In this document: one piece after another, positions 1 through 64,000 of the stretch
Position numbering within the stretch: position 1 is the first letter of the stretch
How the letters are laid out: each line of letters begins with the position of its first letter
NCBI RefSeq assembly: GCF_030063305.1
Contig: NZ_JASISV010000002.1
Location: forward strand, 1 to 64,000
DNA length: 64,000 nucleotides
Source of the DNA: Salinibacterium sp. G-O1
GTDB lineage: Bacteria; Actinomycetota; Actinomycetes; Actinomycetales; Microbacteriaceae
Direction: 5' to 3'
Translations under genes and position numbers: made by a program
The notes under the pieces: generated by a model
The model's database searches: none
What the model was told of the DNA's origin: nothing
What the model saw: only the letters and a program-made list of their open reading frames with translations

Positions 1-116
1 TCGGCGGCCATAGCGAGAGGGAAACGCCCGGTTACATTCCGAACCCGGAAGCTAAGACTCTCTGCGCCGATGGTACTGCAAGGGGGACCTTGTGGGAGAG
101 TAGGACACCGCCGGAC
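1..116 (+). rRNA. rrf: 5S ribosomal RNA, missing a few 5' bases
   Basis: The sequence has the standard actinobacterial 5S core: CCATAGCGAGAGGGAAACGC, the CCGAACCCGGAAGCTAAG block, and a 3' strand ending in CACCGCCGG that pairs with the 5' CGGCGG. Only the first few bases lie outside the window. It is the last gene of an rRNA operon whose 16S and 23S genes must lie to the left. Confidence 0.96.
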
Positions 117-130
117 TTAAATTGTGAAAT

Positions 131-172
131 GGCCACACCCAGTGCTGAAAGGTACTGCGGTGTGGCCCTTTT
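131..172 (+). terminator. Rho-independent terminator of the rRNA operon
   Basis: A perfect 9-bp stem, GGCCACACC (131-139) and GGTGTGGCC (159-167), encloses a 19-nt loop and is followed by CTTTT. It lies 15 nt downstream of the 5S rRNA, as expected for the end of an rrn operon. Confidence 0.85.
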
Positions 173-258
173 GCGTTAAGTCACCAATATCCAGTCATTC
201 AGATTTAGGCTCAGGCAAGACTGAAGCAGTCCGCCAAGACCCAGGAAGAGGCAGCATC

Positions 259-1275
259 GTGAGCGATACCCCCAGGCGTGATGGTCCATCCAGAGATGGC
301 CGACCCGCGGGCGGTCGCGCTGGTGCTGGTGGCGCGGGTCGGGGCGGCCCCGACCGTGGGCCAAAGCAGCCATGGTCAAAGCGCACCGAGAGCGACTCGG
401 CGTCAAAGCCGGGGGAGAAGCGACTCTGGACAAAGGGTGGCGCTCCCGCTCGGGGCGATCGTGACGCACGTGAGCGTGAGCTTCCCGAAGACCGCGACCC
501 CTTCGGCATTCGCTCTGTTCGTGCCTATCACGAGGCCCCCGAGATCCCGGATGACGTCACGCCAAAACAGCTGGATCGCGTCGCACTCAACGAGCTGAAG
601 ACGCTCAGCAAGGAGAACGCCGAGGGCGTCGCCATGCATCTCGTCATGGCAGCACGACTGATCGATGACGACCCGCAGCTTGCGCACAGCCACGCGATTT
701 CGGCGGCACGCAGAGCCGGCCGGATCGGTGTGGTTCGTGAAACCCTGGCCATCACCGCCTACGCGATCGAAGACTATGCACTTGCGCTTCGGGAACTGCG
801 CACGTACCGCCGGATCACCGGTCGTGACGACCAACTCCCGATGATGGTCGACAGCGAACGCGGTCTGGGCAGGCCGGAGAAGGCTCTCGAACTCGGGCGC
901 TCAGTGTCACGTTCGACGCTTCCCGTGCCCGTTCAGGTTGAGCTCGCGATCGCCATGTCGGGTGCGCGACTGGATCTGAACGACCCGGCCGCTGCGTTGG
1001 TCGAACTCGAGATTCCCCAGCTGGATCCGAAGAAGGCGTTCTCGTACAGCCCAGGACTGTTCGATGCATACGCGACTGTGCTCGAGGATCTCGGTCGCAC
1101 CGATGAAGCCGCTCAGTGGTATTCCCGTGCCGAGCAGGCGGAGAACGCTCTTGACGAGGCGGACGGTGACGACAGCATGATCGAAGTCATCGAAGAGGAG
1201 ATCGAGGAAACCCCCAGTGATGCAACGCCTACTGAGCCTGTTCAGGCGGACGACGACGACAACGTCGATGACTGA
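259..1275 (+). CDS. Hypothetical TPR-like protein with disordered N-terminus
   Basis: This 338-aa protein belongs to a set of conserved actinobacterial proteins of unknown function encoded just upstream of the HAD phosphatase and tlyA. Roughly the first 95 residues are Arg/Gly/Pro-rich and probably disordered. Residues from about 115 to 290 are helical, with tetratricopeptide-like spacing of small and large residues. The last 40 residues are very acidic (IEVIEEEIEE, then DDDDNVDD). I chose the GTG at 259 because it follows GGAAGAGG at proper distance; the frame is open further upstream, but that stretch would be rRNA-operon trailer. It overlaps the next gene by 8 nt, so the two are probably translationally coupled. 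The function is unknown; a protein- or RNA-binding scaffold is only a guess from composition. Confidence 0.75.
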   Translation: MSDTPRRDGPSRDGRPAGGRAGAGGAGRGGPDRGPKQPWSKRTESDSASKPGEKRLWTKGGAPARGDRDARERELPEDRDPFGIRSVRAYHEAPEIPDDVTPKQLDRVALNELKTLSKENAEGVAMHLVMAARLIDDDPQLAHSHAISAARRAGRIGVVRETLAITAYAIEDYALALRELRTYRRITGRDDQLPMMVDSERGLGRPEKALELGRSVSRSTLPVPVQVELAIAMSGARLDLNDPAAALVELEIPQLDPKKAFSYSPGLFDAYATVLEDLGRTDEAAQWYSRAEQAENALDEADGDDSMIEVIEEEIEETPSDATPTEPVQADDDDNVDD

Positions 1276-2272
1276 TCCTTCGCCGCTGGCGGGGATTGAC
1301 CTGGTACTTGCTGATCTGGATGGCGTCGTCTACCGCGGGCCGGCTGCATTGCCGCACGCGATCGAGAGCCTCAACCGGATTGGTGAATCTGCGAAGGTCG
1401 CGTACATCACCAATAACGCGTCGCGCACAGACGTTTCAGTAGCCGGGCATCTCACCGAGCTCGGTCTCACGGTGGCGCCGGACGACGTCGTGACGTCGCC
1501 GCAGGCTGCCGTCAACATTCTGAAGCAGACAGTTGACGCAGGTTCGACCATCCTCGTGGTGGGCGGCGATGGTCTTGTCGATGAGGTGAGCAAGGCCGGA
1601 TTCGTCGTGACGAGGTCGGCGCTGGATGCTCCGGCCGCCGTAATCCAGGGATTCTCGCCCGAGGTGGGCTGGACGCACCTCGCGGAAGCAGCGTTCGCCC
1701 TCAACGGCGACGGTACGACCGGTGACCTGCCATGGATCGCCACCAACACAGACTGGACGATCCCGCAGGCGCGCGGAACCGCCCCTGGCAACGGGACTCT
1801 CGTGTCTGCCGTGCACACCGCCGTGGGTCGTTTGCCCGTGGTCGCCGGCAAGCCCGAGGTCGCCATTTTCACCGAGGCGCTCGTCCGGTACGGCTCACAG
1901 GCGCCGCTGATGATCGGGGATCGACTCGACACCGACATCCTCGGGGCAAATCGTGCCGGCATTCCTTCAGTGCTGGTTTTGACCGGCATCGATGGGCCAA
2001 AGCAGGTTCTGGCCGCGGTCGAGGCAGAGAGACCCACGTTCGTCATCGATGACCTTCGGGGGCTGCACGAGCCGTATCCTGCGACGCAGACTCGCGAGAT
2101 TGACGGCGGCACGCTCACGATCGTGGGTACCGCCGCAGTTCGTCTGGTCGGCAATGTGCTCACCGTCGACGCCGGCGAGGGGATCGACCTGTTGAGGGCA
2201 GGAGCTGCCGCGATCTGGAACTCGGGACTCGCGATCTATGCACTCGACGTGCCACCCGAACTATATTCGTGA
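1268..2272 (+). CDS. HAD-superfamily IIA phosphatase (NagD-like)
   Basis: This 334-aa protein has the four HAD motifs of the NagD/AraL/phosphoglycolate-phosphatase group: DLDGVV with nucleophile Asp16 and acid Asp18, ITNNAS near residue 48, a Lys before the cap domain, and MIGDRLDTDILGA near residue 220. The C2-type cap lies between motifs II and III. Members dephosphorylate small phosphorylated metabolites such as 2-phosphoglycolate, nucleotides or sugar phosphates; the substrate cannot be read from sequence. The ATG at 1268 overlaps the preceding stop in an 8-nt ATG/TGA arrangement, so the upstream reading frame is not used. It is first of a housekeeping run leading to tlyA, nadK and recN. 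Confidence 0.88.
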   Translation: MTDPSPLAGIDLVLADLDGVVYRGPAALPHAIESLNRIGESAKVAYITNNASRTDVSVAGHLTELGLTVAPDDVVTSPQAAVNILKQTVDAGSTILVVGGDGLVDEVSKAGFVVTRSALDAPAAVIQGFSPEVGWTHLAEAAFALNGDGTTGDLPWIATNTDWTIPQARGTAPGNGTLVSAVHTAVGRLPVVAGKPEVAIFTEALVRYGSQAPLMIGDRLDTDILGANRAGIPSVLVLTGIDGPKQVLAAVEAERPTFVIDDLRGLHEPYPATQTREIDGGTLTIVGTAAVRLVGNVLTVDAGEGIDLLRAGAAAIWNSGLAIYALDVPPELYS

Positions 2273-2274
2273 CC

Positions 2275-2466
2275 ATGAGCGATTCTGCCGAGCACACTGT
2301 TGAGCCCACCGGCGACGACGATAATCTCGAATCGAATTCACTGATGTCGCAGCTGAAAGTAATCGAGGATCAACCCCTCGAATCGCGGGCTGCTGCGTTC
2401 GTGCAGGTGCACGACCGCCTGCAGCGCAGGCTCGAGGGCGGAGATTCGCCGGCATCCCATGGGTGA
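2275..2466 (+). CDS. Small conserved acidic protein between HAD phosphatase and TlyA
   Basis: The product is 63 aa from ATG 2275, or 65 aa from GTG 2269. It has an acidic, disordered first half and a helical second half ending in QVHDRLQRRLEGGDSPASHG. It sits directly between the HAD gene and tlyA and overlaps tlyA by 8 nt (ATGGGTGA), the same coupling seen for the neighbouring genes. That spacing is the best evidence that it is translated. Small proteins in this position are common in Actinobacteria, but I know no function for them. Confidence 0.7.
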   Translation: MSDSAEHTVEPTGDDDNLESNSLMSQLKVIEDQPLESRAAAFVQVHDRLQRRLEGGDSPASHG

Positions 2467-3271
2467 CTCGGGTCAACGACTCGACGCCGCGCTGGCGAGC
2501 CGAGGGCTCGCTCGCTCGCGTACTCATGCGGCGAAGCTGATCGCAGACGGACTGGTCACCGTCGATGGAGCCGCCGTCGTGAAGCCGTCGGCGCAGATCT
2601 CCGAGACGCAGGTGATCGCCGTCGCCAGCAGCGACCACTACGTGAGCAGGGCGGCACACAAACTCATTGCGGCGCTGGACAGCTTCGGCGTGGATCCGGC
2701 GGGTCGCCTCGCCCTCGACGTCGGTGCATCGACCGGCGGTTTCTCGCAGGTGCTGCTGGAGCGCGGGGCGCGGCACGTGATCGCCCTCGACGTCGGGCAT
2801 GGCCAGCTCGCGACATCCATTCGTCTGGACGCGAGGGTGACGGTCGTCGAGGGATCGAACGCCAGATACATGACACCTGAGACCCTGGCCGCCGAAAGCG
2901 GGCTGGCGGAGACTCCGACCCTCGTCGTCGGCGACCTCTCGTTCATTTCACTGGCCACGGTGCTGCCAGCGCTGGTCACGTCGGTGGGGCTTGCCGCGGA
3001 CTTCGTCATGTTGGTGAAGCCCCAGTTCGAGGTCGGGCGCACCGGCATCCGGGAAGGAATCGTGCGTGATGCGGGCCTGCGTGACGACGCCGTGATGGGC
3101 GTGCTCTGGGCGGCCTGGGATCTTGCGCTGGGGACTGCTGGCGTCATCCCGTCCCCGATCGCGGGAAACTCGGGAAATCACGAGTATGTCGTTTGGCTGA
3201 GTGCCGAGGCCGGCAGCAATCCGACAGAATGGACACAGCAGGTTTCTGCGATGACCGTCAATCGCTCGTGA
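2459..3271 (+). CDS. tlyA: 16S/23S rRNA (cytidine-2'-O)-methyltransferase TlyA
   Basis: This 270-aa protein has an N-terminal S4 RNA-binding domain (residues about 3-60, RLDAALASRGLARSRTHAAK) joined to an RrmJ/FtsJ-type Rossmann methyltransferase. It shows the SAM motif DVGASTGGFSQVLLERGA, VGDLSFIS and the catalytic lysine in VKPQFEVGR; KLIAALDSFG supplies the first catalytic Lys. TlyA 2'-O-methylates 16S and 23S rRNA cytidines, and its loss confers capreomycin resistance in mycobacteria. The length matches the family. It overlaps both the small upstream gene and the start region of nadK. Confidence 0.95.
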   Translation: MGDSGQRLDAALASRGLARSRTHAAKLIADGLVTVDGAAVVKPSAQISETQVIAVASSDHYVSRAAHKLIAALDSFGVDPAGRLALDVGASTGGFSQVLLERGARHVIALDVGHGQLATSIRLDARVTVVEGSNARYMTPETLAAESGLAETPTLVVGDLSFISLATVLPALVTSVGLAADFVMLVKPQFEVGRTGIREGIVRDAGLRDDAVMGVLWAAWDLALGTAGVIPSPIAGNSGNHEYVVWLSAEAGSNPTEWTQQVSAMTVNRS

Positions 3272-3303
3272 CGACTCTGTTTGACCATGAAGGGGCACGC
3301 TCC

Positions 3304-4230
3304 GTGACATCCGACCGGCACATTCTTATCGTGGCGCACACTGGCCGCGACGAGTCGCGTGAGGCCGCCATCAGCGTGTGCAGGCAGCTCATAGAGGGCG
3401 GGCTGACGCCGGTGCTGTCGCAGGACGAGTACGCCCACATCCTGGCGGCCGCCCACGATCTGGCACCGATCGCCCTGCTCGGCGACACCGTGCAGATCGG
3501 CGACCTCGAGCTGGTCATCGTTCTCGGTGGCGACGGCACGATCCTCAGGGCCGCAGAACTGGCCCGTGGCTGCTCCGCGCCACTGCTCGGTGTGAATCTG
3601 GGGCATGTCGGGTTCCTCGCCGAAAGCGAAAAAGAAGATCTCGCCGAGACCGTTGCGCGCGCCCTGGCTCGCGACTATCTCGTCGAAGAGCGCATGACGC
3701 TGTCTGTGCGCGTCAAGGTGGACGCCGAGGTTGTGTACGAGACCTGGGCCCTCAACGAAGCGACTGTCGAGAAGGCCAGCAGGGAACGAATGCTCGAGGT
3801 CGTCATCGAGGTCGACGGTCGCCCGCTGTCGTCGTTCGGCTGCGACGGCGTCGTGATGTCGACGCCAACAGGGTCAACCGCATACTCCTTCTCCGCCGGT
3901 GGGCCGATCGTCTGGCCCAGCCTGGATGCGCTGCTTCTGGTGCCGCTGAGCCCACACGCACTCTTTGCGCGGCCCCTCGTGGTTGGCCCCGATTCGGCGC
4001 TCGCCGTCGAGCTCCTCGACCGCACGCAGGGCACGGGCGTGCTCTGGTGTGACGGCCGTCGCACACACGACCTTCCGCGCGGCGCGCGGGTGATCGTTCG
4101 GCGCTCGCCCGTGCCGGTGCGCCTCGCACGCCTGTCGCAGGGGCCGTTCACCGATCGACTCGTCAACAAGTTCAACCTTCCCGTCAACGGATGGCGTGGG
4201 CCCGCAGACGACGAGGACCAGCGCGCGTGA
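3304..4230 (+). CDS. nadK: NAD kinase
   Basis: This 308-aa ATP/polyphosphate-NAD kinase converts NAD to NADP in the cytoplasm. Diagnostic motifs are GGDGT at residues 75-79, NLGHVGFLAE just after it, and DGVVMSTPTGSTAYSFSAGGP near residue 180. Start choice: GTG 3304 has AAGGGG eight bases upstream and gives the usual family length. GTG 3268, overlapping the tlyA stop, has no visible ribosome site and would add 12 residues. The 3' end overlaps recN by GTGA. The tlyA-nadK-recN order is a conserved actinobacterial block. Confidence 0.95.
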   Translation: MTSDRHILIVAHTGRDESREAAISVCRQLIEGGLTPVLSQDEYAHILAAAHDLAPIALLGDTVQIGDLELVIVLGGDGTILRAAELARGCSAPLLGVNLGHVGFLAESEKEDLAETVARALARDYLVEERMTLSVRVKVDAEVVYETWALNEATVEKASRERMLEVVIEVDGRPLSSFGCDGVVMSTPTGSTAYSFSAGGPIVWPSLDALLLVPLSPHALFARPLVVGPDSALAVELLDRTQGTGVLWCDGRRTHDLPRGARVIVRRSPVPVRLARLSQGPFTDRLVNKFNLPVNGWRGPADDEDQRA

Positions 4231-5924
4231 TCGAAGAGATCTCGATCCACAATCTCGGCGTCATCGGGGAGGCCCGACTGCCTCTCGGCCCCGGATTCAC
4301 CGCTCTCACCGGCGAGACCGGCGCAGGCAAAACCATGATCGTCACCGCACTCGGGCTGCTGCTGGGCGAACGCGCCGACAGCGCTGCCATCCGGTCCGGC
4401 AGCCCCCAGGCCGTGGTCGAAGGGCGCTGGCAGATCGACGGCAACGGTGCCGTCGCCGAGCGCGTGCGGGATGCCGGTGGCGACCTCGACGACGGTGAAC
4501 TGATTTTGAGCAGGTCGATCTCGCAGGAGGGTCGCGGCAGGGCGGTCATCGGCGGGCGAAGTGCGCCGGTCAGTGTGCTCAGTGAGATCGGCCAGCAACT
4601 CGTCGTCGTGCACGGCCAGTCCGACCAGGTGCGACTTCGATCATCCACCGCCCAGCGCGAGGCGCTCGACCGGTTCGCCGGCGCTGCCGTAGCGCGAGTG
4701 CTGGGCGACTATCAGGACGTTTTCGCCCGGTGGCAGTCGAACCAGAGCCAACTCGACGTGATCGTCGCCGAACGCGATCGACGCGCGCGGGAGGCCGATG
4801 AACTGCGCGACGCCATGGCAGAGATCGAGGCTGCGGCGGCCACGCGCGGGGAAGACCGCGAACTCACCGAACGTGCAGACCGGCTCAGCAACCTGGAGGA
4901 ACTGCGCCGGGCAGCGGGGGAGGCGCACGATGTGCTGTCGTCCGAAGCCTCGGATGACTCCACCGACGTCGTGGGCCTGCTGACCGCAGCACGCCGCCAA
5001 CTTGAGCGCGTGGCCGACCACGACACGGCACTCGCGTCGATAGCGGTGACGGTTGCCGAGGCATCCATCGCGGTCACCGAGATTTCGGGCGAGCTGTCAC
5101 GCTACCTCGCGACCCTCGACGCCGACGGCGCACGCGACCTCGAGGTCGTCAACGAGCGACGCGCCCAACTGAACGCGCTGGTGCGCAAGTATGGGCCCAC
5201 CCTCGATGACACCCTCGACTATCTCGACACGGGAAGCAGCCGGCTGCTGGAACTCGACAGCGATTCGTCGCGCATCGAGTCGCTGCGGGTCGAGGTCGAA
5301 GCCGATCGCACCAGCGTCATCGAGCTTGCCGAGCGACTCAGCGAGGTACGCACCAGCTTCGGCAACACCCTGGCCGAACGCGTGACGGCCGAACTGGCTG
5401 CCCTCGCCATGGCCAACGCCGAGGTGATGGTTGTCGTCGAGAACCGGCCGGATTACTCCCACACGGGCAAAGACCAGGTCTCGATCCTGCTGAAACCCCA
5501 CTCCGGAGCAGACCCGCGGCCACTCGGCAAAGGCGCCAGCGGTGGCGAACTGTCGAGGGTGATGCTCGCGATCGAGGTCGTCATCGCCGGGAACGATCCG
5601 GTGCCCACCTTCATTTTCGACGAGATCGACGCTGGGGTCGGTGGCGCGTCGGCGATCGAAGTGGGCAGCCGGCTCGCACAGCTGAGCCGCACGGCCCAGG
5701 TCATCGTGGTCACCCACCTCGCGCAGGTTGCGGCCTTTGCGACGAACCATTTGCAGGTGAGCAAGGACAACGACGGCGAAGTGACCGCGTCGAGCGTGAC
5801 CCAACTGCAGGGCGACGAACGAATTTCCGAGATGGCACGGCTGCTTTCCGGCCTCCCGGATTCCGAGAGTGGCCTTGCACATGCCCGCGAATTGCTGGAT
5901 ATCGCGCAACAGCTTCAGCGGTAG
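4227..5924 (+). CDS. recN: DNA repair protein RecN
   Basis: This 565-aa SMC-like ATPase acts in recombinational repair of double-strand breaks. Walker A (GETGAGKT) is at residues 29-36. A long coiled-coil region with charged heptads fills residues about 150-380. The ABC signature (KGASGGELSRVMLA) and Walker B (TFIFDEIDAGVGG) are in the C-terminal lobe, followed by VTHLAQVAAFA. The GTG start at 4227 forms a GTGA overlap with nadK, giving MIEEISIHNLGVIGEA, the normal RecN N-terminus. Confidence 0.97.
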   Translation: MIEEISIHNLGVIGEARLPLGPGFTALTGETGAGKTMIVTALGLLLGERADSAAIRSGSPQAVVEGRWQIDGNGAVAERVRDAGGDLDDGELILSRSISQEGRGRAVIGGRSAPVSVLSEIGQQLVVVHGQSDQVRLRSSTAQREALDRFAGAAVARVLGDYQDVFARWQSNQSQLDVIVAERDRRAREADELRDAMAEIEAAAATRGEDRELTERADRLSNLEELRRAAGEAHDVLSSEASDDSTDVVGLLTAARRQLERVADHDTALASIAVTVAEASIAVTEISGELSRYLATLDADGARDLEVVNERRAQLNALVRKYGPTLDDTLDYLDTGSSRLLELDSDSSRIESLRVEVEADRTSVIELAERLSEVRTSFGNTLAERVTAELAALAMANAEVMVVVENRPDYSHTGKDQVSILLKPHSGADPRPLGKGASGGELSRVMLAIEVVIAGNDPVPTFIFDEIDAGVGGASAIEVGSRLAQLSRTAQVIVVTHLAQVAAFATNHLQVSKDNDGEVTASSVTQLQGDERISEMARLLSGLPDSESGLAHARELLDIAQQLQR

Positions 5925-6005
5925 TGCGTGCAGCCCGCGGCTCATCCGATCCGATGCATCCGTCACCAATATGCCCGAGTCGCCCCGAGGCGTTCGCATC
6001 AGGGA

Positions 6006-6011
6006 TAAGAT
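6006..6011 (+). promoter_or_regulatory. Possible -10 element for a leaderless pyrG transcript
   Basis: TAAGAT lies eight bases before the GTG start of pyrG, in a 95-nt gap where no Shine-Dalgarno is visible. That spacing would start the mRNA at or next to the start codon. No convincing -35 box is present, so this is tentative. Confidence 0.35.
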
Positions 6012-6019
6012 GAAACCCC

Positions 6020-7733
<1,714 letters not shown>

Positions 7734-7741
<8 letters not shown>

Positions 7742-8384
7742 TACCGAAAGCGCCCCGGCCGGGCTCTCCGACGACGCCGTCGAGCCCGTGGTGCTGTCGA
7801 GCGACGTGACCTTCGACGGCAAGGTCTGGGATATTCGGCGTGAGGTATTCGAACTCGATGGCCACGAGGTCACTCGTGAGTTCATGGATCATCCTGGGGC
7901 AGTCGCCGTGCTGCTGCTCGACGATGACGACCGCGTGCTGGTGATCAAGCAATACCGCCATCCCGTGCGATCCCGGGACTGGGAGCTGCCGGCCGGCCTG
8001 CTCGACATCGCGGGGGAGTCGCCGCTCCTGGCGGCCCAACGCGAACTTGCCGAAGAGGTCGACAAGGTTGCCGACCGTTGGGATCTCCTGGCCGATTTCA
8101 TGACGTCTCCCGGCGGAAGCAACGAGGTGTTGCGGGTCTACCTGGCCCGGGGTGTGAGCGAAGCGCCCGAGGTCTTCGAACGTACCGAGGAGGAAGCGGG
8201 CATCGAGGTGCGCTGGGTTCCCCTCGACGACCTGGTCGACGCCGTACTCGCACGGGATATTCAGAACTCGATCCTGGTCATCGCCGTGCTCGCCGCAGCA
8301 GCCGGTCGCGCTCGCGGCTGGTCGACCCTCGGAGACGCCGAAGCGCCGATGAGCCGACATCCCCTGGAGCGCTCGCTCCGATGA
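7734..8384 (+). CDS. Nudix hydrolase, ADP-ribose pyrophosphatase type
   Basis: This 216-aa protein has the N-terminal layout of ADP-ribose pyrophosphatases ([22 protein letters not shown]), [10 protein letters not shown], and a Nudix box [20 protein letters not shown] continuing EEV with the REXXEE residues intact. These enzymes split ADP-ribose to AMP and ribose 5-phosphate. The ATG at 7734 overlaps the pyrG stop by 8 nt and so is preferred to upstream in-frame codons. The gene overlaps xerD by ATGA. A pyrG-nudix-xerD-parA-scpAB order is usual in Actinobacteria. Confidence 0.9.
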
Positions 8385-9301
8385 ACTCCGGGGCCGTCAG
8401 CATCGCGGTCGCCGTTGACCGCTACCTGCGTCACGTCTCGATCGAGCGCGGGCTGTCCGCGAACACACTGCAGGCGTACCGCCGCGACCTTGAGGCCTAC
8501 TCCGCGCTGCTTGCCGCCCGAGGCGTCCTGGTTGCCTCGGCGATCTCGGCACAGGATGTCGCGGCCTTCGCCCACGAGCTGCGCACACGGGCCGAGCGAC
8601 CGCTGAGCGCGTCATCCACCGCCCGAATGTTGTCGTCAGTGCGCAGCTGGCACCGGTTTTTGCTTGACGAGTCGATGGTTGAGGTGGATGTCGCGGCGGA
8701 GGTGAAACCACCGAAGCAGTCGATGAGGCTGCCCAAAGCCATCTCGATCGAGCAGATGGAGTCGGTGCTCGCGGCCACGGATGGGGATGACCCGCAAGCG
8801 CTGCGTGACAAGGCTCTGCTCGAACTGCTCTATGCGACGGGCGCCCGAATCTCGGAGGCCGTGGCCCTGAATGTCGACGATCTGGTTGACGGCGACATCG
8901 TGAGGCTGTTTGGCAAGGGCAGTAAGCAACGCATCGTGCCGCTGGGCAGCTTCGCCCGGGCTGCGATCGACGCGTATCTCGTGCGCGCGCGACCGACGTT
9001 TTCTGCGCGCGGCACCGCAACCCCCGCGTTGTTTCTTGGTGCACGCGGGCACCGGGTGTCACGGCAGAACGCGTGGCTCATCATCAGGGCGGCGGCGGAG
9101 CGGGCCAAGCTCGGCCTCGAGATTTCGCCGCACACGTTTCGCCACTCGTTCGCGACTCACCTCCTGGCCGGCGGGGCCGACGTGAGGGTCGTCCAGGAGC
9201 TGTTGGGTCACTCCTCGGTGGCGACCACCCAGATCTACACCATGGTCACGGCCGACACCCTGCGGGACATGTACACGACGGCCCATCCTCGGGCGCGTTG
9301 A
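8381..9301 (+). CDS. xerD: Tyrosine recombinase XerD
   Basis: This 306-aa site-specific recombinase resolves chromosome dimers at dif together with XerC. The N-terminal SAM-like core-binding domain covers residues 8-95. The catalytic residues are visible: Arg in TGARISEAVALN, Lys in FGKGSKQR, HTFRHSFATHLL (HxxR), then LLGHSSVATTQIYTMV with the second His and the nucleophilic Tyr. ATG 8381 makes an ATGA overlap with the Nudix gene, so the open frame upstream of it is a shadow. It is unrelated to the element integrase at 18-19.7 kb. Confidence 0.93.
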   Translation: MNSGAVSIAVAVDRYLRHVSIERGLSANTLQAYRRDLEAYSALLAARGVLVASAISAQDVAAFAHELRTRAERPLSASSTARMLSSVRSWHRFLLDESMVEVDVAAEVKPPKQSMRLPKAISIEQMESVLAATDGDDPQALRDKALLELLYATGARISEAVALNVDDLVDGDIVRLFGKGSKQRIVPLGSFARAAIDAYLVRARPTFSARGTATPALFLGARGHRVSRQNAWLIIRAAAERAKLGLEISPHTFRHSFATHLLAGGADVRVVQELLGHSSVATTQIYTMVTADTLRDMYTTAHPRAR

Positions 9302-9395
9302 CGCCACTTAACCTTCAACCTCTGGTAGAGACGAACCGCGCGCGTCGCGTGCGTCGCAACACGGGCACCCAAAACCGGCGCCGTACAGTAGAACC

Positions 9396-10283
9396 ATGAC
9401 AGCGCACAGGGATGATACGGCGGTGCTGACTGGCATGGAAGCGCCGGCAAAGGGCCCCACGGGCCGACTGCTCCGAACCTTCGCTGAACCGCCGGAGTTG
9501 AAGGGCCACGGGCCCGCCCGCATCATCTCCCTCTGCAACCAGAAGGGTGGCGTCGGCAAGACCACGACGACCATCAACCTCGGTGCCGCGCTCGCCGAAC
9601 TGGGTCGCCGTGTGCTCGTGATCGACTTCGACCCGCAGGGCGCGCTTTCGGCCGGCCTCGGGGTCACCACCCACGACGTGCCGACGATCTATGACCTGCT
9701 GCTCGGCACCGTGAAGAACCCGGCCGAAGCGATCGTGCACACGAAGTACCCGAACCTCAACATCATCCCGGCGAACATCGACCTGTCTGCCGCAGAAGTT
9801 CACCTCGTCAACGAGGTGGCACGCGAGACGATTCTGGCTCGGGTGCTGCGCAAGATCAGCGACCAGTACGACGTCATCCTGATCGACTGCCAGCCATCGC
9901 TGGGGCTGCTCACGGTGAACGCTCTCACGGCGGCACACGGCGTTCTGATCCCGCTGGAGTGCGAGTTCTTCGCGCTGCGCGGGGTGGCGCTGCTGGTCGA
10001 GACGATCGAGAAGGTTCAGGATCGGCTCAACCCGGCCATCACGCTCGACGGAATCCTGGCCACCATGTACGACTCCCGCACCCTGCACTCCCGCGAGGTT
10101 CTCGACCGTGTCGTCGAAACGTTCGGAGACAGCGTTCTCGAGACGGTCATTGGCCGTACCGTGAAGTTCCCGGACGCAAGCGTCGCCGGCGCGCCGATCA
10201 CGACTTTCGCCCCTGAGCACGCCGCATCACACGCGTACCGCCAGTTGGCCAGAGAACTGATCGCCCGTGGCGCTGTCGCCTGA
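9396..10283 (+). CDS. ParA/Soj-family ATPase upstream of scpAB
   Basis: This 295-aa protein is a deviant-Walker ATPase: QKGGVGKTTTTINL at residues 49-62, DFDPQGALSAGLG (A' motif), and DCQPSLGLLTVNAL (Walker B). The first 40 residues are a non-conserved extension. ParA proteins position DNA or protein cargo on the nucleoid. This one has no parB neighbour and instead precedes scpA/scpB, a common actinobacterial arrangement suggesting a role in chromosome organisation with condensin; that is inference. A 94-nt gap separates it from xerD, so it may have its own promoter. It overlaps scpA by 17 nt. Confidence 0.9.
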   Translation: MTAHRDDTAVLTGMEAPAKGPTGRLLRTFAEPPELKGHGPARIISLCNQKGGVGKTTTTINLGAALAELGRRVLVIDFDPQGALSAGLGVTTHDVPTIYDLLLGTVKNPAEAIVHTKYPNLNIIPANIDLSAAEVHLVNEVARETILARVLRKISDQYDVILIDCQPSLGLLTVNALTAAHGVLIPLECEFFALRGVALLVETIEKVQDRLNPAITLDGILATMYDSRTLHSREVLDRVVETFGDSVLETVIGRTVKFPDASVAGAPITTFAPEHAASHAYRQLARELIARGAVA

Positions 10284-11112
10284 CGGCGTCGGAGTCGGGC
10301 ACGTGGTTGGTGCCGAGCAAACGGAGCCGGTGTCCGGCTTCTCAGTCAGCCTGACCAACTACAACGGGCCATTCGACCTTCTTCTCTCGCTCATCGCCAA
10401 GCATGAGCTCGACATCACCGAAGTGTCGCTCTCAAAAATCACCGACGAATTCATCTCCTACCTCCGCGGCCTCGATTCGGCGGCGGAGCTCGACCAGGCC
10501 ACCGAGTTTCTCGTGGTGGCCGCCACTCTGCTCGACCTGAAGGTCGCAGGCCTGCTTCCGCAGGGCGAGTTGGTGGACGCCGAGGATGTGGCCCTCCTCG
10601 AGGCGAGAGACCTCCTCTTCGCGCGACTGTTGCAGTACCGCGCTTTCAAGGAGGCCGCCCAATGGTTCTCCGGCCGGCTGGACACCGAATCGACCCGGCA
10701 CGTCCGAGCCGTTCGGCTTGAAGAGAAGTACCGCAAGCAGACGCCCGAGCTGGTGTGGACGCTGACGCTTGACGACTTCGCTGCCATCGCGTCGCTCGCC
10801 TTTGCGCCACGCGAGATCCCCTCGGTCGGTCTCGACCACCTGCACGCTCCTCTCGTATCCATCAGGGAGCAGGCGGCCTACGTGGTGGCCATGTTGCGGC
10901 GCGGGGAGACAATGACGTTCCGCCAGCTGATTGCGGGCGCGGACCAGAAGGGCGTCGTCATTGCGCGCTTCCTCGCCGTGCTCGAGCTGTACCGTGGAGC
11001 GTTCATCGGATTCGATCAGATCGAACCGCTGGGCGAGCTGAACATCCACTGGTCTGCCGCCCACTGGACCGACGACAGCCTCGCAAACCTGGGGAGCGAC
11101 TATGGACACTGA
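10267..11112 (+). CDS. scpA: Segregation and condensation protein A
   Basis: This 281-aa kleisin bridges the two SMC heads of the bacterial condensin. The N-terminal YNGPFDLLLSLIAKHELDIT is the hallmark motif, followed by ISYLRGLDS and the helical core. The C-terminal winged helix (MTFRQLIAGADQKGVVIARFLAVLELYR) contacts Smc. GTG 10267 overlaps parA. A start nearer residue 20 (for example GTG 10303) cannot be excluded because no ribosome site is seen, and the first 20 residues look unstructured. It overlaps scpB. Confidence 0.93.
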   Translation: MALSPDGVGVGHVVGAEQTEPVSGFSVSLTNYNGPFDLLLSLIAKHELDITEVSLSKITDEFISYLRGLDSAAELDQATEFLVVAATLLDLKVAGLLPQGELVDAEDVALLEARDLLFARLLQYRAFKEAAQWFSGRLDTESTRHVRAVRLEEKYRKQTPELVWTLTLDDFAAIASLAFAPREIPSVGLDHLHAPLVSIREQAAYVVAMLRRGETMTFRQLIAGADQKGVVIARFLAVLELYRGAFIGFDQIEPLGELNIHWSAAHWTDDSLANLGSDYGH

Positions 11113-11698
11113 GACAGCAGAGATCGACACGACAGAGGACGTTGCGGTCGACATCGAGCGCAGCATCGAAGCGATCATGACGGTCGCGGACGAGCCGCAG
11201 TCCGTTGTTTCCCTCGCGACCTCGCTCGGAGTGCCGATGACGGCCGTGCGGCAGGCGATCGAGCGACTGGTCACCGACTACGACGGAGGCAACGGTGGAG
11301 CCCGGCGCGGGTTCGAACTGCGTGAGGTCGGCGGCGGATGGCGCGTCTACGTGCGCCCCGAGCATGACGACGCCGTGCGCGAATTCGTGCTCACCCAAAA
11401 CCCGACGAGGCTCAGCCAGGCCGCGCTCGAAACTCTCGCCGTGATCGCCTACAAGCAGCCGATCAGCCGCGGGGCCGTGGCATCCATTCGCGCCGTCAAC
11501 GTCGACTCGGTGGTGCGAACCCTGCTCGGCCGTGGGCTCATCACCGAAGCCTTCACCGACAACGAGACTGGCGCGATCCACTACGAGACCACCGACATTC
11601 TTCTCACCCAGCTCGGGATCAATTCGATCGACGAGCTTCCCCACATCTCTCCGCTGCTCGAAGATGGAGCAGACGGTTTTTCAACGGCGGGAGCCTGA
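11102..11698 (+). CDS. scpB: Segregation and condensation protein B
   Basis: This 198-aa protein has two winged-helix domains, as expected for ScpB, which dimerises and binds the ScpA linker in the Smc-ScpAB complex. Typical motifs are SIEAIMTVADEP near the N-terminus, GGGWRVYVRPEHDD, and LSQAALETLAVIAYKQPISRG followed by VDSVVRTLLGRGLITE. It starts 11 nt inside scpA and its stop overlaps the start of the pseudouridine synthase (ATGATGA). Confidence 0.95.
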   Translation: MDTETAEIDTTEDVAVDIERSIEAIMTVADEPQSVVSLATSLGVPMTAVRQAIERLVTDYDGGNGGARRGFELREVGGGWRVYVRPEHDDAVREFVLTQNPTRLSQAALETLAVIAYKQPISRGAVASIRAVNVDSVVRTLLGRGLITEAFTDNETGAIHYETTDILLTQLGINSIDELPHISPLLEDGADGFSTAGA

Positions 11699-12540
11699 TG
11701 AACAACACCACCGAACGTGACGCACCCAACCCCGAGGGCGAGCGACTGCAGAAAGTCATGGCAGCGGCTGGCGTGGCGTCGCGCCGCGTATCCGAAGACC
11801 TGATCGCCCAGGGTCGTGTCACCGTCAACGGTGAGATCGTCACCGAGCCAGGACGACGCGTGCTGTCGACAGACCGGGTGACGGTCGACGGCACAGCCAT
11901 TCAGCTCGACACGACGAAGCGCTACGTCATGCTGAACAAGCCCATCGGCGTGGTCAGCTCAATGCTGGATGAGGCCGGGCGGCCAGACCTGCGCGAATTC
12001 ACTCGCGATTACGAGGAGCGCCTCTTCAACGTGGGACGCCTCGATGCCGGAACCTCCGGTCTCCTCGTGCTCACCAACGACGGTGAGCTCGCGCACGTGC
12101 TCGCTCATCCGTCATTTGGGGTGTCGAAAACCTACATCGCCAAAGTGTCGGGATCCGTCAGCGCGCAGACCGTCAGCAAGCTGACCAAGGGCATCGAACT
12201 CGACGACGGCCCCATTCATGCCGACAAGGCGCGAGTGCTGGGGGCGGCATCCGGCGGCGCATCCATGGTCGAGATCACACTGCACTCCGGTCGCAACCGG
12301 ATCGTGCGCAGGATGCTCGACGCCGTCGGTCACCCTGTGCTCGAGTTGGTGCGCCGCCAGTTCGGTCCACTCCACCTCGGGTCACTTCCAGCGGGACGCA
12401 CCCGTGACCTCACGAAGGCCGAGTTGGGGGAGCTGTTGACCATTTCGCGCGGCGGCGAGGACGCTGCCGCATCGGACGCTGAGGCGGAAGCCGCCGAGGT
12501 AGCAGACGACGCCGAGACCGAGAGTGATTCTCGTGGCTGA
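11698..12540 (+). CDS. RsuA/RluB/RluE-family rRNA pseudouridine synthase
   Basis: This 280-aa protein has an N-terminal S4 domain (GERLQKVMAAAGVASRRVSE) and the RsuA-type catalytic domain with LNKPIGVVSS, the active-site aspartate in NVGRLDAGTSGLLVLTND, and GRNRIVRRMLDAVGHPV. Homologues beside scpB are usually of the RluB type, which modifies helix 89 of 23S rRNA. The exact target is inferred from context. The last 35 residues are an acidic tail. It is co-transcribed with scpB and overlaps tyrA by 8 nt. Confidence 0.92.
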   Translation: MNNTTERDAPNPEGERLQKVMAAAGVASRRVSEDLIAQGRVTVNGEIVTEPGRRVLSTDRVTVDGTAIQLDTTKRYVMLNKPIGVVSSMLDEAGRPDLREFTRDYEERLFNVGRLDAGTSGLLVLTNDGELAHVLAHPSFGVSKTYIAKVSGSVSAQTVSKLTKGIELDDGPIHADKARVLGAASGGASMVEITLHSGRNRIVRRMLDAVGHPVLELVRRQFGPLHLGSLPAGRTRDLTKAELGELLTISRGGEDAAASDAEAEAAEVADDAETESDSRG

Positions 12541-13624
12541 TCGCAGGCTCGACGGTCCGGTGAGGATCGTCGGTGCCGGGTTGCTCGGGGCGAGCATCGG
12601 CCTCGCGATGAGGGAACGCGGCGTCGACGTCATCCTCGATGACATCTCACCGTCTGCACTCGAACTCGCCATCGACTACGGCGCCGGTCGCGCTGGCGTC
12701 GACGGCGACGAGCCCGAACTCATCGTCGTGTGTGTTCCGCCAGACGTCGTCGCTCGCGTTGTTGCCGCAGAGCTCGCCGCGCATCCACAGGCACTGGTCA
12801 CGGATGTCGCGAGCGTGAAGGTCGCGCCGCTGGAAGAACTGCGCACCCTCGGGGTTGACTTGTCGCGCTACATCGGCTCACATCCGATGGCCGGTCGAGA
12901 GCGCGGCGGTGCCATCTCGGCCCGTGCTGACCTCTTCATCGGGCGACCCTGGGTTATCGCCGGCCATGACGACATCAGCTATCGCGGCGCGGCCAAGGTC
13001 GAGCAACTCGCCCTCGACCTCGGCGCCCTGCCCATCGAGATGAGCGCGGATGAGCACGACCGTAACGTCGCACTCGTTTCCCACGCCCCCCAGGTGGTCG
13101 CGTCGTTGCTGGCCCGCCGGCTGGGAGGCGCGACGGAATCCGCCGTGTCACTCGCGGGCCAAGGGCTGCGTGACACCACGCGAATCGCGTCCAGCGAGCC
13201 CGAACTGTGGGTGCAGATCCTGGGTGCCAACGCCGAGCCCGTCGTCGGGATTTTGCGGGCGTTGCGGGACGATCTCGACGGCATGATCGCCGCCCTCGAG
13301 CAGCCGAAGGCGCCGGGTTCGCGTCGCGCGATCGCCGAGTCGCTTGCTGGTGGCAACGCGGGCGTGGCTCGCATCCCGGGCAAGCACGGCCAGGCGAACC
13401 ACTACAGCCAGATCGTGGTCAACGTGGATGACGTTCCGGGGGAGGTAGCTCGACTGCTCACCGAGATCGGCGAGGCCGGGGTCAACATGGAAGACCTCCG
13501 GCTCGAGCACTCGCCAGGCGCCCAGATCGGCTTCGCCGAAATCTCCGTGCTGCCGGAAGTGGAAGAACGACTCGCCACCGAGCTGGCTGCCCGGGGCTGG
13601 AAGATTGCGGGAGCTTTCGCATGA
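12533..13624 (+). CDS. tyrA: Prephenate dehydrogenase with C-terminal ACT domain
   Basis: This 363-aa enzyme oxidatively decarboxylates prephenate to 4-hydroxyphenylpyruvate in tyrosine synthesis. An N-terminal Rossmann fold ([17 protein letters not shown]) is followed by the catalytic region [12 protein letters not shown]. The C-terminal 75 residues form an ACT regulatory domain ([20 protein letters not shown]), which suggests feedback control by tyrosine. GTG 12533 gives the same 8-nt GTGGCTGA overlap found elsewhere in this operon; GTG 12524 is the alternative. It overlaps cmk by ATGA. Confidence 0.92.
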
Positions 13625-14292
13625 GTGCAGTAGTGGTGGCCGTCGATGGCCCGGCGGGCAGCGGCAAGTCCAGCGTTTCTAAGGCGACAGCGGCAAGCCT
13701 CGGCTTTTCCTACCTCGACACGGGCGCTGCGTATCGGGCGTTGGCCTGGTACTGCCTCGAGCGGGGGATCGACACCCATGGCGGTGACGACCTGGTGGAG
13801 TCGCTGTCCGGATTCGAGTATTCGATCGGCACCGACCCGGCCGACTACTTCGTGAGGGTGGGCGACGACGACGTGACCCACGACATCCGGGAGCCGCGGG
13901 TGACCAAGATCGTGAGCAGTGTGGCGAAGGTGCCAGAGGTGCGCCAGTACCTCGTTGACCTGTTTCGGGGCATCATCGCGAGCAACACGAGCGAGGGCAT
14001 CATCGTCGAGGGGCGCGACATCACGACCGTTGTGGCGCCGGATGCCTTGGTGCGGATTCTGCTCACAGCATCGGAAGAAGCTAGAATGGGCAGGCGTTCT
14101 GCTGAACTCACCGGGGTTGACGCCTCGACCACAGCACGGGAGCTCAGTTCCCGGGACGCGCAGGATTCGCGTGTCGTGGACTTCATGAACGCCGCAGATG
14201 GTGTGACCACCATCGATTCCACCGATCTCGACTTCGACCAGACCGTACAGGCTGTCGTGAGTCTCGTGCATTCGAGTATGCAGAACACGTAA
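13621..14292 (+). CDS. cmk: Cytidylate kinase
   Basis: This 223-aa kinase phosphorylates CMP and dCMP. It has the P-loop [13 protein letters not shown] at residues 8-20, [13 protein letters not shown], and [14 protein letters not shown], all typical of bacterial Cmk. It starts within the tyrA stop codon and is followed nine bases later by der. The cmk-der pairing is conserved in Actinobacteria. Confidence 0.96.
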
Positions 14293-14301
14293 GGAAAACC
14301 C

Positions 14302-15825
14302 ATGGCTGACGACACCGCCTCGACAGATAAAGACGACTTCCCGAACATCGATGAGGCGCTCGCCGAACGGATCCGGGGAATCGACGACGAGGAGGGTGCG
14401 CAACGCGCGAACGCGCTGCGGCAGGGGCTTTCCGACTACGACCTCGATGACGAAGACTTCGGCATCCTTGAGCTCGCGAACGACGATCCGGATGCGATCG
14501 TCTACCTGCCGGCGCTGCCAGTGCTCGCGATCGTCGGTCGACCCAACGTAGGAAAGTCCGCGCTCGTCAACCGCATCATCGGCCGCCGTGAGGCCGTCGT
14601 GCAGGACACCCCCGGGGTCACGCGTGACCGCGTCAACTACAAGGCCGAGTGGGCCAACCGCCAGTTCACCATCGTCGACACCGGCGGATGGGAGCCGGAT
14701 GCCAAGGGCATCAACGCCTCCGTTGCTGCTCAGGCCGAGATCGCTATTGACCTGGCCGACGCCGTGCTGTTTGTCGTCGACGCCACGGTGGGTGCGACAT
14801 CCACTGATGAGCACGTCGTTCGCATGCTTCGCGCCACCAAGAAGCCCGTGATTCTCGTCGGCAACAAGGTCGACGACGTTCACCAGGAATCGGATGCCGC
14901 TGCGCTCTGGTCTCTCGGACTGGGCGAGCCGTGGGCCGTGTCTGCGGTGCACGGTCGCGGCGTTGCCGACCTGCTCGACCACGTGCTGACGATTCTCCCC
15001 GAGATCTCGACCGTCGCGAAAGAAGAAGTCGGCGGACCGCGCCGGGTTGCCATCCTCGGCAAGCCGAACGTCGGAAAGTCGAGCCTGCTCAACAAGACCG
15101 CGGGGGAGGAGCGGGTCGTCGTCAACGAGATGGCCGGCACCACTCGCGACCCTGTCGACGAGCAGATCGAGCTGGGCGGCAAGTTCTGGCGTTTCGTCGA
15201 CACCGCGGGCATCCGTCGCCGCGTGAACCTCACCCAGGGTGCCGACTTCTACGCCACACTGCGCACCTCGGCCGCGCTGGAGAAGGCCGAAGTTGCTGTC
15301 GTCGTCATCGACGTCTCTGCGCCGATCACCGTGCAGGACCTCAAGATCGTCGACCTGGTGCTTGAATCAGGCCGAGCCCTCGTGCTCGCGTACAACAAGT
15401 GGGATCTGCTCGACGACGAGCGCCGCGTGTACCTCGAACGCGAGATCGAGCAGGACCTGTCGCACGTGGCATGGGCCCCGCGCGTGAACATCTCGGCCAA
15501 GACCGGGCGTCACCTCGAGAAGCTCGTACCGGCCCTCGAGCTCGCGCTCGCATCGTGGGACACGCGTATCCCCACCGGAAAGTTCAACGCGCTGCTCGCC
15601 GAGCTCACGCAGGAGCACCCGCACCCAGTGCGCGGTGGCAAGCAGCCGCGCATCCTGTTCGGAACCCAGGCCGCGTCGCGCCCGCCGACATTTGTGCTGT
15701 TCACCACCGGATTCCTCGACCCGCAGTACCGACGGTTCATTACGCGTCGTCTGCGCGAGATCTTTGGTTTCGAGGGCAGCCCGATCAACGTGAACATGCG
15801 CGTACGCGAGAAGCGCAAGCGCTAA
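14302..15825 (+). CDS. der: Ribosome-assembly GTPase Der (EngA)
   Basis: This 507-aa protein carries two tandem GTPase domains, [12 protein letters not shown] and [12 protein letters not shown], each with its [15 protein letters not shown]-type switch and NKVDD/NKWD specificity motif. It ends in a KH-like domain ([20 protein letters not shown]). Der acts late in 50S subunit assembly. The first 60 residues are an acidic actinobacterial extension. AAGGAAAA lies just before the ATG. Confidence 0.96.
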
Positions 15826-15835
15826 CGTCGAAGGT

Positions 15836-16318
15836 ATGAAACTTCCCCCCAACGGCCTCCAGCGCCGGCCCCACGGGCCCGGCGATGAGTGGGTCTATGG
15901 CGAAAATGGGGAGAAGTTTTGGGGCAGTTTTGGCGCCGCTGGGCTGCTGGTCTGGCATCGACCTCGCGGGGTTTTGCTGCAGCACCGTGCCATTTGGAGC
16001 CACTTCGGTGGCACTTGGGGGCTACCCGGTGGTGCGCTCAAGCCGAACGAGGGCGCGATCGACGGCGCCATGCGCGAGGCCAATGAGGAAGCGGGCGTCG
16101 ACCCTCAAGTGCTGCGCGTGATGTTTTCCACCGTGCTGGACAAGCAGGTGTGGACCTACACGACGGTCGTGGTCGAGGCCATGACGGAGTTCGAGCCGGT
16201 CATCGGCGACGCGGAGAGTGTCGCGCTGGCATGGGTGCCTCTGGCTGACGTGGAGAAACTGCCGCTGCACCCGGGATTCGGTGCAAGCTGGGTCGACCTC
16301 AGGTCGCGGCTCGTCTAA
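15836..16318 (+). CDS. Nudix hydrolase
   Basis: This 160-aa protein has a complete Nudix box (GGALKPNEGAIDGAMREANE then EAGV) after GLLVWHRPRGVLLQHRA. It is a single-domain pyrophosphohydrolase of unknown substrate; the WGLPGGA context resembles 8-oxo-dGTP/NUDT-type enzymes, but that does not decide the substrate. It follows der by ten bases and is probably the last gene of the operon. The GAAGG upstream of the ATG is too close for an ideal ribosome site, so the start could be slightly different. Confidence 0.85.
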   Translation: MKLPPNGLQRRPHGPGDEWVYGENGEKFWGSFGAAGLLVWHRPRGVLLQHRAIWSHFGGTWGLPGGALKPNEGAIDGAMREANEEAGVDPQVLRVMFSTVLDKQVWTYTTVVVEAMTEFEPVIGDAESVALAWVPLADVEKLPLHPGFGASWVDLRSRLV

Positions 16319-16370
16319 CCGTCCGCGCCACCCACCGCCCAACCCTTGCCCGCCATCTTTACGTGCCACC

Positions 16371-16467
16371 TTCGGAAATTCAGGAAATCGGCGCGGTGGT
16401 GGTGAGCAGGTGTCCGCAGTTTCGCGGCGGCCGCAGAGCCCGCCGGCGGATTTCCTGAATTTCCGAA
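16371..16467. repeat. Perfect 19-bp inverted repeat between converging genes
   Basis: TTCGGAAATTCAGGAAATC (16371-16389) is exactly mirrored at 16449-16467, with 59 GC-rich bases between. The repeat sits in the 203-bp gap between the rightward Nudix gene and the leftward MFS gene. It could act as a two-way terminator, but the arms are long, lack T-runs and are far apart, which also fits a small non-autonomous mobile element with terminal inverted repeats. Confidence 0.75.
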
Positions 16468-16521
16468 GGGGAACGCCGAGAGGTCCCGTGCGCTGGGCGC
16501 GGATGTGCCCACGCTGTGCGG

Positions 16522-18075
16522 CTAGTGACCTGCTGGTGCGCCCGCCGGAGCGAGCGCCGGGTCTGGCCGGGGCACGAAGAACGCGGCGACGATCGCGAGA
16601 AGCGACAGGATCGCTCCGGCCATGAACGCCGATTGCACACCGCTCGCGAGTGCTGCCGTTTCGGAAACACCGGTACGGGTGGCTGCCAGCGATCCGATTG
16701 TGTATAGCGCGATGAAGAGCGCGGTGCCGGCCGCTCCGGCGAGTTGCTGCACGGTGGCGACGGTGGCACTTCCCGCGGCGTAGAGGTGCGGCTTCAGGGA
16801 TCCGAGTGACGTGGTGAACAGCGGGGTGAAGGTGAACGCGAGGCCCAGACCCAGACCAAGGTACGCGACGAGAACAAGCTGCCATGGGGTGTTCTCGTTG
16901 AACATCGCGAGGCTCCACAGAGCGGCACTGACAACGATCGTGCCGGGGACAATGAGTGGGCGCGGCCCGACCTTGTCAAACAGTCGGCCGACGAAGGGGG
17001 CGAGGACGCCCATGAGCGCGCTGCCGGGGAGCAGGATCAGGCCAGTCTGCAGCGGTTCGAGCAGCAGCACATCCTGAATGTAGATCGGAAGCAGGATGAT
17101 GGTGCCGAACAGGGCACCCATCAGCATCACCATCAGCGCTATCGAGACCGAGAAGCCACGCGACTTGAAGGTGCGAAGGTCGAGGAATGCGCGGTCTCCG
17201 CGCTGCAGGACGAGCTGGCGCAGGATGAACAACCCCAGCGCGACGCCTCCGACGGCGATCGGAATCCACGGGGCGACGACGGAGTTGCCCGCAGCGGCTT
17301 CACCCAGGCTGCTCAGCCCAAATATCAGGCCGCCGAAAGCAAACGCCGAGAGCACGACCGAGAGTGAGTCGAGCGGCACCTTGCGTGGTTCCGTGACGTT
17401 CTGCACGCGAGCCGCGCCGAGTGCCAGCGCGGCGATGGCGATGGGCAGCACGAGGATGAAAATGAATCGCCAGTCGAACACGCTAAGAATCAGCCCGGAC
17501 ACGGTCGGGCCGACAGCTGGTGCCACGGAGATAACCAGTGAGATGTTTCCCATGGTGCGGCCGCGGGAGTGTGGCGGCACCAGCGTCATGACGGTGGTCA
17601 TCAGGAGCGGCATCATGATCGCGGTGCCGCTGGCCTGCACGATTCTTGCGATGAGCAGGATTTCGAATCCCGGAGCGATCGCCGCAATCGCAGTTCCAGC
17701 GCTGAAAAGGGTCATGGCCAGGATGAACACCGTCCGGGTGCTGAGCCTTTGCATGATGAAGCCGGTGGTGGGGATGACGACCGCCATCGTCAACATGAAC
17801 GCGGTGGAAAGCCACTGGGCCGTGCTCGCCGAGATGTTGAGATCTTCCATCAGGCGCGGAATCGCGACGCCGATGATGGTCTCGTTCAGGATTACGACGA
17901 AGGTCGCCACCAGCATGAGGTTTATGACCAGGCTGTTGCGTTTGCTGTGGTCTGGCGTCGGTGTGCCCGCGACCGTGTCGGTAGAAATAGCGTTGTCGGT
18001 CACAAAATTCCTGTCGGTGAAATCGGAGGGAGTCGCAGGCAGCCCGGCCGGCTCGGAAGTATACGTTGTAAACAT
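16522..18075 (-). CDS. MFS drug exporter, DHA2 (14-TM) family
   Basis: This 517-aa membrane protein has the DHA2 pattern: a cytoplasmic N-terminus of about 45 residues, TM1 with LNETIIGVAIPRLMEDL, QWLSTAFMLTMAVVIPTTGF, motif A-like RLSTRTVFILAM, RIVQASGTAIMMPLL (motif C region) and about 14 hydrophobic segments. Members such as EmrB, LfrA and QacA export drugs using the proton gradient; the substrate is unknown. No TetR/MarR regulator is adjacent. It is the last chromosomal protein gene before the tRNA used as the element insertion site. Confidence 0.9.
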   Translation of the reverse strand: MFTTYTSEPAGLPATPSDFTDRNFVTDNAISTDTVAGTPTPDHSKRNSLVINLMLVATFVVILNETIIGVAIPRLMEDLNISASTAQWLSTAFMLTMAVVIPTTGFIMQRLSTRTVFILAMTLFSAGTAIAAIAPGFEILLIARIVQASGTAIMMPLLMTTVMTLVPPHSRGRTMGNISLVISVAPAVGPTVSGLILSVFDWRFIFILVLPIAIAALALGAARVQNVTEPRKVPLDSLSVVLSAFAFGGLIFGLSSLGEAAAGNSVVAPWIPIAVGGVALGLFILRQLVLQRGDRAFLDLRTFKSRGFSVSIALMVMLMGALFGTIILLPIYIQDVLLLEPLQTGLILLPGSALMGVLAPFVGRLFDKVGPRPLIVPGTIVVSAALWSLAMFNENTPWQLVLVAYLGLGLGLAFTFTPLFTTSLGSLKPHLYAAGSATVATVQQLAGAAGTALFIALYTIGSLAATRTGVSETAALASGVQSAFMAGAILSLLAIVAAFFVPRPDPALAPAGAPAGH

Positions 18076-18161
18076 TGTGCATCATGCGTGCGTCATTGCG
18101 CCACAGGCTGCCAGATGAATTTCTCGGAGCTCTGGAACAGGCTAAGCTATTCGAGTTGTCA

Positions 18162-18235
18162 CGGGCTGTGGCGCAGCTTGGTAGCGCACGTGACTGGGGG
18201 TCACGGGGTCGCAGGTTCAAATCCTGTCAGCCCGA
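18162..18235 (+). tRNA. tRNA-Pro (GGG anticodon)
   Basis: The cloverleaf is complete: acceptor CGGGCTG (18162-18168) pairs with CAGCCCG (18228-18234), the discriminator A is at 18235, the D-stem is GCGC/GCGC, the anticodon stem CGTGA/TCACG encloses CTGGGGG, and the T-stem GCAGG/CCTGT encloses TTCAAAT. The anticodon GGG is at 18196-18198. No CCA is encoded. The integrase-bearing element begins directly at its 3' end. Confidence 0.97.
18200..18235 (+). other. Probable element attachment site (attL) in the tRNA 3' half
   Basis: Tyrosine-integrase elements commonly integrate into the anticodon-to-3' part of tRNA genes and carry a copy that restores the tRNA. Here the int/xis genes start 197 bp to the right of tRNA-Pro and everything beyond is conjugative-element DNA. 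I could not find the second copy of the tRNA 3' end in this window, so the core boundaries are assumed and the other end must lie past position 64,000. Confidence 0.5.
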
Positions 18236-18239
18236 CAGA

Positions 18240-18275
18240 AAATCCCTGATGAGAAGCAATTTTCATCAGGGATTT
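18240..18275 (+). terminator. Strong hairpin after tRNA-Pro
   Basis: A perfect 13-bp stem, AAATCCCTGATGA (18240-18252) and TCATCAGGGATTT (18263-18275), with a 10-nt loop is followed by GTTGTTT. It probably terminates the tRNA transcript. It begins five bases after the tRNA, so it is carried on the element side of the junction and would be supplied by the element after integration. Confidence 0.7.
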
Positions 18276-18298
18276 GTTGTTTCTGAACGTCGTTTTCT

Positions 18299-18404
18299 CT
18301 GGTCCCCCTCTGGTCCCCCTGGACAGGTAGGCGGGGTCGACCTGTGGATGGCAGTATACGTCGCGATGCCCTGTCTGTGGATAAGGGGACCAAAAGGGGA
18401 CCAG
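18299..18404. repeat. Two inverted pairs of 11-bp direct repeats by the attachment site
   Basis: CTGGTCCCCCT occurs twice in tandem (18299-18309 and 18310-18320). The reverse-complement form AAGGGGACCAR occurs twice in tandem (18383-18393 and 18394-18404). Both pairs have an exact 11-bp period and are separated by 62 bp. The region lies between the tRNA and the 3' end of int. The arrangement is typical of arm-type integrase or Xis binding sites. The same 156-bp gap (18276-18431) shows no gene. Confidence 0.7.
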
Positions 18405-18431
18405 AACGGTGGAAACCCACGACTGAGCCGC

Positions 18432-19664
18432 TCACAGTCCGCGTCCTGTGCCTTGCCGTGGCCATCCTGAAGCGTTCGGGCGGGCGTCTCTGCTGAGGAA
18501 GGCGTTGGCCTGCTCCGCGGCGGAGGCGAGGTGACGGTCATCGGGGTGAAGATAGCCGCGAGTGGTCTCGATGGAGGCGTGCCCGAGGATCTCTTGGAGG
18601 ACATGCAGGGGGACCCCGGCGTCGGCGAGCCAGGTGGCGCCGGTGTGCCGGAGGCCGTGGCGGGTGAGGTTGGGCAGGCCGAGGTCAGCAACAACTTGGT
18701 CCCAGCTGGTGGCATCGCGAACAGTGGCCGTCGTGAGGAAGCCGCCACGCGGGCCGACGAGGAGTGGTGCGTCCGGCTGCTTGAACGCGCAGAGTCGTTT
18801 CAGGACCGGCCGGAGTGGATCGAGAATCGGCACGCGACGCTCTTTGCGGCTCTTGGTCGGCTTCGTGATCAGGCCGCCTCGTCCGGGGAAGACCTGCCTT
18901 CGAATGATGACGAGGTTCTTTGTGAAGTCGACGTCTCCGACTTGAAGTCCGGAGACTTCGGACGAGCGAGCCGCCAGCAGGGCGGCGAGCATCACGAAGT
19001 CTGAATAGGACTGGTGGACGGCGCCGCAGGCGGAGGCGAGCTGATTCAGCTTCTGCAGGTCTGGGATCGCGTGCGCGCGCGGGGCGGCATCTTCGGCGGG
19101 TTGAATTCGGAACGCGTTTCGGTGAAGACTGCGCTTCGCCCGGTGTTTGGCGGGATTGATTGTGATCAGGCCGTCGCGAACGGCTTCGTCGAGTACCCGT
19201 ACGAGTGGGGCGATGGTGTTCTTGATCGTCGATGCGCCGTACTTCTTCTCCCAGTCATCGATCGTGCGGTCGATCATTCCGGCGGTGATCTGCGCGACGG
19301 GTAGATGGCCAAGTGCTGGGAGCACTCGTAGTCGAAGACCGTAGCGGTAGTTGTCTCCGGTGGAGGTCATGTCGAGGCCGCGTGCCCATCGATCGTCGAT
19401 TGAGGTGAAGAACTCCAGCAGCGTCATGGAGACGTCCATTCCCTTGACCGAAGAGTTCCGGAGCGTTTCGAAGAATGCCCGTGCGGTTGCCTCGTCCTTG
19501 ACGATCTCGGTACGGATCACGCGCTGCTTGGTGAGCGGATCGGTCCAGCGTGCCCGCGCTCGAATTCCGTAGGAACGTCGTTCCATATCGGTGGAGATCC
19601 TCACCCCGATCGGCGGCACCGGACGGGGTGAGGACTCCGGCAGATGTTCAGCTGGACGCGCCAT
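18432..19664 (-). CDS. int: Tyrosine-type integrase of the element
   Basis: This 410-aa integrase catalyses integration and, with Xis, excision. The N-terminal arm-binding region covers about residues 1-80. A SAM-like core-binding domain follows (LLEFFTSIDDRWARGLDMTS). The catalytic domain has Arg in LLAARSSEVSGLQVGD, a Lys in TKPTKSRKERRV, HGLRHTGATWL, and LGHASIETTRGYLH with the nucleophilic Tyr. The catalytic set is intact, so the element may still move. It points toward the tRNA and overlaps xis by 17 nt; the two are the last genes of the leftward operon. Confidence 0.95.
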   Translation of the reverse strand: MARPAEHLPESSPRPVPPIGVRISTDMERRSYGIRARARWTDPLTKQRVIRTEIVKDEATARAFFETLRNSSVKGMDVSMTLLEFFTSIDDRWARGLDMTSTGDNYRYGLRLRVLPALGHLPVAQITAGMIDRTIDDWEKKYGASTIKNTIAPLVRVLDEAVRDGLITINPAKHRAKRSLHRNAFRIQPAEDAAPRAHAIPDLQKLNQLASACGAVHQSYSDFVMLAALLAARSSEVSGLQVGDVDFTKNLVIIRRQVFPGRGGLITKPTKSRKERRVPILDPLRPVLKRLCAFKQPDAPLLVGPRGGFLTTATVRDATSWDQVVADLGLPNLTRHGLRHTGATWLADAGVPLHVLQEILGHASIETTRGYLHPDDRHLASAAEQANAFLSRDARPNASGWPRQGTGRGL

Positions 19665-19866
19665 GGTGCGGCTCCAAGTTCTGAAGCCACTCGTCGATCG
19701 TTTCGAGCCGGTATCGGGCGATACCGCCGAGCTTGATGAAGGGTGGCCCGGTCTCCGCGGAGCGCCATCGAGACAACGTCGACTCGGAGACTTTCAGGTA
19801 CGAGGCGACCTCTCGGCTATCCAGCAATGGCGAGACTGGCGTGGTCGCGTCGGTCGAGACATTCAT
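19648..19866 (-). CDS. xis: Excisionase-like winged-helix protein
   Basis: This 72-aa protein is a MerR-type winged helix of the excisionase family: DSREVASYLKVSESTLSRWR, then GPPFIKLGGIARYRLETIDEW. It lies directly before int and overlaps it, the standard xis-int arrangement. It probably bends the attachment DNA (see the 18.3 kb repeats) to direct excision. Its start overlaps the preceding stop codon by ATGA. Confidence 0.88.
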   Translation of the reverse strand: MNVSTDATTPVSPLLDSREVASYLKVSESTLSRWRSAETGPPFIKLGGIARYRLETIDEWLQNLEPHHGASS

Positions 19867-20426
19867 GATTCATCCAGCGGAGGGTCGCCGAGCGAACGGT
19901 AGAACTCGTCCTCGGCTGCTTGACGTCGCTGAACGTCGTCAACGACGAACTCGACGAAGTCGGCTTCTCGGTTGGTGACCATCGATTCTTCGGAGGGAGT
20001 CGGCGGCTCTTCGCCGGGCCAGGCGGCTTGCCGAGTGGGGCGATCACGATCGAGCCGAGTCCCGCAGGTAGCTACCCAATCCCGCAGGCGGAGGCGAGCG
20101 TCCGCGAAGTCGCGATGCCACCCCAGCGGTGCGGATCCGTTTTGGTTGGGATCGTAGGCGCATAGCCAGTGCAGGTGCAGCGCTGACAGCTCCCAGAGAA
20201 GTTCGGGATGACGATGCCAGTAGGGCGGGATCACTGCTGCCGGGAGTCCGTAGGTTCGGCGAAGCCAGTCGATCCAGCGATTCAGTTCCAACCACTCGAC
20301 CTCCGCGTCGTTCGCGGTGAGGAGATTCCAGTTGATCGGATGCGGTGGTTCAGCGACGAATGATTCGTCGTAATCATCCGCGTCGCGCCCTTCGTGTGCT
20401 TCGGGGCTGGGGATGAAGTCAGTCAC
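19863..20426 (-). CDS. DUF4913-type conserved element protein
   Basis: This 187-aa protein resembles the DUF4913 family of actinobacterial plasmids and ICEs: VEWLELNRWIDWLRRTYGL, IPPYWHRHPELLWELSALHLHW, then LGWHRDFADARLRLRDW. The family has no known function but recurs between the coupling-protein gene and xis/int. GTG 20426 is preferred because AGGAG lies eight bases upstream; GTG 20435 would overlap that site. The C-terminal third is variable and charged. Assignment is from memory of the motif pattern. Confidence 0.7.
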   Translation of the reverse strand: MTDFIPSPEAHEGRDADDYDESFVAEPPHPINWNLLTANDAEVEWLELNRWIDWLRRTYGLPAAVIPPYWHRHPELLWELSALHLHWLCAYDPNQNGSAPLGWHRDFADARLRLRDWVATCGTRLDRDRPTRQAAWPGEEPPTPSEESMVTNREADFVEFVVDDVQRRQAAEDEFYRSLGDPPLDES

Positions 20427-20441
20427 GATGACCACTCCTAC

Positions 20442-20906
20442 TCAGATGCTGACCGCAGGAGCGGCATCTGACTGCGCTCGCGCTCGGGCAGGTCCTTCAA
20501 AAGGGGAAGCATCACGACCAGTCGCCTCGCGCATGTTGCTGTCGCGATGAGGTCCGCGATCGACCTCGTATTGGGTGCGCGCAACGTCGTGACCGAAGCG
20601 AGAGACGATGAACTCCTCGGCTGCGACAGTCTGACCGTCCTTCTCGTAGCTGTACTCGCGCACGCGCCCGGTGGCGATGAACTTGTCGCCCTTGTGAAAT
20701 CGCGCGACTCCTTCTTCGGCTGCGCGCCGGAAGGCACTCATGTCGTGGAATGACGGGTCGAGCTGCGTGAAACTTCCGTCTGGGGTCTGCTGCGAATGCT
20801 CTATGCCGATCCGAGCGTAGAACCGCGCGGTGCCGTCCTCGGTGTAGGTCAGACGGGGCTCGGTCGCGATGAATCCTGTGATGGCTTGTTGGGTGTCGAT
20901 GGACAT
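20442..20906 (-). CDS. ssb: Single-stranded DNA-binding protein of the element
   Basis: This 154-aa protein has an OB-fold beginning ITGFIATEPRLTYTEDGTARFYARIGIEH and continuing FRRAAEEGVARFHKGDKFIATGRV, a divergent SSB. It lacks the acidic DDDIPF-type C-terminal tip of chromosomal SSBs, so it may not recruit the same host partners. AAGGAG precedes the ATG by five bases, which fixes the start; the longer frame upstream is antisense-like noise within the coupling-protein gene. It probably coats transferred single strands during mating. Confidence 0.85.
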   Translation of the reverse strand: MSIDTQQAITGFIATEPRLTYTEDGTARFYARIGIEHSQQTPDGSFTQLDPSFHDMSAFRRAAEEGVARFHKGDKFIATGRVREYSYEKDGQTVAAEEFIVSRFGHDVARTQYEVDRGPHRDSNMREATGRDASPFEGPARARAQSDAAPAVSI

Positions 20907-20988
20907 GACGGCTCCTTGATCTGTTTGCGTGGCCATCCGATGTGATGGCTGCTGCAGCAGACAGGTGCGCGCTGCGCCCCAGCGCGGA

Positions 20989-22770
20989 TCATGGCGTCGC
21001 AGGGCGTTCCAAGAGCGACTCAACCGCCGCACGATCTGCTTTGAGCTGTTGACCGTCGGAGCGCTTGGGCCAGGGGTGGAGGTCAGTGATGATGGGTGGC
21101 GCCGATCGGAGCAGGATGACCCCGGTGCCAAACGGCAACGTGCGAATGCGGTCGGGCGGCAGGATCGGTACGCGACGGATGGAACGCTGGTTGGAGCGCG
21201 ATCCATGGTCACCGAGCGTGACTGAGTCGGTGAACTCGTCGCGTTCGCCGATAAGTGTGGATAGGTCTTGGAGGTCTCGTGAGTTCGAGGCGCCGCCGAG
21301 GATGATTTTCGCGATACTGGCGTCCCAGATCGCTGCGGCCTTGTTCTCTGACCACTTGTCCCGCGCCTGGGCAAGGGATTGGAGCACGGGCATCGTTGTG
21401 ATGCCAGTGCCGCCTCCTTCTGCCATGAGTGTGGGAAGCGAGGGCAGCGGCGCGAGGTTTCCGATCTCGTCGAGCGCAAACAGCAGTGGCGGATCGAGCC
21501 GTGCGCCGGGTGATCGAGCAGCCATTCGGCGGGCGGTCTCGACAAGGTCTTCAACGAGAGCTGCGACGAGAGCTGCACTGTTCCCGGCCCCAACGCCGGT
21601 CGCCAGAAGATAAAGCGTGCCACGGCCACGGATGAAACTCTCGGGATCGAACTGCTCGCCTTCTCCCGGGCTGACAGCATCCAGCACTCTGGGGTCGGCG
21701 AGCGCCGACAGTGCGAGCGAAACACCCTGCCAGATACTGTCGCGCGTGCGCGGGTCGGCATCGAGCGTTGCCTCCAGCGAATCTGCCCACCCCGTGGCTG
21801 CCAGTGATGAGCCTGTCAGGATGGCGACTGCCTCGGCGGCAGCTGATGGGTCGAGGGTCCATCGGAACAGCTCAGCCGGACTTCGACGGTCGAGCGCGGC
21901 CGCATGAAGGAGAGCCTGCAGAGCAATGCGAGTCTTCCCCTCCCAGAACCCTCCACCCTCGACGCCCCCAGCGGACAGCTCGGTGGCCGCTGCAAGACCA
22001 GTCGCGCGGATCATCGCGGTCAGAGGATCCTCACACCCCCGAATGGGCGACCACCGCAGCCCAGAGGAGACGCCTTCAGCAAGATGCTGAGGATCAAAGA
22101 CAGCGACCGGACCGACCCATTCGCGTGCCCGCATCGTTGCCGTCAGATTGTCGGGCCGGGTCGACGTCGTCACCACTGCACCCGGCGCATCGAGAATCGC
22201 TGGGATCACGATGTGTAGGCCCTTACCCGAACGCGGCGGGCCGATGAGAAGGATCGAGTCTTCGACGCTTGCCCATACTTGTTTGCCGTGCGAGCGCCCG
22301 AGTAAGTAGCCGACCTGCTCGGGTTTTGGCTGATCCAGCGAAGGGCGAAGCGTCGCAGCCCGGCGCAGGAGCGCTTTCGCCGACGCACTAATTACGATCT
22401 CGTGGCTGCTGGCAGTTCCCGCGAGCCGCCGCGGGTCGGCATCGGCCCGGTGCGAGTGCCGACGCCAGCGGACCCAAGCCCACCCGATAACACCGCCGAG
22501 CACCAGGAGCAGCAGTATTGCAATTGACCAGTAGAGGATCGTGTTTAGCCCTGGTGCCTCTAACACCTCGGCCGGGCTTGCCGGATTGAACAGCAGGGCG
22601 ACACCGCCTGCAATTCCAACTTGAGGCTGCCCCGAGCCAGAGAGGAATGCCGCAACGGAACCCGCAACTCGCAAGACGACGGCGACCCCGAAGACGGCGA
22701 CCAGCGCGATCATCAGAAAGTTGGTCAACTCATCACCGAGACCCCCTCCCTGACCGTGTGGGGTGCTCAT
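20989..22770 (-). CDS. TraG/VirD4-type coupling ATPase
   Basis: This 593-aa membrane ATPase brings the relaxase-DNA complex to the mating channel. Two N-terminal membrane segments (residues about 15-43 and 76-100) precede the Walker A GPPRSGKG at 177-184. Walker B is LLFALDEIGNLAPLPSLPTL, and the TraG C-terminal GTGITTMPVLQSLAQARDKW follows. The order and length fit the actinobacterial TraG-like group. It starts inside the stop codon of the upstream gene (ATGA) and is followed by ssb. Confidence 0.93.
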   Translation of the reverse strand: MSTPHGQGGGLGDELTNFLMIALVAVFGVAVVLRVAGSVAAFLSGSGQPQVGIAGGVALLFNPASPAEVLEAPGLNTILYWSIAILLLLVLGGVIGWAWVRWRRHSHRADADPRRLAGTASSHEIVISASAKALLRRAATLRPSLDQPKPEQVGYLLGRSHGKQVWASVEDSILLIGPPRSGKGLHIVIPAILDAPGAVVTTSTRPDNLTATMRAREWVGPVAVFDPQHLAEGVSSGLRWSPIRGCEDPLTAMIRATGLAAATELSAGGVEGGGFWEGKTRIALQALLHAAALDRRSPAELFRWTLDPSAAAEAVAILTGSSLAATGWADSLEATLDADPRTRDSIWQGVSLALSALADPRVLDAVSPGEGEQFDPESFIRGRGTLYLLATGVGAGNSAALVAALVEDLVETARRMAARSPGARLDPPLLFALDEIGNLAPLPSLPTLMAEGGGTGITTMPVLQSLAQARDKWSENKAAAIWDASIAKIILGGASNSRDLQDLSTLIGERDEFTDSVTLGDHGSRSNQRSIRRVPILPPDRIRTLPFGTGVILLRSAPPIITDLHPWPKRSDGQQLKADRAAVESLLERPATP

Positions 22771-23303
22771 GACGGCAAAGGCTCGGTGACGATGACGCCG
22801 GAGACGCGTCCGATGAGCAATATCTCCGACCGGTGATCCATGAGTTGGCTCAAATCGATAACCGCACGAGCGCTCCCGTCAGCGGATCCTTCAGTGTTGG
22901 AAACTGAAAGCGCGACGGTGACGTCTTCGCCGGGGACGAAGCCGGACCCGGTGACCTCGGTGAGCTGATGCGTTGGGCGGTGTCGCGCTCGCCGTATCGC
23001 GCTGGGTGGCTGAACGTCCACGATGGCTTGTTCTCGTTGCACCGCGTGGATGATGTCGGTGAACACCGATCCATCGAACTCGTGCACTTCGACTCGGACG
23101 GTGTGCGTACGGTGGTCGGAGATTGCGTCGAGAAGATCACCAAAGCGTGCCCGACTCCAAGAGGCATCCGGCGTTGGATGCCGGAAGTCGCGCCCGTCGT
23201 AGATGACGGTCATGGTGCCGCGCTCGTTGACCGTGATTGCTGCGAGCGGGAGGGCGGAGGGCGATCCGGACGGCGTTTCCGCAGGGCTGTTGCGATTGCT
23301 CAT
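22767..23303 (-). CDS. Hypothetical protein coupled to the TraG-like gene
   Basis: This 178-aa protein is unrecognised. It contains ITVNERGTMTVIYDGRDF, DAISDHRTHTVRVEVHEFDG and a C-terminal LSQLMDHRSEILLIGRVSG, suggesting a compact alpha/beta fold without membrane segments. Its stop overlaps the coupling-protein start, so it belongs to the transfer operon. The start is uncertain: ATG 23303 or TTG 23336, neither with a ribosome site. The cargo cassette lies immediately upstream, so its native promoter region may have been altered. Confidence 0.65.
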   Translation of the reverse strand: MSNRNSPAETPSGSPSALPLAAITVNERGTMTVIYDGRDFRHPTPDASWSRARFGDLLDAISDHRTHTVRVEVHEFDGSVFTDIIHAVQREQAIVDVQPPSAIRRARHRPTHQLTEVTGSGFVPGEDVTVALSVSNTEGSADGSARAVIDLSQLMDHRSEILLIGRVSGVIVTEPLPS

Positions 23304-23846
23304 GCCACGGAGGTGCGCGTTGGTGTCCTCTCTCAAATACGTCGAGGAAGGGACCCTTGTATTTCTGCGGTTGCCCCGAATTAAATGAGACCGAAGCCGG
23401 TGTTTTGTCTCACTTTAGTTGAGGCAGATTGAAGACTCGGCGCTCTCGACCCGAATTCGTCCGCACCTGATCGCGAGCCAATGGGAGAGGGCTTCCCGTT
23501 GCAGGGATGTTGCGATTGGCTCCCGGAGGCATCGGGCTTTTTATCGGGCGGGCCTATCGTGACGGTTACCACCAGTCGAGGCCTTAGCTTGAACGTCGGT
23601 GGGGGAGCGGCCGGTGATGGACCCTCTTGCGCGCATCAGGATGTTAGGCCATCCGCCCTGACTGCGATCCACGGTGCGTTGTCAATCCGGCTGTAATCGC
23701 TGCGCAACTGGGTGCCATCCTGTGGAAGGTACCCAGGGGTGGGTTCAGAAACCAGCGATGGGATCAACGACTAGCGTGCTGCAGGCCTGCGGGTTCGGTT
23801 CCGCGGGTTTTCACCAAAGAGGTGACTAGGTCGCTGGTGCCACACG
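23304..23846. other. Gene-poor stretch at the left edge of the cargo cassette
   Basis: These 543 bases hold no convincing gene on either strand; the short open frames lack start signals and coding character. The only structure I see is a group of dyads at 23386-23426: TGAGAC/GTCTCA, and the overlapping pair described separately. A small TCACC-AAAG-AGGTGA hairpin lies near 23810-23826. The base composition looks mixed, as at a junction between segments of different origin. Confidence 0.6.
23406..23426. promoter_or_regulatory. Dyad TGTCTCA-N7-TGAGGCA, possible recombination or operator site
   Basis: The left arm TGTCTCA and right arm TGAGGCA match as inverted repeats at six of seven positions around a 7-bp spacer. 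An extra GTCTCA/TGAGAC pairing extends left to 23386. The right arm with its neighbour T/A (TGCCTCAACTA read on the minus strand) recurs twice at 29.85-29.89 kb, on the other side of the cargo genes. Confidence 0.45.
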
Positions 23847-24299
23847 TCACGGCCGAGGTTGAGGTTTGGGAGCGCCAGCTGGCATGGGCTTTGCGGGTTC
23901 ATGTTGGGGTGCGATGATGTGGCAAATCTCGGCGTCGGTACACTCGATGGGATCGAGCCGCTCGCTGCGGCTGATGAGGCCTTCCAGCTCCACTTCGAGG
24001 ACAGCAAGCTCCTTCTGGCGCCTGTGAACGTCGTGCAATTTGGTTGAGAGCAGGTCACGCACGTGAGTGCAGGGCGTGATGCCATCGCCGCGAAGCTCCA
24101 GAACGGTAGCGATTTCAGCCAGGGTGAGTCCGGCGAGTTGTCCACTGCGAATGAACTCTAGACGGGTGACGATCGGAGGTGCGTAGCTGCGGTAGCCGTT
24201 TGGGCCCCGCTTCGGTTGAGGAAGCAGTCCCCTACGTTCGTAGAAGCGGATCGTTTGGGCCGGCAACCCCACGGCAGAAGCCAATTCCCCGATACGCAT
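23847..24299 (-). CDS. MerR-family metal-responsive regulator
   Basis: This 150-aa regulator has the MerR winged helix (MRIGELASAVGLPAQTIRFY, ERRGLL) and a dimerisation coiled coil. Cys77, Cys120 and Cys126 are spaced like the three mercury-binding cysteines of MerR (82, 117, 126), so Hg(II) or a related thiophilic metal is a plausible ligand. ATG 24299 gives the canonical MerR N-terminus; the frame upstream crosses the operator. It is divergent from the thioredoxin-like gene, with a MerR-type promoter between them. Confidence 0.88.
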   Translation of the reverse strand: MRIGELASAVGLPAQTIRFYERRGLLPQPKRGPNGYRSYAPPIVTRLEFIRSGQLAGLTLAEIATVLELRGDGITPCTHVRDLLSTKLHDVHRRQKELAVLEVELEGLISRSERLDPIECTDAEICHIIAPQHEPAKPMPAGAPKPQPRP

Positions 24300-24316
24300 G
24301 CCTTCATGGTACGCGC

Positions 24317-24348
24317 TTGACCTTATACCGTGGATCAAGGTCTAGATT
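24317..24348 (+). promoter_or_regulatory. MerR-type promoter with stretched spacer and operator dyad
   Basis: The -35 TTGACC (24317-24322) and -10 TAGATT (24343-24348) are 20 bp apart, the overlong spacing that MerR proteins correct by untwisting DNA. Within the spacer a perfect dyad, GACCTT (24319-24324) and AAGGTC (24337-24342) separated by 12 bp, is the probable operator. The next start codon is only six bases after the -10, implying a leaderless mRNA. Confidence 0.85.
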
Positions 24349-24354
24349 TCAACT

Positions 24355-24654
24355 ATGGATGTAACACTGCTCTATTTCGAAGGATGCCCACACTGGAAGA
24401 TCGCTAGCGAGCGGCTGAACGTGCTCACACTCGAACGCACCGATGTCACGGTGAAGCACCAGCTGGTCGAGACCCCCGAACAGGCCGACCATTTCGGTTT
24501 CCTCGGCTCCCCAAGCATTCAGGTAGGCGGCGTGGATGTGTTCGCGGAGCCCGGTTCGCAGGTGGGCCTCACCTGCCGCAGGTACCTGACTCCGGATGGC
24601 TACGCTGGCGCGCCGACGCTTGAGCAGCTGCGCGAAGTGTTCTCAGATGCCTAA
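24355..24654 (+). CDS. Small thioredoxin-fold protein with GCPHW motif
   Basis: This 99-aa protein starts MDVTLLYFEGCPHW and contains GSPSIQVGGVDVF, the cis-Pro region of a thioredoxin-like fold. Only Cys11 of the usual CxxC is present (CPHW). It resembles small proteins I know from annotation as the DF family (seleno)protein, often beside merR/merA-type genes and sometimes misnamed alkylmercury lyase. It is probably a metal- or organomercurial-handling thiol protein, but its reaction is unknown. The ATG is six bases after the -10 box, so translation is likely leaderless. It shares a transcript with the reductase. Confidence 0.75.
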   Translation: MDVTLLYFEGCPHWKIASERLNVLTLERTDVTVKHQLVETPEQADHFGFLGSPSIQVGGVDVFAEPGSQVGLTCRRYLTPDGYAGAPTLEQLREVFSDA

Positions 24655-24696
24655 CGGGGGCGCCACTGTCACGCCAACTTTTCCATGGAAGCAGTC

Positions 24697-26049
24697 ATGA
24701 GCGAGCCATATAATCTGTTCGTCGTCGGTGCCGGCATGGCCGGCATCGCGGCCGCAAACAAGTGTGCGGCCCACGGTTGGCGAGTCGCTATCGTCGACTC
24801 CCTTCCCTACGGTGGGACGTGCGCGTTGCGAGGGTGTGATCCGAAGAAGATCCTGCGGCGTGGCGCCGAGGTTATCGACAGCGCCCGCCTCATGAGGGGC
24901 AAGGGCATTGATGACGCGGGGCTGGCGATCAACTGGCCGGACCTGATGAAGCATAAACACGGCTTCACCGACCCAGTTCCCGAGCGCATGGAAGCTGACC
25001 TCGCCCGTAGCGGCGTCACTACACTCCACGGACATGCACGCTTCACCGGCGCCGACCAGATCGATGTCGATGGCACCACCTACGACGCCGACCGCTTCCT
25101 CATCACTACAGGAGCGCGACCGCGACCTCTGGACTTCCCCGGCGCAAAATACATCATCGACAGCACAGAGTTCCTGGATCTTGACCGCCTCCCCGCGAGG
25201 ATCTTGTTTGTAGGCGGCGGTTTCGTCTCCTTTGAGTTTGCCCACCTCATCGTCCGTGCGGGAAGCACTGCGGTTATCGTCGACCGTGGGGCACGTCCGC
25301 TGAAGAGTTTTGACCCGGATCTCGTGGATCTCCTCATCGACCGTGGTCGTGGGGTCGGGGTTGATCTGCGACGCAGCGCCCGCGTCGAGGCAGTCGAACA
25401 GACCAGCCGTGGATATCAGGTCACCATTGAGCGCGACGGCGCCAGCGAAACAATAGACACCGACCTCGTGGTCCACGGGGCCGGACGAATCGCCGACCTT
25501 GCCTTATTGGGTTTGGATGCTGCTGGCGTGGATTGGGGTGAGCGGGGCGTGCGTGTGAGTGACCACCTGCAGAGCACTACGAACCCGGCTGTGTGGGCTG
25601 CTGGCGACTCCGCGGATACGGCCGGGATGCCGCTGACGCCAGTTGCGGTTTCGGAGGCCAAGGTGGCCGCATCCAACATGATCAAGGGCGCTATCATCGC
25701 TCCTGATTACGCCGGTATCCCCACAGCTGTGTTTACCATCCCTGAACTCGTTCGCGTTGGCTTACTCGAATCCGAGGCGAGAGAGCAGGGCATCGAGCTG
25801 GAGATCCGATACTCCGACACCAGCAACTGGTACTCCAACTACCGGGTCGGCGAGAACTCCTCCGCTGCCAAGATCCTCATCGACAAATCAAATGACCTCA
25901 TCGTCGGCGCCCACCTGTTCGGGCCCGAGTATGGCGAGCTGATCAATACTTTCGGTCTAGCCATAAAGCTCGGTCTGACCACCAGTCAACTCAGATCCGC
26001 CACAGCCGCCTACCCGACCGTCGGATCCGACCTCGGCTCGATGCTCTAG
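24697..26049 (+). CDS. MerA-like flavoprotein disulfide oxidoreductase
   Basis: This 450-aa class I flavin disulfide reductase has an FAD-binding FVVGAGMAGIAAA, a redox pair Cys42/Cys47 in GGTCALRGCDPKK, an NADPH Rossmann motif FVGGGFVSFEFAHL, and AAGDSADTAGMPLTPVA. Two features are unusual for mercuric reductase: there is no N-terminal NmerA metal-binding domain, and the C-terminus reads AYPTVGSDLGSML, with Tyr where the family has the catalytic HP(T) motif and without the terminal Cys pair of MerA. It may reduce a different substrate or depend on its thioredoxin-like partner. ATG 24697 has GGAAG five bases upstream; ATG 24685 is possible. Confidence 0.85.
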   Translation: MSEPYNLFVVGAGMAGIAAANKCAAHGWRVAIVDSLPYGGTCALRGCDPKKILRRGAEVIDSARLMRGKGIDDAGLAINWPDLMKHKHGFTDPVPERMEADLARSGVTTLHGHARFTGADQIDVDGTTYDADRFLITTGARPRPLDFPGAKYIIDSTEFLDLDRLPARILFVGGGFVSFEFAHLIVRAGSTAVIVDRGARPLKSFDPDLVDLLIDRGRGVGVDLRRSARVEAVEQTSRGYQVTIERDGASETIDTDLVVHGAGRIADLALLGLDAAGVDWGERGVRVSDHLQSTTNPAVWAAGDSADTAGMPLTPVAVSEAKVAASNMIKGAIIAPDYAGIPTAVFTIPELVRVGLLESEAREQGIELEIRYSDTSNWYSNYRVGENSSAAKILIDKSNDLIVGAHLFGPEYGELINTFGLAIKLGLTTSQLRSATAAYPTVGSDLGSML

Positions 26050-26290
26050 GGACTATTGCCAACCTCACTATCGCCCTCCGATGCTCACCCCTGACCTCGC
26101 CGCCCTGTAGCCGAACGCTCTCGCAACGCGACGATCTGACGAGCGAATCCATTTCCCGCTCAGGGATCCGTCTGCAGGCGGCCCGGATGAGCTGTGGACG
26201 GGCAAGTTTCTACGCCAAATGTTTGGGGTGCTTGAAAGTTCCCGGCGCTTTGCTCGTCCTTGGGGGTGCACAGTGCGGGGCGGGTGCGTG

Positions 26291-27271
26291 TCATTGTGGT
26301 TGCTTTCGGTTGAGGCGAGTGCGGACCGCGAGAGCGGCACAGGCGATGACTGCGATGCCGCCGATGATGGTCGCCCAGCCGAGTTGTTCGTTCAGGATGA
26401 GAGCCGCCCAGAGAATGCTCATGACGGGCTGGGCGAGTTGAACTTGGCTCACTTGGGCCATCGGGCCGATTGCAAGACCTCGGTACCACGCGAAGAATCC
26501 GAGGAACATGCTCACGACCGCGAGATAGGCGAAAGCAAGCCATTCGACTGCCGTCCCGGTCTGCGGCCGTTGGACGATGGAAATTATGGTGAACGCGATC
26601 ATGAGCGGGGCGGCAAGTATCAGAGCCCACGATACGGTTTGCCACGCGCCGAGCTCTCGGGCGAGCAACCCGCCTTCGGCATAGCCGATCGCGGCGGACA
26701 GGACCGCCCCGAACAGGAGCAGATCGGACCAGTGCAGTTGACCCAAGCCGCCGTTTTGCAGGGTCGCGAAGGTGATCGCGGCTACCGCGCCAAGAATCGC
26801 GAACACCCAGAATGATCGGGCAGGACGCTCCTTACCGCGTAGGACAGCCATGACTGCAGTCGCGGCAGGAAGGAGCCCAATCACTACGGCACCGTGGCTT
26901 GCCGGAACGGTAGTGAGCGCAAACGAGGTCAGCAACGGAAACCCGATCACAACGCCGCCCGCAACGATCGCGAGCCTGGCCCACTGGATCCGTGTCGGCC
27001 AGTGTTGACGAGCGATTGAAAGAGCGATTCCAGCGAGGACGGCGGCGACGACGGCGCGGGCCGAGCCGACGAAGAGGGGGGAAAAGCTGCCGACCGCGAC
27101 CCGCGTAAACGGAACTGTGAACGAAAACGCAGCTACCCCGACCAGACCCCACCACAGGCCCGCATGGCCGGACAGCGCTGGATGTGGAACGGAAGACCAC
27201 GTCGTTTCGGGCTTCGCAGCTTCGCTGGCTCTCATCGTTGCTGGCTCGGGAAAGCGTTCGACGGGCGTCAT
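26291..27271 (-). CDS. EamA/DMT-family transporter
   Basis: This 326-aa protein has ten hydrophobic segments arranged as two EamA repeats: FTVPFTRVAVGSFSPLFVGS in the first, and AYLAVVSMFLGFFAWYRGLA with VSQVQLAQPVMSILWAALIL in the second. DMT transporters usually export amino acids or other metabolites. GAGGA seven bases before ATG 27271 supports the start. It is divergent from the MocR-type regulator, which probably controls it. The 241-bp gap on its 3' side (26050-26290) shows no gene. Confidence 0.9.
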   Translation of the reverse strand: MTPVERFPEPATMRASEAAKPETTWSSVPHPALSGHAGLWWGLVGVAAFSFTVPFTRVAVGSFSPLFVGSARAVVAAVLAGIALSIARQHWPTRIQWARLAIVAGGVVIGFPLLTSFALTTVPASHGAVVIGLLPAATAVMAVLRGKERPARSFWVFAILGAVAAITFATLQNGGLGQLHWSDLLLFGAVLSAAIGYAEGGLLARELGAWQTVSWALILAAPLMIAFTIISIVQRPQTGTAVEWLAFAYLAVVSMFLGFFAWYRGLAIGPMAQVSQVQLAQPVMSILWAALILNEQLGWATIIGGIAVIACAALAVRTRLNRKQPQ

Positions 27272-27448
27272 CGCTCGTCCTCGGTGACACGGCTCCAGTC
27301 AGTCGGGAGGGGGCCGTATCCGTCCCGGGCCGCAAGGAGGAGGGTGACAACGACAACCACAACGACGACCATCCCAGCGACGGCGAGACAGATTGCGGCG
27401 ATCATCGCCTAGCCTCTGTCCGGAATGGGTCTCGCTCGGCCGATAACA

Positions 27449-27478
27449 TTGCGTACTGCATGACGATAGCGCTACTGT
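27449..27478 (+). promoter_or_regulatory. Promoter for the MocR-type gene
   Basis: TTGCGT (27449-27454) and TACTGT (27473-27478) are 18 bp apart, and the ATG at 27487 is eight bases after the -10, so the transcript is probably leaderless. Autoregulation by the MocR protein in this divergent region is likely from family behaviour. Confidence 0.55.
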
Positions 27479-27486
27479 ATGTTCTC

Positions 27487-28893
27487 ATGGACAAGAGTAG
27501 CACTGAGCGGATCGTTGCTGGGCTGCGGTCGTGGATGCTGACGGCGCCACCCGGGTCGCAGCTACCGCCCAACCGTGCGTTGATGGCGGAGTATGGGGCG
27601 AGCCCCGTGACGGTGCAGAAGGCAATGCGACAACTCAGCACTCTGGGTTTGGTCGAAGCCCGCCCCGGAGTGGGAACGTTCGTACGGGCGGTGCGCCTGG
27701 CTCGGCCGGTGGACTATGGGTGGCAAACCGCGGCGTTGGGGTCGCCGCAAGCACGGCTTTCCCTGTTGTCGTCGACGCAGCGTACGATTTCGCCGGACGC
27801 GATTGGGCTGCATTCAGGCTATCCATCTCGGGATTTGTTGCCGGAGCGGCTTGTGCGGGCGGCAATCGCCCGTGTTTCTCGCACCGACGCGGCGATGACG
27901 CGCTCGCCCGCAGCGGGGCTGCCGGAGTTGCGGTCGTGGTTTGCGAACGAGCTCGCCGAGACTGCCCCGGCGGGGGCGTCCCCGCCGTCGGCGCGGGATA
28001 CCCTGATCACCTCAGGAAGCCAGAGCGGCCTCAGTTCAATATTCCGTGCCGTGGTTGGCGTGGGCCAGCCGCTTCTGATCGAATCGCCAACGTACTGGGG
28101 TGCAATTGTCGCCGCGGAACAGGCCGGTGTCGCCCTTGTCCCCATCCCGACCGGGCCTGACGGTCCGGACCCCGACGAGGTCGCACGCGCTTTCGCGCAG
28201 ACGGGCGCGAGGGCGTTCTATGCGCAGCCAACGTTTGCTAACCCGACCGGAGCTCAATGGTCCTCTGAAATCAGTAGAGCTGTGCTCGAAACGGTGCGCC
28301 GCTTTGGAGCATTCTTGATCGAGGACGACTGGGCACACGACCTTTCTATTAATTCCGAGCCTCGACCAATCGCGGCATACGACGACGGTCATGTCATCTA
28401 CCTGCGCTCACTCACGAAGAGCGTGTCCCCGTCGTTGCGCATCGCGGCGGTGATCGCTCGGGGCCCTGCCCGCGAGCGCATCCTGGCTGATCGTGCAGCC
28501 GAGTCCATGTACGTGAGTGGACTGCTCCAGGCCTCGGCCTTGGATGTTGTCACGCAGCCTGCGTGGCGCAGCCACCTACGCGGCTTCCAGCAGCAACTCC
28601 GCGCACGCCGGGATCTACTTGTAACGAGCCTCCGCGAGAACGCGCCCGGCGCCCACATCGACAGGCTCCCAGTCGGCGGATTGAACCTCTGGGTGCGCCT
28701 CCCCGAAGGTACAGACGTGGGCAGGATCGTCGCCGACTGCGAACTACGAGGACTGATCATTGCACCGGGAACAGAATGGTTCCCCGCAGAGCCATCCGGC
28801 CCCTTCATCCGACTCAACTATTCAAGCGAGAACCCCGAGCGGTTCCCCGCCGCGGCACGAATCCTCGGCGAAGCTCTCGACGCCTCCCGATGA
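27487..28893 (+). CDS. MocR-type GntR regulator with aminotransferase domain
   Basis: This 468-aa protein fuses a GntR winged helix (RIVAGLRSWM ... QLPPNRALMAEYGASPVTVQK) to a class I aminotransferase-like domain. PLP-site motifs are visible: SGSQSGL, the AN-P-TG region (YAQPTFANPTGAQWSSE), EDDWAHDL, and the lysine in YLRSLTKSVSPSLRIA. MocR proteins sense PLP or amino compounds and regulate adjacent, often divergent, genes; here the EamA exporter is the likely target. The start at 27487 fits the promoter spacing; ATG 27460 would add nine residues. Confidence 0.9.
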   Translation: MDKSSTERIVAGLRSWMLTAPPGSQLPPNRALMAEYGASPVTVQKAMRQLSTLGLVEARPGVGTFVRAVRLARPVDYGWQTAALGSPQARLSLLSSTQRTISPDAIGLHSGYPSRDLLPERLVRAAIARVSRTDAAMTRSPAAGLPELRSWFANELAETAPAGASPPSARDTLITSGSQSGLSSIFRAVVGVGQPLLIESPTYWGAIVAAEQAGVALVPIPTGPDGPDPDEVARAFAQTGARAFYAQPTFANPTGAQWSSEISRAVLETVRRFGAFLIEDDWAHDLSINSEPRPIAAYDDGHVIYLRSLTKSVSPSLRIAAVIARGPARERILADRAAESMYVSGLLQASALDVVTQPAWRSHLRGFQQQLRARRDLLVTSLRENAPGAHIDRLPVGGLNLWVRLPEGTDVGRIVADCELRGLIIAPGTEWFPAEPSGPFIRLNYSSENPERFPAAARILGEALDASR

Positions 28894-29055
28894 CCGCTCG
28901 AAATGATGGGCATCATTCACATCGCGTTCTGTGGATGACCCACGAGCGGATCGGCCAACGCGACAAGATAGCTCCGATAGCGGAGCCCGTTGCGGAGAGA
29001 CTGGTCTGCAACGGTATGGATCAACGCGCGGTCCGCTCTAGGTAATGATGTTTAG

Positions 29056-29760
29056 ATGAACAATTCCAGAGGCGTTGCTTACAAGGCCGTCGACCAGCTC
29101 GCACTGTGGTCCGAATGGGCGCCTTTTGCCGATGCTGCACCAGTGGCGCCGACGTCACCCGGGGTTTATCAGATGCGAGTTCCAGACGGCACGGTCGTAT
29201 ACGTCGGTATGGCAGGCGAGAGGAAGGGCAAGGGTATTCGGGGCCGGCTCGCGATATACCGTCACGGCAGGGGGGCGGTCAGTGGTTTCGGAGAAGCCGC
29301 CCTCGACCGAGCACTCGCCGATGTCACCTTCGTTGAGGGTCACCTCGAGGCTATTCGTGGAGGCCATATTGCTCGGGCTACAGCTTTAGCACGCGATGCG
29401 ATTGCCTGGATGAAGGTCGAGATCCGTTGGGCGGTATGCGAGACGGCAGCTGAGGCTCTTGCGCTGGAAGACGAGGCAGTGCATTTACTTCGGTCGCATG
29501 GGATCTGGAATAGGGAGGCAACCAGGGACGGGAGGCCCCCAGTGCTCGACGTCGACTCTATTGCCGCTACTGGTCACGCGGTTAGTGACGGTGTAACTGT
29601 CACGGATTTAGCACGTGAACTGGGCTATAACGATAAAGGCCGGGCGGTCCGAGCTTCGCTCAGGAGGGGTTTCCCCGATCACGTTGTAGGTCGCTCATGG
29701 GATCCACTCTCGGCCGAAGAGGTAGCGCACGTCCGAGTAAACCTCTCACCGAAACGGTGA
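29056..29760 (+). CDS. GIY-YIG-like protein with C-terminal HTH-like region
   Basis: This 234-aa protein has GVYQMRVPDGTVVYVGMAGE, matching the GIY and YIG strands with normal spacing, followed by a basic IRGRLAIYRHG. A glutamate equivalent to the catalytic one may be in ALALEDEAVHLLRSHGIWN. From about residue 180, VTVTDLARELGYNDKGRAVR looks like a helix-turn-helix. It could be a DNA-nicking enzyme, a homing-type nuclease or a defence factor. No ribosome site is seen; TAATGA seven bases upstream could be a -10 for a leaderless transcript. It is the last gene of the cargo cassette. Confidence 0.65.
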   Translation: MNNSRGVAYKAVDQLALWSEWAPFADAAPVAPTSPGVYQMRVPDGTVVYVGMAGERKGKGIRGRLAIYRHGRGAVSGFGEAALDRALADVTFVEGHLEAIRGGHIARATALARDAIAWMKVEIRWAVCETAAEALALEDEAVHLLRSHGIWNREATRDGRPPVLDVDSIAATGHAVSDGVTVTDLARELGYNDKGRAVRASLRRGFPDHVVGRSWDPLSAEEVAHVRVNLSPKR

Positions 29761-29847
29761 CCAGATCCTCTACGAACAGAGCGGAGTGGCCATGTGTACT
29801 TCGGTTCGTCGTGCTTCGCCTTCCGCTCTTGGTGGTGGTCCGCTCGC

Positions 29848-29893
29848 AAATGCCTCAACTAGCCTGAACCGAAACGGCTAAATGCCTCAACTT
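29848..29893. repeat. Direct repeat of AAATGCCTCAACT at the right edge of the cargo
   Basis: AAATGCCTCAACT occurs exactly at 29848-29860 and 29880-29892, a 32-bp period (three helical turns). Both copies continue so that TGCCTCA is followed seven bases later by TGA, echoing the dyad at 23406-23426. The site lies between the convergent GIY-YIG-like gene and the 3' end of the VirB4-like gene. Confidence 0.6.
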
Positions 29894-29928
29894 AGATGAC
29901 ACGGGACAGCCGGCATCCACGTCATCGT

Positions 29929-31413
29929 TTAGCTGATCATGCGGCTTCTGGTATCGAAGAGTTCAAGCTCGCTGGGGTGCAGCTGGTGCTGGCAGACGAA
30001 AGAACGATCCTTGATGCGCCACAGTCCCTGGCCGACACCGAGACCCGGCAGCAGCTTCTGTTCGGTCCCCGTAAGACCGAGCGCTCTAGCAGTGGCCCCG
30101 AGCTGATCGGATTCTTGCCGGTAGATGATTCGCGTCTCTGCGTTGGCGAGAAGGCTGCTTGCTAGGGCTCGCATCGCGGAACCCTGGTCACCGACATTCT
30201 CAAGGTCGGTCAGCTTGTGGAAGATCAGCATGTTCGCGATCCCGTAGTGGCGAGCGAGGCGCCAATGCGCATCCATCCGGCGCAACAATGCCGGATGAGA
30301 CATGAGGCGCCATGCTTCGTCGTAGATGCACCAGCGCTGCCCGCCGTTCGGGTCAAGTAGGGCGGATTCCATCCAAGCCGACGAGCAGGTCATGAGGACC
30401 GAGGTCAGGGTCGAGTTCTCCGTCACTCTCGATAGGTCAAGGGAGATCATCGGTAGCGAGGGATCAAAACGCACTGTCGATGGACCATCGAAGAGTCCGG
30501 CGAGGTCACCTGCGACAAGGCGCCGCAGGGCATGCCCAACGAGACGTCCGTCTTCGGCGAGGCGCCCATCCGGATCCGCCTGGGCAGTCGGGGCAAGGAT
30601 GTGTTCAACGATCATGGGAAGGACCGGCACGTCGTTGCTTCGAACGACCTCGGTCAGGGCGGTGTCAATCGCGGTGTGTTCCAAAGGCGTGAGCGGTCGA
30701 GTGAGGACCGTCTCGGCGAGCGCGCCGATCAGGTCGCGGCGTCGCGCGCCGACCGTGGACGACCAGCTTTCATCGCTCATCCCTGCTGGTCGATAGCCTT
30801 CGTCGAGCGGATTCAGCCGAGCGGCAAGCCCATGACCGAGCACGATCGCCCGACCACCCACAGCCTCAGCGACCGCAGTGTGCTCACCCTTCGGATCGCC
30901 GGGGACGTAGACGCGACGCCCGAACGGGATCGATCGTGTGTAGAGGCTCTTGGCCAAGCTGGATTTTCCGGATCCGACAATGCCCGCGAGCACGAGGTTC
31001 GGCGCGGTGATGATGCCGCGCGCGTAAAGCACCCACGGGTCGTAGACGAAGGAGCCGCCGGAGTACAGATCCTGACCGACGAAGACGCCGTCGGATCCGA
31101 GCCCGCCTTCAGCCAGGAATGGGTATGCACCAGCAAGGGTTGCCGACGTGTCTTGATGCCGGGGCAGGCGAAGCCTTCCAGGCGAACGCAGCTGCGTTGG
31201 TCCTGGTTCGCCAGCTGGCGAAATGTATGTGGTTGCTCGGCGCTCAGCCAGATCAGCGGCGTACTTTGCGCGGGACGCTTGATGCTCTGCTCTCTGCTGC
31301 TCCGCTTGCAACTCCGCGGCAGCCTGCCTGCGCTGCCTGCGTATATGCCGCTTCTCGGATGCTGGAGCGACGAGAACCGAAGTGTGCAGGCGCTCGGCAT
31401 CATGGTGGCTCAT
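29929..31413 (-). CDS. VirB4-like mating-channel ATPase
   Basis: This 494-aa P-loop ATPase has Walker A GIVGSGKSS at residues 144-152, YVPGDPKGEH just after it, and Walker B RWCIYDEAWRLMSHP near residue 360, then MLIFHKLTDLENVGDQG. This matches the HerA/VirB4-type ATPases encoded beside SCO6880 homologues in actinobacterial ICEs. The first 60 residues are a basic, Ala-rich helix. It powers assembly or substrate passage through the T4SS. It overlaps the upstream hypothetical gene by 4 nt; the gap after its stop leads into the cargo cassette. Confidence 0.9.
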   Translation of the reverse strand: MSHHDAERLHTSVLVAPASEKRHIRRQRRQAAAELQAEQQRAEHQASRAKYAADLAERRATTYISPAGEPGPTQLRSPGRLRLPRHQDTSATLAGAYPFLAEGGLGSDGVFVGQDLYSGGSFVYDPWVLYARGIITAPNLVLAGIVGSGKSSLAKSLYTRSIPFGRRVYVPGDPKGEHTAVAEAVGGRAIVLGHGLAARLNPLDEGYRPAGMSDESWSSTVGARRRDLIGALAETVLTRPLTPLEHTAIDTALTEVVRSNDVPVLPMIVEHILAPTAQADPDGRLAEDGRLVGHALRRLVAGDLAGLFDGPSTVRFDPSLPMISLDLSRVTENSTLTSVLMTCSSAWMESALLDPNGGQRWCIYDEAWRLMSHPALLRRMDAHWRLARHYGIANMLIFHKLTDLENVGDQGSAMRALASSLLANAETRIIYRQESDQLGATARALGLTGTEQKLLPGLGVGQGLWRIKDRSFVCQHQLHPSELELFDTRSRMIS

Positions 31414-32192
31414 AGTCCTAGACCTCGCTGCTGCCTGACCACCGTGATGCTGGCGGGCTCAAACCAAGACGCTCGCTGTTGCTCGCGAGTTCGGCTCGAT
31501 GCCGACGGAGCAGCAAGGCTTCGAGCGTCAGCGGGCAGTTGATCTACCGTGTCCACTGTGTGGATCCGGTAGAGCGCGACGTGGGCGAAGGCGTGACTGT
31601 AGGCGAGGTGGTAGTCGCCGTCACGAAGTTCATGCTCAAGCGGGCCACTTGGCGGCACGTCATGAACGTATCCGTTCTCCATCGCTGCGCTTGTGGTTTC
31701 GTCGCCATAGTCCCAACTCTTCAAGTGGTTGAGACCAGCAAGAGCACCGTCGGCGTCGATTATGTCCAGCACCTCGTCCGCCTCCTGACCTTGCATAAAG
31801 ACGACGCTGATCCAGCGCGAAACTGTCGGGGATCCTTCGGCGAAAGCTCCTCGCCATGCGATGCGGCTTGCCGCGCCCGCCGCGGCATCGAGCCGTTCCT
31901 CTGCCTGGTCGATCAGGGTCGCGGCTTCGTGAAGTTCGTCGGCGGCTGCTAGGGCATCCTTGGATCCGATGGCGTGGTCGCCTTGGTCGTCGAACGCGCG
32001 AGGACGATTCTCGATATGGGCGGCAGCGATTTGATCGAGAACCTGCTTGAGCGATCGCACGCCTGAATGCAGGTCACCGAGAACGCCGTAAAGATCCTGC
32101 GGATTCTCGAACGCGCGAGTTGCGTGGGCGAGCCCGCGCAACGCTTCGGATGCTTCCCCGGCGTCAGCGCCGGGATCGTAGAACGTGGGCAT
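31410..32192 (-). CDS. Hypothetical helical protein of the transfer operon
   Basis: This 260-aa protein is unrecognised by function. Residues 1-110 look mostly helical (EASEALRGLAHATRAF, SGVRSLKQVLDQIAAAH, ELHEAATLIDQAEERLDAA). The second half is mixed (WISVVFMQGQEADEVLDIID). Its 3' end overlaps the VirB4-like start, so it is part of the channel operon. Similar proteins occur at this position in related elements as far as I recall. No membrane segment or signal peptide is seen. Confidence 0.65.
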   Translation of the reverse strand: MPTFYDPGADAGEASEALRGLAHATRAFENPQDLYGVLGDLHSGVRSLKQVLDQIAAAHIENRPRAFDDQGDHAIGSKDALAAADELHEAATLIDQAEERLDAAAGAASRIAWRGAFAEGSPTVSRWISVVFMQGQEADEVLDIIDADGALAGLNHLKSWDYGDETTSAAMENGYVHDVPPSGPLEHELRDGDYHLAYSHAFAHVALYRIHTVDTVDQLPADARSLAAPSASSRTREQQRASWFEPASITVVRQQRGLGL

Positions 32193-32295
32193 AGCGCCCC
32201 TCCAGTCAAGGTTTGGACCTGAATACGGGAGAGGTGCACTCGGTGATCCTCATGCGGAGATCGGTTGATGTTCGTCGGTCTATACGATTGAGCGT

Positions 32296-33060
32296 ATGGG
32301 ACGTATTCCGGGCTATTACGAGTGGGACGATGATGGCCTCACTCCTGGACGTAAGAAGGAAGGTGGCCTCCACCAAAATCTCTTTGATGCGGACGGCAAC
32401 CTGAAAGGAAGCGCACGCTTTGTTCCCACGGATGTGGATGAGCCTGAGCAGTTCGTTGTGACTGAAACGGTGTACGTCCCGGTTGAGGAGCGTCGCCGCA
32501 CTCGCGAGCAAGAAGAGCTCGAAAACGCGATCAGTGACCTGCTGACGGCGTTGGTCTTGGTGGGAATAGAAAAAGCGAGGCCACATGTAGAACAGTGGTG
32601 GAGCGAAACGCTTCGTCCTTTCGTAAGCCACCAGTGGTCAAGAATTCGTGGTCCGCGGCGTGAGGTACGGACGACTGAACTTGGTACTTCGAGCACGAAG
32701 CACGACAGCATGGCAGATAGGTCTACTCAAAGTATCGAGGTCGCATCCGGCGATCGACCCAAAATGTCGAGCGCCGAGGCGCAAGCGCGACTGCTTGCAG
32801 CCATAGCCGCGCAAGCGTATAGCGATGAGCAGATGAGGCTTGTTGCAAGCGCAGAAATCGTTGACGCCGATGGCTTGGCAGAGGTACAAGCCGCGCTTGC
32901 GCAGCTCCAGCCTGAAGTAGTAGCTGGCTTGATCAAGAAGATGGTGACGAACCCTTCGATGTTCGACGAGGAGACGTTGGCCGAACTCGCAAGTGTCCTG
33001 GCACGAAAATCAAGCTCAGCACCCAATGAACTACGTCGGCCGCCGCTGGAAGAGGAATGA
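32296..33060 (+). CDS. Orphan hypothetical protein on the opposite strand
   Basis: This 254-aa protein is encoded against the direction of the transfer operon, between SCO6880 and the 31.4-kb gene. It starts MGRIPGYYEWDDDGLTPGRK, a hydrophilic, probably disordered region, has one amphipathic or weakly hydrophobic stretch (LENAISDLLTALVLVGIEKA), and ends with a helical region (EAQARLLAAIAAQAYSDEQM) before a Pro/Arg tail. Proteins with GYYEWDDDGLTPGRKKEGG-like openings accompany some actinobacterial accessory loci, but I know no function. TATACG nine bases upstream could be a -10 for leaderless expression. It is probably a late insertion. Confidence 0.65.
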   Translation: MGRIPGYYEWDDDGLTPGRKKEGGLHQNLFDADGNLKGSARFVPTDVDEPEQFVVTETVYVPVEERRRTREQEELENAISDLLTALVLVGIEKARPHVEQWWSETLRPFVSHQWSRIRGPRREVRTTELGTSSTKHDSMADRSTQSIEVASGDRPKMSSAEAQARLLAAIAAQAYSDEQMRLVASAEIVDADGLAEVQAALAQLQPEVVAGLIKKMVTNPSMFDEETLAELASVLARKSSSAPNELRRPPLEEE

Positions 33061-33092
33061 GTGCTCCATTGGTTTGTGCGCTCCAATGTTGC

Positions 33093-34559
33093 TCACACTA
33101 CGCGGCATAGCGGGAGCGCCGCGGCGGTGAACGCCTGGGCCTGTTGGCCGACGAGGAGTCGCGTCTCGCAGGACGCTTGAATGGCGGCTTGCTCGATCGC
33201 GGCGACGGCAGCGTCGAGGTCGTCAGCGGTTCGCGCGGACACTGAGATGAGTCCGGTGTAGCGCAGGACGCCGTGCCCTGCGGTGAGGTCAGCTTCCTGC
33301 TGGAGAACGTCCTGAAACTCAGCGGTCTGCGAGGCATCCTCTATCTGGCCGATGCGCTGACGCTGAGCTGCGTCGGAGATGTACTCCGTCTTCTTTTTTC
33401 GAATATCGCGTGCTGCCTGGTCGGAGCGCATTGGTGTGCAGAGCAGCGAGAAGGACCGCTGTATCCCGGTCGACAGGAGCACTGGTGCCAAGAAGCCTGG
33501 GTAGACCATCGACCGCGGCCACTCTGAGATCCACAACACCGCATGGAAGGCCGAGTCTGTGCGTAGCCGAGACCAGGATTCGTTCACTGCGACCGGACCC
33601 GCGGTGGCGAGCGACTGGCCGAGTTCGCCGTGCCGTTCAAGCGTCGCGGCGACTGCCGGGTCGTATGCCGAACGCAGGATGACGGCGATCTCGCCACACG
33701 TCAACCACGATGAGGGTGCGAGGTCTGCTGGGCGCAGCGCGGCGACCAATGTAGACATCTCTTGGCGAAGAACAGCCGCAGCGCCACGGATGCCGCCACC
33801 GGCAGTGCGGATCTGTCGTGCCGATACCTGCATATCGAGCGCGAGGGAGAGCGTGGTGGCGTGGCGTTCTCCAGCGGGTCCTGCACGGTCGATGAGTTCG
33901 GCGTAGGTCGTCGAGGCCCAGGAGCCATCTGCGCTGCCGTGCGATGCCCACCATTCGGCGAGTCCTGTCCCGGAGTCCGGGAGGGTGCGCTCAAGCACTT
34001 GCAGCATTGAGAGGCGTCCGGATCTGCACACGGTCGCGAGCACACGCCCCCAAGAGGAGACACGCCGCTCCTGCTCACCGGGATCGAGGAGCGCGAATGC
34101 CGGGTGCGAGACCGCAACGATGGCCGTGAGGGTGCTGGCGGTGGGGTCATGAACCATTCCGGCGCCGGTGATCGGGTCGTCGTACTCGCGCAGTCGTGCC
34201 ATGTCGCCGGGCAGTGCGAGCGAGCCGGCAGGTCGCGGTTTTACAACGCGCCGCCGGTAGAGCAGCTGTCCACCGGTGGTTTTCCACATCCACCAGAAGG
34301 CAACGGGAATCCATTCGACGATCGGACGCCCAGCGATCCGGATCCACACCACGGATGCGGCACAGAGCCATACGGGTGCCGATAACGCGATGAGCATGCC
34401 GCCTCCGGCATAGAAGGCCCACACAAGCGTGGTCACACCAATTCCGAGCGCGACCAGCTGGGAAAGGGATAGTCCGAGCAGGATGCCCCTTCGTGTCAGT
34501 CGGGAGAATTTCACCGGGATGAGGTCCCCGGCTTGTTGATTGTCGTAGTCCTTTGGCAT
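33093..34559 (-). CDS. SCO6880-family T4SS protein
   Basis: This 488-aa protein begins with two membrane segments (GILLGLSLSQLVALGIGVTT and LIALSAPVWLCAASVVWIRI), the PrgI-like part, followed by a long soluble region with AGSLALPGDMARLREYDDP and SFSLLCTPMRSDQAARDIRK. This is the layout of SCO6880-family proteins, constant components of actinobacterial mating channels and related to the N-terminal part of VirB4/PrgI systems. It lies just after the TrbL-like gene, six bases away. Confidence 0.85.
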   Translation of the reverse strand: MPKDYDNQQAGDLIPVKFSRLTRRGILLGLSLSQLVALGIGVTTLVWAFYAGGGMLIALSAPVWLCAASVVWIRIAGRPIVEWIPVAFWWMWKTTGGQLLYRRRVVKPRPAGSLALPGDMARLREYDDPITGAGMVHDPTASTLTAIVAVSHPAFALLDPGEQERRVSSWGRVLATVCRSGRLSMLQVLERTLPDSGTGLAEWWASHGSADGSWASTTYAELIDRAGPAGERHATTLSLALDMQVSARQIRTAGGGIRGAAAVLRQEMSTLVAALRPADLAPSSWLTCGEIAVILRSAYDPAVAATLERHGELGQSLATAGPVAVNESWSRLRTDSAFHAVLWISEWPRSMVYPGFLAPVLLSTGIQRSFSLLCTPMRSDQAARDIRKKKTEYISDAAQRQRIGQIEDASQTAEFQDVLQQEADLTAGHGVLRYTGLISVSARTADDLDAAVAAIEQAAIQASCETRLLVGQQAQAFTAAALPLCRVV

Positions 34560-34565
34560 GGTCAG

Positions 34566-35909
34566 CTATTCCTTCCCAGATCGTGGCTGCTGGGTTCTGG
34601 GTGGTGCTGGATCTGATCGCGGTGCGGGAGGCTGAGGCGTGGAATGAGGTTCGGGTGCAGCCGCACCCGAACCACCTGCACCGGCAGCCGCAGTTTCGGT
34701 CGTGCCGCCAACAGCGCCTCCGAGCTGGGGCCCGGCTGTAGCGGCAGCTTTGACGACCTCCGCGCCAATGACCGCTGCCGCTGCGGGGCCAGCAGCTGCG
34801 GCAGCGCCACCGGCACCTGCACTGGCTCCCGCGCCCGCTCCGGCAGCTGATCCGCCGGTCGTCGCCCCACCTGAAGCAGACGCGCTGGGTGAAGCGGTTG
34901 CTGCTGGAGCGGCGTTGGATGTCCCGCCACCACCGGAGCCACCGTCGAGAACTTTCTTCACTCCGTCGCTCTGAGGCTTCGACGGCACAGGCACCGGTCG
35001 GTTCACGGCGCTCTTCGCTTCCTGCTCGCTTCCCATCGCGTGGTAAAGATCGAAGCCGAGGAACGAAATGAACCGGTAGACCATGTACGGCGCGAAGGCT
35101 GCGATGAACAGCAGCACGATGCCTGAGATCGGTTCAGTCACTGCCGACAAGTCAGCCTCGATCGGGGTCGAGACCTGCGTGATCGCAATGAGGAACACGA
35201 CGACGAGTACGAGCTTGGAGATGATGAGCGCGACCACGAACGCGGCCCATTTGCCGATCCATCCGCGGGTGACATCCCATGCCGCTCCAGCGAATGCGAT
35301 CGGCGCGAGCACTATTGCGACGAGCAGCAGCGCCTTGCGGATCAGGAGAGAGAACCACACGATAGCGACAGCACAGATCATGAGCCCGGCGAGGAAGATC
35401 GTGACGATCGCACCGACCCCGGGAGCAGCGATATTAATTGTCGTGAGTCCCGCGGTCAGGAGCGCGATCTTGTCGCCCATGGTGGCGGTGGTTTCTCCCG
35501 CGGCCTGAACAATCCCGATGCACAGCTGATCCACGATCTCCAAGGCCGTCGCCGTCAACGTGATGACGACGAACGATCCCAGGACCGCCTTGGCTGCGCC
35601 GAGGGCCGCGCGGGCAAGGGCCGCGGGTTCGCGTCGGATCAGGCCGAGGATGAGCTGGAAGCAGAAGAACAGCAGAACGATGAAGACACCGATGCCGAAG
35701 AGCAGGTTGTAGACGTTTAGGTAGCCGGGGGATTGGACGTCCACGAGGGTTGTGCTGTCGAAGACGGTCCACATGGCTTCGATGAGCCATCCGGCAGCTT
35801 GCCCCATGGTGGAGGCGAGCCAGTCGAATGGTGCGGACACGAGAGTCGCGGCCCCCTCACCGACGGCATCACACACGTTGGAGATGACGGGGATATCGCA
35901 GACACTCAT
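34566..35909 (-). CDS. TrbL/VirB6-like channel membrane protein
   Basis: This 447-aa protein has about six to eight membrane segments in residues 70-290 (LLFGIGVFIVLLFFCFQLIL, VGAIVTIFLAGLMICAVAIV, KLVLVVVFLIAITQ) and a 130-residue low-complexity Ala/Gly/Ser/Pro tail. The topology and place in the operon match TrbL/VirB6, which form the inner-membrane part of the channel. A conserved Cys-rich start (MSVCDIPVISNVCDAV) is typical of actinobacterial members. The tail is probably cytoplasmic and disordered. Confidence 0.85.
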   Translation of the reverse strand: MSVCDIPVISNVCDAVGEGAATLVSAPFDWLASTMGQAAGWLIEAMWTVFDSTTLVDVQSPGYLNVYNLLFGIGVFIVLLFFCFQLILGLIRREPAALARAALGAAKAVLGSFVVITLTATALEIVDQLCIGIVQAAGETTATMGDKIALLTAGLTTINIAAPGVGAIVTIFLAGLMICAVAIVWFSLLIRKALLLVAIVLAPIAFAGAAWDVTRGWIGKWAAFVVALIISKLVLVVVFLIAITQVSTPIEADLSAVTEPISGIVLLFIAAFAPYMVYRFISFLGFDLYHAMGSEQEAKSAVNRPVPVPSKPQSDGVKKVLDGGSGGGGTSNAAPAATASPSASASGGATTGGSAAGAGAGASAGAGGAAAAAGPAAAAVIGAEVVKAAATAGPQLGGAVGGTTETAAAGAGGSGAAAPEPHSTPQPPAPRSDPAPPRTQQPRSGKE

Positions 35910-35943
35910 CGCAGGCCTCCCGGAAGTAGTGAGTGGGTGATCC

Positions 35944-36255
35944 TCAGACTTGCTGTCCGACGTTCCAGAAGAAGTTGATGAGGGTCACCGATGCGCCGCA
36001 AATGACGGCGGCACCACAGGAGATGAGCACGCCGAGCTTGCCGCGAGAGGCGAGGTGCGGGTTGGACGAGTTTGACCCGAATCCCCAGACGATCGCCGAG
36101 ATGATGAGCGCGAGCACGGAGAGGATCAGGCCGATCGTCATGACGGCGCCGACGATGGTGCGCAGTTGCGCAATCCCCGGCAACCCCGAATCATTCGGGG
36201 TGATATCGATGTCCATCGGCAGGGCTGAGGTGATGGTCGTGATGAGTTCGAACAC
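35944..36255 (-). CDS. Small two-TM channel protein, DUF6112 type, copy 2
   Basis: This 103-aa protein has two hydrophobic segments (RTIVGAVMTIGLILSVLALI and VLISCGAAVICGASVTLINF). GTG 36255 has AAGGAG five bases upstream, so the longer frame is not used. It is clearly a paralogue of the next gene upstream: both share GI..L..I.GA.LTI, a mid-loop with small residues, and a C-terminal VT..N followed by GQ. Two-TM proteins at this position recall VirB2/TrbC pilins; that role is inference. Confidence 0.8.
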   Translation of the reverse strand: MFELITTITSALPMDIDITPNDSGLPGIAQLRTIVGAVMTIGLILSVLALIISAIVWGFGSNSSNPHLASRGKLGVLISCGAAVICGASVTLINFFWNVGQQV

Positions 36256-36353
36256 GGTGGCTCCTTGGCGTGAACACCGCCGAAGCGGTAGGCGATACAT
36301 GGTCGAGAACCAGGTGCGCAGGCCGTTCCGTTCAACCGGGTTGACCGAGCGAG

Positions 36354-36620
36354 CTACAGCTGCCCGCCCAAATGAATGAGCCAGTTCGTCCACGTCACGC
36401 CGCCGCCAGCGAGGATCGCGGCACCCAGCGCGACGAAGACCCCTGCCCGTGCCTTCGCGGCGGCCCCAGAGTTGCCAGTGGAAGTGGCGATGGCCCAGAT
36501 GATTGCGCTCACGATGATCATCAGGACGGCAACGATCAGGATGATCGTGAGCATCGCTCCGATGACGGCCTTGAGATCACCGATGCCGCTCAGACTGCCG
36601 AAGTCTGGGAACACGTTCAT
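36354..36620 (-). CDS. Small two-TM channel protein, DUF6112 type, copy 1
   Basis: This 88-aa protein has the sequence pattern of DUF6112 proteins: MNVFPDFGSLSGIGDLKAVI, GAMLTIILIVAVLMIIVSAI, and GVFVALGAAILAGGGVTWTN. ATG 36620 follows AGAGGTGG and overlaps the stop of the M23 gene by 4 nt, so the frame extending to 36647 is not used. It is a tandem paralogue of the 103-aa gene. It is probably a pilin-like or channel-lining subunit. Confidence 0.8.
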   Translation of the reverse strand: MNVFPDFGSLSGIGDLKAVIGAMLTIILIVAVLMIIVSAIIWAIATSTGNSGAAAKARAGVFVALGAAILAGGGVTWTNWLIHLGGQL

Positions 36621-37801
36621 CCGTGGCCACCTCTCATCGCTGAGCATCCGGCTCCTACGGTGGCTTCCGGAAAGTCAGCGGCATCGTGATCGTTGAGCCA
36701 CTTCGCCGCATCGACCGCCTCGGCATTCGTCCCACCCGGTCGCACTTCGAAATGCAGGTGCGGGCCGGTCGAGCGTCCCGACGAACCGACATCACCGATG
36801 TGTTGACCGGCAATGACGTGTTGTCCGGCGGTGACGTGGATGCCGTTCTCCCACATGTGCGCGTAGGCGGTCGCGATGGTCTCGCCATCGATGCGGTGCT
36901 CAATCACGATGAGTCCGCCATAGCCACCCGAGAGCTCCGCGACGGTCACGACACCATCCGCTGCTGCGAGTATGGGTGTTCCGTCTGCGGCAGCAAGGTC
37001 GGTGCCCCGATGGAAGGCCCTCTCTCCGGTGATGGGGTCAAAGCGGGGCCCGAAGTCACCAGTGAGCACCCAGGTACCCTCCGGCAACGGGAACACGACG
37101 CGCGAGGATCCAGTCACAGCGCTCGCCGGAGACGGGGCAGTCGTCGACGAAGTCGATGTGCCGCTGGTGAGGGTTGTGAGGATCAACTCGGCGACGGGCT
37201 CGTAGTTGTTGTAGCGGTCAGGGTAGGCAGACACCTCGACCGCCTGAGCAGCTTCGCCCTTACCCATGCTCTGCCATCCAGGAATGTCGAGGAGGCCGCG
37301 GGGCGAGGGATAGTTGGGGCCGGACGGTCCGCCGAAGAACGCAGCAGCTTGATATTCGGGATCCATCAGCTCAGCTACGGATCCCCAGTCCGATTGTGGG
37401 CGCATCTGAAACAGGCCGAGCGAGTCGTGGTCGGACCCGTTCCCATCGTTCGGATAGCCTCCGGATTCCGGGTAGGTGCCCGTGTTTGCGAGCTGCCGCA
37501 GCGTGGACTCGGTGAGCGCGGCCATGATTGCGATCTGGACGCCATCCCGGGTGACGCCCTCGATCCGTGAGCCCACGGTGATGATCGTTGCCGCGTGAGT
37601 CAGCTGCTGCTTGTTGAGCGTGAACGTCTCACCATTCGCTGTTGTCACCAGGAGAGACTCCGGCACGTTGCCCAAGGTGAGTCCTGACGAGGAAAGACAC
37701 GCAACAACGGCGGGGTTCATCACGAGGCCGACGGTGACGAGCCCCAGCGTTGGTGCCAAGAACATCAGGGCGACGACTGCGATCGCGAGTTTCTTCATCA
37801 T
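36617..37801 (-). CDS. Cell-wall hydrolase with lysozyme-like and M23 domains
   Basis: This 394-aa exported protein begins with a signal/anchor segment (KKLAIAVVALMFLAPTLGLVTVGLV). A lytic-transglycosylase-like region (IMAALTESTLRQLANTGTYP, DSLGLFQMRPQSDWG) has the ES and GLFQ motifs. The C-terminal M23 endopeptidase domain has HRGTDLAAADGTPILAA and HLHFEVRPGG, giving the zinc His/Asp set. Such two-domain hydrolases (VirB1/TcpG/Tsi-like) open the peptidoglycan for the mating channel. It overlaps the DUF6112 gene downstream. Confidence 0.92.
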   Translation of the reverse strand: MMKKLAIAVVALMFLAPTLGLVTVGLVMNPAVVACLSSSGLTLGNVPESLLVTTANGETFTLNKQQLTHAATIITVGSRIEGVTRDGVQIAIMAALTESTLRQLANTGTYPESGGYPNDGNGSDHDSLGLFQMRPQSDWGSVAELMDPEYQAAAFFGGPSGPNYPSPRGLLDIPGWQSMGKGEAAQAVEVSAYPDRYNNYEPVAELILTTLTSGTSTSSTTAPSPASAVTGSSRVVFPLPEGTWVLTGDFGPRFDPITGERAFHRGTDLAAADGTPILAAADGVVTVAELSGGYGGLIVIEHRIDGETIATAYAHMWENGIHVTAGQHVIAGQHIGDVGSSGRSTGPHLHFEVRPGGTNAEAVDAAKWLNDHDAADFPEATVGAGCSAMRGGHG

Positions 37802-37813
37802 GAGCGGGTCTTC

Positions 37814-38497
37814 CTAACGCAGCGGATTGTTCAGCTGTGAGAGCCGCAAGGCGTAGCAACTGTCATCGGGCGGGCAGGCGATGAAGACCGTGAACGCGAC
37901 CTCTTGCTCGGCGCTGACTCGGTCGCCGTTCCAGAGACCGGAGCGATGGCGGATTCCCTCTAACGTGAATGCGGTGGTGCCAGCGGGGAGCTGGCCAGGG
38001 CGAGCCTGTGCGAGAGCGTCGGTCCAGGCATCCGGCACGAATGCGGACGTGATCTCCAAGCGCTGGCTCGTCGCGTACTGCCGCAGCTGCGTCCACGCAT
38101 CTTGGGTGGGCAAGTACGTTGCTATGTCGGCGGCGAGCCCCGGCTGCTCGGTGCCGGTGGGGTCGGCGACATCGAGGATGACTTCGGTGTAGTCCAGCGG
38201 CAGGAACCCGCTGCCGGTGTCCCAGGTGAACAGCGCCGTCGCGACGCTGCGCGAGAAAGTCTCCGCATCGGTGCTGTGAGGGATGGCCGTAATCCGAGAC
38301 GGCTGGTCCGGTGACTCACTCGATGGTTGCGCTGCTGGTTCAGTGCTCGACGGCGACGGCCCGATTGAAACCGTGGTTTCTCGGGAACCGATGATGATCC
38401 CGTAGACGCCAACACCTGTGACGAGAATCACCGCTATCGAAACGGCGATGAGAGCGACGAGCGTGCGTCGTGAGCGGAGCGCGGTGGGGAACTTCAT
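37814..38497 (-). CDS. VirB8/TcpC-like membrane-anchored transfer protein
   Basis: This 227-aa protein has a short basic N-terminus, one membrane segment (LVALIAVSIAVILVTGVGVYG), a Ser/Pro-rich linker, and an extracellular domain (ATALFTWDTGSGFLPLDYTE, LEGIRHRSGLWNGDRVSAEQ). This is the topology of VirB8 and TcpC, which have NTF2-like external domains that join channel parts. The sequence identity to VirB8 is not evident by eye, so the assignment rests on topology and place between the ParB-like and hydrolase genes. Confidence 0.7.
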   Translation of the reverse strand: MKFPTALRSRRTLVALIAVSIAVILVTGVGVYGIIIGSRETTVSIGPSPSSTEPAAQPSSESPDQPSRITAIPHSTDAETFSRSVATALFTWDTGSGFLPLDYTEVILDVADPTGTEQPGLAADIATYLPTQDAWTQLRQYATSQRLEITSAFVPDAWTDALAQARPGQLPAGTTAFTLEGIRHRSGLWNGDRVSAEQEVAFTVFIACPPDDSCYALRLSQLNNPLR

Positions 38498-38530
38498 ATC
38501 GGACAGGTGCGCAGCGCCAGCCCGCCATCA

Positions 38531-39547
38531 TCAGATCGCGCGAAGGTTGCCTCGTGATGCTGATGAGTCGGAACTTGAATCCTCGGCATCGAGCACACTT
38601 CGGAGTTGTCCGGCAAAGCGCGAAGTCGCGTCAACGACACGGAGGAACATCTCGACTTCTGCATCGCTGAGCTGGCGGACGAGGTCGTCGACCTCGAAGT
38701 GTCGCCACCATCCATCGAGTTCATTCCACGTCACCACGAACGCCCGAACTGGCCAGGGCTCGTCGCTGTCGATGGGCGCCGTTCTGGGGCTCGGCGAGGG
38801 ACGACGCTTCTGACGCGGCATGCTCTTGATACGTGCCAGCGCGGCCTCCGCCAGCTGCGCTACGTCCTCGGCCGGTGCGTCTGACTGAGCCCCCAACACG
38901 AGCTGCCGTGCGCGTTCATAACTGGGATGCACGGGCGCGCCGGACCCGATGAGTTCAAGCTCAGCTGCGACACCCTCTCGCACCGACCCTGTCTGGTTCT
39001 CATCGTCAGCGAGTTGCTGCAGGTAGTTGATCTTTTCCAGCGTGGTGTGTGACGCGCCATCCGGGATCATCGCGGCGGCCTGTGCACGGGAATCTCCGAG
39101 CGACTCTGACGGTGCCGCAAAATTTGCGTCACCGTCAGTTCCCGGTTGATTTTCGCGGCTGAACCGTGACGCTTCCTGACGGCGAGCGGCATCCTCAGCC
39201 ATCAGCGTCTTGATCTCTCGATAGAGCGCGGCACTCTCCAACTGGGTGAGCGGCTTGTGCAGCACGTTGTCGTCCTGCTCGGCAAGGAGGTGCGCGAGAT
39301 CCCCCGAGATGCCGGACCGTACCCAGACCTTGACGTGCTGCCATCCGAGCTGCTTTATCGCAGCCAATCGTCGCGCACCGCAGACCAGGATCCCGTCAGG
39401 GGTGACCGTGATCGGTTGCAGCAGGCCATCGCGCTCGATCGACGCGGAGAGCGATCCGAGGTCGCCGAGCCCAGTGCGGTGACGGTGTCCAACCTGGATC
39501 GAGCCGACTGCCCGGTCCAGCTCGATATGGCCGTCACGTGTACTCAT
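38531..39547 (-). CDS. ParB-like nuclease-fold protein
   Basis: This 338-aa protein has an N-terminal ParB/Srx domain: IQVGHRHRTGLGDLGSLSAS, IERDGLLQPITVTPDGILVCGARRLAA, continuing IKQLGW. A KPLTQLESAALYREI segment begins the central HTH-like region. The C-terminus (from about 250) is unique and acidic. No parA partner lies in the element part of the window, so it may act in partition with a host ParA, in replication of the excised circle, or as a regulator. It overlaps its upstream neighbour by 4 nt. Confidence 0.82.
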   Translation of the reverse strand: MSTRDGHIELDRAVGSIQVGHRHRTGLGDLGSLSASIERDGLLQPITVTPDGILVCGARRLAAIKQLGWQHVKVWVRSGISGDLAHLLAEQDDNVLHKPLTQLESAALYREIKTLMAEDAARRQEASRFSRENQPGTDGDANFAAPSESLGDSRAQAAAMIPDGASHTTLEKINYLQQLADDENQTGSVREGVAAELELIGSGAPVHPSYERARQLVLGAQSDAPAEDVAQLAEAALARIKSMPRQKRRPSPSPRTAPIDSDEPWPVRAFVVTWNELDGWWRHFEVDDLVRQLSDAEVEMFLRVVDATSRFAGQLRSVLDAEDSSSDSSASRGNLRAI

Positions 39548-40401
39548 CGTGTGTTCCCATGAGTGGGCGCCGACATCGCAACAACCAATACAAGGTTGTC
39601 GTCACCGAGGAGCGTCGGGAGTGTCTCGCCGACGAGGAGGCGGAGCAGGATGCCGCGACCGGTGCTTGTCGCCCGGTATGCAGGGTGCGGATGCCCAAGC
39701 AGCACGTGCAGAAGCGACGACCATGAGTCGGCGGGTAAGTCGAGAAGCGCGCGTGCGTGCTTGTCCCGGCGCAGCAGCTCGTAAGCGCTTTGCCGAGACC
39801 CGATTCGTGCCACCGCGCTGCACACATGTTCGATCGCTTCGCGGGCGGTGCTTTCGGGCCACCCCAAGGTCGTGAACAGGGTGATCGCGCGGTCGATCGC
39901 GCGCCGGGCTGTATCGGTGTCGCGCGCAGTGTTGGGGTCGTCGTCTTCAATGATGGGATACCGATCGACGACGTGGAATGCCGGGTGATAGTCGGCGAGT
40001 GGATTCTCCCGGTCGGCAAAACGCTCGGGGTCGTGGAACGCAGATATGTGCGGGCGACGTGCTTGATGCGTCGCGCAGAGCAATCCCTGCCCGCGTTCCT
40101 CGGCGATGCAGGTCACCTGAACGCCACGCGTGACAACAGCCCAAGGATCGATGGCCTCGCGAGCGGATCGAGTCCTCATGACGTCGAATGCTGCCGATGC
40201 TGCCTCCCAGGGATCGAGTCCATGCTTTCGAGCCAACGCCGCATATTTCTCCGCGGCGAAAGCTGCGAGTTCGGCAGCGACGCGGTCGTGCTCCCACGCG
40301 CGAGCACCTGCGTGGTGCAATCGATGCAGCAAGGCACGAAGCCCCTCGCTCGTCGTATAGTCCTCACGTGGTTGCCGGGTCGAGCTGTTGGTATCGATCA
40401 T
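39544..40401 (-). CDS. Conserved hypothetical protein of the transfer region
   Basis: This 285-aa protein is helical and soluble, with DPWEAASAAFDVMRTRSARE, AIDPWAVVTRGVQVTCIAEE and LDLPADSWSSLLHVLLGHPH. I have seen similar proteins next to ParB-like genes in actinobacterial elements and plasmids, without known function; the position suggests replication or partition. ATG 40401 has AGGAGG ten bases upstream; a TTG at 40422 would overlap that site. Confidence 0.65.
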   Translation of the reverse strand: MIDTNSSTRQPREDYTTSEGLRALLHRLHHAGARAWEHDRVAAELAAFAAEKYAALARKHGLDPWEAASAAFDVMRTRSAREAIDPWAVVTRGVQVTCIAEERGQGLLCATHQARRPHISAFHDPERFADRENPLADYHPAFHVVDRYPIIEDDDPNTARDTDTARRAIDRAITLFTTLGWPESTAREAIEHVCSAVARIGSRQSAYELLRRDKHARALLDLPADSWSSLLHVLLGHPHPAYRATSTGRGILLRLLVGETLPTLLGDDNLVLVVAMSAPTHGNTR

Positions 40402-40494
40402 GGTGTGGGCACCTCCTGACAAGCAGGTACGCGCCCGCTCCCTAGCGGGGTCCTGGATGTCAACGAAGTGCCCATGAGATGCCGTGCCCGACGA

Positions 40495-40866
40495 TCAGGG
40501 TGTCCCGATCGCGCCTCGCTCGGCCCCTCGTCTGGAGCTGCCATGTCCGAACGCGGACAACGGGGGGAGGCGCCGGACTCTCTCTGCAACACCTCGGGCG
40601 CTGGTCGCGGTCGCCTGGTACGTGCGACGCCGAAGCTCGGCCTGGAAGTTGATCCCTGCCCCGGCAACGCGCGACCCACCGCGCACCATCAGATCAGTCG
40701 GCCGCACCCACTCGACTCCGCGGCCGCGATAGAACGCGGGGTCGATTCCAGCGCCATTGCGATGACCTCGAACGCTCGCTGCCTCAACTGCTTCCGGCGC
40801 GCTCGCCACCGTCACGGAATGTTCATCGGCGACGACAGCCCTGCCATCCTTTTCTACATCGTTCAT
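40495..40866 (-). CDS. Hypothetical protein
   Basis: This 123-aa basic, Arg/Gly-rich protein contains GIDPAFYRGRGVEWVRPTDL and INFQAELRRRTYQATATSAR, a region I do not recognise. AGGAGG lies seven bases before the ATG. The stop of the DUF2637 gene overlaps its start by 4 nt, so it is translated as part of the same operon. The C-terminal 30 residues look disordered. A small DNA- or RNA-binding role is possible from charge only. Confidence 0.6.
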   Translation of the reverse strand: MNDVEKDGRAVVADEHSVTVASAPEAVEAASVRGHRNGAGIDPAFYRGRGVEWVRPTDLMVRGGSRVAGAGINFQAELRRRTYQATATSARGVAERVRRLPPLSAFGHGSSRRGAERGAIGTP

Positions 40867-41480
40867 TTCAATTCCTCCTCGTGCGGCGTTGTGGATGCGG
40901 GCGCCATCGTGCGCTCCTGATCGAGCGGGTTGTTGGCGAACCAGCGACCCACAGTCGAAGGGTGCACACTCAGCTCACGCGCGATCCTCTTGTTCGACCA
41001 CCCCTCCGTGCGTAAAGCCACCGCAGACTCCTGGGGCGAGGTCTGCGTCGTGGTCTTGCGAGCGGCTTCGGGACGCTCGGGAATGCGGATGAGGAGCACG
41101 GTGAGGTGAGTGATCGCCAGCAAGACCAGCGGTGGAACGGCCGCCACCGCCGCGGCGAGAAGGCTCGGAACATCGGCATCCGCCGCGACGACCGCGTGAA
41201 TCGAATTAGCTGTCACCGACACGGCCGCGGCTCCAGCGAGCAGAGTCCACGGGTACCAGGCGGCGCGTGCTCCGGCCAGAGCGACGACGGCGACGGTCGA
41301 TACGACGATGACGCCGTCGACAATGAGCGGCCACGCCCAGGCTTGCCCAGCACCAATCCCTGAACGGGCGGCAAGGTCAGCAAGCGAGGTGAATGACAGC
41401 CAGAAAGCTCCCGCGGCAATGAAGACGGTGCCTGCGACGGCCGTCATGACGGCCCATCGTCGCGCGTTGAAATCACTCAT
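40863..41480 (-). CDS. DUF2637 membrane protein with C-terminal HTH
   Basis: This 205-aa protein has four hydrophobic segments in the first 135 residues (AVMTAVAGTVFIAAGAFWLS, AWAWPLIVDGVIVVSTVAVV, LLAGAAAVSVTANSIHAVVA, LLAAAVAAVPPLVLLAITHL), typical of DUF2637/SpdB2-like proteins of Streptomyces plasmids. The C-terminus (ESAVALRTEGWSNKRIAREL, SVHPSTVGRW) is a helix-turn-helix. Spd proteins aid intramycelial spread; here the role is unknown. The ATG overlaps the prim-pol stop, so the frame upstream of 41480 is a shadow. Confidence 0.82.
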   Translation of the reverse strand: MSDFNARRWAVMTAVAGTVFIAAGAFWLSFTSLADLAARSGIGAGQAWAWPLIVDGVIVVSTVAVVALAGARAAWYPWTLLAGAAAVSVTANSIHAVVAADADVPSLLAAAVAAVPPLVLLAITHLTVLLIRIPERPEAARKTTTQTSPQESAVALRTEGWSNKRIARELSVHPSTVGRWFANNPLDQERTMAPASTTPHEEELK

Positions 41481-42400
41481 GCCAGTGCCCGTGGGTTTGA
41501 TGCGGGCTGTGGCCGATCGCGTGACGTTGTCACGCTGGCCGGTATCGATCGCTGCGGAGGTGCACCCTGCACCGCCCGGTATGCAGACCGGACGGTTGTC
41601 GCAGTTTCGCGCTGGCTGAGACCGGCCTGTTCGGCGGCGGCGTTGAGCGCGTCGAGCGCCTCGCTGGTCGGCACCATGTGCTCGGCCATCTTGCACGCGG
41701 CCCAGAAGAGCCCATGGTTGCGTTCGCCTTCCTGGCGTCGCGCAACCCATTCGGCCAGCCGATGCACGTCAACGGACTGTTGCGTCGACTGCCCACTTCG
41801 ACGTGACTTATCACGTGGCGGTGGATCGAGATGGTCGCGGAGACGCTGCGAATCGAGTGCACGACCTGGTGCACCAGCCAACTGGAGGACCTCATATCGT
41901 TGCGTCGACCCCGCGAGGGTGCGCAGCGACGGCGGGACGATGACATAGCCCCCGTCACCGCGGAAGTCGATTCCAGTCCGTGCGGATTGCCAGGAGCGCT
42001 GCTCGCTGTTCCCGTCCGCCGGGAAGAAGAGGTGCAGCCCGCCGGATGGAGTCCTGACTGTGGCTTCCCAACCTTCAATCAGTCCGTCGCGCTTGGCGCC
42101 ATCGAGTGCGTCGTAACCGTTGACGGAGCCGTGCACGTCGACGTCGATCACGACAAGGCCAGTGGCGGCGCCGGTCGGCATCCCGATATTTGCTGACGGC
42201 ATTGCGGCCCACCAGCGATGAACCAACTCGGGATCGCTGCTGGCCGAATGAAACCCTCCAGCAACGGCGGGGCGCTTCCCGCCCGCGGCGCAGGGAAACA
42301 CGGGGACGCCGGAAGCTGCGAACGCGAGCGCGCTCTGACGGAGGGAGACCCAGCGACCAATGTGATCGAGCGTCGTCATGAATGCTTCCGGCGCATTCAT
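41477..42400 (-). CDS. Bifunctional primase-polymerase domain protein
   Basis: This 307-aa protein has the Prim-Pol (AEP) domain: LAFAASGVPVFPCAAGGKRP, the metal site VIDVDVHG, RTPSGGLHLFFPADG and IDFRGDGGYVIVPPS. The C-terminal part is a helical PriCT-like extension (RNHGLFWAACKMAEHMVPTS). It probably primes complementary-strand synthesis after transfer or replication of the excised element. It overlaps ardC by ATGA at its start and the DUF2637 gene at its stop. Confidence 0.9.
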   Translation of the reverse strand: MNAPEAFMTTLDHIGRWVSLRQSALAFAASGVPVFPCAAGGKRPAVAGGFHSASSDPELVHRWWAAMPSANIGMPTGAATGLVVIDVDVHGSVNGYDALDGAKRDGLIEGWEATVRTPSGGLHLFFPADGNSEQRSWQSARTGIDFRGDGGYVIVPPSLRTLAGSTQRYEVLQLAGAPGRALDSQRLRDHLDPPPRDKSRRSGQSTQQSVDVHRLAEWVARRQEGERNHGLFWAACKMAEHMVPTSEALDALNAAAEQAGLSQRETATTVRSAYRAVQGAPPQRSIPASVTTSRDRPQPASNPRALA

Positions 42401-43488
42401 CGCAGCCCTCGCGCATCGGCCAACGCCACCTGGTGTGACGCCGCGGTGGCCCTGGTTGAGGGTGAAACGCCCGTGCGTTCTACTACCTTGGAGCTGTGAC
42501 GAGTCGATTCCCGATCAAGCCCCGGAGGAGTGCCGTCACCGGTCAACTGCGTGTCGAGTTGATCGAGAATTTTCATCGCTGTCGCACGGACTCGCTCACC
42601 GGTCGCCCGAACAATCTTCGACGGCTCCTCGCCATCGACTTGAGCTGCCCACGTCGAGACATAGGGGATCGTGTAGACGGTGGTATCCATGCCGTGTGCC
42701 GCGCCCACCATGAGCGCTACTGACTCGGCCTCGACTTCACCAATGCCGCGGTGCTGACGGGCATCTCCCTGATCGGGCCCGTGCATGAGGACATGTGCGA
42801 GTTCGTGAGCTAGCGTCTTCACTTGAGCTGCCGGGTCCATGTTCTCGCGGACGCTGACTGTTTTCTCCGCATAGTCGGTCACGCCGTTCGCGCCATAGAT
42901 CAAGCCCGCGTGCGCCACGCCATGCACCTGGAATCCGGCTGCTTCGATCTGCTGCACGATTCCGTCCCGGAGCCCCGAAGGAGCCTCGCCCTGCAGCAGT
43001 TTCGGCGTCGGCGGTTCTGGGACCGGATCGCCCGAGGTCTGTGCGGCATCCCAGACGTAGGCGGGGCGGACGCCGACCATCTTCGACCGAACTTGCTCGC
43101 CGGGGCGAGGCTTCTCGTACCGGTTGAGTCGTCGCCACGATGTCGGGTCGGATGGCGATGACGAGGCGAAGCGGCCGGTAACTGGAGCGAGAATCTGATA
43201 GCCGGGCTGACCCTTCTCGACCTGGTGTCCGAGCTGCTGCCACTGTTTGTATCCGGCCACGTACGAAGGCATCGGATCCGGCACCAGGCCTGCCTCATGC
43301 GCCGCGGTGTGCTGCATCCAGATCAGCAGTGTGTTGTTGAACGAGCGACTGCGGAACCGAGCCGCGAAGGCGATCGCCTTGGCCCAGTCTTCGCCAGATA
43401 CCAGCTGATCGACAGCCTCGGTCAGCTTCTCGTGCAACTCATCGAGCTTTGCCTCCCGCGCTTCGCGGCGATCGTCTGTCGATGCCAT
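42397..43488 (-). CDS. ArdC-like antirestriction protein
   Basis: This 363-aa protein has the N-terminal ssDNA-binding domain of ArdC/TraC1 (DWAKAIAFAARFRSRSFNNT, LLIWMQ) and a C-terminal zincin-type metallopeptidase domain with HELAHVLMHG (His228, Glu229, His232) followed by EVEAESVALMV. ArdC proteins protect incoming single-stranded DNA from restriction. AGGAGG seven bases before ATG 43488 fixes the start; the frame continues upstream without signals. It is the first gene of the leftward operon, reading away from the operator array. Confidence 0.9.
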   Translation of the reverse strand: MASTDDRREAREAKLDELHEKLTEAVDQLVSGEDWAKAIAFAARFRSRSFNNTLLIWMQHTAAHEAGLVPDPMPSYVAGYKQWQQLGHQVEKGQPGYQILAPVTGRFASSSPSDPTSWRRLNRYEKPRPGEQVRSKMVGVRPAYVWDAAQTSGDPVPEPPTPKLLQGEAPSGLRDGIVQQIEAAGFQVHGVAHAGLIYGANGVTDYAEKTVSVRENMDPAAQVKTLAHELAHVLMHGPDQGDARQHRGIGEVEAESVALMVGAAHGMDTTVYTIPYVSTWAAQVDGEEPSKIVRATGERVRATAMKILDQLDTQLTGDGTPPGLDRESTRHSSKVVERTGVSPSTRATAASHQVALADARGLR

Positions 43489-43878
43489 TGACCCGCCTCC
43501 TGTTCGATGCGCCATGACGCAGAAGCGTGTGGCGATACACCTGTGAGGTGAGCGAGGATGCCCAAGTCGCGGTGACGCGGAGCGGCATACTCGCCGGGAT
43601 GTCATGAGCGTGCTGTGACTACGCGCGACTGAGTGAACGAGCATCATCGCCTCGAATCTGGGCATGGTCCGCCTCCCTTTGAGCAGCGGTACCATCACGC
43701 CGAATCATTAAGGTTGAGCATGCTCAAATGGTCTGGGTCTTCCGTTCTAACATGACAATTGAGCATGCGCAACCCTTGATTTGTGCATGCTCAACGGCTA
43801 TATTGAGCATGCGCAACACCTCGCCGGGGTGGCCGTCGCCGATACCTACCCGTCCCGAACGGAAGGGGGTCAGCACAA
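43489..43878. promoter_or_regulatory. Divergent control region with four 14-bp palindromes
   Basis: The 390-bp gap between the leftward ardC operon and the rightward regulator gene contains TTGAGCATGCTCAA at 43714-43727 (perfect palindrome), TTGAGCATGCGCAA at 43759-43772, TTGTGCATGCTCAA at 43781-43794 and TTGAGCATGCGCAA at 43803-43816. Centres are 45, 22 and 22 bp apart, so the last three lie on one face of the helix. They are most likely operators of the HTH protein at 43,879. The rest of the gap (43489-43700) shows nothing clear. Confidence 0.85.
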
Positions 43879-44310
43879 ATGACCGAGAACGAGAGCAAAG
43901 CCGCCGCTGCGGATCTCGCGAAACGCCTGCGGCTGCTGCTTGACGTTGCGATCACCGAGTCCGGTGTTGAACCCACGTATTCGCAGATCGCCGCCTACCT
44001 AAGCGAACGCGGCACCAACCTGTCGAGATCGCGGTGGACCTACATGGTGAATGGCCATAGGTATGTGCAAGACCCCGAGGTGTTCGAAGGGTTGGCAGCG
44101 TTCTTCGACGTCGACGCTGACTTCCTTGTCGGTTCTGATGGGGCCGAGGTTCCGCCGCGAGTGAGCGCACAGCTCGATCTTGTGCGCTCAATGCGGGCGG
44201 CGAAGGTTAAGTCCTACGCGGCCCGCACCCTGGGAGATATTTCACCGAAAGCTCTCCAAGCCATCAGCAGGTTCCTAGATGAAGAAATGGCACACACAAT
44301 CGAGCAGTGA
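43879..44310 (+). CDS. HTH regulator, probable master switch of the element
   Basis: This 143-aa protein has an XRE-like DNA-binding fold in residues 10-85 (LAKRLRLLLDVAITESG, TYSQIAAYLSERGTNLSRSR, WTYMVNGHRYVQDPEVFEGL) of the EspR-like layout, where the HTH is extended. The C-terminal 50 residues are helical and probably dimerise. It is encoded immediately beside the four-palindrome array and upstream of an ImmA-like peptidase, the order of ImmR-ImmA switches in ICEBs1-like elements. By analogy it represses the transfer operon until cleaved. Whether it binds those sites is inferred. Confidence 0.8.
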   Translation: MTENESKAAAADLAKRLRLLLDVAITESGVEPTYSQIAAYLSERGTNLSRSRWTYMVNGHRYVQDPEVFEGLAAFFDVDADFLVGSDGAEVPPRVSAQLDLVRSMRAAKVKSYAARTLGDISPKALQAISRFLDEEMAHTIEQ

Positions 44311-44368
44311 CGGTGCCCCCGGTGCGGAACAACGCCGGTAGATGCTCTCGAAGGAGGGTGAGCAGAGC

Positions 44369-44833
44369 ATGAATATCGAACTGACTGTGTCTACGGCTGT
44401 CGCTGATCTTGCTCTGGGCGGAGTCTTCACTTTCGACGCCTTGTTCGACGCTGTGCGGCAGCGCAGACAACGGAAGCTGCGGGTCGTTGAGCTTGCTGAA
44501 CTTGGCGACCACGATGGCATCTGCGCCGTCTGGCTGACTACTGATACTGAGGATCTGATCCTCCACGCCCACAGTGATTCGGTTCTGCACCGACAGCAGT
44601 TCGTTCTGCATGAGTTTGCTCACATGATTCTTGGGCACTGCGACGGTGACGAGTGCTCCGAGGTGGATGCCCTGCTGCCCGACATCCCACCGCACACTCG
44701 CGGACGTTTGCTCAGGCGCCAGGACCTCGACACAGGCACTGAGATCGCTGCAGAGTCGTTGGCTGACCGGCTCGCGGCAGGGATCCGCGGTTCGGCCTTC
44801 GCGGAGTCTCGCTACTCGGAGATATTCGCATGA
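44369..44833 (+). CDS. ImmA/IrrE-type metallopeptidase
   Basis: This 154-aa protein has a zincin motif HEFAHMILGH (His81, Glu82, His85) with a following helix containing AAESLADRLAAGI, the third-ligand region. ImmA/IrrE peptidases cleave XRE repressors after a signal. The HTH gene 58 bp upstream is the obvious substrate candidate. ATG 44369 is preceded by AAGGAGG (11-nt spacing); ATG 44342 would include that site in the coding region. It overlaps the membrane-protein gene by ATGA. Confidence 0.85.
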   Translation: MNIELTVSTAVADLALGGVFTFDALFDAVRQRRQRKLRVVELAELGDHDGICAVWLTTDTEDLILHAHSDSVLHRQQFVLHEFAHMILGHCDGDECSEVDALLPDIPPHTRGRLLRRQDLDTGTEIAAESLADRLAAGIRGSAFAESRYSEIFA

Positions 44834-45846
44834 TTCAGACGCTCGTCGCTGCGCTCATGTGGGTGCTTGTGTCGAGCCTGCTCATCCTGCGGCGCGGGCG
44901 CACAGACCGCAGCATCACGTATTCTGCGCTCACCATTGCTATCGCGATGACACTCAACGTCGATGCGATCTACGTCGTCGTCGATCGAGTTCTTGGCGCA
45001 ACCAATCTGGCCACGCTGCTCTCAGATGTCCTCTTGATGATTGGCCTCTTTTTCCTTGGCCGGGCAGCAATGAAAGCGGGGGAGTATCGCCCTCGTTTGG
45101 TGCGCGCGGCCGTTGGTCGCTCCGCACTGTTCATCGCACTCCTTGGCGCCTCAGTGGCCTTCACTCTCATCGATCGAGGGCCAACGACGGTCAATTTCAT
45201 GATTGATCTCGGCGCCCAACCGTGGGCCGCGACGTATTCGATCGTCGCTTTCACGTACTGCGGGATCGTCGTTACCGCGATGCTCGCGCTGGCGACACGC
45301 CAGTTCCGGCTTGGCGATGGCATCCACCGCATTCCGCCAGCGCTGCTGTTCATTGGCTCCGTTTCGGGCGTCACACTCTGCGTGGTGGTGATCGTTATGG
45401 ATGTTGCTCACATCTCAGGCAACCTCGAACTCATGAACGCGGTCGGCGCAACGTATGGGCCGCTATCTCTACTCGCTTTTGTCTTTCTGTGCGCCGGCTT
45501 CGTAGGGCAACCAATGGTCCGATACGTGCGGGATCGCGCGCGACGCGCGCAGACAGCTGAGATGGTGCGAGAGCTGGAGCCGCTCTGGCGTCGAGCAACA
45601 CTCGTGCGGCCGGGACTCAGCGGCACGAACTCGCTCGGGTCGAGCCTGGATGACCCAGAGGTACGCCTTCACCGCGAGATCGTCGAGATCCGTGACGCCA
45701 TGATCGATCCACGCGTCTCCTTCGAAGTCACTGGACCCGATCGTGCATTGCTGGAGCGAGCCGAGGCTCACCTCTTGGGGGCTATTGCGCGCGACACACG
45801 TGAACCTCTGCCTGGTCGCGCTGCACGCGAACGAGGACAGGTATGA
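44830..45846 (+). CDS. Multi-pass membrane protein, MAB_1171c type
   Basis: This 338-aa protein has about seven membrane segments in residues 1-235 (IQTLVAALMWVLVSSLLILR, LLSDVLLMIGLFFLGRAAMK, ALLFIGSVSGVTLCVVVIVM, YGPLSLLAFVFLCAGFVGQP) and a cytoplasmic C-terminal domain (ELEPLWRRATLVRPGL, LHREIVEIRDAMIDPR). This is the layout of proteins annotated MAB_1171c family putative transporters, often beside XRE and ImmA genes in Actinobacteria. Transport has not been shown; a signal receptor is as likely from the 7-TM layout and charged tail. It overlaps the genes on both sides by 4 nt. Confidence 0.75.
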   Translation: MIQTLVAALMWVLVSSLLILRRGRTDRSITYSALTIAIAMTLNVDAIYVVVDRVLGATNLATLLSDVLLMIGLFFLGRAAMKAGEYRPRLVRAAVGRSALFIALLGASVAFTLIDRGPTTVNFMIDLGAQPWAATYSIVAFTYCGIVVTAMLALATRQFRLGDGIHRIPPALLFIGSVSGVTLCVVVIVMDVAHISGNLELMNAVGATYGPLSLLAFVFLCAGFVGQPMVRYVRDRARRAQTAEMVRELEPLWRRATLVRPGLSGTNSLGSSLDDPEVRLHREIVEIRDAMIDPRVSFEVTGPDRALLERAEAHLLGAIARDTREPLPGRAARERGQV

Positions 45847-46985
45847 GACGGATCATCGCTGAGGGCGCGGCGCTGCTCACCGCGGGAGGTCTGAGTCTCG
45901 GAGGGACTATCGCCCGGAGGCTGACCGCACCGGTAGGCCCAAGGAACTTCGACCTGACCATCCGCGACGTGGAGGTTGATGGAGATCGGCGACTACTGGT
46001 CCTCGACCGCACACGCGAGACTGCCGCGCGTGGTGTCTACAACCTGTGGTTCGAGACGGGCGACTGGGTGCGAGTATCCGACGAAGTGCTTGACCGAGGC
46101 ACTGACCGGATCGCCCGGGTTGTCATGGATTCAGCAAACGACTTTCTCGCCTGCGCTGGCGACCGCTTCTCATGGAGCGGGATTTACTTCGCAAATTCAG
46201 CCGATGCAGGCCTCAGCGCCACGGACGTCTCGATCGACACAGTTGCAGGAGCAGCCCCGGCATGGCTCATTGAGGGCGAAGAGGACTGCTCGACCTGGGC
46301 GATCCACATCCATGGTCTGGGGAGCACTCGGGCCGGAACGTTGCGCGGCGCGCAGGTTGCCGCGGAGCTGGGCTACACATCGCTCGTCATCAGCTATCGC
46401 AATGACGGCGAGGGCCCCCGGTTCGGTACCGGGTGCTCAACGCTTGGCTTCACGGAGGCTGAAGATGCCGTAGCCGCAGTGGACTTCGCGATCCAGAACG
46501 GCGCGCAACGGATCGTGCTGTTTGGTTGGTCGATGGGTGCCGCGATCGCGCTACGAATTGCGAGTCGCACACGAGAGCGCGGTGTGATCGCGGGACTTGT
46601 TTTGGACTCGCCAGTTCTCAACTGGATCGACGTGATCAAAGCAAACTGCGCGCGCAGCGGTTTGCCCGCAGCGGCAGGGAATCTCGCGACCCTGTGGTTG
46701 ACGCTCGGCCCGCTTGCTCGCATGACTGGGCTGCCGAGTGCTATCCCGCTTCGAGAGTTCGATTGGGTGCAGTTCGCCGAAGAACTCACCGTGCCCATGC
46801 TGATCCTTCACGGAGCCAAGGATGACTCAGCTCCTATCAACGTCTCGGAAGCACTCCGCGATCGACGTCCTGACCTTGTCCAACTGGAATCCTTTGATGC
46901 AGGGCACACGCTTGCTTGGAACTCCGACCCGTCGCGATGGCGCTCTGCAGTCAGCGCCTGGCTCGCGAAGCAGCTGCCTTCTTGA
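45843..46985 (+). CDS. Alpha/beta hydrolase coupled to the membrane protein
   Basis: This 380-aa protein has an alpha/beta-hydrolase fold in its second half: IHIHGLGSTRAGTLRGAQ, nucleophile elbow LFGWSMGAAIALRIAS (Ser in GWSMG), an acid in ILHGAKDDSAPINVSE, and the final His in FDAGHTLAW. The N-terminus has a weak hydrophobic stretch (AEGAALLTAGGLSLGGTIA), possibly an anchor, and a 120-residue domain of unknown type. It overlaps the membrane-protein gene, so all four rightward genes form one operon. The substrate is unknown; making or destroying a small signal or lipid is a speculation. Confidence 0.8.
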   Translation: MRRIIAEGAALLTAGGLSLGGTIARRLTAPVGPRNFDLTIRDVEVDGDRRLLVLDRTRETAARGVYNLWFETGDWVRVSDEVLDRGTDRIARVVMDSANDFLACAGDRFSWSGIYFANSADAGLSATDVSIDTVAGAAPAWLIEGEEDCSTWAIHIHGLGSTRAGTLRGAQVAAELGYTSLVISYRNDGEGPRFGTGCSTLGFTEAEDAVAAVDFAIQNGAQRIVLFGWSMGAAIALRIASRTRERGVIAGLVLDSPVLNWIDVIKANCARSGLPAAAGNLATLWLTLGPLARMTGLPSAIPLREFDWVQFAEELTVPMLILHGAKDDSAPINVSEALRDRRPDLVQLESFDAGHTLAWNSDPSRWRSAVSAWLAKQLPS

Positions 46986-47117
46986 TCTGCAACGTGATGC
47001 GCGCGATCTCGCGAGGGGCGGTAGGCCGGTTCACACCCGGAAAAACCCTACTCAACCCGCTGTCACTCCGATATCATCGGGAATGTCGGCCTGCGCGGGT
47101 CGAGACGGAGGAGAGAC

Positions 47118-47309
47118 GTGACTGAGCCATGGATGTCTGCCGATGACATTGCGACGCATCTTGGCGTCACTAAGGACACCGTCTACACCTGGATCGCCGA
47201 GAAGAACATGCCTGCGCACAAGATCGGGCGCCTGTGGAAGTTTCAGGCAAGCGAGGTTGATGACTGGGTGCGCCGAGGCGGGGCTGCTGCGGCGGAGGCG
47301 GGCGCATGA
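47118..47309 (+). CDS. Small HTH protein heading the defence cluster
   Basis: This 63-aa protein is a MerR/excisionase-type HTH: PWMSADDIATHLGVTKDTVY, TWIAEKNMPAHKIGRLWKFQ. GGAGGAGAG lies just before the GTG start. It is 55 bp upstream of the methyltransferase and on the same strand. Comparable small HTH proteins often open restriction and BREX-type clusters as controllers. A role in regulating the downstream operon is likely; a link to element excision is less so because xis already lies beside int. Confidence 0.8.
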   Translation: MTEPWMSADDIATHLGVTKDTVYTWIAEKNMPAHKIGRLWKFQASEVDDWVRRGGAAAAEAGA

Positions 47310-47364
47310 CTTCAGCCTTGTCGCTGGTCTCTGGTGAGATGAGCCTTATGAAAGTAGACATTCC

Positions 47365-50082
47365 ATGGTGAGGCTTAACCTCAAAGCTGTCGAGGATCGA
47401 GTTGCGCCACTCGGGGGCCGTGACACCTACGACCGCCAGTTCATCTTCGATCTACTCCTCGCTTATGGCAAGCCGCAGGGCAACGTCACGCGTCTCCGGA
47501 ACGGTACGCTGAGTGTCGCCGTAGATCCTGAGACCGAAGTTGCGCAGAAAAATGTCGTCTACTTCAAGGAGACAGTTGGCGACCCGCTCGCAGTGAACGA
47601 TGCGCTGAAGACTTCACCGGCGGTGGTGCGATTCAACACCCGATTTGTGATCGTCACCGATTACACAGAAGTTGTCGCCACGGACACGAAGACCGGCGAG
47701 ACCATCGGTTTTCCGATCCGGAATATCGACGAATATTTCACTTTCTTTCTGCCCTGGGCGGGTATGGAGAAGTCCCAGTACGCTGCCGAAGCGCACGCGG
47801 ATGTCAAGGCAGCGGAGCGGATGGGTAAGCTGTTCGACGAGCTGCTCGTGGCGAACCCGAGTCTCCTCGATGTCCCCAACGGGCGGCACTCACTCAACAT
47901 TTTCTTCACCCGGCTACTGTTCTGTTTCTTCGCCGAAGACACCGGAATCTTTGACGATAACCAGTTCACTAATGCGGTCGGGTCCCACACTCAGGCCGAC
48001 GGGTCGGACGTCGCTGACTTTCTCACTGCCTTGTTTACCGCGCTCGACACCGAACGTTCCGAGGACAAGCCCAAGCATCTGGCGGGATTCCCATACGTTA
48101 ACGGGCGACTGTTCACGGTGTCGACTGAGCATGTAGTGCCGCGATTCACGAAGAAAGCTCGCGAACTGTTGATCGAGTCGGGCACGCTGATCTGGCGGGA
48201 GATTAACCCCGACATCTTTGGGTCAATGTTCCAAGCGATCGTCACCCCCGGCAAGCGCAGCGACCTCGGCCAGCACTACACCTCAGTACCGAACATCCTC
48301 AAGACCATCGAGCCTCTCTTCCTTGACGAACTCAAAGCGCAGTTCGATGCAGGGTTCGAGTCAGCCAAGAGGCTCGAAGCGCTGCTGGGGCGGATCAGCG
48401 CGATCAAGGTCTTCGATCCGGCCTGTGGATCGGGCAACTTCCTAGTCATTGCATACAAGGAATTGCGCCGCGTGGAGCACGCGATTCTGGAGCGTCTCGC
48501 TGACCTCGACCAGAGACATCAAGTGCTCTACGCAGAGTCGAAAGTCAATATTGAGAACTTCTTTGGCATCGAGATTGACGACTTCGCGGTCGAGGTCGCA
48601 ATCCTCTCCCTGTGGATCGCGAAGCATCAGATGAACAGTGAGTTCAAAGACAAGTTCGGTGTCTCCATCCCGCTGATCCCCCTGAAGGAGACCGGTCAAA
48701 TCCAGCAGGGAAACGCCACCCGCGTCGACTGGAATGCCGTGTGTCCGAATGACGGCGGCGAGGTTTATTTGATAGGAAACCCTCCGTACAAGGGAGGCAA
48801 ATCGCAGAGCAAGGAGATGAAGGCAGATTACCCGTTCGTCTTCGGGAATCGACCGCATTCAAAGGATCTCGATTACATCGCGTTATGGTTCGTCAAGGGA
48901 GCCGACTACATCGAAGGGACTCGTGCTGAACTTGCGTTCGTAACGACCAACTCTGTGTCGCAGGGAGAGCATGTCGGGCTCATGTTCCCGATGATCTTTG
49001 CGAAGAGAATCGAGATCGGTTACGCGTACACCTCCTTCAAATGGGAGAATAATGCTAAGCGGAATGCGGGCGTCGCGGTAATTGTCGTGAACCTTCGTAC
49101 AGAACGGTCGGGCCTTAAATACATCTTTACTGATGGCCTGCAAGTCAAAGCCGAGAACATCAACGGCTATCTTGCCGACGCACCTTCAGTTTTCGTATAT
49201 CGAAGGACCAAGCCAATCAGCGTCGGCCTACCGCGCATGGTGCTTGGCTCTATGGCTAAAGATGGCGGGAATCTGATTCTTGATGCCGAGGAACGATACA
49301 AAGCAGTCGCTGATAACCCTGATGCTGATCGATATCTAAAGAGATACGTCGGCTCGGAAGAGTTCATCAATGACACTGCGCGTTACTGCGTGTGGGTCAC
49401 AGATAGCGAAGTTGCGGCCGTCCGGAGGATCGAACCGATTTCGAGGCGGCTTACTGCGGTTGCTACTTGGCGAGAAGGACGTGACGAAGCTGGCGTCAAG
49501 GCCTTCGCAGCGCACCCAAATCGCTTTAAGCAAGTGGCGTATAAACCGACGGAGTCGATCGTCGTTCCCCGCGTGTCGTCTGAACGACGCAACTACGTGC
49601 CGATGGGTTACCTCGACAAGAACACTGTGATCTCGGACGCCGCAAACGCAGTCTACAATGCGAAACCTTGGCTATTTGCACTATTAACTTCCCAGATGCA
49701 CAACGCGTGGTTGCGGGCTGTTGCTGGAAGACTTGAGACTCGGATTCGCTATGGGGCCTACATCGTGTACAACAATTTCCCGGTCCCGCAGCTCTCTGAT
49801 GCAGTGAAGGAACAACTCACTGTGGTGGCGCTGCGAGTGCTGGATGTGCGTGAGTACCACTGCGAGAAGACGCTCGCAGAGCTGTACGATCCGGACGTCA
49901 TGCCTGCCGATCTGCGTGCTGCGCATGTGGCCGTTGATGAACTGGTGGATTCGGTCTATTCCAAGCGTGGTTACGAGACCGATGAGCAGCGTCTCTCTGA
50001 TCTGTTCGCGATGTACGAACGCATGACTGCCGAGGAAGCTGCGAAGGCCCCGGCGAAGAAGAGCAGGAGCATCAGCAAGTGA
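47365..50082 (+). CDS. MmeI-like DNA adenine methyltransferase
   Basis: This 905-aa protein follows the MmeI order. The N-terminal domain includes RFVIVTDYTEVVATDTKTGE. The helical spacer has NIFFTRLLFCFFAEDTGIF. The SAM motif FDPACGSGNFLV starts at residue 350, NPPY starts at 472 (N6-adenine type), and FKWENNAKRNAGVAVIVVNL marks the end of the methylase core. The target-recognition and C-terminal parts follow. In MmeI the N-terminus is a nuclease; here I see no clear PD-ExK (VVYFKETVG where an ExK would be expected), so this copy may only methylate. It overlaps the helicase gene by 4 nt. Confidence 0.87.
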   Translation: MVRLNLKAVEDRVAPLGGRDTYDRQFIFDLLLAYGKPQGNVTRLRNGTLSVAVDPETEVAQKNVVYFKETVGDPLAVNDALKTSPAVVRFNTRFVIVTDYTEVVATDTKTGETIGFPIRNIDEYFTFFLPWAGMEKSQYAAEAHADVKAAERMGKLFDELLVANPSLLDVPNGRHSLNIFFTRLLFCFFAEDTGIFDDNQFTNAVGSHTQADGSDVADFLTALFTALDTERSEDKPKHLAGFPYVNGRLFTVSTEHVVPRFTKKARELLIESGTLIWREINPDIFGSMFQAIVTPGKRSDLGQHYTSVPNILKTIEPLFLDELKAQFDAGFESAKRLEALLGRISAIKVFDPACGSGNFLVIAYKELRRVEHAILERLADLDQRHQVLYAESKVNIENFFGIEIDDFAVEVAILSLWIAKHQMNSEFKDKFGVSIPLIPLKETGQIQQGNATRVDWNAVCPNDGGEVYLIGNPPYKGGKSQSKEMKADYPFVFGNRPHSKDLDYIALWFVKGADYIEGTRAELAFVTTNSVSQGEHVGLMFPMIFAKRIEIGYAYTSFKWENNAKRNAGVAVIVVNLRTERSGLKYIFTDGLQVKAENINGYLADAPSVFVYRRTKPISVGLPRMVLGSMAKDGGNLILDAEERYKAVADNPDADRYLKRYVGSEEFINDTARYCVWVTDSEVAAVRRIEPISRRLTAVATWREGRDEAGVKAFAAHPNRFKQVAYKPTESIVVPRVSSERRNYVPMGYLDKNTVISDAANAVYNAKPWLFALLTSQMHNAWLRAVAGRLETRIRYGAYIVYNNFPVPQLSDAVKEQLTVVALRVLDVREYHCEKTLAELYDPDVMPADLRAAHVAVDELVDSVYSKRGYETDEQRLSDLFAMYERMTAEEAAKAPAKKSRSISK

Positions 50083-52064
50083 ACGCAATCAAGAAGCCGG
50101 TCAACATCGTTGAAGTGACCTATGCACGCACGAAGGCGTCAGTCAACACGGACAATATGGGCATGCGTGAGATGCAGCAGCGTGTCTTCGCCAAGCGCGA
50201 CGCCCAGCACCTCCTTGTGAAGGCCCCACCCGCGTCGGGTAAGTCACGAGCGCTGATGTTTGTCGCTCTCGACAAGCTTTACAACCAGGGCCGCAAAAAA
50301 GTAGTCGTCGCTGTCCCAGAACGCTCGATCGGGGCCTCATTCTCCTCAACGAGCCTCACCAAGTTTGGATTCTTTGCCGACTGGGAAGTCAAAGCGAAGC
50401 ACAATCTCTGCGACCCTGGCTCTTCACAGGGCAAGGTTGGCGCGTTCATCGATTTCCTGAACGACCCCACTGCGGCCACCCTGGTGTGTACGCACGCCAC
50501 GTTGCGGTTCGCGTTTGAAAAACTCGACCCGGCTGCCTTCGCCGGTACGGTGCTTGCGATCGACGAGTTTCATCACGTCTCCGCCGATACCGAGACCAAT
50601 CGTCTTGGTGCCCTGCTTCGTGAGGTGATGCACGGCTCCGACGTCCACATCGTCGCGATGACCGGCTCGTACTTCCGCGGTGACTCGGTGCCGGTGCTCT
50701 CGGCCGAGGACGAGGCACGCTTCACGCCGGTCACGTTCAACTATTACGACCAGCTCAACGGGTACGAGTACCTGAACTCGCTTGGCATTGGTCACCACTT
50801 TTACCAGGGCCGCTACACCGATGCGATCGGCGAGGTGTTCGACCTGAACAAGAAGACGATCGTGCATATCCCGAACGTGAACTCGGGTGAGTCGACGAAA
50901 GACAAGATCGAAGAGGTCGGGTTCATCATTGACTCGATAGGTCACGTTGAGTCCACCCATCCAGACACAGGCATCATCAGCATCCGTCGGAACGACAACG
51001 GAGAGATCCTTCGACTCGCGGATCTCGTGGATGACACGGATCAGAAGAAGCGCGCTGACACGCTGCACTACCTCTCCACGGTCGCATCCAAGGACCGTGA
51101 TGCGGTGGACGTGATCCTCGCGCTCGGTATGGCGAAGGAAGGGTTTGACTGGCCGTTCGCTGAGCACGCGCTCACGGTTGGGTACCGGGCGTCGCTCACT
51201 GAGGTGATCCAGATAATCGGTCGTGTAACCCGCGACAGCGAAGGTAAAGAGCATGCGCAGTTCACGAACCTGATCGCCGAACCCGATGCCTCGCAGGGCG
51301 AGGTGAAAGTCTCGGTGAACAACATGCTCAAAGCAATCACGGCGTCCTTGCTAATGGAGCAGGTGCTCGCACAGAACTTCACGTTCAAGATGAAGCGCAT
51401 CGGTGACGATGACGCGCAAGCGCCGGGGGTCATTACGATCAAGGGCTTCAAGGAACCCTCCACCGAGCGGGTCAAACAAATCATTGAGACTGACCTCAAC
51501 GATCTAAAGGCAACGATCCTGCAAGACGACACGTTCGCGAAAGCCGCAGCGGGGTCGGTTGATCCGGAGACGACGAACAAGGTATTGATCCCGAAGATCA
51601 TCCGTGAGCGGTATCCGGAGCTGGATGAGTCGCAGGTCGAGGAGCTCCGTCAGCAGGTTGTCGTGGACTCGGTGATCAAGAACGGTGAGGTTCGCGAAGT
51701 AGGTGACAAACGGTTCATCAAGATGGCCGAGAAGTTTGTCAACATCGACGACATTAATATTAACCTCATCGATTCGGTCAACCCATTCCAGCGCGCCTTC
51801 GAGGTCCTGTCGAAGTCGGTGACTCCATCCGTGCTGCGAATTATTCAGGACTCCATCACCGCGACCCGAGTTGAGGTCACTGAAGATGAGGCCAAGGTTG
51901 CGTGGCCGAAAATGCAGCAGTGGGCGAAACTCAACGGTCGCCCGAACGTTCGTTCTGAGGATCCGACGGAGAAGCGGTACGCAGAAATCGTGCTCTTCCT
52001 TCAGCGGAAGAAGCAGGAACGCGACGCCGCAGCACGGGCCACCCAGATGGTGGACGAAGCATGA
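50079..52064 (+). CDS. SF2 DEAD/DEAH helicase of the defence cluster
   Basis: This 661-aa protein has Walker A APPASGKSRAL near residue 50, the DEFH-type motif II AIDEFHHVSADT, motif III AMTGSYFRGD, and motif VI VIQIIGRVTRDSEGKEHAQF. It resembles the R-subunit helicases of type I and III systems, without an obvious nuclease domain. The C-terminal part (WAKLNGRPNVRSEDPTEKRY) has the same basic helical pattern seen in the next protein near RRSQGRVPDSQTRTIAERKL. It overlaps both neighbours by 4 nt, so it is surely produced with them. It probably translocates on DNA at unmodified sites. Confidence 0.88.
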   Translation: MNAIKKPVNIVEVTYARTKASVNTDNMGMREMQQRVFAKRDAQHLLVKAPPASGKSRALMFVALDKLYNQGRKKVVVAVPERSIGASFSSTSLTKFGFFADWEVKAKHNLCDPGSSQGKVGAFIDFLNDPTAATLVCTHATLRFAFEKLDPAAFAGTVLAIDEFHHVSADTETNRLGALLREVMHGSDVHIVAMTGSYFRGDSVPVLSAEDEARFTPVTFNYYDQLNGYEYLNSLGIGHHFYQGRYTDAIGEVFDLNKKTIVHIPNVNSGESTKDKIEEVGFIIDSIGHVESTHPDTGIISIRRNDNGEILRLADLVDDTDQKKRADTLHYLSTVASKDRDAVDVILALGMAKEGFDWPFAEHALTVGYRASLTEVIQIIGRVTRDSEGKEHAQFTNLIAEPDASQGEVKVSVNNMLKAITASLLMEQVLAQNFTFKMKRIGDDDAQAPGVITIKGFKEPSTERVKQIIETDLNDLKATILQDDTFAKAAAGSVDPETTNKVLIPKIIRERYPELDESQVEELRQQVVVDSVIKNGEVREVGDKRFIKMAEKFVNIDDININLIDSVNPFQRAFEVLSKSVTPSVLRIIQDSITATRVEVTEDEAKVAWPKMQQWAKLNGRPNVRSEDPTEKRYAEIVLFLQRKKQERDAAARATQMVDEA

Positions 52065-53278
52065 GCGACGCAGAACCGACGGGCTTCGGCCCGGTCGACT
52101 TCGTTTTTCCGACAAACATTGACGCGATCCTCGATTCCGACGTCGATGGTCTTCTCGATGCGCCTGAGAAGGCGAAGAAAGTCACCTCAGCGGACCGGCT
52201 GGAGCGTGCGTTCTTGGAGATCGTCGAGTTCCGACGCTCGCAGGGTCGTGTCCCCGATTCGCAGACACGCACGATTGCCGAACGCAAGCTTGGTGCCCGT
52301 CTCGACGGGATCCTCGCAAATGACGTGAAGATTGCGGCGCTAAACCCACTGGATATTGAGTTCGGACTTCTTGAGGTTCCTGAGCCCCCCGCGACACTCG
52401 ACGATCTTCTCGAAGCCGACGACCTTGACTTACTCGGTGATGAGTCTGGTCTGCTCGATGTCTCGGATCTGCCGACTCGTAAACCTCCGAGTGAAATCGA
52501 CTCGGTGGCGAAGCGCAAGAAGGCTCAAGACTTCGACAAGTTTGAGCATCTCTTCAAAGCGAAGCACGCGGAACTTACAGACGGCGCGGCACAGATGGCG
52601 CCGTTCAAGGGCCTCCGAACGGTGACTGAGGGGCGGTTCTTCGTTCTCAATGGAATCATGCTTTTCGTTGCCGAGGTCGGCGAAACTCGCGAGATGGTTG
52701 TCGGTGGCAAGACTGAGCAGAAGCAGCGTCTGCGTGTGATCTTCGAGAACGGCACCGAGTCGGCCATGTATCGTCAATCGCTGTCGATCCGCCTCTTCGA
52801 GCAAGACGGTCAGGCAATCGTTCAAACTGGTTTGAACGACGACGAAGTGCTCGACGGCGGTGACCTCGCGAGTGGCTACATCTATGTCCTCCGGTCGCGC
52901 AGTGAAGACCCGCAGATCTCCGAAATGGAGCACCTGCATAAGATTGGATTCTCCCGTGGCCCCGTCGAGAATCGGATCAAGAACGCGGATAAATCACCGA
53001 CGTACTTGATGGCACCGGTGGAGGTCGTCGCGAGCTACCAGACGTTCAATCTCAACGTTGTGAAGTTCGAGAACCTACTGCATCGCGTCTTCGCTGCGGT
53101 TCGGCTCAACCTCACGCAGATCGACCGAAAAGGTCGCGACTACGATCCGTCGGAGTGGTTCGTTGCGCCACGTACCGTCATCGACCAGGTCGTCGAACTG
53201 ATCGTTTCCGGAGAGATCGTGAACTACGACTACGACGCCCAAACCCAGCGGCTTCGTAGCCGGGCAGAGGAAAAGTGA
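52061..53278 (+). CDS. GIY-YIG (T5orf172-type) nuclease
   Basis: This 405-aa protein has a C-terminal GIY-YIG domain of the T5orf172 type: GYIYVLRSRSEDPQI near residue 272, LHKIGFSRGPVENRIKNA with the basic residues, and FENLLHRVFAAVRLNL carrying the likely catalytic Glu. Residues 40-90 form a helical module resembling the helicase C-terminus. The acidic linker (DDLLEADDLDLLGDE) separates the two. It is likely the cutting subunit for the helicase and methyltransferase. The gene starts inside the helicase stop codon. Confidence 0.87.
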   Translation: MSDAEPTGFGPVDFVFPTNIDAILDSDVDGLLDAPEKAKKVTSADRLERAFLEIVEFRRSQGRVPDSQTRTIAERKLGARLDGILANDVKIAALNPLDIEFGLLEVPEPPATLDDLLEADDLDLLGDESGLLDVSDLPTRKPPSEIDSVAKRKKAQDFDKFEHLFKAKHAELTDGAAQMAPFKGLRTVTEGRFFVLNGIMLFVAEVGETREMVVGGKTEQKQRLRVIFENGTESAMYRQSLSIRLFEQDGQAIVQTGLNDDEVLDGGDLASGYIYVLRSRSEDPQISEMEHLHKIGFSRGPVENRIKNADKSPTYLMAPVEVVASYQTFNLNVVKFENLLHRVFAAVRLNLTQIDRKGRDYDPSEWFVAPRTVIDQVVELIVSGEIVNYDYDAQTQRLRSRAEEK

Positions 53279-53279
53279 C

Positions 53280-54371
53280 ATGGCAGTAGAGATGGGCCTT
53301 TGGCGAGCTGACGGCGACAAGCTGAGCCGCATCGTGCCGACCGCGCTCGGCTTGGAATCGCAGCTCGAAACCTACATCGAGTCCGACCCGACCATGCTCG
53401 GTGAAACACTGCTCATCATCGGCAGGCAGGTTTCCACCGCCCACGGAGGCTTCATCGACCTGCTCGCTCTCGACGAGACCGCTGCCGTGCATGTCATTGA
53501 ACTGAAGCGCGACAAGACCCCACGCGACGTCACCGCACAGGCGCTCGACTACGGATCGTGGGTCTCGACTCTCAGCCGGACTGACATTCACACGATTTTC
53601 GAGGCGTATCGACCCGGAGTCGCACTAGAAGAAGCATTTGCCGAACGGTTCAATGAAACATTGCCCGAAGAGGTCAATTCATCTCAAGTCTTCACGATTG
53701 TCGCGGCAAGCGTCGATGCCGCAACCGAACGAATCGTTCGTTTCCTCAATGAAGACTTCGGCGTACCGATCAACGTGGTGTTCTTCCGCCACTTCACCGA
53801 CAACGGGGCCTCTTACTTGGCCCGCACCTGGCTCGTCGAACACGATGGGCAGACCACGGCACAGGCGGCTTCCTTGTCGCGGAAGACGAAAACCCGCGAA
53901 CCGTGGAACGGCTCCGACTGGTATGTCTCCTTCGGAGAACGAACTGGTGGGCGTCAGTGGTCAGACGGCAGGAAGTATGGCTTCGTGTCTGGCGGTGGCG
54001 GCAAATGGTTCTCGCAGACACTCAAAAACCTCACACCGGGTGCCCGCGTCTTCGCATGTATCCCGAAGGTGGGTTACGTGGGCGTGGGCACAGTGACGGG
54101 TGAGGCGCGACGCTTTGATGAGGCGGTAGTGAGCATGGATGGCGTTGGGATACCGCTGAAGGATCTGCCGCTCGAAGGTGACTACCGGCATGAGGATGGC
54201 GGTGATGACCTCATGGCCGAATGGGTTGTTCCTATTGTTTGGACCCATACAGTGCCGAGCGAGCAAGGGTTCTGGAAGGCCGGAATGTTCGCGAATCAGA
54301 ATACAGCGGCCAAGTTGCGTCAGCAGTTCACAATCGAGCAAGTCTCGGCGGCGTTCGGACTCGATAGTTGA
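53280..54371 (+). CDS. NucS/DUF91-like nuclease with C-terminal PUA/EVE-like region
   Basis: This 363-aa protein has an N-terminal PD-(D/E)XK nuclease of the NucS/DUF91 kind: IGRQVSTAHGGFIDLLALDE with Asp60, and HVIELKRDKTPRDVTAQALD with Glu74 and Lys76. The C-terminal region (WYVSFGERTGGRQWSDGRKY, GFVSGGGGKWFSQTLKNL, IPKVGYVGVGTVTGEARR) looks like a PUA/EVE-superfamily beta barrel, a fold that reads modified bases. This suggests a modification-dependent nuclease. It starts two bases after the GIY-YIG gene and is the last gene of the cluster. Confidence 0.8.
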   Translation: MAVEMGLWRADGDKLSRIVPTALGLESQLETYIESDPTMLGETLLIIGRQVSTAHGGFIDLLALDETAAVHVIELKRDKTPRDVTAQALDYGSWVSTLSRTDIHTIFEAYRPGVALEEAFAERFNETLPEEVNSSQVFTIVAASVDAATERIVRFLNEDFGVPINVVFFRHFTDNGASYLARTWLVEHDGQTTAQAASLSRKTKTREPWNGSDWYVSFGERTGGRQWSDGRKYGFVSGGGGKWFSQTLKNLTPGARVFACIPKVGYVGVGTVTGEARRFDEAVVSMDGVGIPLKDLPLEGDYRHEDGGDDLMAEWVVPIVWTHTVPSEQGFWKAGMFANQNTAAKLRQQFTIEQVSAAFGLDS

Positions 54372-54500
54372 CCATCTGCGCGGCATGTAGGCAGTCGTCT
54401 CTGACCATCGCAGGACCAGCACATCCGCGCTACCACGCGTCTTGCAGATCGAGGTCGCGACCACCCGCGTGTGATTTCTGAAGCCACCGATCCTGCTTGT

Positions 54501-54529
54501 TCACCTCCTCCTTGATGGAGGGAAGGTGA
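54501..54529 (+). promoter_or_regulatory. Hairpin masking the relaxase ribosome-binding site
   Basis: TCACCT (54501-54506) pairs with AGGTGA (54524-54529), and CCTCC (54507-54511) with GGAGG (54517-54521), leaving a TTGAT loop and a two-base bulge. The 3' arm contains the GGAAGGTGAG Shine-Dalgarno of the relaxase gene at 54,536. Translation could be limited until the hairpin opens. The hairpin also lies where an oriT could be expected. The rest of the 164-bp gap shows nothing clear. Confidence 0.6.
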
Positions 54530-54535
54530 GCTGCG

Positions 54536-57500
54536 GTGACGGTGTCGATGCGGGTGATGTCGGCTGGCGACGGATACAAGTACCTGCTGCGCACAGTGGC
54601 CGCCGGTGACGGCGACCGGGACCTTTCGACCCCGTTGACGAGGTATTACAACGCGGACGGTACGCCGCCGGGACGCTGGATGGGCAGCGGCCTCCCAACG
54701 CTCGGAAGCGGGCAACTCCACGAAGGCGATGAAGTCACCGAGGCCCAGCTCCAGCTGCTGATTGGCATGGGGCGTGATCCTGTCACGGGCGAGCCGCTTG
54801 GGCGCGCGTACCCGGCTTACAAATCGGCGGCTGAGCGGGTTGGTGAGCGAGTCAGCGCGCTCGATCTGGAGCTGGGTCCTACCGCTCGGGCGCGAGCAGT
54901 CGCGGCGATCGAAGCGGAGGAATCCGAGCGTGGCACGCGACGAGCCGTGGCCGGATACGACTTCACCTTCTCCATCCCGAAGTCCGCCTCCGTACTGTGG
55001 GCAGTTGCTGACGCAGGAACGCAATCTCTCATCGTCAACGCACACCATGCGGCGGTTGCAGAGGTGGTTGCGTTCATGGAGCGCGAGGTTGCAACCACTC
55101 GCGCCGGTGCAACCCCTGGGGATGGTGCCGTTGCGCAGGTCGAGGTGCGTGGGTTGATCGCGACAGCGTATGACCACTACGACTCGCGCTCGGGCGACCC
55201 GCATCTGCACACGCACGTCGTGATCAGCAACAAGGTGCAGACCGTGCTCGACAACAAGTGGCGAAGCCTGGACGGACGGCCCCTCCACGCTGCAACCGTG
55301 GCGCTCTCAGAGTTCCACGAAGCGGTGTTCGCGGATCACCTCACTCGGCTCTTCGGCGTTGAGTGGGAAACGCGTGACCGCGGACGAGACCGCAACGCGG
55401 CATGGGCCATCGCTAAGGTCCCTGAACAACTTGTGTCCGAGTTCTCGTCGCGTTCGCGGCATATCAATGAGGAGAAGGATCGTCTCATCGCTGCGTACAT
55501 GGAGAAGCACGGTAGACAGCCCTCTAGCGCGACGATCATCAAGCTGCGCGCCCAGGCGACGCTCGCGACAAGACCGGAGAAGGAGATCCATTCGCTCGCC
55601 GACCTCACCGCTCAGTGGAGGCAGCGAGCGGGCAACATCCTTGGTGGTGATGCAACCGGCTGGGCACGTGAGGTCACCACGAACAACGCGCCGTTGCTTC
55701 TTCGCGCGGATGACGTACCGCTTGACGTCGTTCGAGGGCTGGGACAGAGCGTTGTGACCATCGTTGGGGAAAAGCGTTCGACGTGGCGCCGGTGGAATCT
55801 CACGGCCGAAGCTGCCCGGCAAACGATGCAGTACCGTTTCGCGAGCACCCGTGATCGTGAAGCGATCATCGGCATGGTTGTGGATGCTGCTGAGGATGTG
55901 TCGATTCGACTCACGCCGCCCGAACTGGCATCCAGCCCTGCCGTCTTTCGCAGGAGTGACGAGACGTCGGTGTTTCGGCCGAAGAACTCCACGGTGTTCT
56001 CGTCTGGTGAGTTACTCGACGCCGAGGAGCGCCTGCTTCAACTCGCGCACACAACGACGGGGCCGACTGTCTCGCTGGAGATGGTCGAACGTGTCACGCG
56101 GAAGCCTGACCGTGAGGGGTTGGTGCTTGGGGAAGACCAAGCGTCTGCGCTGACGAAGATCGCTGTCTCCGGTCGTGTCGTTGATCTGCTCGTCGGCCCG
56201 GCTGGCGCCGGGAAAACGACCGCCATGAACGCACTACGCCGGGCATGGGAAAAGGAACACGGCCAAGGATCCGTCGTCGGGCTGGCCCCCTCTTCGAGTG
56301 CGGCACAAGTGCTCGCCCAGGATCTCGGTATCGCAACCGAGAACACGGCGAAGTGGTGGCAGAACCAACTGCGAGGCGGTGAGACCTTTCAGCCTGGCCA
56401 GCTCGTCATCGTCGATGAAGCGTCACTCGCGGGAACGCTTTCCCTGGACCGAATCACCCAGCTTGCTGCTGATGCTAGGGCGAAAGTGTTGCTCGTCGGA
56501 GACTACGCACAGCTCCAGGCGGTCGACGCGGGCGGTGCATTCGGACTACTCACCCACGACCGCGATGACGTTCCCGAACTCATCGACGTTCACCGTTTCA
56601 CGCACGACTGGGAAAAGCGTGCGTCTCTCGATCTTCGCCACGGTCACACCGAAGTTATCGACACCTACGACGCGCACGATCGAATCGTGGACGGTGACAC
56701 CGAAAGCATGATCGATGCTGCCTACGCCGCATGGCGCACCGATCTTGTCGCGGGGCGCGCAACGGTTCTCGTCTCCGACGCCAACGAATCCGTGACCGCG
56801 CTCAATAACCGCGCGCGGACCGATCTCATCCTCGACGGAACTGTCCGAGGGACGCGCGAATCAGAGCTGCACGATGGAACCCATACGGCGTGCGGAGATA
56901 TCGTCATCACGCGCCGCAATGACCGCCGCCTACTGGCAGGGCGAGGCTGGGTGCGCAACGGAGATCGCTGGAACGTCGTCGATGTTCGACGCGATGGATC
57001 GATGCTTGTTCGACGGGCTGGAAGTTCCTGGGGGGCCAGCGTTCTTCTGCCAGCCGACTATGTAGCTGAGCACGTCGAACTCGGCTACGCCGTGACATCC
57101 TTCCGCGCGCAAGGCCTCACCACCGACACTGCCCACGTGCTCGTCGACTCGACGATGTCTCGGGAGACGCTCTATGTGGCGATGACGCGGGGTCGTGACG
57201 CCAACGTCGCCTATGTGGCCGTCGACAAGCCGGACCTGTCCCACGATGGTCCACATCCGGGTGAGAACGATGAAATCACCGGCCGCAGCGTGCTTATCAG
57301 CGTCCTCCAGCACGTCGGCGCCGAACTTTCCGCGCATGAAACGATCGCCGTCGAACAAGAGTCTTGGGGAACGATCGCACAGCTTGCCGCAGAATACGAG
57401 ACGATCGCCGCGGCCGCGCAGCGCGACCGGTGGGCCGCCCTGGTACGGACATCCGGCCTCAGTACAGAAGAAGCCGATGAGGTCATTAGCTCGGATGCGT

Positions 57501-58084
57501 TCGGCCCCTTGACCGCAGAGCTGCGCCGAGCTGAAGCCAACCATCATGACCTGGTCAGCGTGCTCCCGCGTCTTGTCCGTGCGCGCGGCTTTGGGGACGC
57601 GGACGACATCGCTGCGGCCATCCGTCACCGACTGATCGCGGCGACTGCTCAGCCCGCTGGGTCGGGGCGTTCACGGAAAGCGGCCAGGCTCGTTGCAGGG
57701 CTCGTGCCCGAAGCGATGGGGTCGGTCGCTGATGACATGCGTCAGGCGCTCGATGAACGTCGTGACCTCATCACGCAGCGAGCCGACGCAGTGCTCGGCA
57801 AAGCCATCGCTGATGGTGAACCCTGGGTGGTCTCTCTTGGCACACTTCCGGGGGAGCCAGCTCGGCTGGCAGGGTGGCGACGATCTGCACGAGTCGTTGC
57901 TGCGTATCGAGATCGCTACCGGATTGCCGGGCCAGACCCTGTCGGAGCGCAGCCCAACTTGACGGCCCAGAAGATCGACCGTGCGAGAGCCGAGGCTGCA
58001 ATGCGCGCATGCGTTTCCGTGGATCGGGCCGACGAGCGGCGCCAGCAGTCGGTGCCGCGGGCGGGTCAACTGCGTCCGTTCTAG
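54536..58084 (+). CDS. MobF-family relaxase-helicase
   Basis: This 1182-aa protein starts conjugation by nicking oriT and unwinding the strand. The N-terminal TrwC/TraI relaxase domain has candidate tyrosines (YKYLL, TRYYNADG), YDHYDSRSGDPHLHTHVVIS with the three-His metal site at 223-227, and a MobF-type FSIPKSASVLWAVAD. The RecD/SF1 helicase part has Walker A GPAGAGKT (554-561), VIVDEASLAGT and AVTSFRAQGLTTDTAHVLVD. The helicase is complete. GTG 54536 is chosen from AAGGTGAG upstream; ATG 54548 is possible. It is transcribed with the right arm rather than with the channel genes. Confidence 0.92.
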   Translation: MTVSMRVMSAGDGYKYLLRTVAAGDGDRDLSTPLTRYYNADGTPPGRWMGSGLPTLGSGQLHEGDEVTEAQLQLLIGMGRDPVTGEPLGRAYPAYKSAAERVGERVSALDLELGPTARARAVAAIEAEESERGTRRAVAGYDFTFSIPKSASVLWAVADAGTQSLIVNAHHAAVAEVVAFMEREVATTRAGATPGDGAVAQVEVRGLIATAYDHYDSRSGDPHLHTHVVISNKVQTVLDNKWRSLDGRPLHAATVALSEFHEAVFADHLTRLFGVEWETRDRGRDRNAAWAIAKVPEQLVSEFSSRSRHINEEKDRLIAAYMEKHGRQPSSATIIKLRAQATLATRPEKEIHSLADLTAQWRQRAGNILGGDATGWAREVTTNNAPLLLRADDVPLDVVRGLGQSVVTIVGEKRSTWRRWNLTAEAARQTMQYRFASTRDREAIIGMVVDAAEDVSIRLTPPELASSPAVFRRSDETSVFRPKNSTVFSSGELLDAEERLLQLAHTTTGPTVSLEMVERVTRKPDREGLVLGEDQASALTKIAVSGRVVDLLVGPAGAGKTTAMNALRRAWEKEHGQGSVVGLAPSSSAAQVLAQDLGIATENTAKWWQNQLRGGETFQPGQLVIVDEASLAGTLSLDRITQLAADARAKVLLVGDYAQLQAVDAGGAFGLLTHDRDDVPELIDVHRFTHDWEKRASLDLRHGHTEVIDTYDAHDRIVDGDTESMIDAAYAAWRTDLVAGRATVLVSDANESVTALNNRARTDLILDGTVRGTRESELHDGTHTACGDIVITRRNDRRLLAGRGWVRNGDRWNVVDVRRDGSMLVRRAGSSWGASVLLPADYVAEHVELGYAVTSFRAQGLTTDTAHVLVDSTMSRETLYVAMTRGRDANVAYVAVDKPDLSHDGPHPGENDEITGRSVLISVLQHVGAELSAHETIAVEQESWGTIAQLAAEYETIAAAAQRDRWAALVRTSGLSTEEADEVISSDAFGPLTAELRRAEANHHDLVSVLPRLVRARGFGDADDIAAAIRHRLIAATAQPAGSGRSRKAARLVAGLVPEAMGSVADDMRQALDERRDLITQRADAVLGKAIADGEPWVVSLGTLPGEPARLAGWRRSARVVAAYRDRYRIAGPDPVGAQPNLTAQKIDRARAEAAMRACVSVDRADERRQQSVPRAGQLRPF

Positions 58085-58245
58085 CCTGAGCAACGGGATC
58101 TAAGCAACTGAACATGACAGACTTAGAGCGATGAGCGTGGTGAATATTGACCGGAGGGACCAGGATCGAGAGCTTTCTGTGACGAAATGATGACTAGAAG
58201 TAAAGTTATGTGTTACAGTCTTCGTGATGACGAAGGAGGGGCCCG

Positions 58246-58992
58246 ATGGCTCAGGAGGACAACAGCGACGATTGGCGTAACGAGTTCCAGTTCACGGAGC
58301 TCGCGGCGCTCCGTGAGCGAATTCCGGCAGCGATCCAGCTGAGTCAAGACCGTTCGGCACGTGCCCACGCGGCGTACGAGGATCCCGATGGGGACCAAGA
58401 CGTTTATGGTGCGGGCATGGCACGCGGAGTGCAGAAGGAGCTTCGTGCCCTTCTGTCGGATTTGCCCTCCTATCGCGAGGCGAAGGTGTCAAGCACCCGC
58501 CGGATGCTGACGTTTATGGGCGACACGCTCATCTTCACGCAGCGCGTCGGCAAGCAGATGCCGCGTAACTTTCGTCGCTTTCGACTCAGCTACCTCACCG
58601 AATCGCGACGTGAGCTACTCGCGACTACGAGCAACGTCAAGTACTCAGACCCTGGACTCTTCGACATCAACGACGTACTTGACGGGGATCAGCCTGCGTC
58701 GCTTGAGGAGGCTCTCAATCACGTAGAACTGGCAGTGCCCCGCACGACACTCTTTGTCCCGTACTACAGCAGCACTCCTGACGGTGTGGGCACGATCTAC
58801 TTCGCACCCGCGAGATTGAACGGTCGGTACCTGGAGTTCACTGACCCCGAACGGCTCACCTATGAACGCACGCCTTCTACGGTCGATTCGTCGCGAAGTG
58901 CGGAAAGGCCAGTTGCTGGCTTCAACAACGGTGAGCGCCCGCGCACCTCGGTAAAACTGCGTAAGCAGCAGTCCGAGCAGGAAGGTACCTGA
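58246..58992 (+). CDS. Hypothetical protein preceding the XRE-ImmA gene
   Basis: This 248-aa soluble protein is unrecognised. It contains ELAALRERIPAAIQLSQDRS, QKELRALLSDLPSYREAKVS, a central VGKQMPRNFRRFRLSYLTES and VPYYSSTPDGVGTIYFAPAR. AAGGAGG six bases before the ATG is a strong ribosome site. It is two bases from the next gene, so the two are coupled. Proteins paired in this way with XRE-ImmA fusions are often toxins, cofactors or substrates; no such activity can be read here. The 161-bp gap upstream contains GTAAAGTTATGTGTTAC, perhaps part of its promoter. Confidence 0.7.
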   Translation: MAQEDNSDDWRNEFQFTELAALRERIPAAIQLSQDRSARAHAAYEDPDGDQDVYGAGMARGVQKELRALLSDLPSYREAKVSSTRRMLTFMGDTLIFTQRVGKQMPRNFRRFRLSYLTESRRELLATTSNVKYSDPGLFDINDVLDGDQPASLEEALNHVELAVPRTTLFVPYYSSTPDGVGTIYFAPARLNGRYLEFTDPERLTYERTPSTVDSSRSAERPVAGFNNGERPRTSVKLRKQQSEQEGT

Positions 58993-58994
58993 TC

Positions 58995-60152
58995 GTGCAA
59001 GCCGTACCACGCGGAAATGTTGATCTCGCAGGGGTCGCTAGGCTATTTGATCCGGCCCGGCTGTCACAAGCTCGTCGGATCAGCAAGATGTCGAAGACCG
59101 ACCTTCATCGTAAAGTCGGCGTCTCAGCTGCCGCCATCGGGCAGTATGAGCGCGGAGAGGTGCGTCCTCGTGCGGAGACGGTTGCTGCGCTTGCGGCAGC
59201 TCTGGGAGTCCCACCGGGTTTCTTTGCGCTCGGACGTCCGCGGGTCCAGGTTGACATCGCTGAGGCGTCGTTTCGTCGGCTCCGTTCGACGTCGGTCACG
59301 CAACAGCAGCAAGCCACCGCGTACGTTGAGCAAGCCTGGGAACTCAGTTGTTACCTCGAAGAGAGGGTCGAGTTTCCTGAGCTTGATCTCCCTACGTGGG
59401 CTCACGCTGACTCGCTGGACGTGCCTGACCCTGTGACCGCGGCACGGGCCATGCGCCAACACTGGAGGCTCGGCACGGAGCCCGTGCAGCACCTCGTGTA
59501 CCAGCTCGAACAGCATGGCATCCTGACCGTCTTCTTCTCCATGAAGGAGGACAGCGGACTGGACGAGAAGAGCCGCATTGATGCCTTCTCAACCATCGCT
59601 CTGCCACGTCCAATGATCGTGCTGACGCCAGACAAGGCCAATGATGTGATGCGGCACCGCTTTTCCGCAGCGCACGAGCTTGGGCACATCGCTCTCCACC
59701 GTGGACGGCAGGGGACGGACAGCCAGTTGGAACGGCAGGCGGATATGTTCGCGGCCGAGTTTCTCACCCCGCGCGATGTGATCCGCGATCAGCTGCCGCC
59801 GCGCATCAACTTCAACCGGTACGAAGAACTGAGCCAATGGTGGGGAGTTTCCATCAACTCGCTGATCTTCCGGTCGCGTGAGCTAGACCTCATCTCCGAG
59901 TCCACCGCTCGTCGTGCATACATCACATTGAACGGGATCACTCGGCGCCCGATGCCGGTTCACGACTATCCCGGGGAACGGCCGGAGATCTTGAAGTCTG
60001 CGCTCGACCTGCTCGACAAAGCAGGCGTTCCTTTGACTCAAGTCGCAGATGATCTCCAGATGACTCCACGCCATATACGACGTCTAGCGGACATCGATGA
60101 CCCTCAGCCCAAGCTGACGCTGGTCCAAGACCATCCAGACAACAGGAAATAG
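58995..60152 (+). CDS. XRE-ImmA/IrrE fusion protein
   Basis: This 385-aa protein has an N-terminal XRE HTH (RLSQARRISKMSKTDLHRKV, GVSAAAIGQYERGEVRPRAE) and an ImmA/IrrE zincin domain with HELGHIALHRG (His227, Glu228, His231) and ERQADMFAAEFLTPRDVIRD. The C-terminal region from about 330 has another HTH-like stretch (VPLTQVADDLQMTPRHIRRL). Such fusions regulate toxin and phage-defence loci, and can be self-cleaving. It follows the hypothetical gene by two bases and precedes the DUF2188 gene. This is the second ImmA peptidase of the element. Confidence 0.87.
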   Translation: MQAVPRGNVDLAGVARLFDPARLSQARRISKMSKTDLHRKVGVSAAAIGQYERGEVRPRAETVAALAAALGVPPGFFALGRPRVQVDIAEASFRRLRSTSVTQQQQATAYVEQAWELSCYLEERVEFPELDLPTWAHADSLDVPDPVTAARAMRQHWRLGTEPVQHLVYQLEQHGILTVFFSMKEDSGLDEKSRIDAFSTIALPRPMIVLTPDKANDVMRHRFSAAHELGHIALHRGRQGTDSQLERQADMFAAEFLTPRDVIRDQLPPRINFNRYEELSQWWGVSINSLIFRSRELDLISESTARRAYITLNGITRRPMPVHDYPGERPEILKSALDLLDKAGVPLTQVADDLQMTPRHIRRLADIDDPQPKLTLVQDHPDNRK

Positions 60153-60188
60153 CGGGACATTGTCCCAAGCGAGCGAAAGGCTCAAATC

Positions 60189-60428
60189 ATGGCACAACCG
60201 AACAAGCGGGTGGTCCAGCGCCGAAACGACGGCGACTGGGAGGTGCGGAAGCCTGGAGCGGATCGTGCCAGTGCGATCACTTCTACACAGTCCGACGGGA
60301 TTCAGCGCGCTCGTGCGATTCTCGGGAACGACGGCGGAGGCGAGCTTCAGGTCCGCTCGCTGAAGGGGACAATTCGCGCTCAGGACACAATCGCGCCTGG
60401 GAACGACCCGAGGTCGTCCAAAGGGTGA
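60189..60428 (+). CDS. DUF2188-type small protein
   Basis: This 79-aa protein has the DUF2188 pattern: RVVQRRNDGDWEVRKPGADR, ASAITSTQSDGIQRARAILG, ending GGELQVRSLKGTIRAQDT. DUF2188 proteins are small, of unknown function, and frequent in mobile or defence loci. GAAAGG upstream of the ATG is a fair ribosome site. It lies 36 bp after the XRE-ImmA gene and may belong to the same transcript. Confidence 0.75.
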   Translation: MAQPNKRVVQRRNDGDWEVRKPGADRASAITSTQSDGIQRARAILGNDGGGELQVRSLKGTIRAQDTIAPGNDPRSSKG

Positions 60429-60536
60429 TCATCGTGGCTGTCGGCGAGCTACATGCGAATGAGCGACTCGTCCGAGTGATGCGGTCTGTGTGGTTCAGGC
60501 AGCCATTGTCTGAACCATGTCCGGAAGGAGCCTGAC

Positions 60537-63500
60537 GTGGGATATCGGACAGAGGATGTATGGGCTACGTCACACGTAGCTGGCAAAAATGTAATCCGGC
60601 AGCTACTTGTTCCTGCACACGACGACATCGAGGTGCTGGAGACAATCGAGAGCACCGAAGTCGTGCGCACTCCTTTCGGACAGTGGCCCCTTACTCGCGA
60701 CACGGATCTCCCTGCTGAGGGGCCGCTTACGGCGAGGCTGCCCGTCCGTCGCACCAAGGGCGCCAGAGTCAGCTGGACAGGTGGCCAAGAATTGATTCGG
60801 GCGAGCGAGGTGATCCAGTCCTTCGAGGGTGCCATTGGATTCACAGCGCACGATCGACCACACAGTCTGCGCCGCCCGCAAATCGCTGCCCTGCACTCGA
60901 TCGTCGGCTATCAGTCGTCCGGCCTGTCTGAGCCGGGCATAGTCGTGATGCCGACGGGGACTGGCAAGACAGAGACGATGTTGGCGTGGTTTGTAGCGCA
61001 ACGGCCCGAGCGCGTGCTCGTGGTTGTTCCATCGTCTGCTCTCCGTGATCAGATTGCCACCAAGTTCGAGACTCTTGGCATCCTGCAAAGCGAAGGCATC
61101 GTCGACTTCCGCGCGTTGCGTCCCAGAGTTGGACGGTTAGAAGGGCGCTTCGCCGATGAAGGGGAAGCGAGGGCCTTTGTCGAAGCGTCAAACGTGGTCA
61201 TCGCGACCCCAAACGCAATCCACGCCAATGAACCTGGGGTACGGGCGGCATTCTTCGAGGGGTTCACTCATCTGCTTGTTGACGAGGCACATCATGCTCC
61301 TGCGCGTACGTGGACTGAGATTATTCGCGTGTTCGCGGACCGGCCGACGCTCCTATTTACGGCGACGCCATTCCGTCGTGATGGGATCACCTTGCCAGGC
61401 CGTGTCATTTTCCGGTTCCCTCTACGTGAAGCACAGAAGGAGGGATATTTCAGCACCATCGACTTTACTGCGGTGCTCGATCTTGACAATGACGATGAGG
61501 CTCTGGCGGTGGCAGCGGTCGGTCGACTTAGGGAGGACCTGGATGCCGGTCACGAACACCTGCTACTCGCACGCGTAAGAACCAAAGCGAGGGCTGATGA
61601 AATCCACGCGCTCTACTCACGCCTCGCTCCAGACTTCGCGCCGAAGGCTATTTACGACTCTATGTCGTCACGGCGCAGAGCAGAGGCTCTCAAAGCTATG
61701 CGAGACCGAACCAGCCGTGTGATCGTTTGCGTCGACATGCTTGGCGAAGGATTCGACCTACCAACCCTGAAGGTAGGGGCCTTCCATGATGCCCACCGAT
61801 CATTGAGCCCTATGGTGCAGCTCATCGGTCGCCTCGCCAGAACATCCTCTCCGCTGCCGATCGGTCGAGCGAGTGTCTTCGTGCGCCAGGACCCTCGCCA
61901 CGCGCTCTCACCGATGCGGTTTCTTCTCCGCGAGGACCCAGATTGGGACAAGGTACTCAGCGACATCACCGAGCGCGCGACGGAGCGCGCCAACGAAGTG
62001 AGCGAGTTCGAAGCCTCATTTGTGGACAACCCTCCGGACGTTCCCGTTGGCCTCCTGGAACCGAAGATGAGCGCCAAGGCGTTCGCGACATCAAAGGTTG
62101 ACTGGAACCCGCTCGCGGTGCGGGACATCTACGGGGACTCCGTACTGGACGACCTCATCAGCGTCAACGCTGACGACACCATTGCGTGGTTTGTAATCGA
62201 GACCATTGCCGACCTGCGCTGGGGCGACATACCGTCGCTTCGCGCGACTGACTACACCCTCGTAGCTTTGTACCTTGATCGTGCCCAAGGCCTCCTCTAC
62301 GTCCACTGTTCTGACACGAAGCACGGCCTCGATGACGTCGTGGAGGCTGTGCTTGGGCACGAACCGAGACCGCTCAGCGGGTACGAGACTTTCAAGGTCT
62401 TCTCGAATCTCAACCGACTTATTCCCACTAACATTGGGCTTCTCGACGCCCGTGATCGTGACAAGCGGTTCTCTATGCATGTCGGAAGTGACGTGGAGAC
62501 GGCGCTGACGGAGGCTGAGCGCACGCACAAGACCAACACGCACGTCGCAGCCAAAGCCTTCGAAGACGGTGAACGCGTGTCCATCGCTGCGTCACTCTCG
62601 GGTAGATTCTGGTCGATGCGCACCGCGCCTAACCTCGCCGAGTGGCGAACCTGGTGCCAGCAGCAAGGAACCAAGCTGCGTGACGGCAGCGTCGACGTTC
62701 ACTCGCTTTTCCGATCCATGATCATCCCTGTTGACGTGAAGGAGCGACCAGCCCTCCCGATCCTCGGGATGGAGTGGCCTTGGGACCTCTACCTGGGAAA
62801 TGGCACATCCTCCAGACTCAGCTACAAGGATTCAAGCGTTCTAATCACCGATGCTGAGTTCAGGATTGATGACTATCGCACCAGTGGCCCGCTCCACTTC
62901 TCCATCCAGACCCCAGCCTGGGAACTGAGCTATGAGGGACAGTTCGGCCCTAATGGTCTGCACTATCGGGCGCTAGGCGATGAGGCAGAGGTCGTCGGAT
63001 GGCGGGACGCGAAGACGCCCTTCTCCTCCTGGCTCAACAACCACAAGCCAACGCTTTTCTTGTCTGGAGATCGCATGATAACCGGTGATGATCGGCTTCT
63101 GGCACCGCGGACCGAACTGCCTCCATACCCTCGCGAACAGTTTCGAGCGCTTGACTGGGTGGGCAATGGCGTCGATATCACGGTGGAATCGCAAGGAGTC
63201 GAGCGCAAGACGAACTCAATCCAGGCCTACATGGCCCGATACCTTTCGGAGAACCAGACCTTCGACGCCCTCATCGATGACGACCGTTCAGGTGAAGCAG
63301 CTGATCTCGTGGGCATCCGTGTCTACAAGGGCGATCTTCACGTCACACTGGTGCATTGCAAGTACTCTTCCGCGACTACTGCGGGCGCACGCCTCGCTGA
63401 CTTGTATGAGGTCTGCGGCCAGGCGATGCGAGGAGCGCGGTGGCGTGATAACGGCGCTCTGCCGTTGCTTGAGCATCTCGATCGCCGGGCACAGGCCTAT

Positions 63501-63725
63501 TCGCGAAGGACTGGAGGCAGCCCGTTCGAGATCGGCGACCGAGAAGCCCTGTTCCGAATCCGGCAGCAAGCGCCGCAGCTATTCCCGCGCGTCTCAACCG
63601 TCATCGTGCAGCCAGGCCTCAGCATCAGTGCATCTTCGGACGAGCAGCTTCGGCTGATCGCTGGTGCCGCCTCATACGTGCAGAGTGTTACCAAAGGTAG
63701 CTTCGATGTTTACGCCTCCGACTGA
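60537..63725 (+). CDS. SF2 helicase with C-terminal PD-(D/E)XK-like domain
   Basis: This 1062-aa protein has a SF2 helicase core: Walker A VMPTGTGKTETM (about 137-148), motif II DEAHHAPA from 249, motif III LLFTATPFRRDG, and motif VI MVQLIGRLARTSS. A middle region of unknown fold follows. The C-terminal 190 residues look like a restriction-endonuclease domain, with GEAADLVGIRVYKGDLHVTL (Asp923) and VHCKYSSATTAGARLADLYE (His940, Lys942), a variant of D...ExK with His in the Glu position. It resembles standalone helicase-nuclease defence proteins. AAGGAG seven bases before GTG 60537 supports the start. Confidence 0.85.
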   Translation: MGYRTEDVWATSHVAGKNVIRQLLVPAHDDIEVLETIESTEVVRTPFGQWPLTRDTDLPAEGPLTARLPVRRTKGARVSWTGGQELIRASEVIQSFEGAIGFTAHDRPHSLRRPQIAALHSIVGYQSSGLSEPGIVVMPTGTGKTETMLAWFVAQRPERVLVVVPSSALRDQIATKFETLGILQSEGIVDFRALRPRVGRLEGRFADEGEARAFVEASNVVIATPNAIHANEPGVRAAFFEGFTHLLVDEAHHAPARTWTEIIRVFADRPTLLFTATPFRRDGITLPGRVIFRFPLREAQKEGYFSTIDFTAVLDLDNDDEALAVAAVGRLREDLDAGHEHLLLARVRTKARADEIHALYSRLAPDFAPKAIYDSMSSRRRAEALKAMRDRTSRVIVCVDMLGEGFDLPTLKVGAFHDAHRSLSPMVQLIGRLARTSSPLPIGRASVFVRQDPRHALSPMRFLLREDPDWDKVLSDITERATERANEVSEFEASFVDNPPDVPVGLLEPKMSAKAFATSKVDWNPLAVRDIYGDSVLDDLISVNADDTIAWFVIETIADLRWGDIPSLRATDYTLVALYLDRAQGLLYVHCSDTKHGLDDVVEAVLGHEPRPLSGYETFKVFSNLNRLIPTNIGLLDARDRDKRFSMHVGSDVETALTEAERTHKTNTHVAAKAFEDGERVSIAASLSGRFWSMRTAPNLAEWRTWCQQQGTKLRDGSVDVHSLFRSMIIPVDVKERPALPILGMEWPWDLYLGNGTSSRLSYKDSSVLITDAEFRIDDYRTSGPLHFSIQTPAWELSYEGQFGPNGLHYRALGDEAEVVGWRDAKTPFSSWLNNHKPTLFLSGDRMITGDDRLLAPRTELPPYPREQFRALDWVGNGVDITVESQGVERKTNSIQAYMARYLSENQTFDALIDDDRSGEAADLVGIRVYKGDLHVTLVHCKYSSATTAGARLADLYEVCGQAMRGARWRDNGALPLLEHLDRRAQAYSRRTGGSPFEIGDREALFRIRQQAPQLFPRVSTVIVQPGLSISASSDEQLRLIAGAASYVQSVTKGSFDVYASD

Positions 63726-64000
63726 TGGGTAATTCGTGAAGGTTGTGCATGGACAACGAGACCGACACGCGGTTGTGCTCCGTCCGTTCTCGGGTGCGCA
63801 ATCGTTTTCAGTTAGCCGCGTTGAAACGGATGAGTGATTACCGACCTCGTGAATTGATTGTCTGACCCGTCCGCACCGTTTCTGTTTGAACTGCTTGCGT
63901 CAGTTCTACTTGGCGGTGGTTGTTTTTGTCGCTGCCGGTGAGCCTTATGACGTCTCCGGAACTTGCGACCAGACGGGCACGTCCGTCCTGAAGAAGGGTA
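63726..64000. other. Right end of window, no gene recognised
   Basis: These 275 bases contain only short open frames, for example a 38-codon one from the ATG at about 63750, with no ribosome site or recognisable sequence. There is no copy of the tRNA-Pro 3' end, so the element continues past the window. Confidence 0.55.

Follow-up and report, generated by a model that had tools for sequence, protein, structure and literature searches.

The question raised by this locus is whether an MmeI-type adenine methyltransferase (MTase) may act in a restriction system in which cutting is left to other proteins. In the window, the 64,000-nucleotide stretch of Salinibacterium sp. G-O1 DNA that was analyzed, the initial annotation had joined five genes into one such defence unit. 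The five open reading frames are as follows.

47118..47309, + strand: HTH protein of 63 aa, excisionase/MAD1-like (HTH_17, 53.1 bits)
47365..50082, + strand: MmeI-like (DnmA-type) adenine methyltransferase of 905 aa, with five MmeI Pfam domains
50079..52064, + strand: YeeB-like SF2 helicase/translocase of 661 aa (DEAD, 33 bits)
52061..53278, + strand: YeeC-like GIY-YIG protein of 405 aa (T5orf172, 53.7 bits; MUG113, 53.6 bits)
53280..54371, + strand: NucS-like PDC-S11-type nuclease of 363 aa (PADLOC PDC-S11, 497 bits)

The positions and the 4-nt overlaps at the MTase/helicase and helicase/GIY-YIG junctions were as annotated; the gap between the GIY-YIG and NucS-like genes is 1 nt rather than the 2 bp given.

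A widespread three-gene core

GTDB loci were ranked by the similarity of their helicase, and the best 80 of at least 586 confirmed stretches were taken. All 80 have a GIY-YIG gene 3' of the helicase and in the same orientation, with a gap between the two frames of at most 275 nt. The MTase was found in 70/80; in the other 10, the helicase frame starts no more than 2.4 kb from the beginning of the locus. The 41 loci from viral collections carried the GIY-YIG gene in 39 cases and the MTase in 32. The gene order exceeds chance, and the MTase-helicase-GIY-YIG core is of a widespread, common kind, with its effectors kept in many phyla. Across the phylum (396 genomes), the MTase search gave a match in 80, the best after the window's own being 37% identical.

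This core is of a known kind, and the idea of split cutting has already been published. MmeI homologues without a nuclease motif are described, with reference to Morgan et al. 2009, as adjoining yeeB/yeeC-like genes, and DnmA-YeeB-YeeC of Bacillus subtilis had earlier been suggested to be a Type I-like restriction-modification (R-M) system (both reported in PMC7261158); the conserved gene order is described in PMC9973331. The window matches by description, rather than by comparison of its letters with those of B. subtilis: an MmeI-like MTase without the PD-ExK motif is followed, in the same order, by an SF2 helicase as the first gene downstream and a protein with a C-terminal T5orf172/GIY-YIG domain as the second. 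It differs in the added HTH gene and NucS/EVE-like fourth gene, and C-terminal stretches are reported to be missing from YeeB and YeeC of B. subtilis (PMC9973331). The proposal that cutting has moved to separate subunits agrees with the motif data below but is not new (PMC7261158, PMC9973331).

The five genes could not be upheld as one unit. An HTH homologue upstream of the MTase was found, besides the window, only in L015 (73 loci plus the window, all with the three genes present and the helicase on the + strand, viral loci excluded). This single recurrence ruled the HTH gene out as a core gene; its product is probably a local regulator. The NucS-like gene was present in only 8/20 actinobacterial GTDB loci (within the best 80 of at least 586). 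In the same 73 loci and the window, inserted genes included those for RhuM, Fic and AAA_13 proteins. Part of the cargo (RhuM, Fic, PrrC-like) matches types of gene that R-M operons are reported to carry, among them PrrC/RloC-like, RhuM-like and Fic/Doc genes (PMC3710099).

A gene for a TrwC relaxase lies about 165 nt downstream of the fifth gene and an ArdC-like gene upstream of the cluster, which looks like a passenger on mobile DNA. For the four genes, comparison with seven relatives (five in the case of the MTase) gave a pN/pS of about 0.15-0.47, with synonymous sites near saturation. With somewhat better than even confidence, the whole locus is read as a mobile-element-borne DnmA-YeeB-YeeC R-M system that has a type IV-like companion.

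The methyltransferase and its effectors

The MTase carries the Pfam domains MmeI_N, MmeI_hel, MmeI_Mtase, MmeI_TRD and MmeI_C and matched the MmeI structure 5hr4 (E 5.5e-180); its PADLOC scores were 948 bits for type IIG versus 115 for DrmMI. The N-terminal ExK motif had been noted as not evident, and V-Y-F-K-E indeed stands at its position. An aligned ExK was found in 0/91 helicase-linked MTases, the window's included, and in 12/14 MmeI-like enzymes without the helicase, a comparison that is not one unbiased draw because the 91 were collected through the helicase (the window's apart) and the 14 through the MTase. The window repeats L001 and L206 and MTases of <800 residues or <200 bits were left out. 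In two of the 91 (L044 and L171) a Glu occupies the aligned column with no Lys two residues on, and an unaligned E-x-K occurs within a few residues in 7/91. The two non-linked enzymes without ExK were L132 and L136, the frame of the latter starting at the locus edge right at the ExK spot. Judged from these alignments, the nuclease motif is lost across the helicase-linked clade, the window's MTase included.

Target recognition has diverged far more than the rest of the chain. Among 17 actinobacterial MTases, identity to the window averaged 0.50 for the TRD versus 0.74-0.82 for the other four domains. Of the 91 MTases (L001 and L206 again left out), 35 have ER at MmeI positions 806/808, 33 have KD and 14 have RD. 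For position 3, the R/K-D pair was missing from 72/91 and the E-N pair was found in 0/91, so the MmeI specificity code fits the clade only partly. The motif N-A-G-R-m6A-C is predicted for the window's MTase solely from this TRD code.

The helicase motifs PPASGKS, DEFHH, MTGS and QIIGRxTR were kept at ≥95% in 130 homologues (L001, L206, L082 and L098 excluded), while the Pfam ResIII and Helicase_C matches were both below cut-off. No nuclease domain was found in the helicase by Pfam/PADLOC, and its last 240 residues matched nothing. In the GIY-YIG protein, whose GIY-YIG/T5orf172 domain is C-terminal, residues G272, Y275, K294, G296, R305 and E337 were invariant in 39/39 aligned sequences (alignment A4, 39 of 127 homologues, the 127 including the window and its two repeats); from another alignment, A3, L214, L217 and L218 were excluded. 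A Foldseek search with the model of the GIY-YIG protein returned no hit under E 0.001, EF-P/eIF5A-like barrels ranking first. Since the TRD varies while the helicase and GIY-YIG motifs are fixed, the effectors seem not to depend on sequence and would take their target from the MTase.

Known systems were compared on these features. The cluster resembles type IIL MmeI in having all five MmeI domains, in a TRD code that can be compared and probably in marking one strand with m6A. It differs in that the PD-ExK domain with which MmeI cuts is part of the MmeI chain, and this same-chain nuclease (D..ExK) is lost here. As in type ISP and type III enzymes, an asymmetric site, a one-strand mark and an SF2 motor acting between opposed sites would be expected. 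In type III, the Res motor chain itself carries the nuclease. Type ISP enzymes are reported as single polypeptides of Mrr-like nuclease, motor, MTase and TRD (PMC3874165), whereas the window has three separate chains and a GIY-YIG nuclease. The separate HsdS of type I systems is also lacking: the TRD lies within the MTase chain, and none of the five proteins matched HsdS by Pfam/PADLOC among the matches listed. The annotation had been unable to place the cluster in DISARM or BREX, and neither is indicated by the five genes; among the matches listed, only DrmMI was hit on the MTase for DISARM (DrmA, DrmB, DrmC), and for BREX (PglZ, BrxC/PglY) only weak PglX hits on the same protein. MADS was rejected likewise, as MAD1 (NF047737) scored 76.3 bits on the HTH protein, under the cut-off of 80, and MAD2 22.8 of 720 bits.

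The NucS-like accessory gene

The fifth protein is a NucS/RecB-like PD-(D/E)XK nuclease with a C-terminal EVE-like domain, the EVE part being weak by sequence. Its PD-(D/E)XK site (D60, E74-L-K76, Q87-x3-Y91) was invariant in 23/23 sequences, and its profile matched NucS 2vld (E 2e-7), with NucS_C at 21.8 bits, below the cut-off of 24. The AF2 model searched with Foldseek gave NucS and EVE-like folds; 2hd9 (8.9e-4), 2p5d (1.3e-3) and 2eve (4.6e-3), which we take to be EVE proteins, were returned in a table without aligned ranges. Pfam EVE was found in 1/20 C-terminal pieces (E 0.0029, weak), and a PDB sequence profile search with the C-terminus found no EVE and nothing sensible. The probable combination in the fifth protein, an EVE-like domain and a PD-(D/E)XK active site, is that of the EVE-PD(D/E)XK predicted type IV endonucleases (PMC7641849), a paper whose main text mentions NucS and DUF91 0 times. 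The fifth protein is read as a type IV-like companion, which probably recognises chemically modified virus DNA.

The gene is an accessory in part of the actinobacterial loci and not a core subunit, a role ruled out by its presence in just 8/20. It was found in 0/9 loci from genomes of the same family, where about 0.3 kb past the GIY-YIG gene was visible, and in 0/4 opened plasmid loci carrying the core. Where present, it starts between -11 and +3 nt relative to the stop codon of the GIY-YIG gene in 6/8 loci (+1 in the window), the exceptions being L010, with an uncertain start, and L018, with the gene split into two frames and excluded from alignments and from distance and pN/pS analysis. The fifth-gene distances correlated with helicase distances (r 0.68) and with GIY-YIG distances (r 0.46; 28 pairs each) and not with MTase distances (r -0.02; 15 pairs). 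Relatives adjoin type I R-M genes in Kocuria and Deinococcus, one lies near PglZ/BrxL in a haloarchaeon, and others have no annotated R-M genes nearby. The phylum-wide search of 396 genomes gave 32 with a match, mostly weak; a viral scan with the single sequence found no relative, and one with the alignment found 12.

Proposed working and its alternatives

By homology to characterised enzymes, the methylase would recognise a short asymmetric site, predicted to be N-A-G-R-A-C, and methylate the final A in one of the two strands. When bound to unmethylated DNA, the non-cutting methylase may recruit the YeeB-like SF2 motor, which would translocate, and the GIY-YIG domain of YeeC would make the cut. 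As the mark would be on one strand only, self-protection after replication should require two unmodified sites in head-to-head orientation. This would parallel type III/ISP enzymes and the logic proposed for MmeI (PMC3874165). The fifth protein would be an independent nuclease; if its EVE-like domain reads a modified base, it would thus attack modified phage DNA not stopped by the first arm. Such a role would resemble that of BrxU beside BREX, where a methylation-marked defence is likewise paired with a type IV enzyme and the two are reported to share one plasmid (PMC8565348), but BrxU is GmrSD-type rather than NucS/EVE and the five genes hold no BREX core.

The cluster might instead be a relic, in which an active orphan methylase persists through linkage or for a role in gene regulation while helicase and nuclease no longer restrict. 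The B. subtilis system is called a relic by its authors: single deletions are reported to leave plaquing by three phages unchanged, and the motif is not depleted in phage genomes (O/E 0.97) (PMC9973331); deletion of dnmA is reported to leave plasmid transformation unchanged (PMC7261158). Deletions in Vibrio crassostreae, on the other hand, are said to raise phage sensitivity (PMC9973331). In the window the helicase and GIY-YIG motifs are intact and constraint is apparent on all four genes, and in the family the TRD diversifies while the effectors persist in many phyla, so a relic is considered unlikely.

The place of the fifth gene also bears on the reading. That it is the mobile element's anti-plasmid or DNA-damage nuclease, behind the operon only for expression, fits the neighbouring TrwC relaxase and ArdC-like genes but is rather improbable, as the tight GIY-YIG junction is found again in six other genera, in 6 loci not counting the window. 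The same junction and the tracking of helicase distances would suit a true fourth subunit, with both nucleases in the translocating complex, perhaps one per strand, and the EVE-like domain sensing methylation; the absence of the gene from 12/20 actinobacterial loci (best 80 of at least 586), the same-family loci and the plasmid loci, and the occurrence of relatives without this core, make this quite improbable. Little credence is given to a four-protein machine in which one SF2 motor and both nucleases are under the control of the MmeI-type reader/writer, with the EVE-like domain of the second nuclease sensing modification; if true, one operon would distinguish unmodified, correctly marked and foreign-modified DNA.

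A DnmA-YeeB-YeeC system with a type IV-like companion thus remains the preferred reading. To the published description are added the diversification of the TRD against fixed effector motifs, the R-M-type cargo and the predicted N-A-G-R-m6A-C motif. Family libraries and some records label the DnmA-type methylase as a restriction enzyme of type IIG or IIL, whereas none of the 91 copies examined retains an aligned nuclease motif. In B. subtilis, the copy that has been tested is reported as inactive (PMC7261158, PMC9973331). With an actinobacterial copy whose motifs are intact, and which has a predicted site and a candidate companion nuclease, it can be asked whether such split, probably translocating restriction works, and how a one-strand mark protects self DNA.

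Gene layout and spread of the core

The five ORFs of the proposed defence cluster were confirmed by an ORF check at the positions assigned to them in the initial annotation, all on the + strand:

47118-47309, +, HTH protein, 63 aa; Pfam HTH_17
47365-50082, +, methyltransferase (MTase), 905 aa; all five MmeI domains in Pfam
50079-52064, +, helicase, 661 aa; Pfam DEAD, with ResIII and Helicase_C below their cut-offs
52061-53278, +, GIY-YIG protein, 405 aa; Pfam T5orf172/MUG113
53280-54371, +, fifth protein, 363 aa; Pfam NucS_C, sub-threshold

The 4-nt overlaps reported for the MTase/helicase and helicase/GIY-YIG junctions were both present, while the distance from the GIY-YIG stop to the following ATG was found to be 1 nt rather than the 2 bp claimed. 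The HTH protein scored 76.3 bits against MAD1, just under the cut-off of 80, and among helicase-related GTDB loci (the best 80 of at least 586 relatives) and same-family genome loci its homologue was found only in L015. It is probably a regulator.

The helicase pattern scan gave at least 590 stretches, 586 of them relatives, and the best 80 were kept as GTDB loci. The GIY-YIG gene was on the same strand as the helicase, with an ORF gap of at most 275 nt, in 80/80 of these. The MTase was present in 70 of the same 80 (41 adjacent, 28 with inserted genes between, and 1 downstream), and in the other 10 no more than 2.4 kb of the locus precedes the helicase ORF. The single downstream case among the 70 is L079, where an MmeI-like MTase (4266-7013) follows the GIY-YIG gene. 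The viral-collection loci (n = 41) carried the GIY-YIG gene in 39 cases and the MTase in 32. Within the window's family, the helicase was matched in 16 of 299 genomes; 10 matches, the window's own included, were nearly full-length, and both partner genes were present in the remaining 9.

The source genome comprises 3.14 Mb in 6 contigs, the window being bases 1-64000 of contig 2. A TrwC-type relaxase gene downstream of the cluster and an ArdC-like gene upstream suggest that it sits on mobile, perhaps plasmid, DNA. The ArdC-like anti-restriction gene (42397-43698, - strand) has an M78 domain and is separated from the restriction operon by about 3.7 kb. Three genes in tight order occupy 43879-45846: a 143-aa ORF, given no family by Pfam and HTH-like by eye, a protein that looks like ImmA/IrrE by its HEFAH motif, also seen by eye, and a DUF6545 protein. 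Downstream of the relaxase, at 58246-60149, a 248-aa ORF is followed after a few nucleotides by an HTH and M78 peptidase protein matching PADLOC RmrA (295 bits), a pair that is possibly a second defence unit. A 1062-aa ResIII/DEAD helicase at 60537-63725 shows weak similarity to the models for PbeA and for type IV restriction helicases.

Lost nuclease motif and predicted target of the MTase

The ExK nuclease motif had been described as not evident, and this was borne out by the aligned N-termini, in which the window MTase reads V-Y-F-K-E where MmeI-like enzymes show x-E-x-K. The aligned ExK was found in 0/91 helicase-linked MTases, the window's own counted; in 2 of the 91 the Glu is present at its column but the Lys is missing, and in 7 an E-x-K occurs out of alignment, a few residues off. 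D..ExK was found in 12 of 14 full-length MmeI-like MTases without a helicase partner, the two groups being sampled differently (the 91 via helicase searches, the 14 by searching 396 genomes from the phylum with the MTase).

Across 17 actinobacterial MTases, mean identity to the window was 50% in the target-recognition domain (TRD), the other domains giving 78% (N-terminal), 82% (spacer), 74% (MTase), and 80% (C-terminal). MmeI positions 806/808 were ER in 35, KD in 33, and RD in 14 of the 91 MTases, and positions 751/773 were RD in 17, KD in 2, and never MmeI's own E-N. According to Callahan et al. 2016 (PMC4833311), position 6 is read as C:G by ER and as G:C by KD, R or K at 751 with D773 gives G:C at position 3, R810 with A774 gives R at position 4, and the MmeI K645M mutant favours A:T at position 2. 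The window MTase has L642, M645, R751, D773, A774, R810, E806, and R808 (MmeI numbering), from which the target site is predicted to be N-A-G-R-m6A-C, with position 2 the least sure and position 1 as N. The helicase and nuclease would take their target from the MTase, since their motifs are conserved whereas the TRD varies.

Function and proposed mechanism of the core

In the B. subtilis dnmA-yeeB-yeeC system the MTase is 57% similar to MmeI, and an SF2 helicase and a T5orf172 protein are encoded by the first and second downstream genes (PMC9973331). The window core shares this arrangement, its helicase and GIY-YIG protein being likened to YeeB and YeeC by description; B. subtilis also gave the control match of the MmeI_TRD family. 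The suggestion in the initial annotation that cutting had moved to separate subunits is already in print, as PMC7261158 credits Morgan et al. 2009 with noting such homologues without the endonuclease motif and reports that a Type I-like RM system has been suggested for DnmA-YeeB-YeeC.

Whether such a core is active was considered from both sides. Transformation of B. subtilis was unaltered by dnmA deletion (PMC7261158) and plaquing by three phages by single deletions; phage genomes show no depletion of the DnmA motif, and the system was termed a relic by those authors (PMC9973331). Deletions in V. crassostreae are said to increase phage sensitivity (cited within PMC9973331). In our data, helicase motifs GMRxMQ, PPASGKS, DEFHH, MTGSYFRGD, MAKEGFDW, and QIIGRxTRD were at least 95% conserved in 130 homologues, and GIY-YIG residues G272, Y275, K294, G296, R305, and E337 were invariant in 39/39 aligned sequences, taken from 127 homologues. 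The pN/pS of four genes against relatives was ~0.15-0.47, with synonymous sites near saturation. Conservation of this kind argues for functional actinobacterial copies of the core.

By eye, residues 1-150 of YeeC-like proteins (window 52061-52510) contain some three acidic repeats with the pattern D-x-x-G/D-L-L. This N-terminal part includes stretches modelled at low confidence, and the repeats are possibly docking peptides. The YeeC model was weakly like EF-P/eIF5A barrels (best E 4.1e-3), a likeness placed by eye in the middle beta-rich region, residues ~190-255 (window 52628-52825).

Because a one-strand mark leaves one daughter with every site unmodified after replication, MmeI-like enzymes must, as argued in PMC3874165, depend on opposed site pairs. 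Sensing of such pairs by a translocating helicase would be a natural route. Since opposed pairs would be needed and such a helicase could sense them, the window core may be a split ISP-like system in which the MTase-TRD would read and write, the SF2 protein would be the motor, and the GIY-YIG protein would cut, with complex formation, translocation, and cutting all putative. Type ISP enzymes hold nuclease, translocase, MTase, and TRD in one chain (PMC3874165), whereas here they are spread over three proteins.

Inserted genes were surveyed in 73 loci and the window, in the MTase-helicase interval and 3' of the GIY-YIG gene. They included a Schlafen AlbA_2/RecG-C group (11 ORFs, 10 loci), a RhuM group (5 ORFs), Fic, BRO-N, KAP NTPase, and AAA_13 proteins, and many unassigned singletons; domains were scanned in a single representative per group, with both AAA_13 proteins scanned. 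The AAA_13 protein of L019 matched PADLOC PDC-S06 (680 bits) and, weakly, PrrC (47 bits), and the RhuM protein matched PDC-S05. R-M operons with PrrC/RloC-like, RhuM-like, and Fic/Doc genes are described as multi-pronged defence in PMC3710099, whose account of R-M operon genes, in the portion drawn on here, makes no mention of Schlafen proteins. The RhuM, Fic, and PrrC-like cargo thus supports an R-M role for the core. An NAD-dependent DNA ligase gene also lies 3' of the GIY-YIG gene in L075 (11092-13161), with a homologue in L081 (11068-13014).

The fifth gene as a putative companion

The fifth protein matched PADLOC PDC-S11 (497 bits), and D60, E74-L-K76, and Q87-x3-Y91, a RecB/NucS-like site, were invariant in 23/23 homologues. 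NucS 2vld was found by profile search (E 2e-7). The AF2 model of the fifth protein (mean pLDDT 83, pTM 0.52, 17 sequences) matched NucS/EndoMS in Foldseek (best E 3.7e-5), SduA (E 5.5e-3), and 2hd9, 2p5d, and 2eve (E 8.9e-4 to 4.6e-3), which we take to be EVE-domain proteins, with low TM-scores of 0.37-0.52 by target. The EVE-like part is tentatively assigned to the C-terminal part from a Pfam EVE match in 1 of 20 C-terminal pieces (E 0.0029).

Of 20 actinobacterial GTDB loci (from the best 80 of at least 586 helicase relatives), 8 carry the gene. In 6 of these its start falls between -11 and +3 nt relative to the GIY-YIG stop (+1 in the window); L010 has an uncertain start, and the L018 gene (11139-12250) is split over two frames. 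None of 9 same-family genome loci, viewed to ~0.3 kb beyond the GIY-YIG gene, showed it, while the window's own locus in the same kind of view does. Nor was it seen in the 4 core-bearing plasmid loci opened, from 264 plasmid records with a helicase match. Eight plasmid relatives of the fifth gene were opened, with incomplete gene tables. The homologue adjoins a type I RM operon in L158 (Kocuria), is near PglZ and BrxL in L160 (a haloarchaeon), is flanked by an SNF2 gene and MTase/S genes in L161 (Deinococcus), and is 1.9 kb from an N-6 methylase in L159; no MTase was annotated within 7 kb in the incomplete tables of L157 and L162-L164.

Proteins that fuse EVE to PD(D/E)XK have been predicted to act as modification-dependent nucleases (PMC7641849), and BrxU inside a BREX locus is a tested example of such pairing (PMC8565348). 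From its patchy presence, the RM/BREX neighbours of some plasmid relatives, these predictions, and the BrxU precedent, the fifth protein is read as a type IV-like companion rather than a core subunit. A type IV-type enzyme is paired with a marking system in BREX/BrxU, and the window would pair its putative companion with a DnmA-YeeB-YeeC-like core, a combination on which no paper was found in the open-licence literature. The core itself is an already known arrangement, and the putative EVE-NucS companion is its variant feature.
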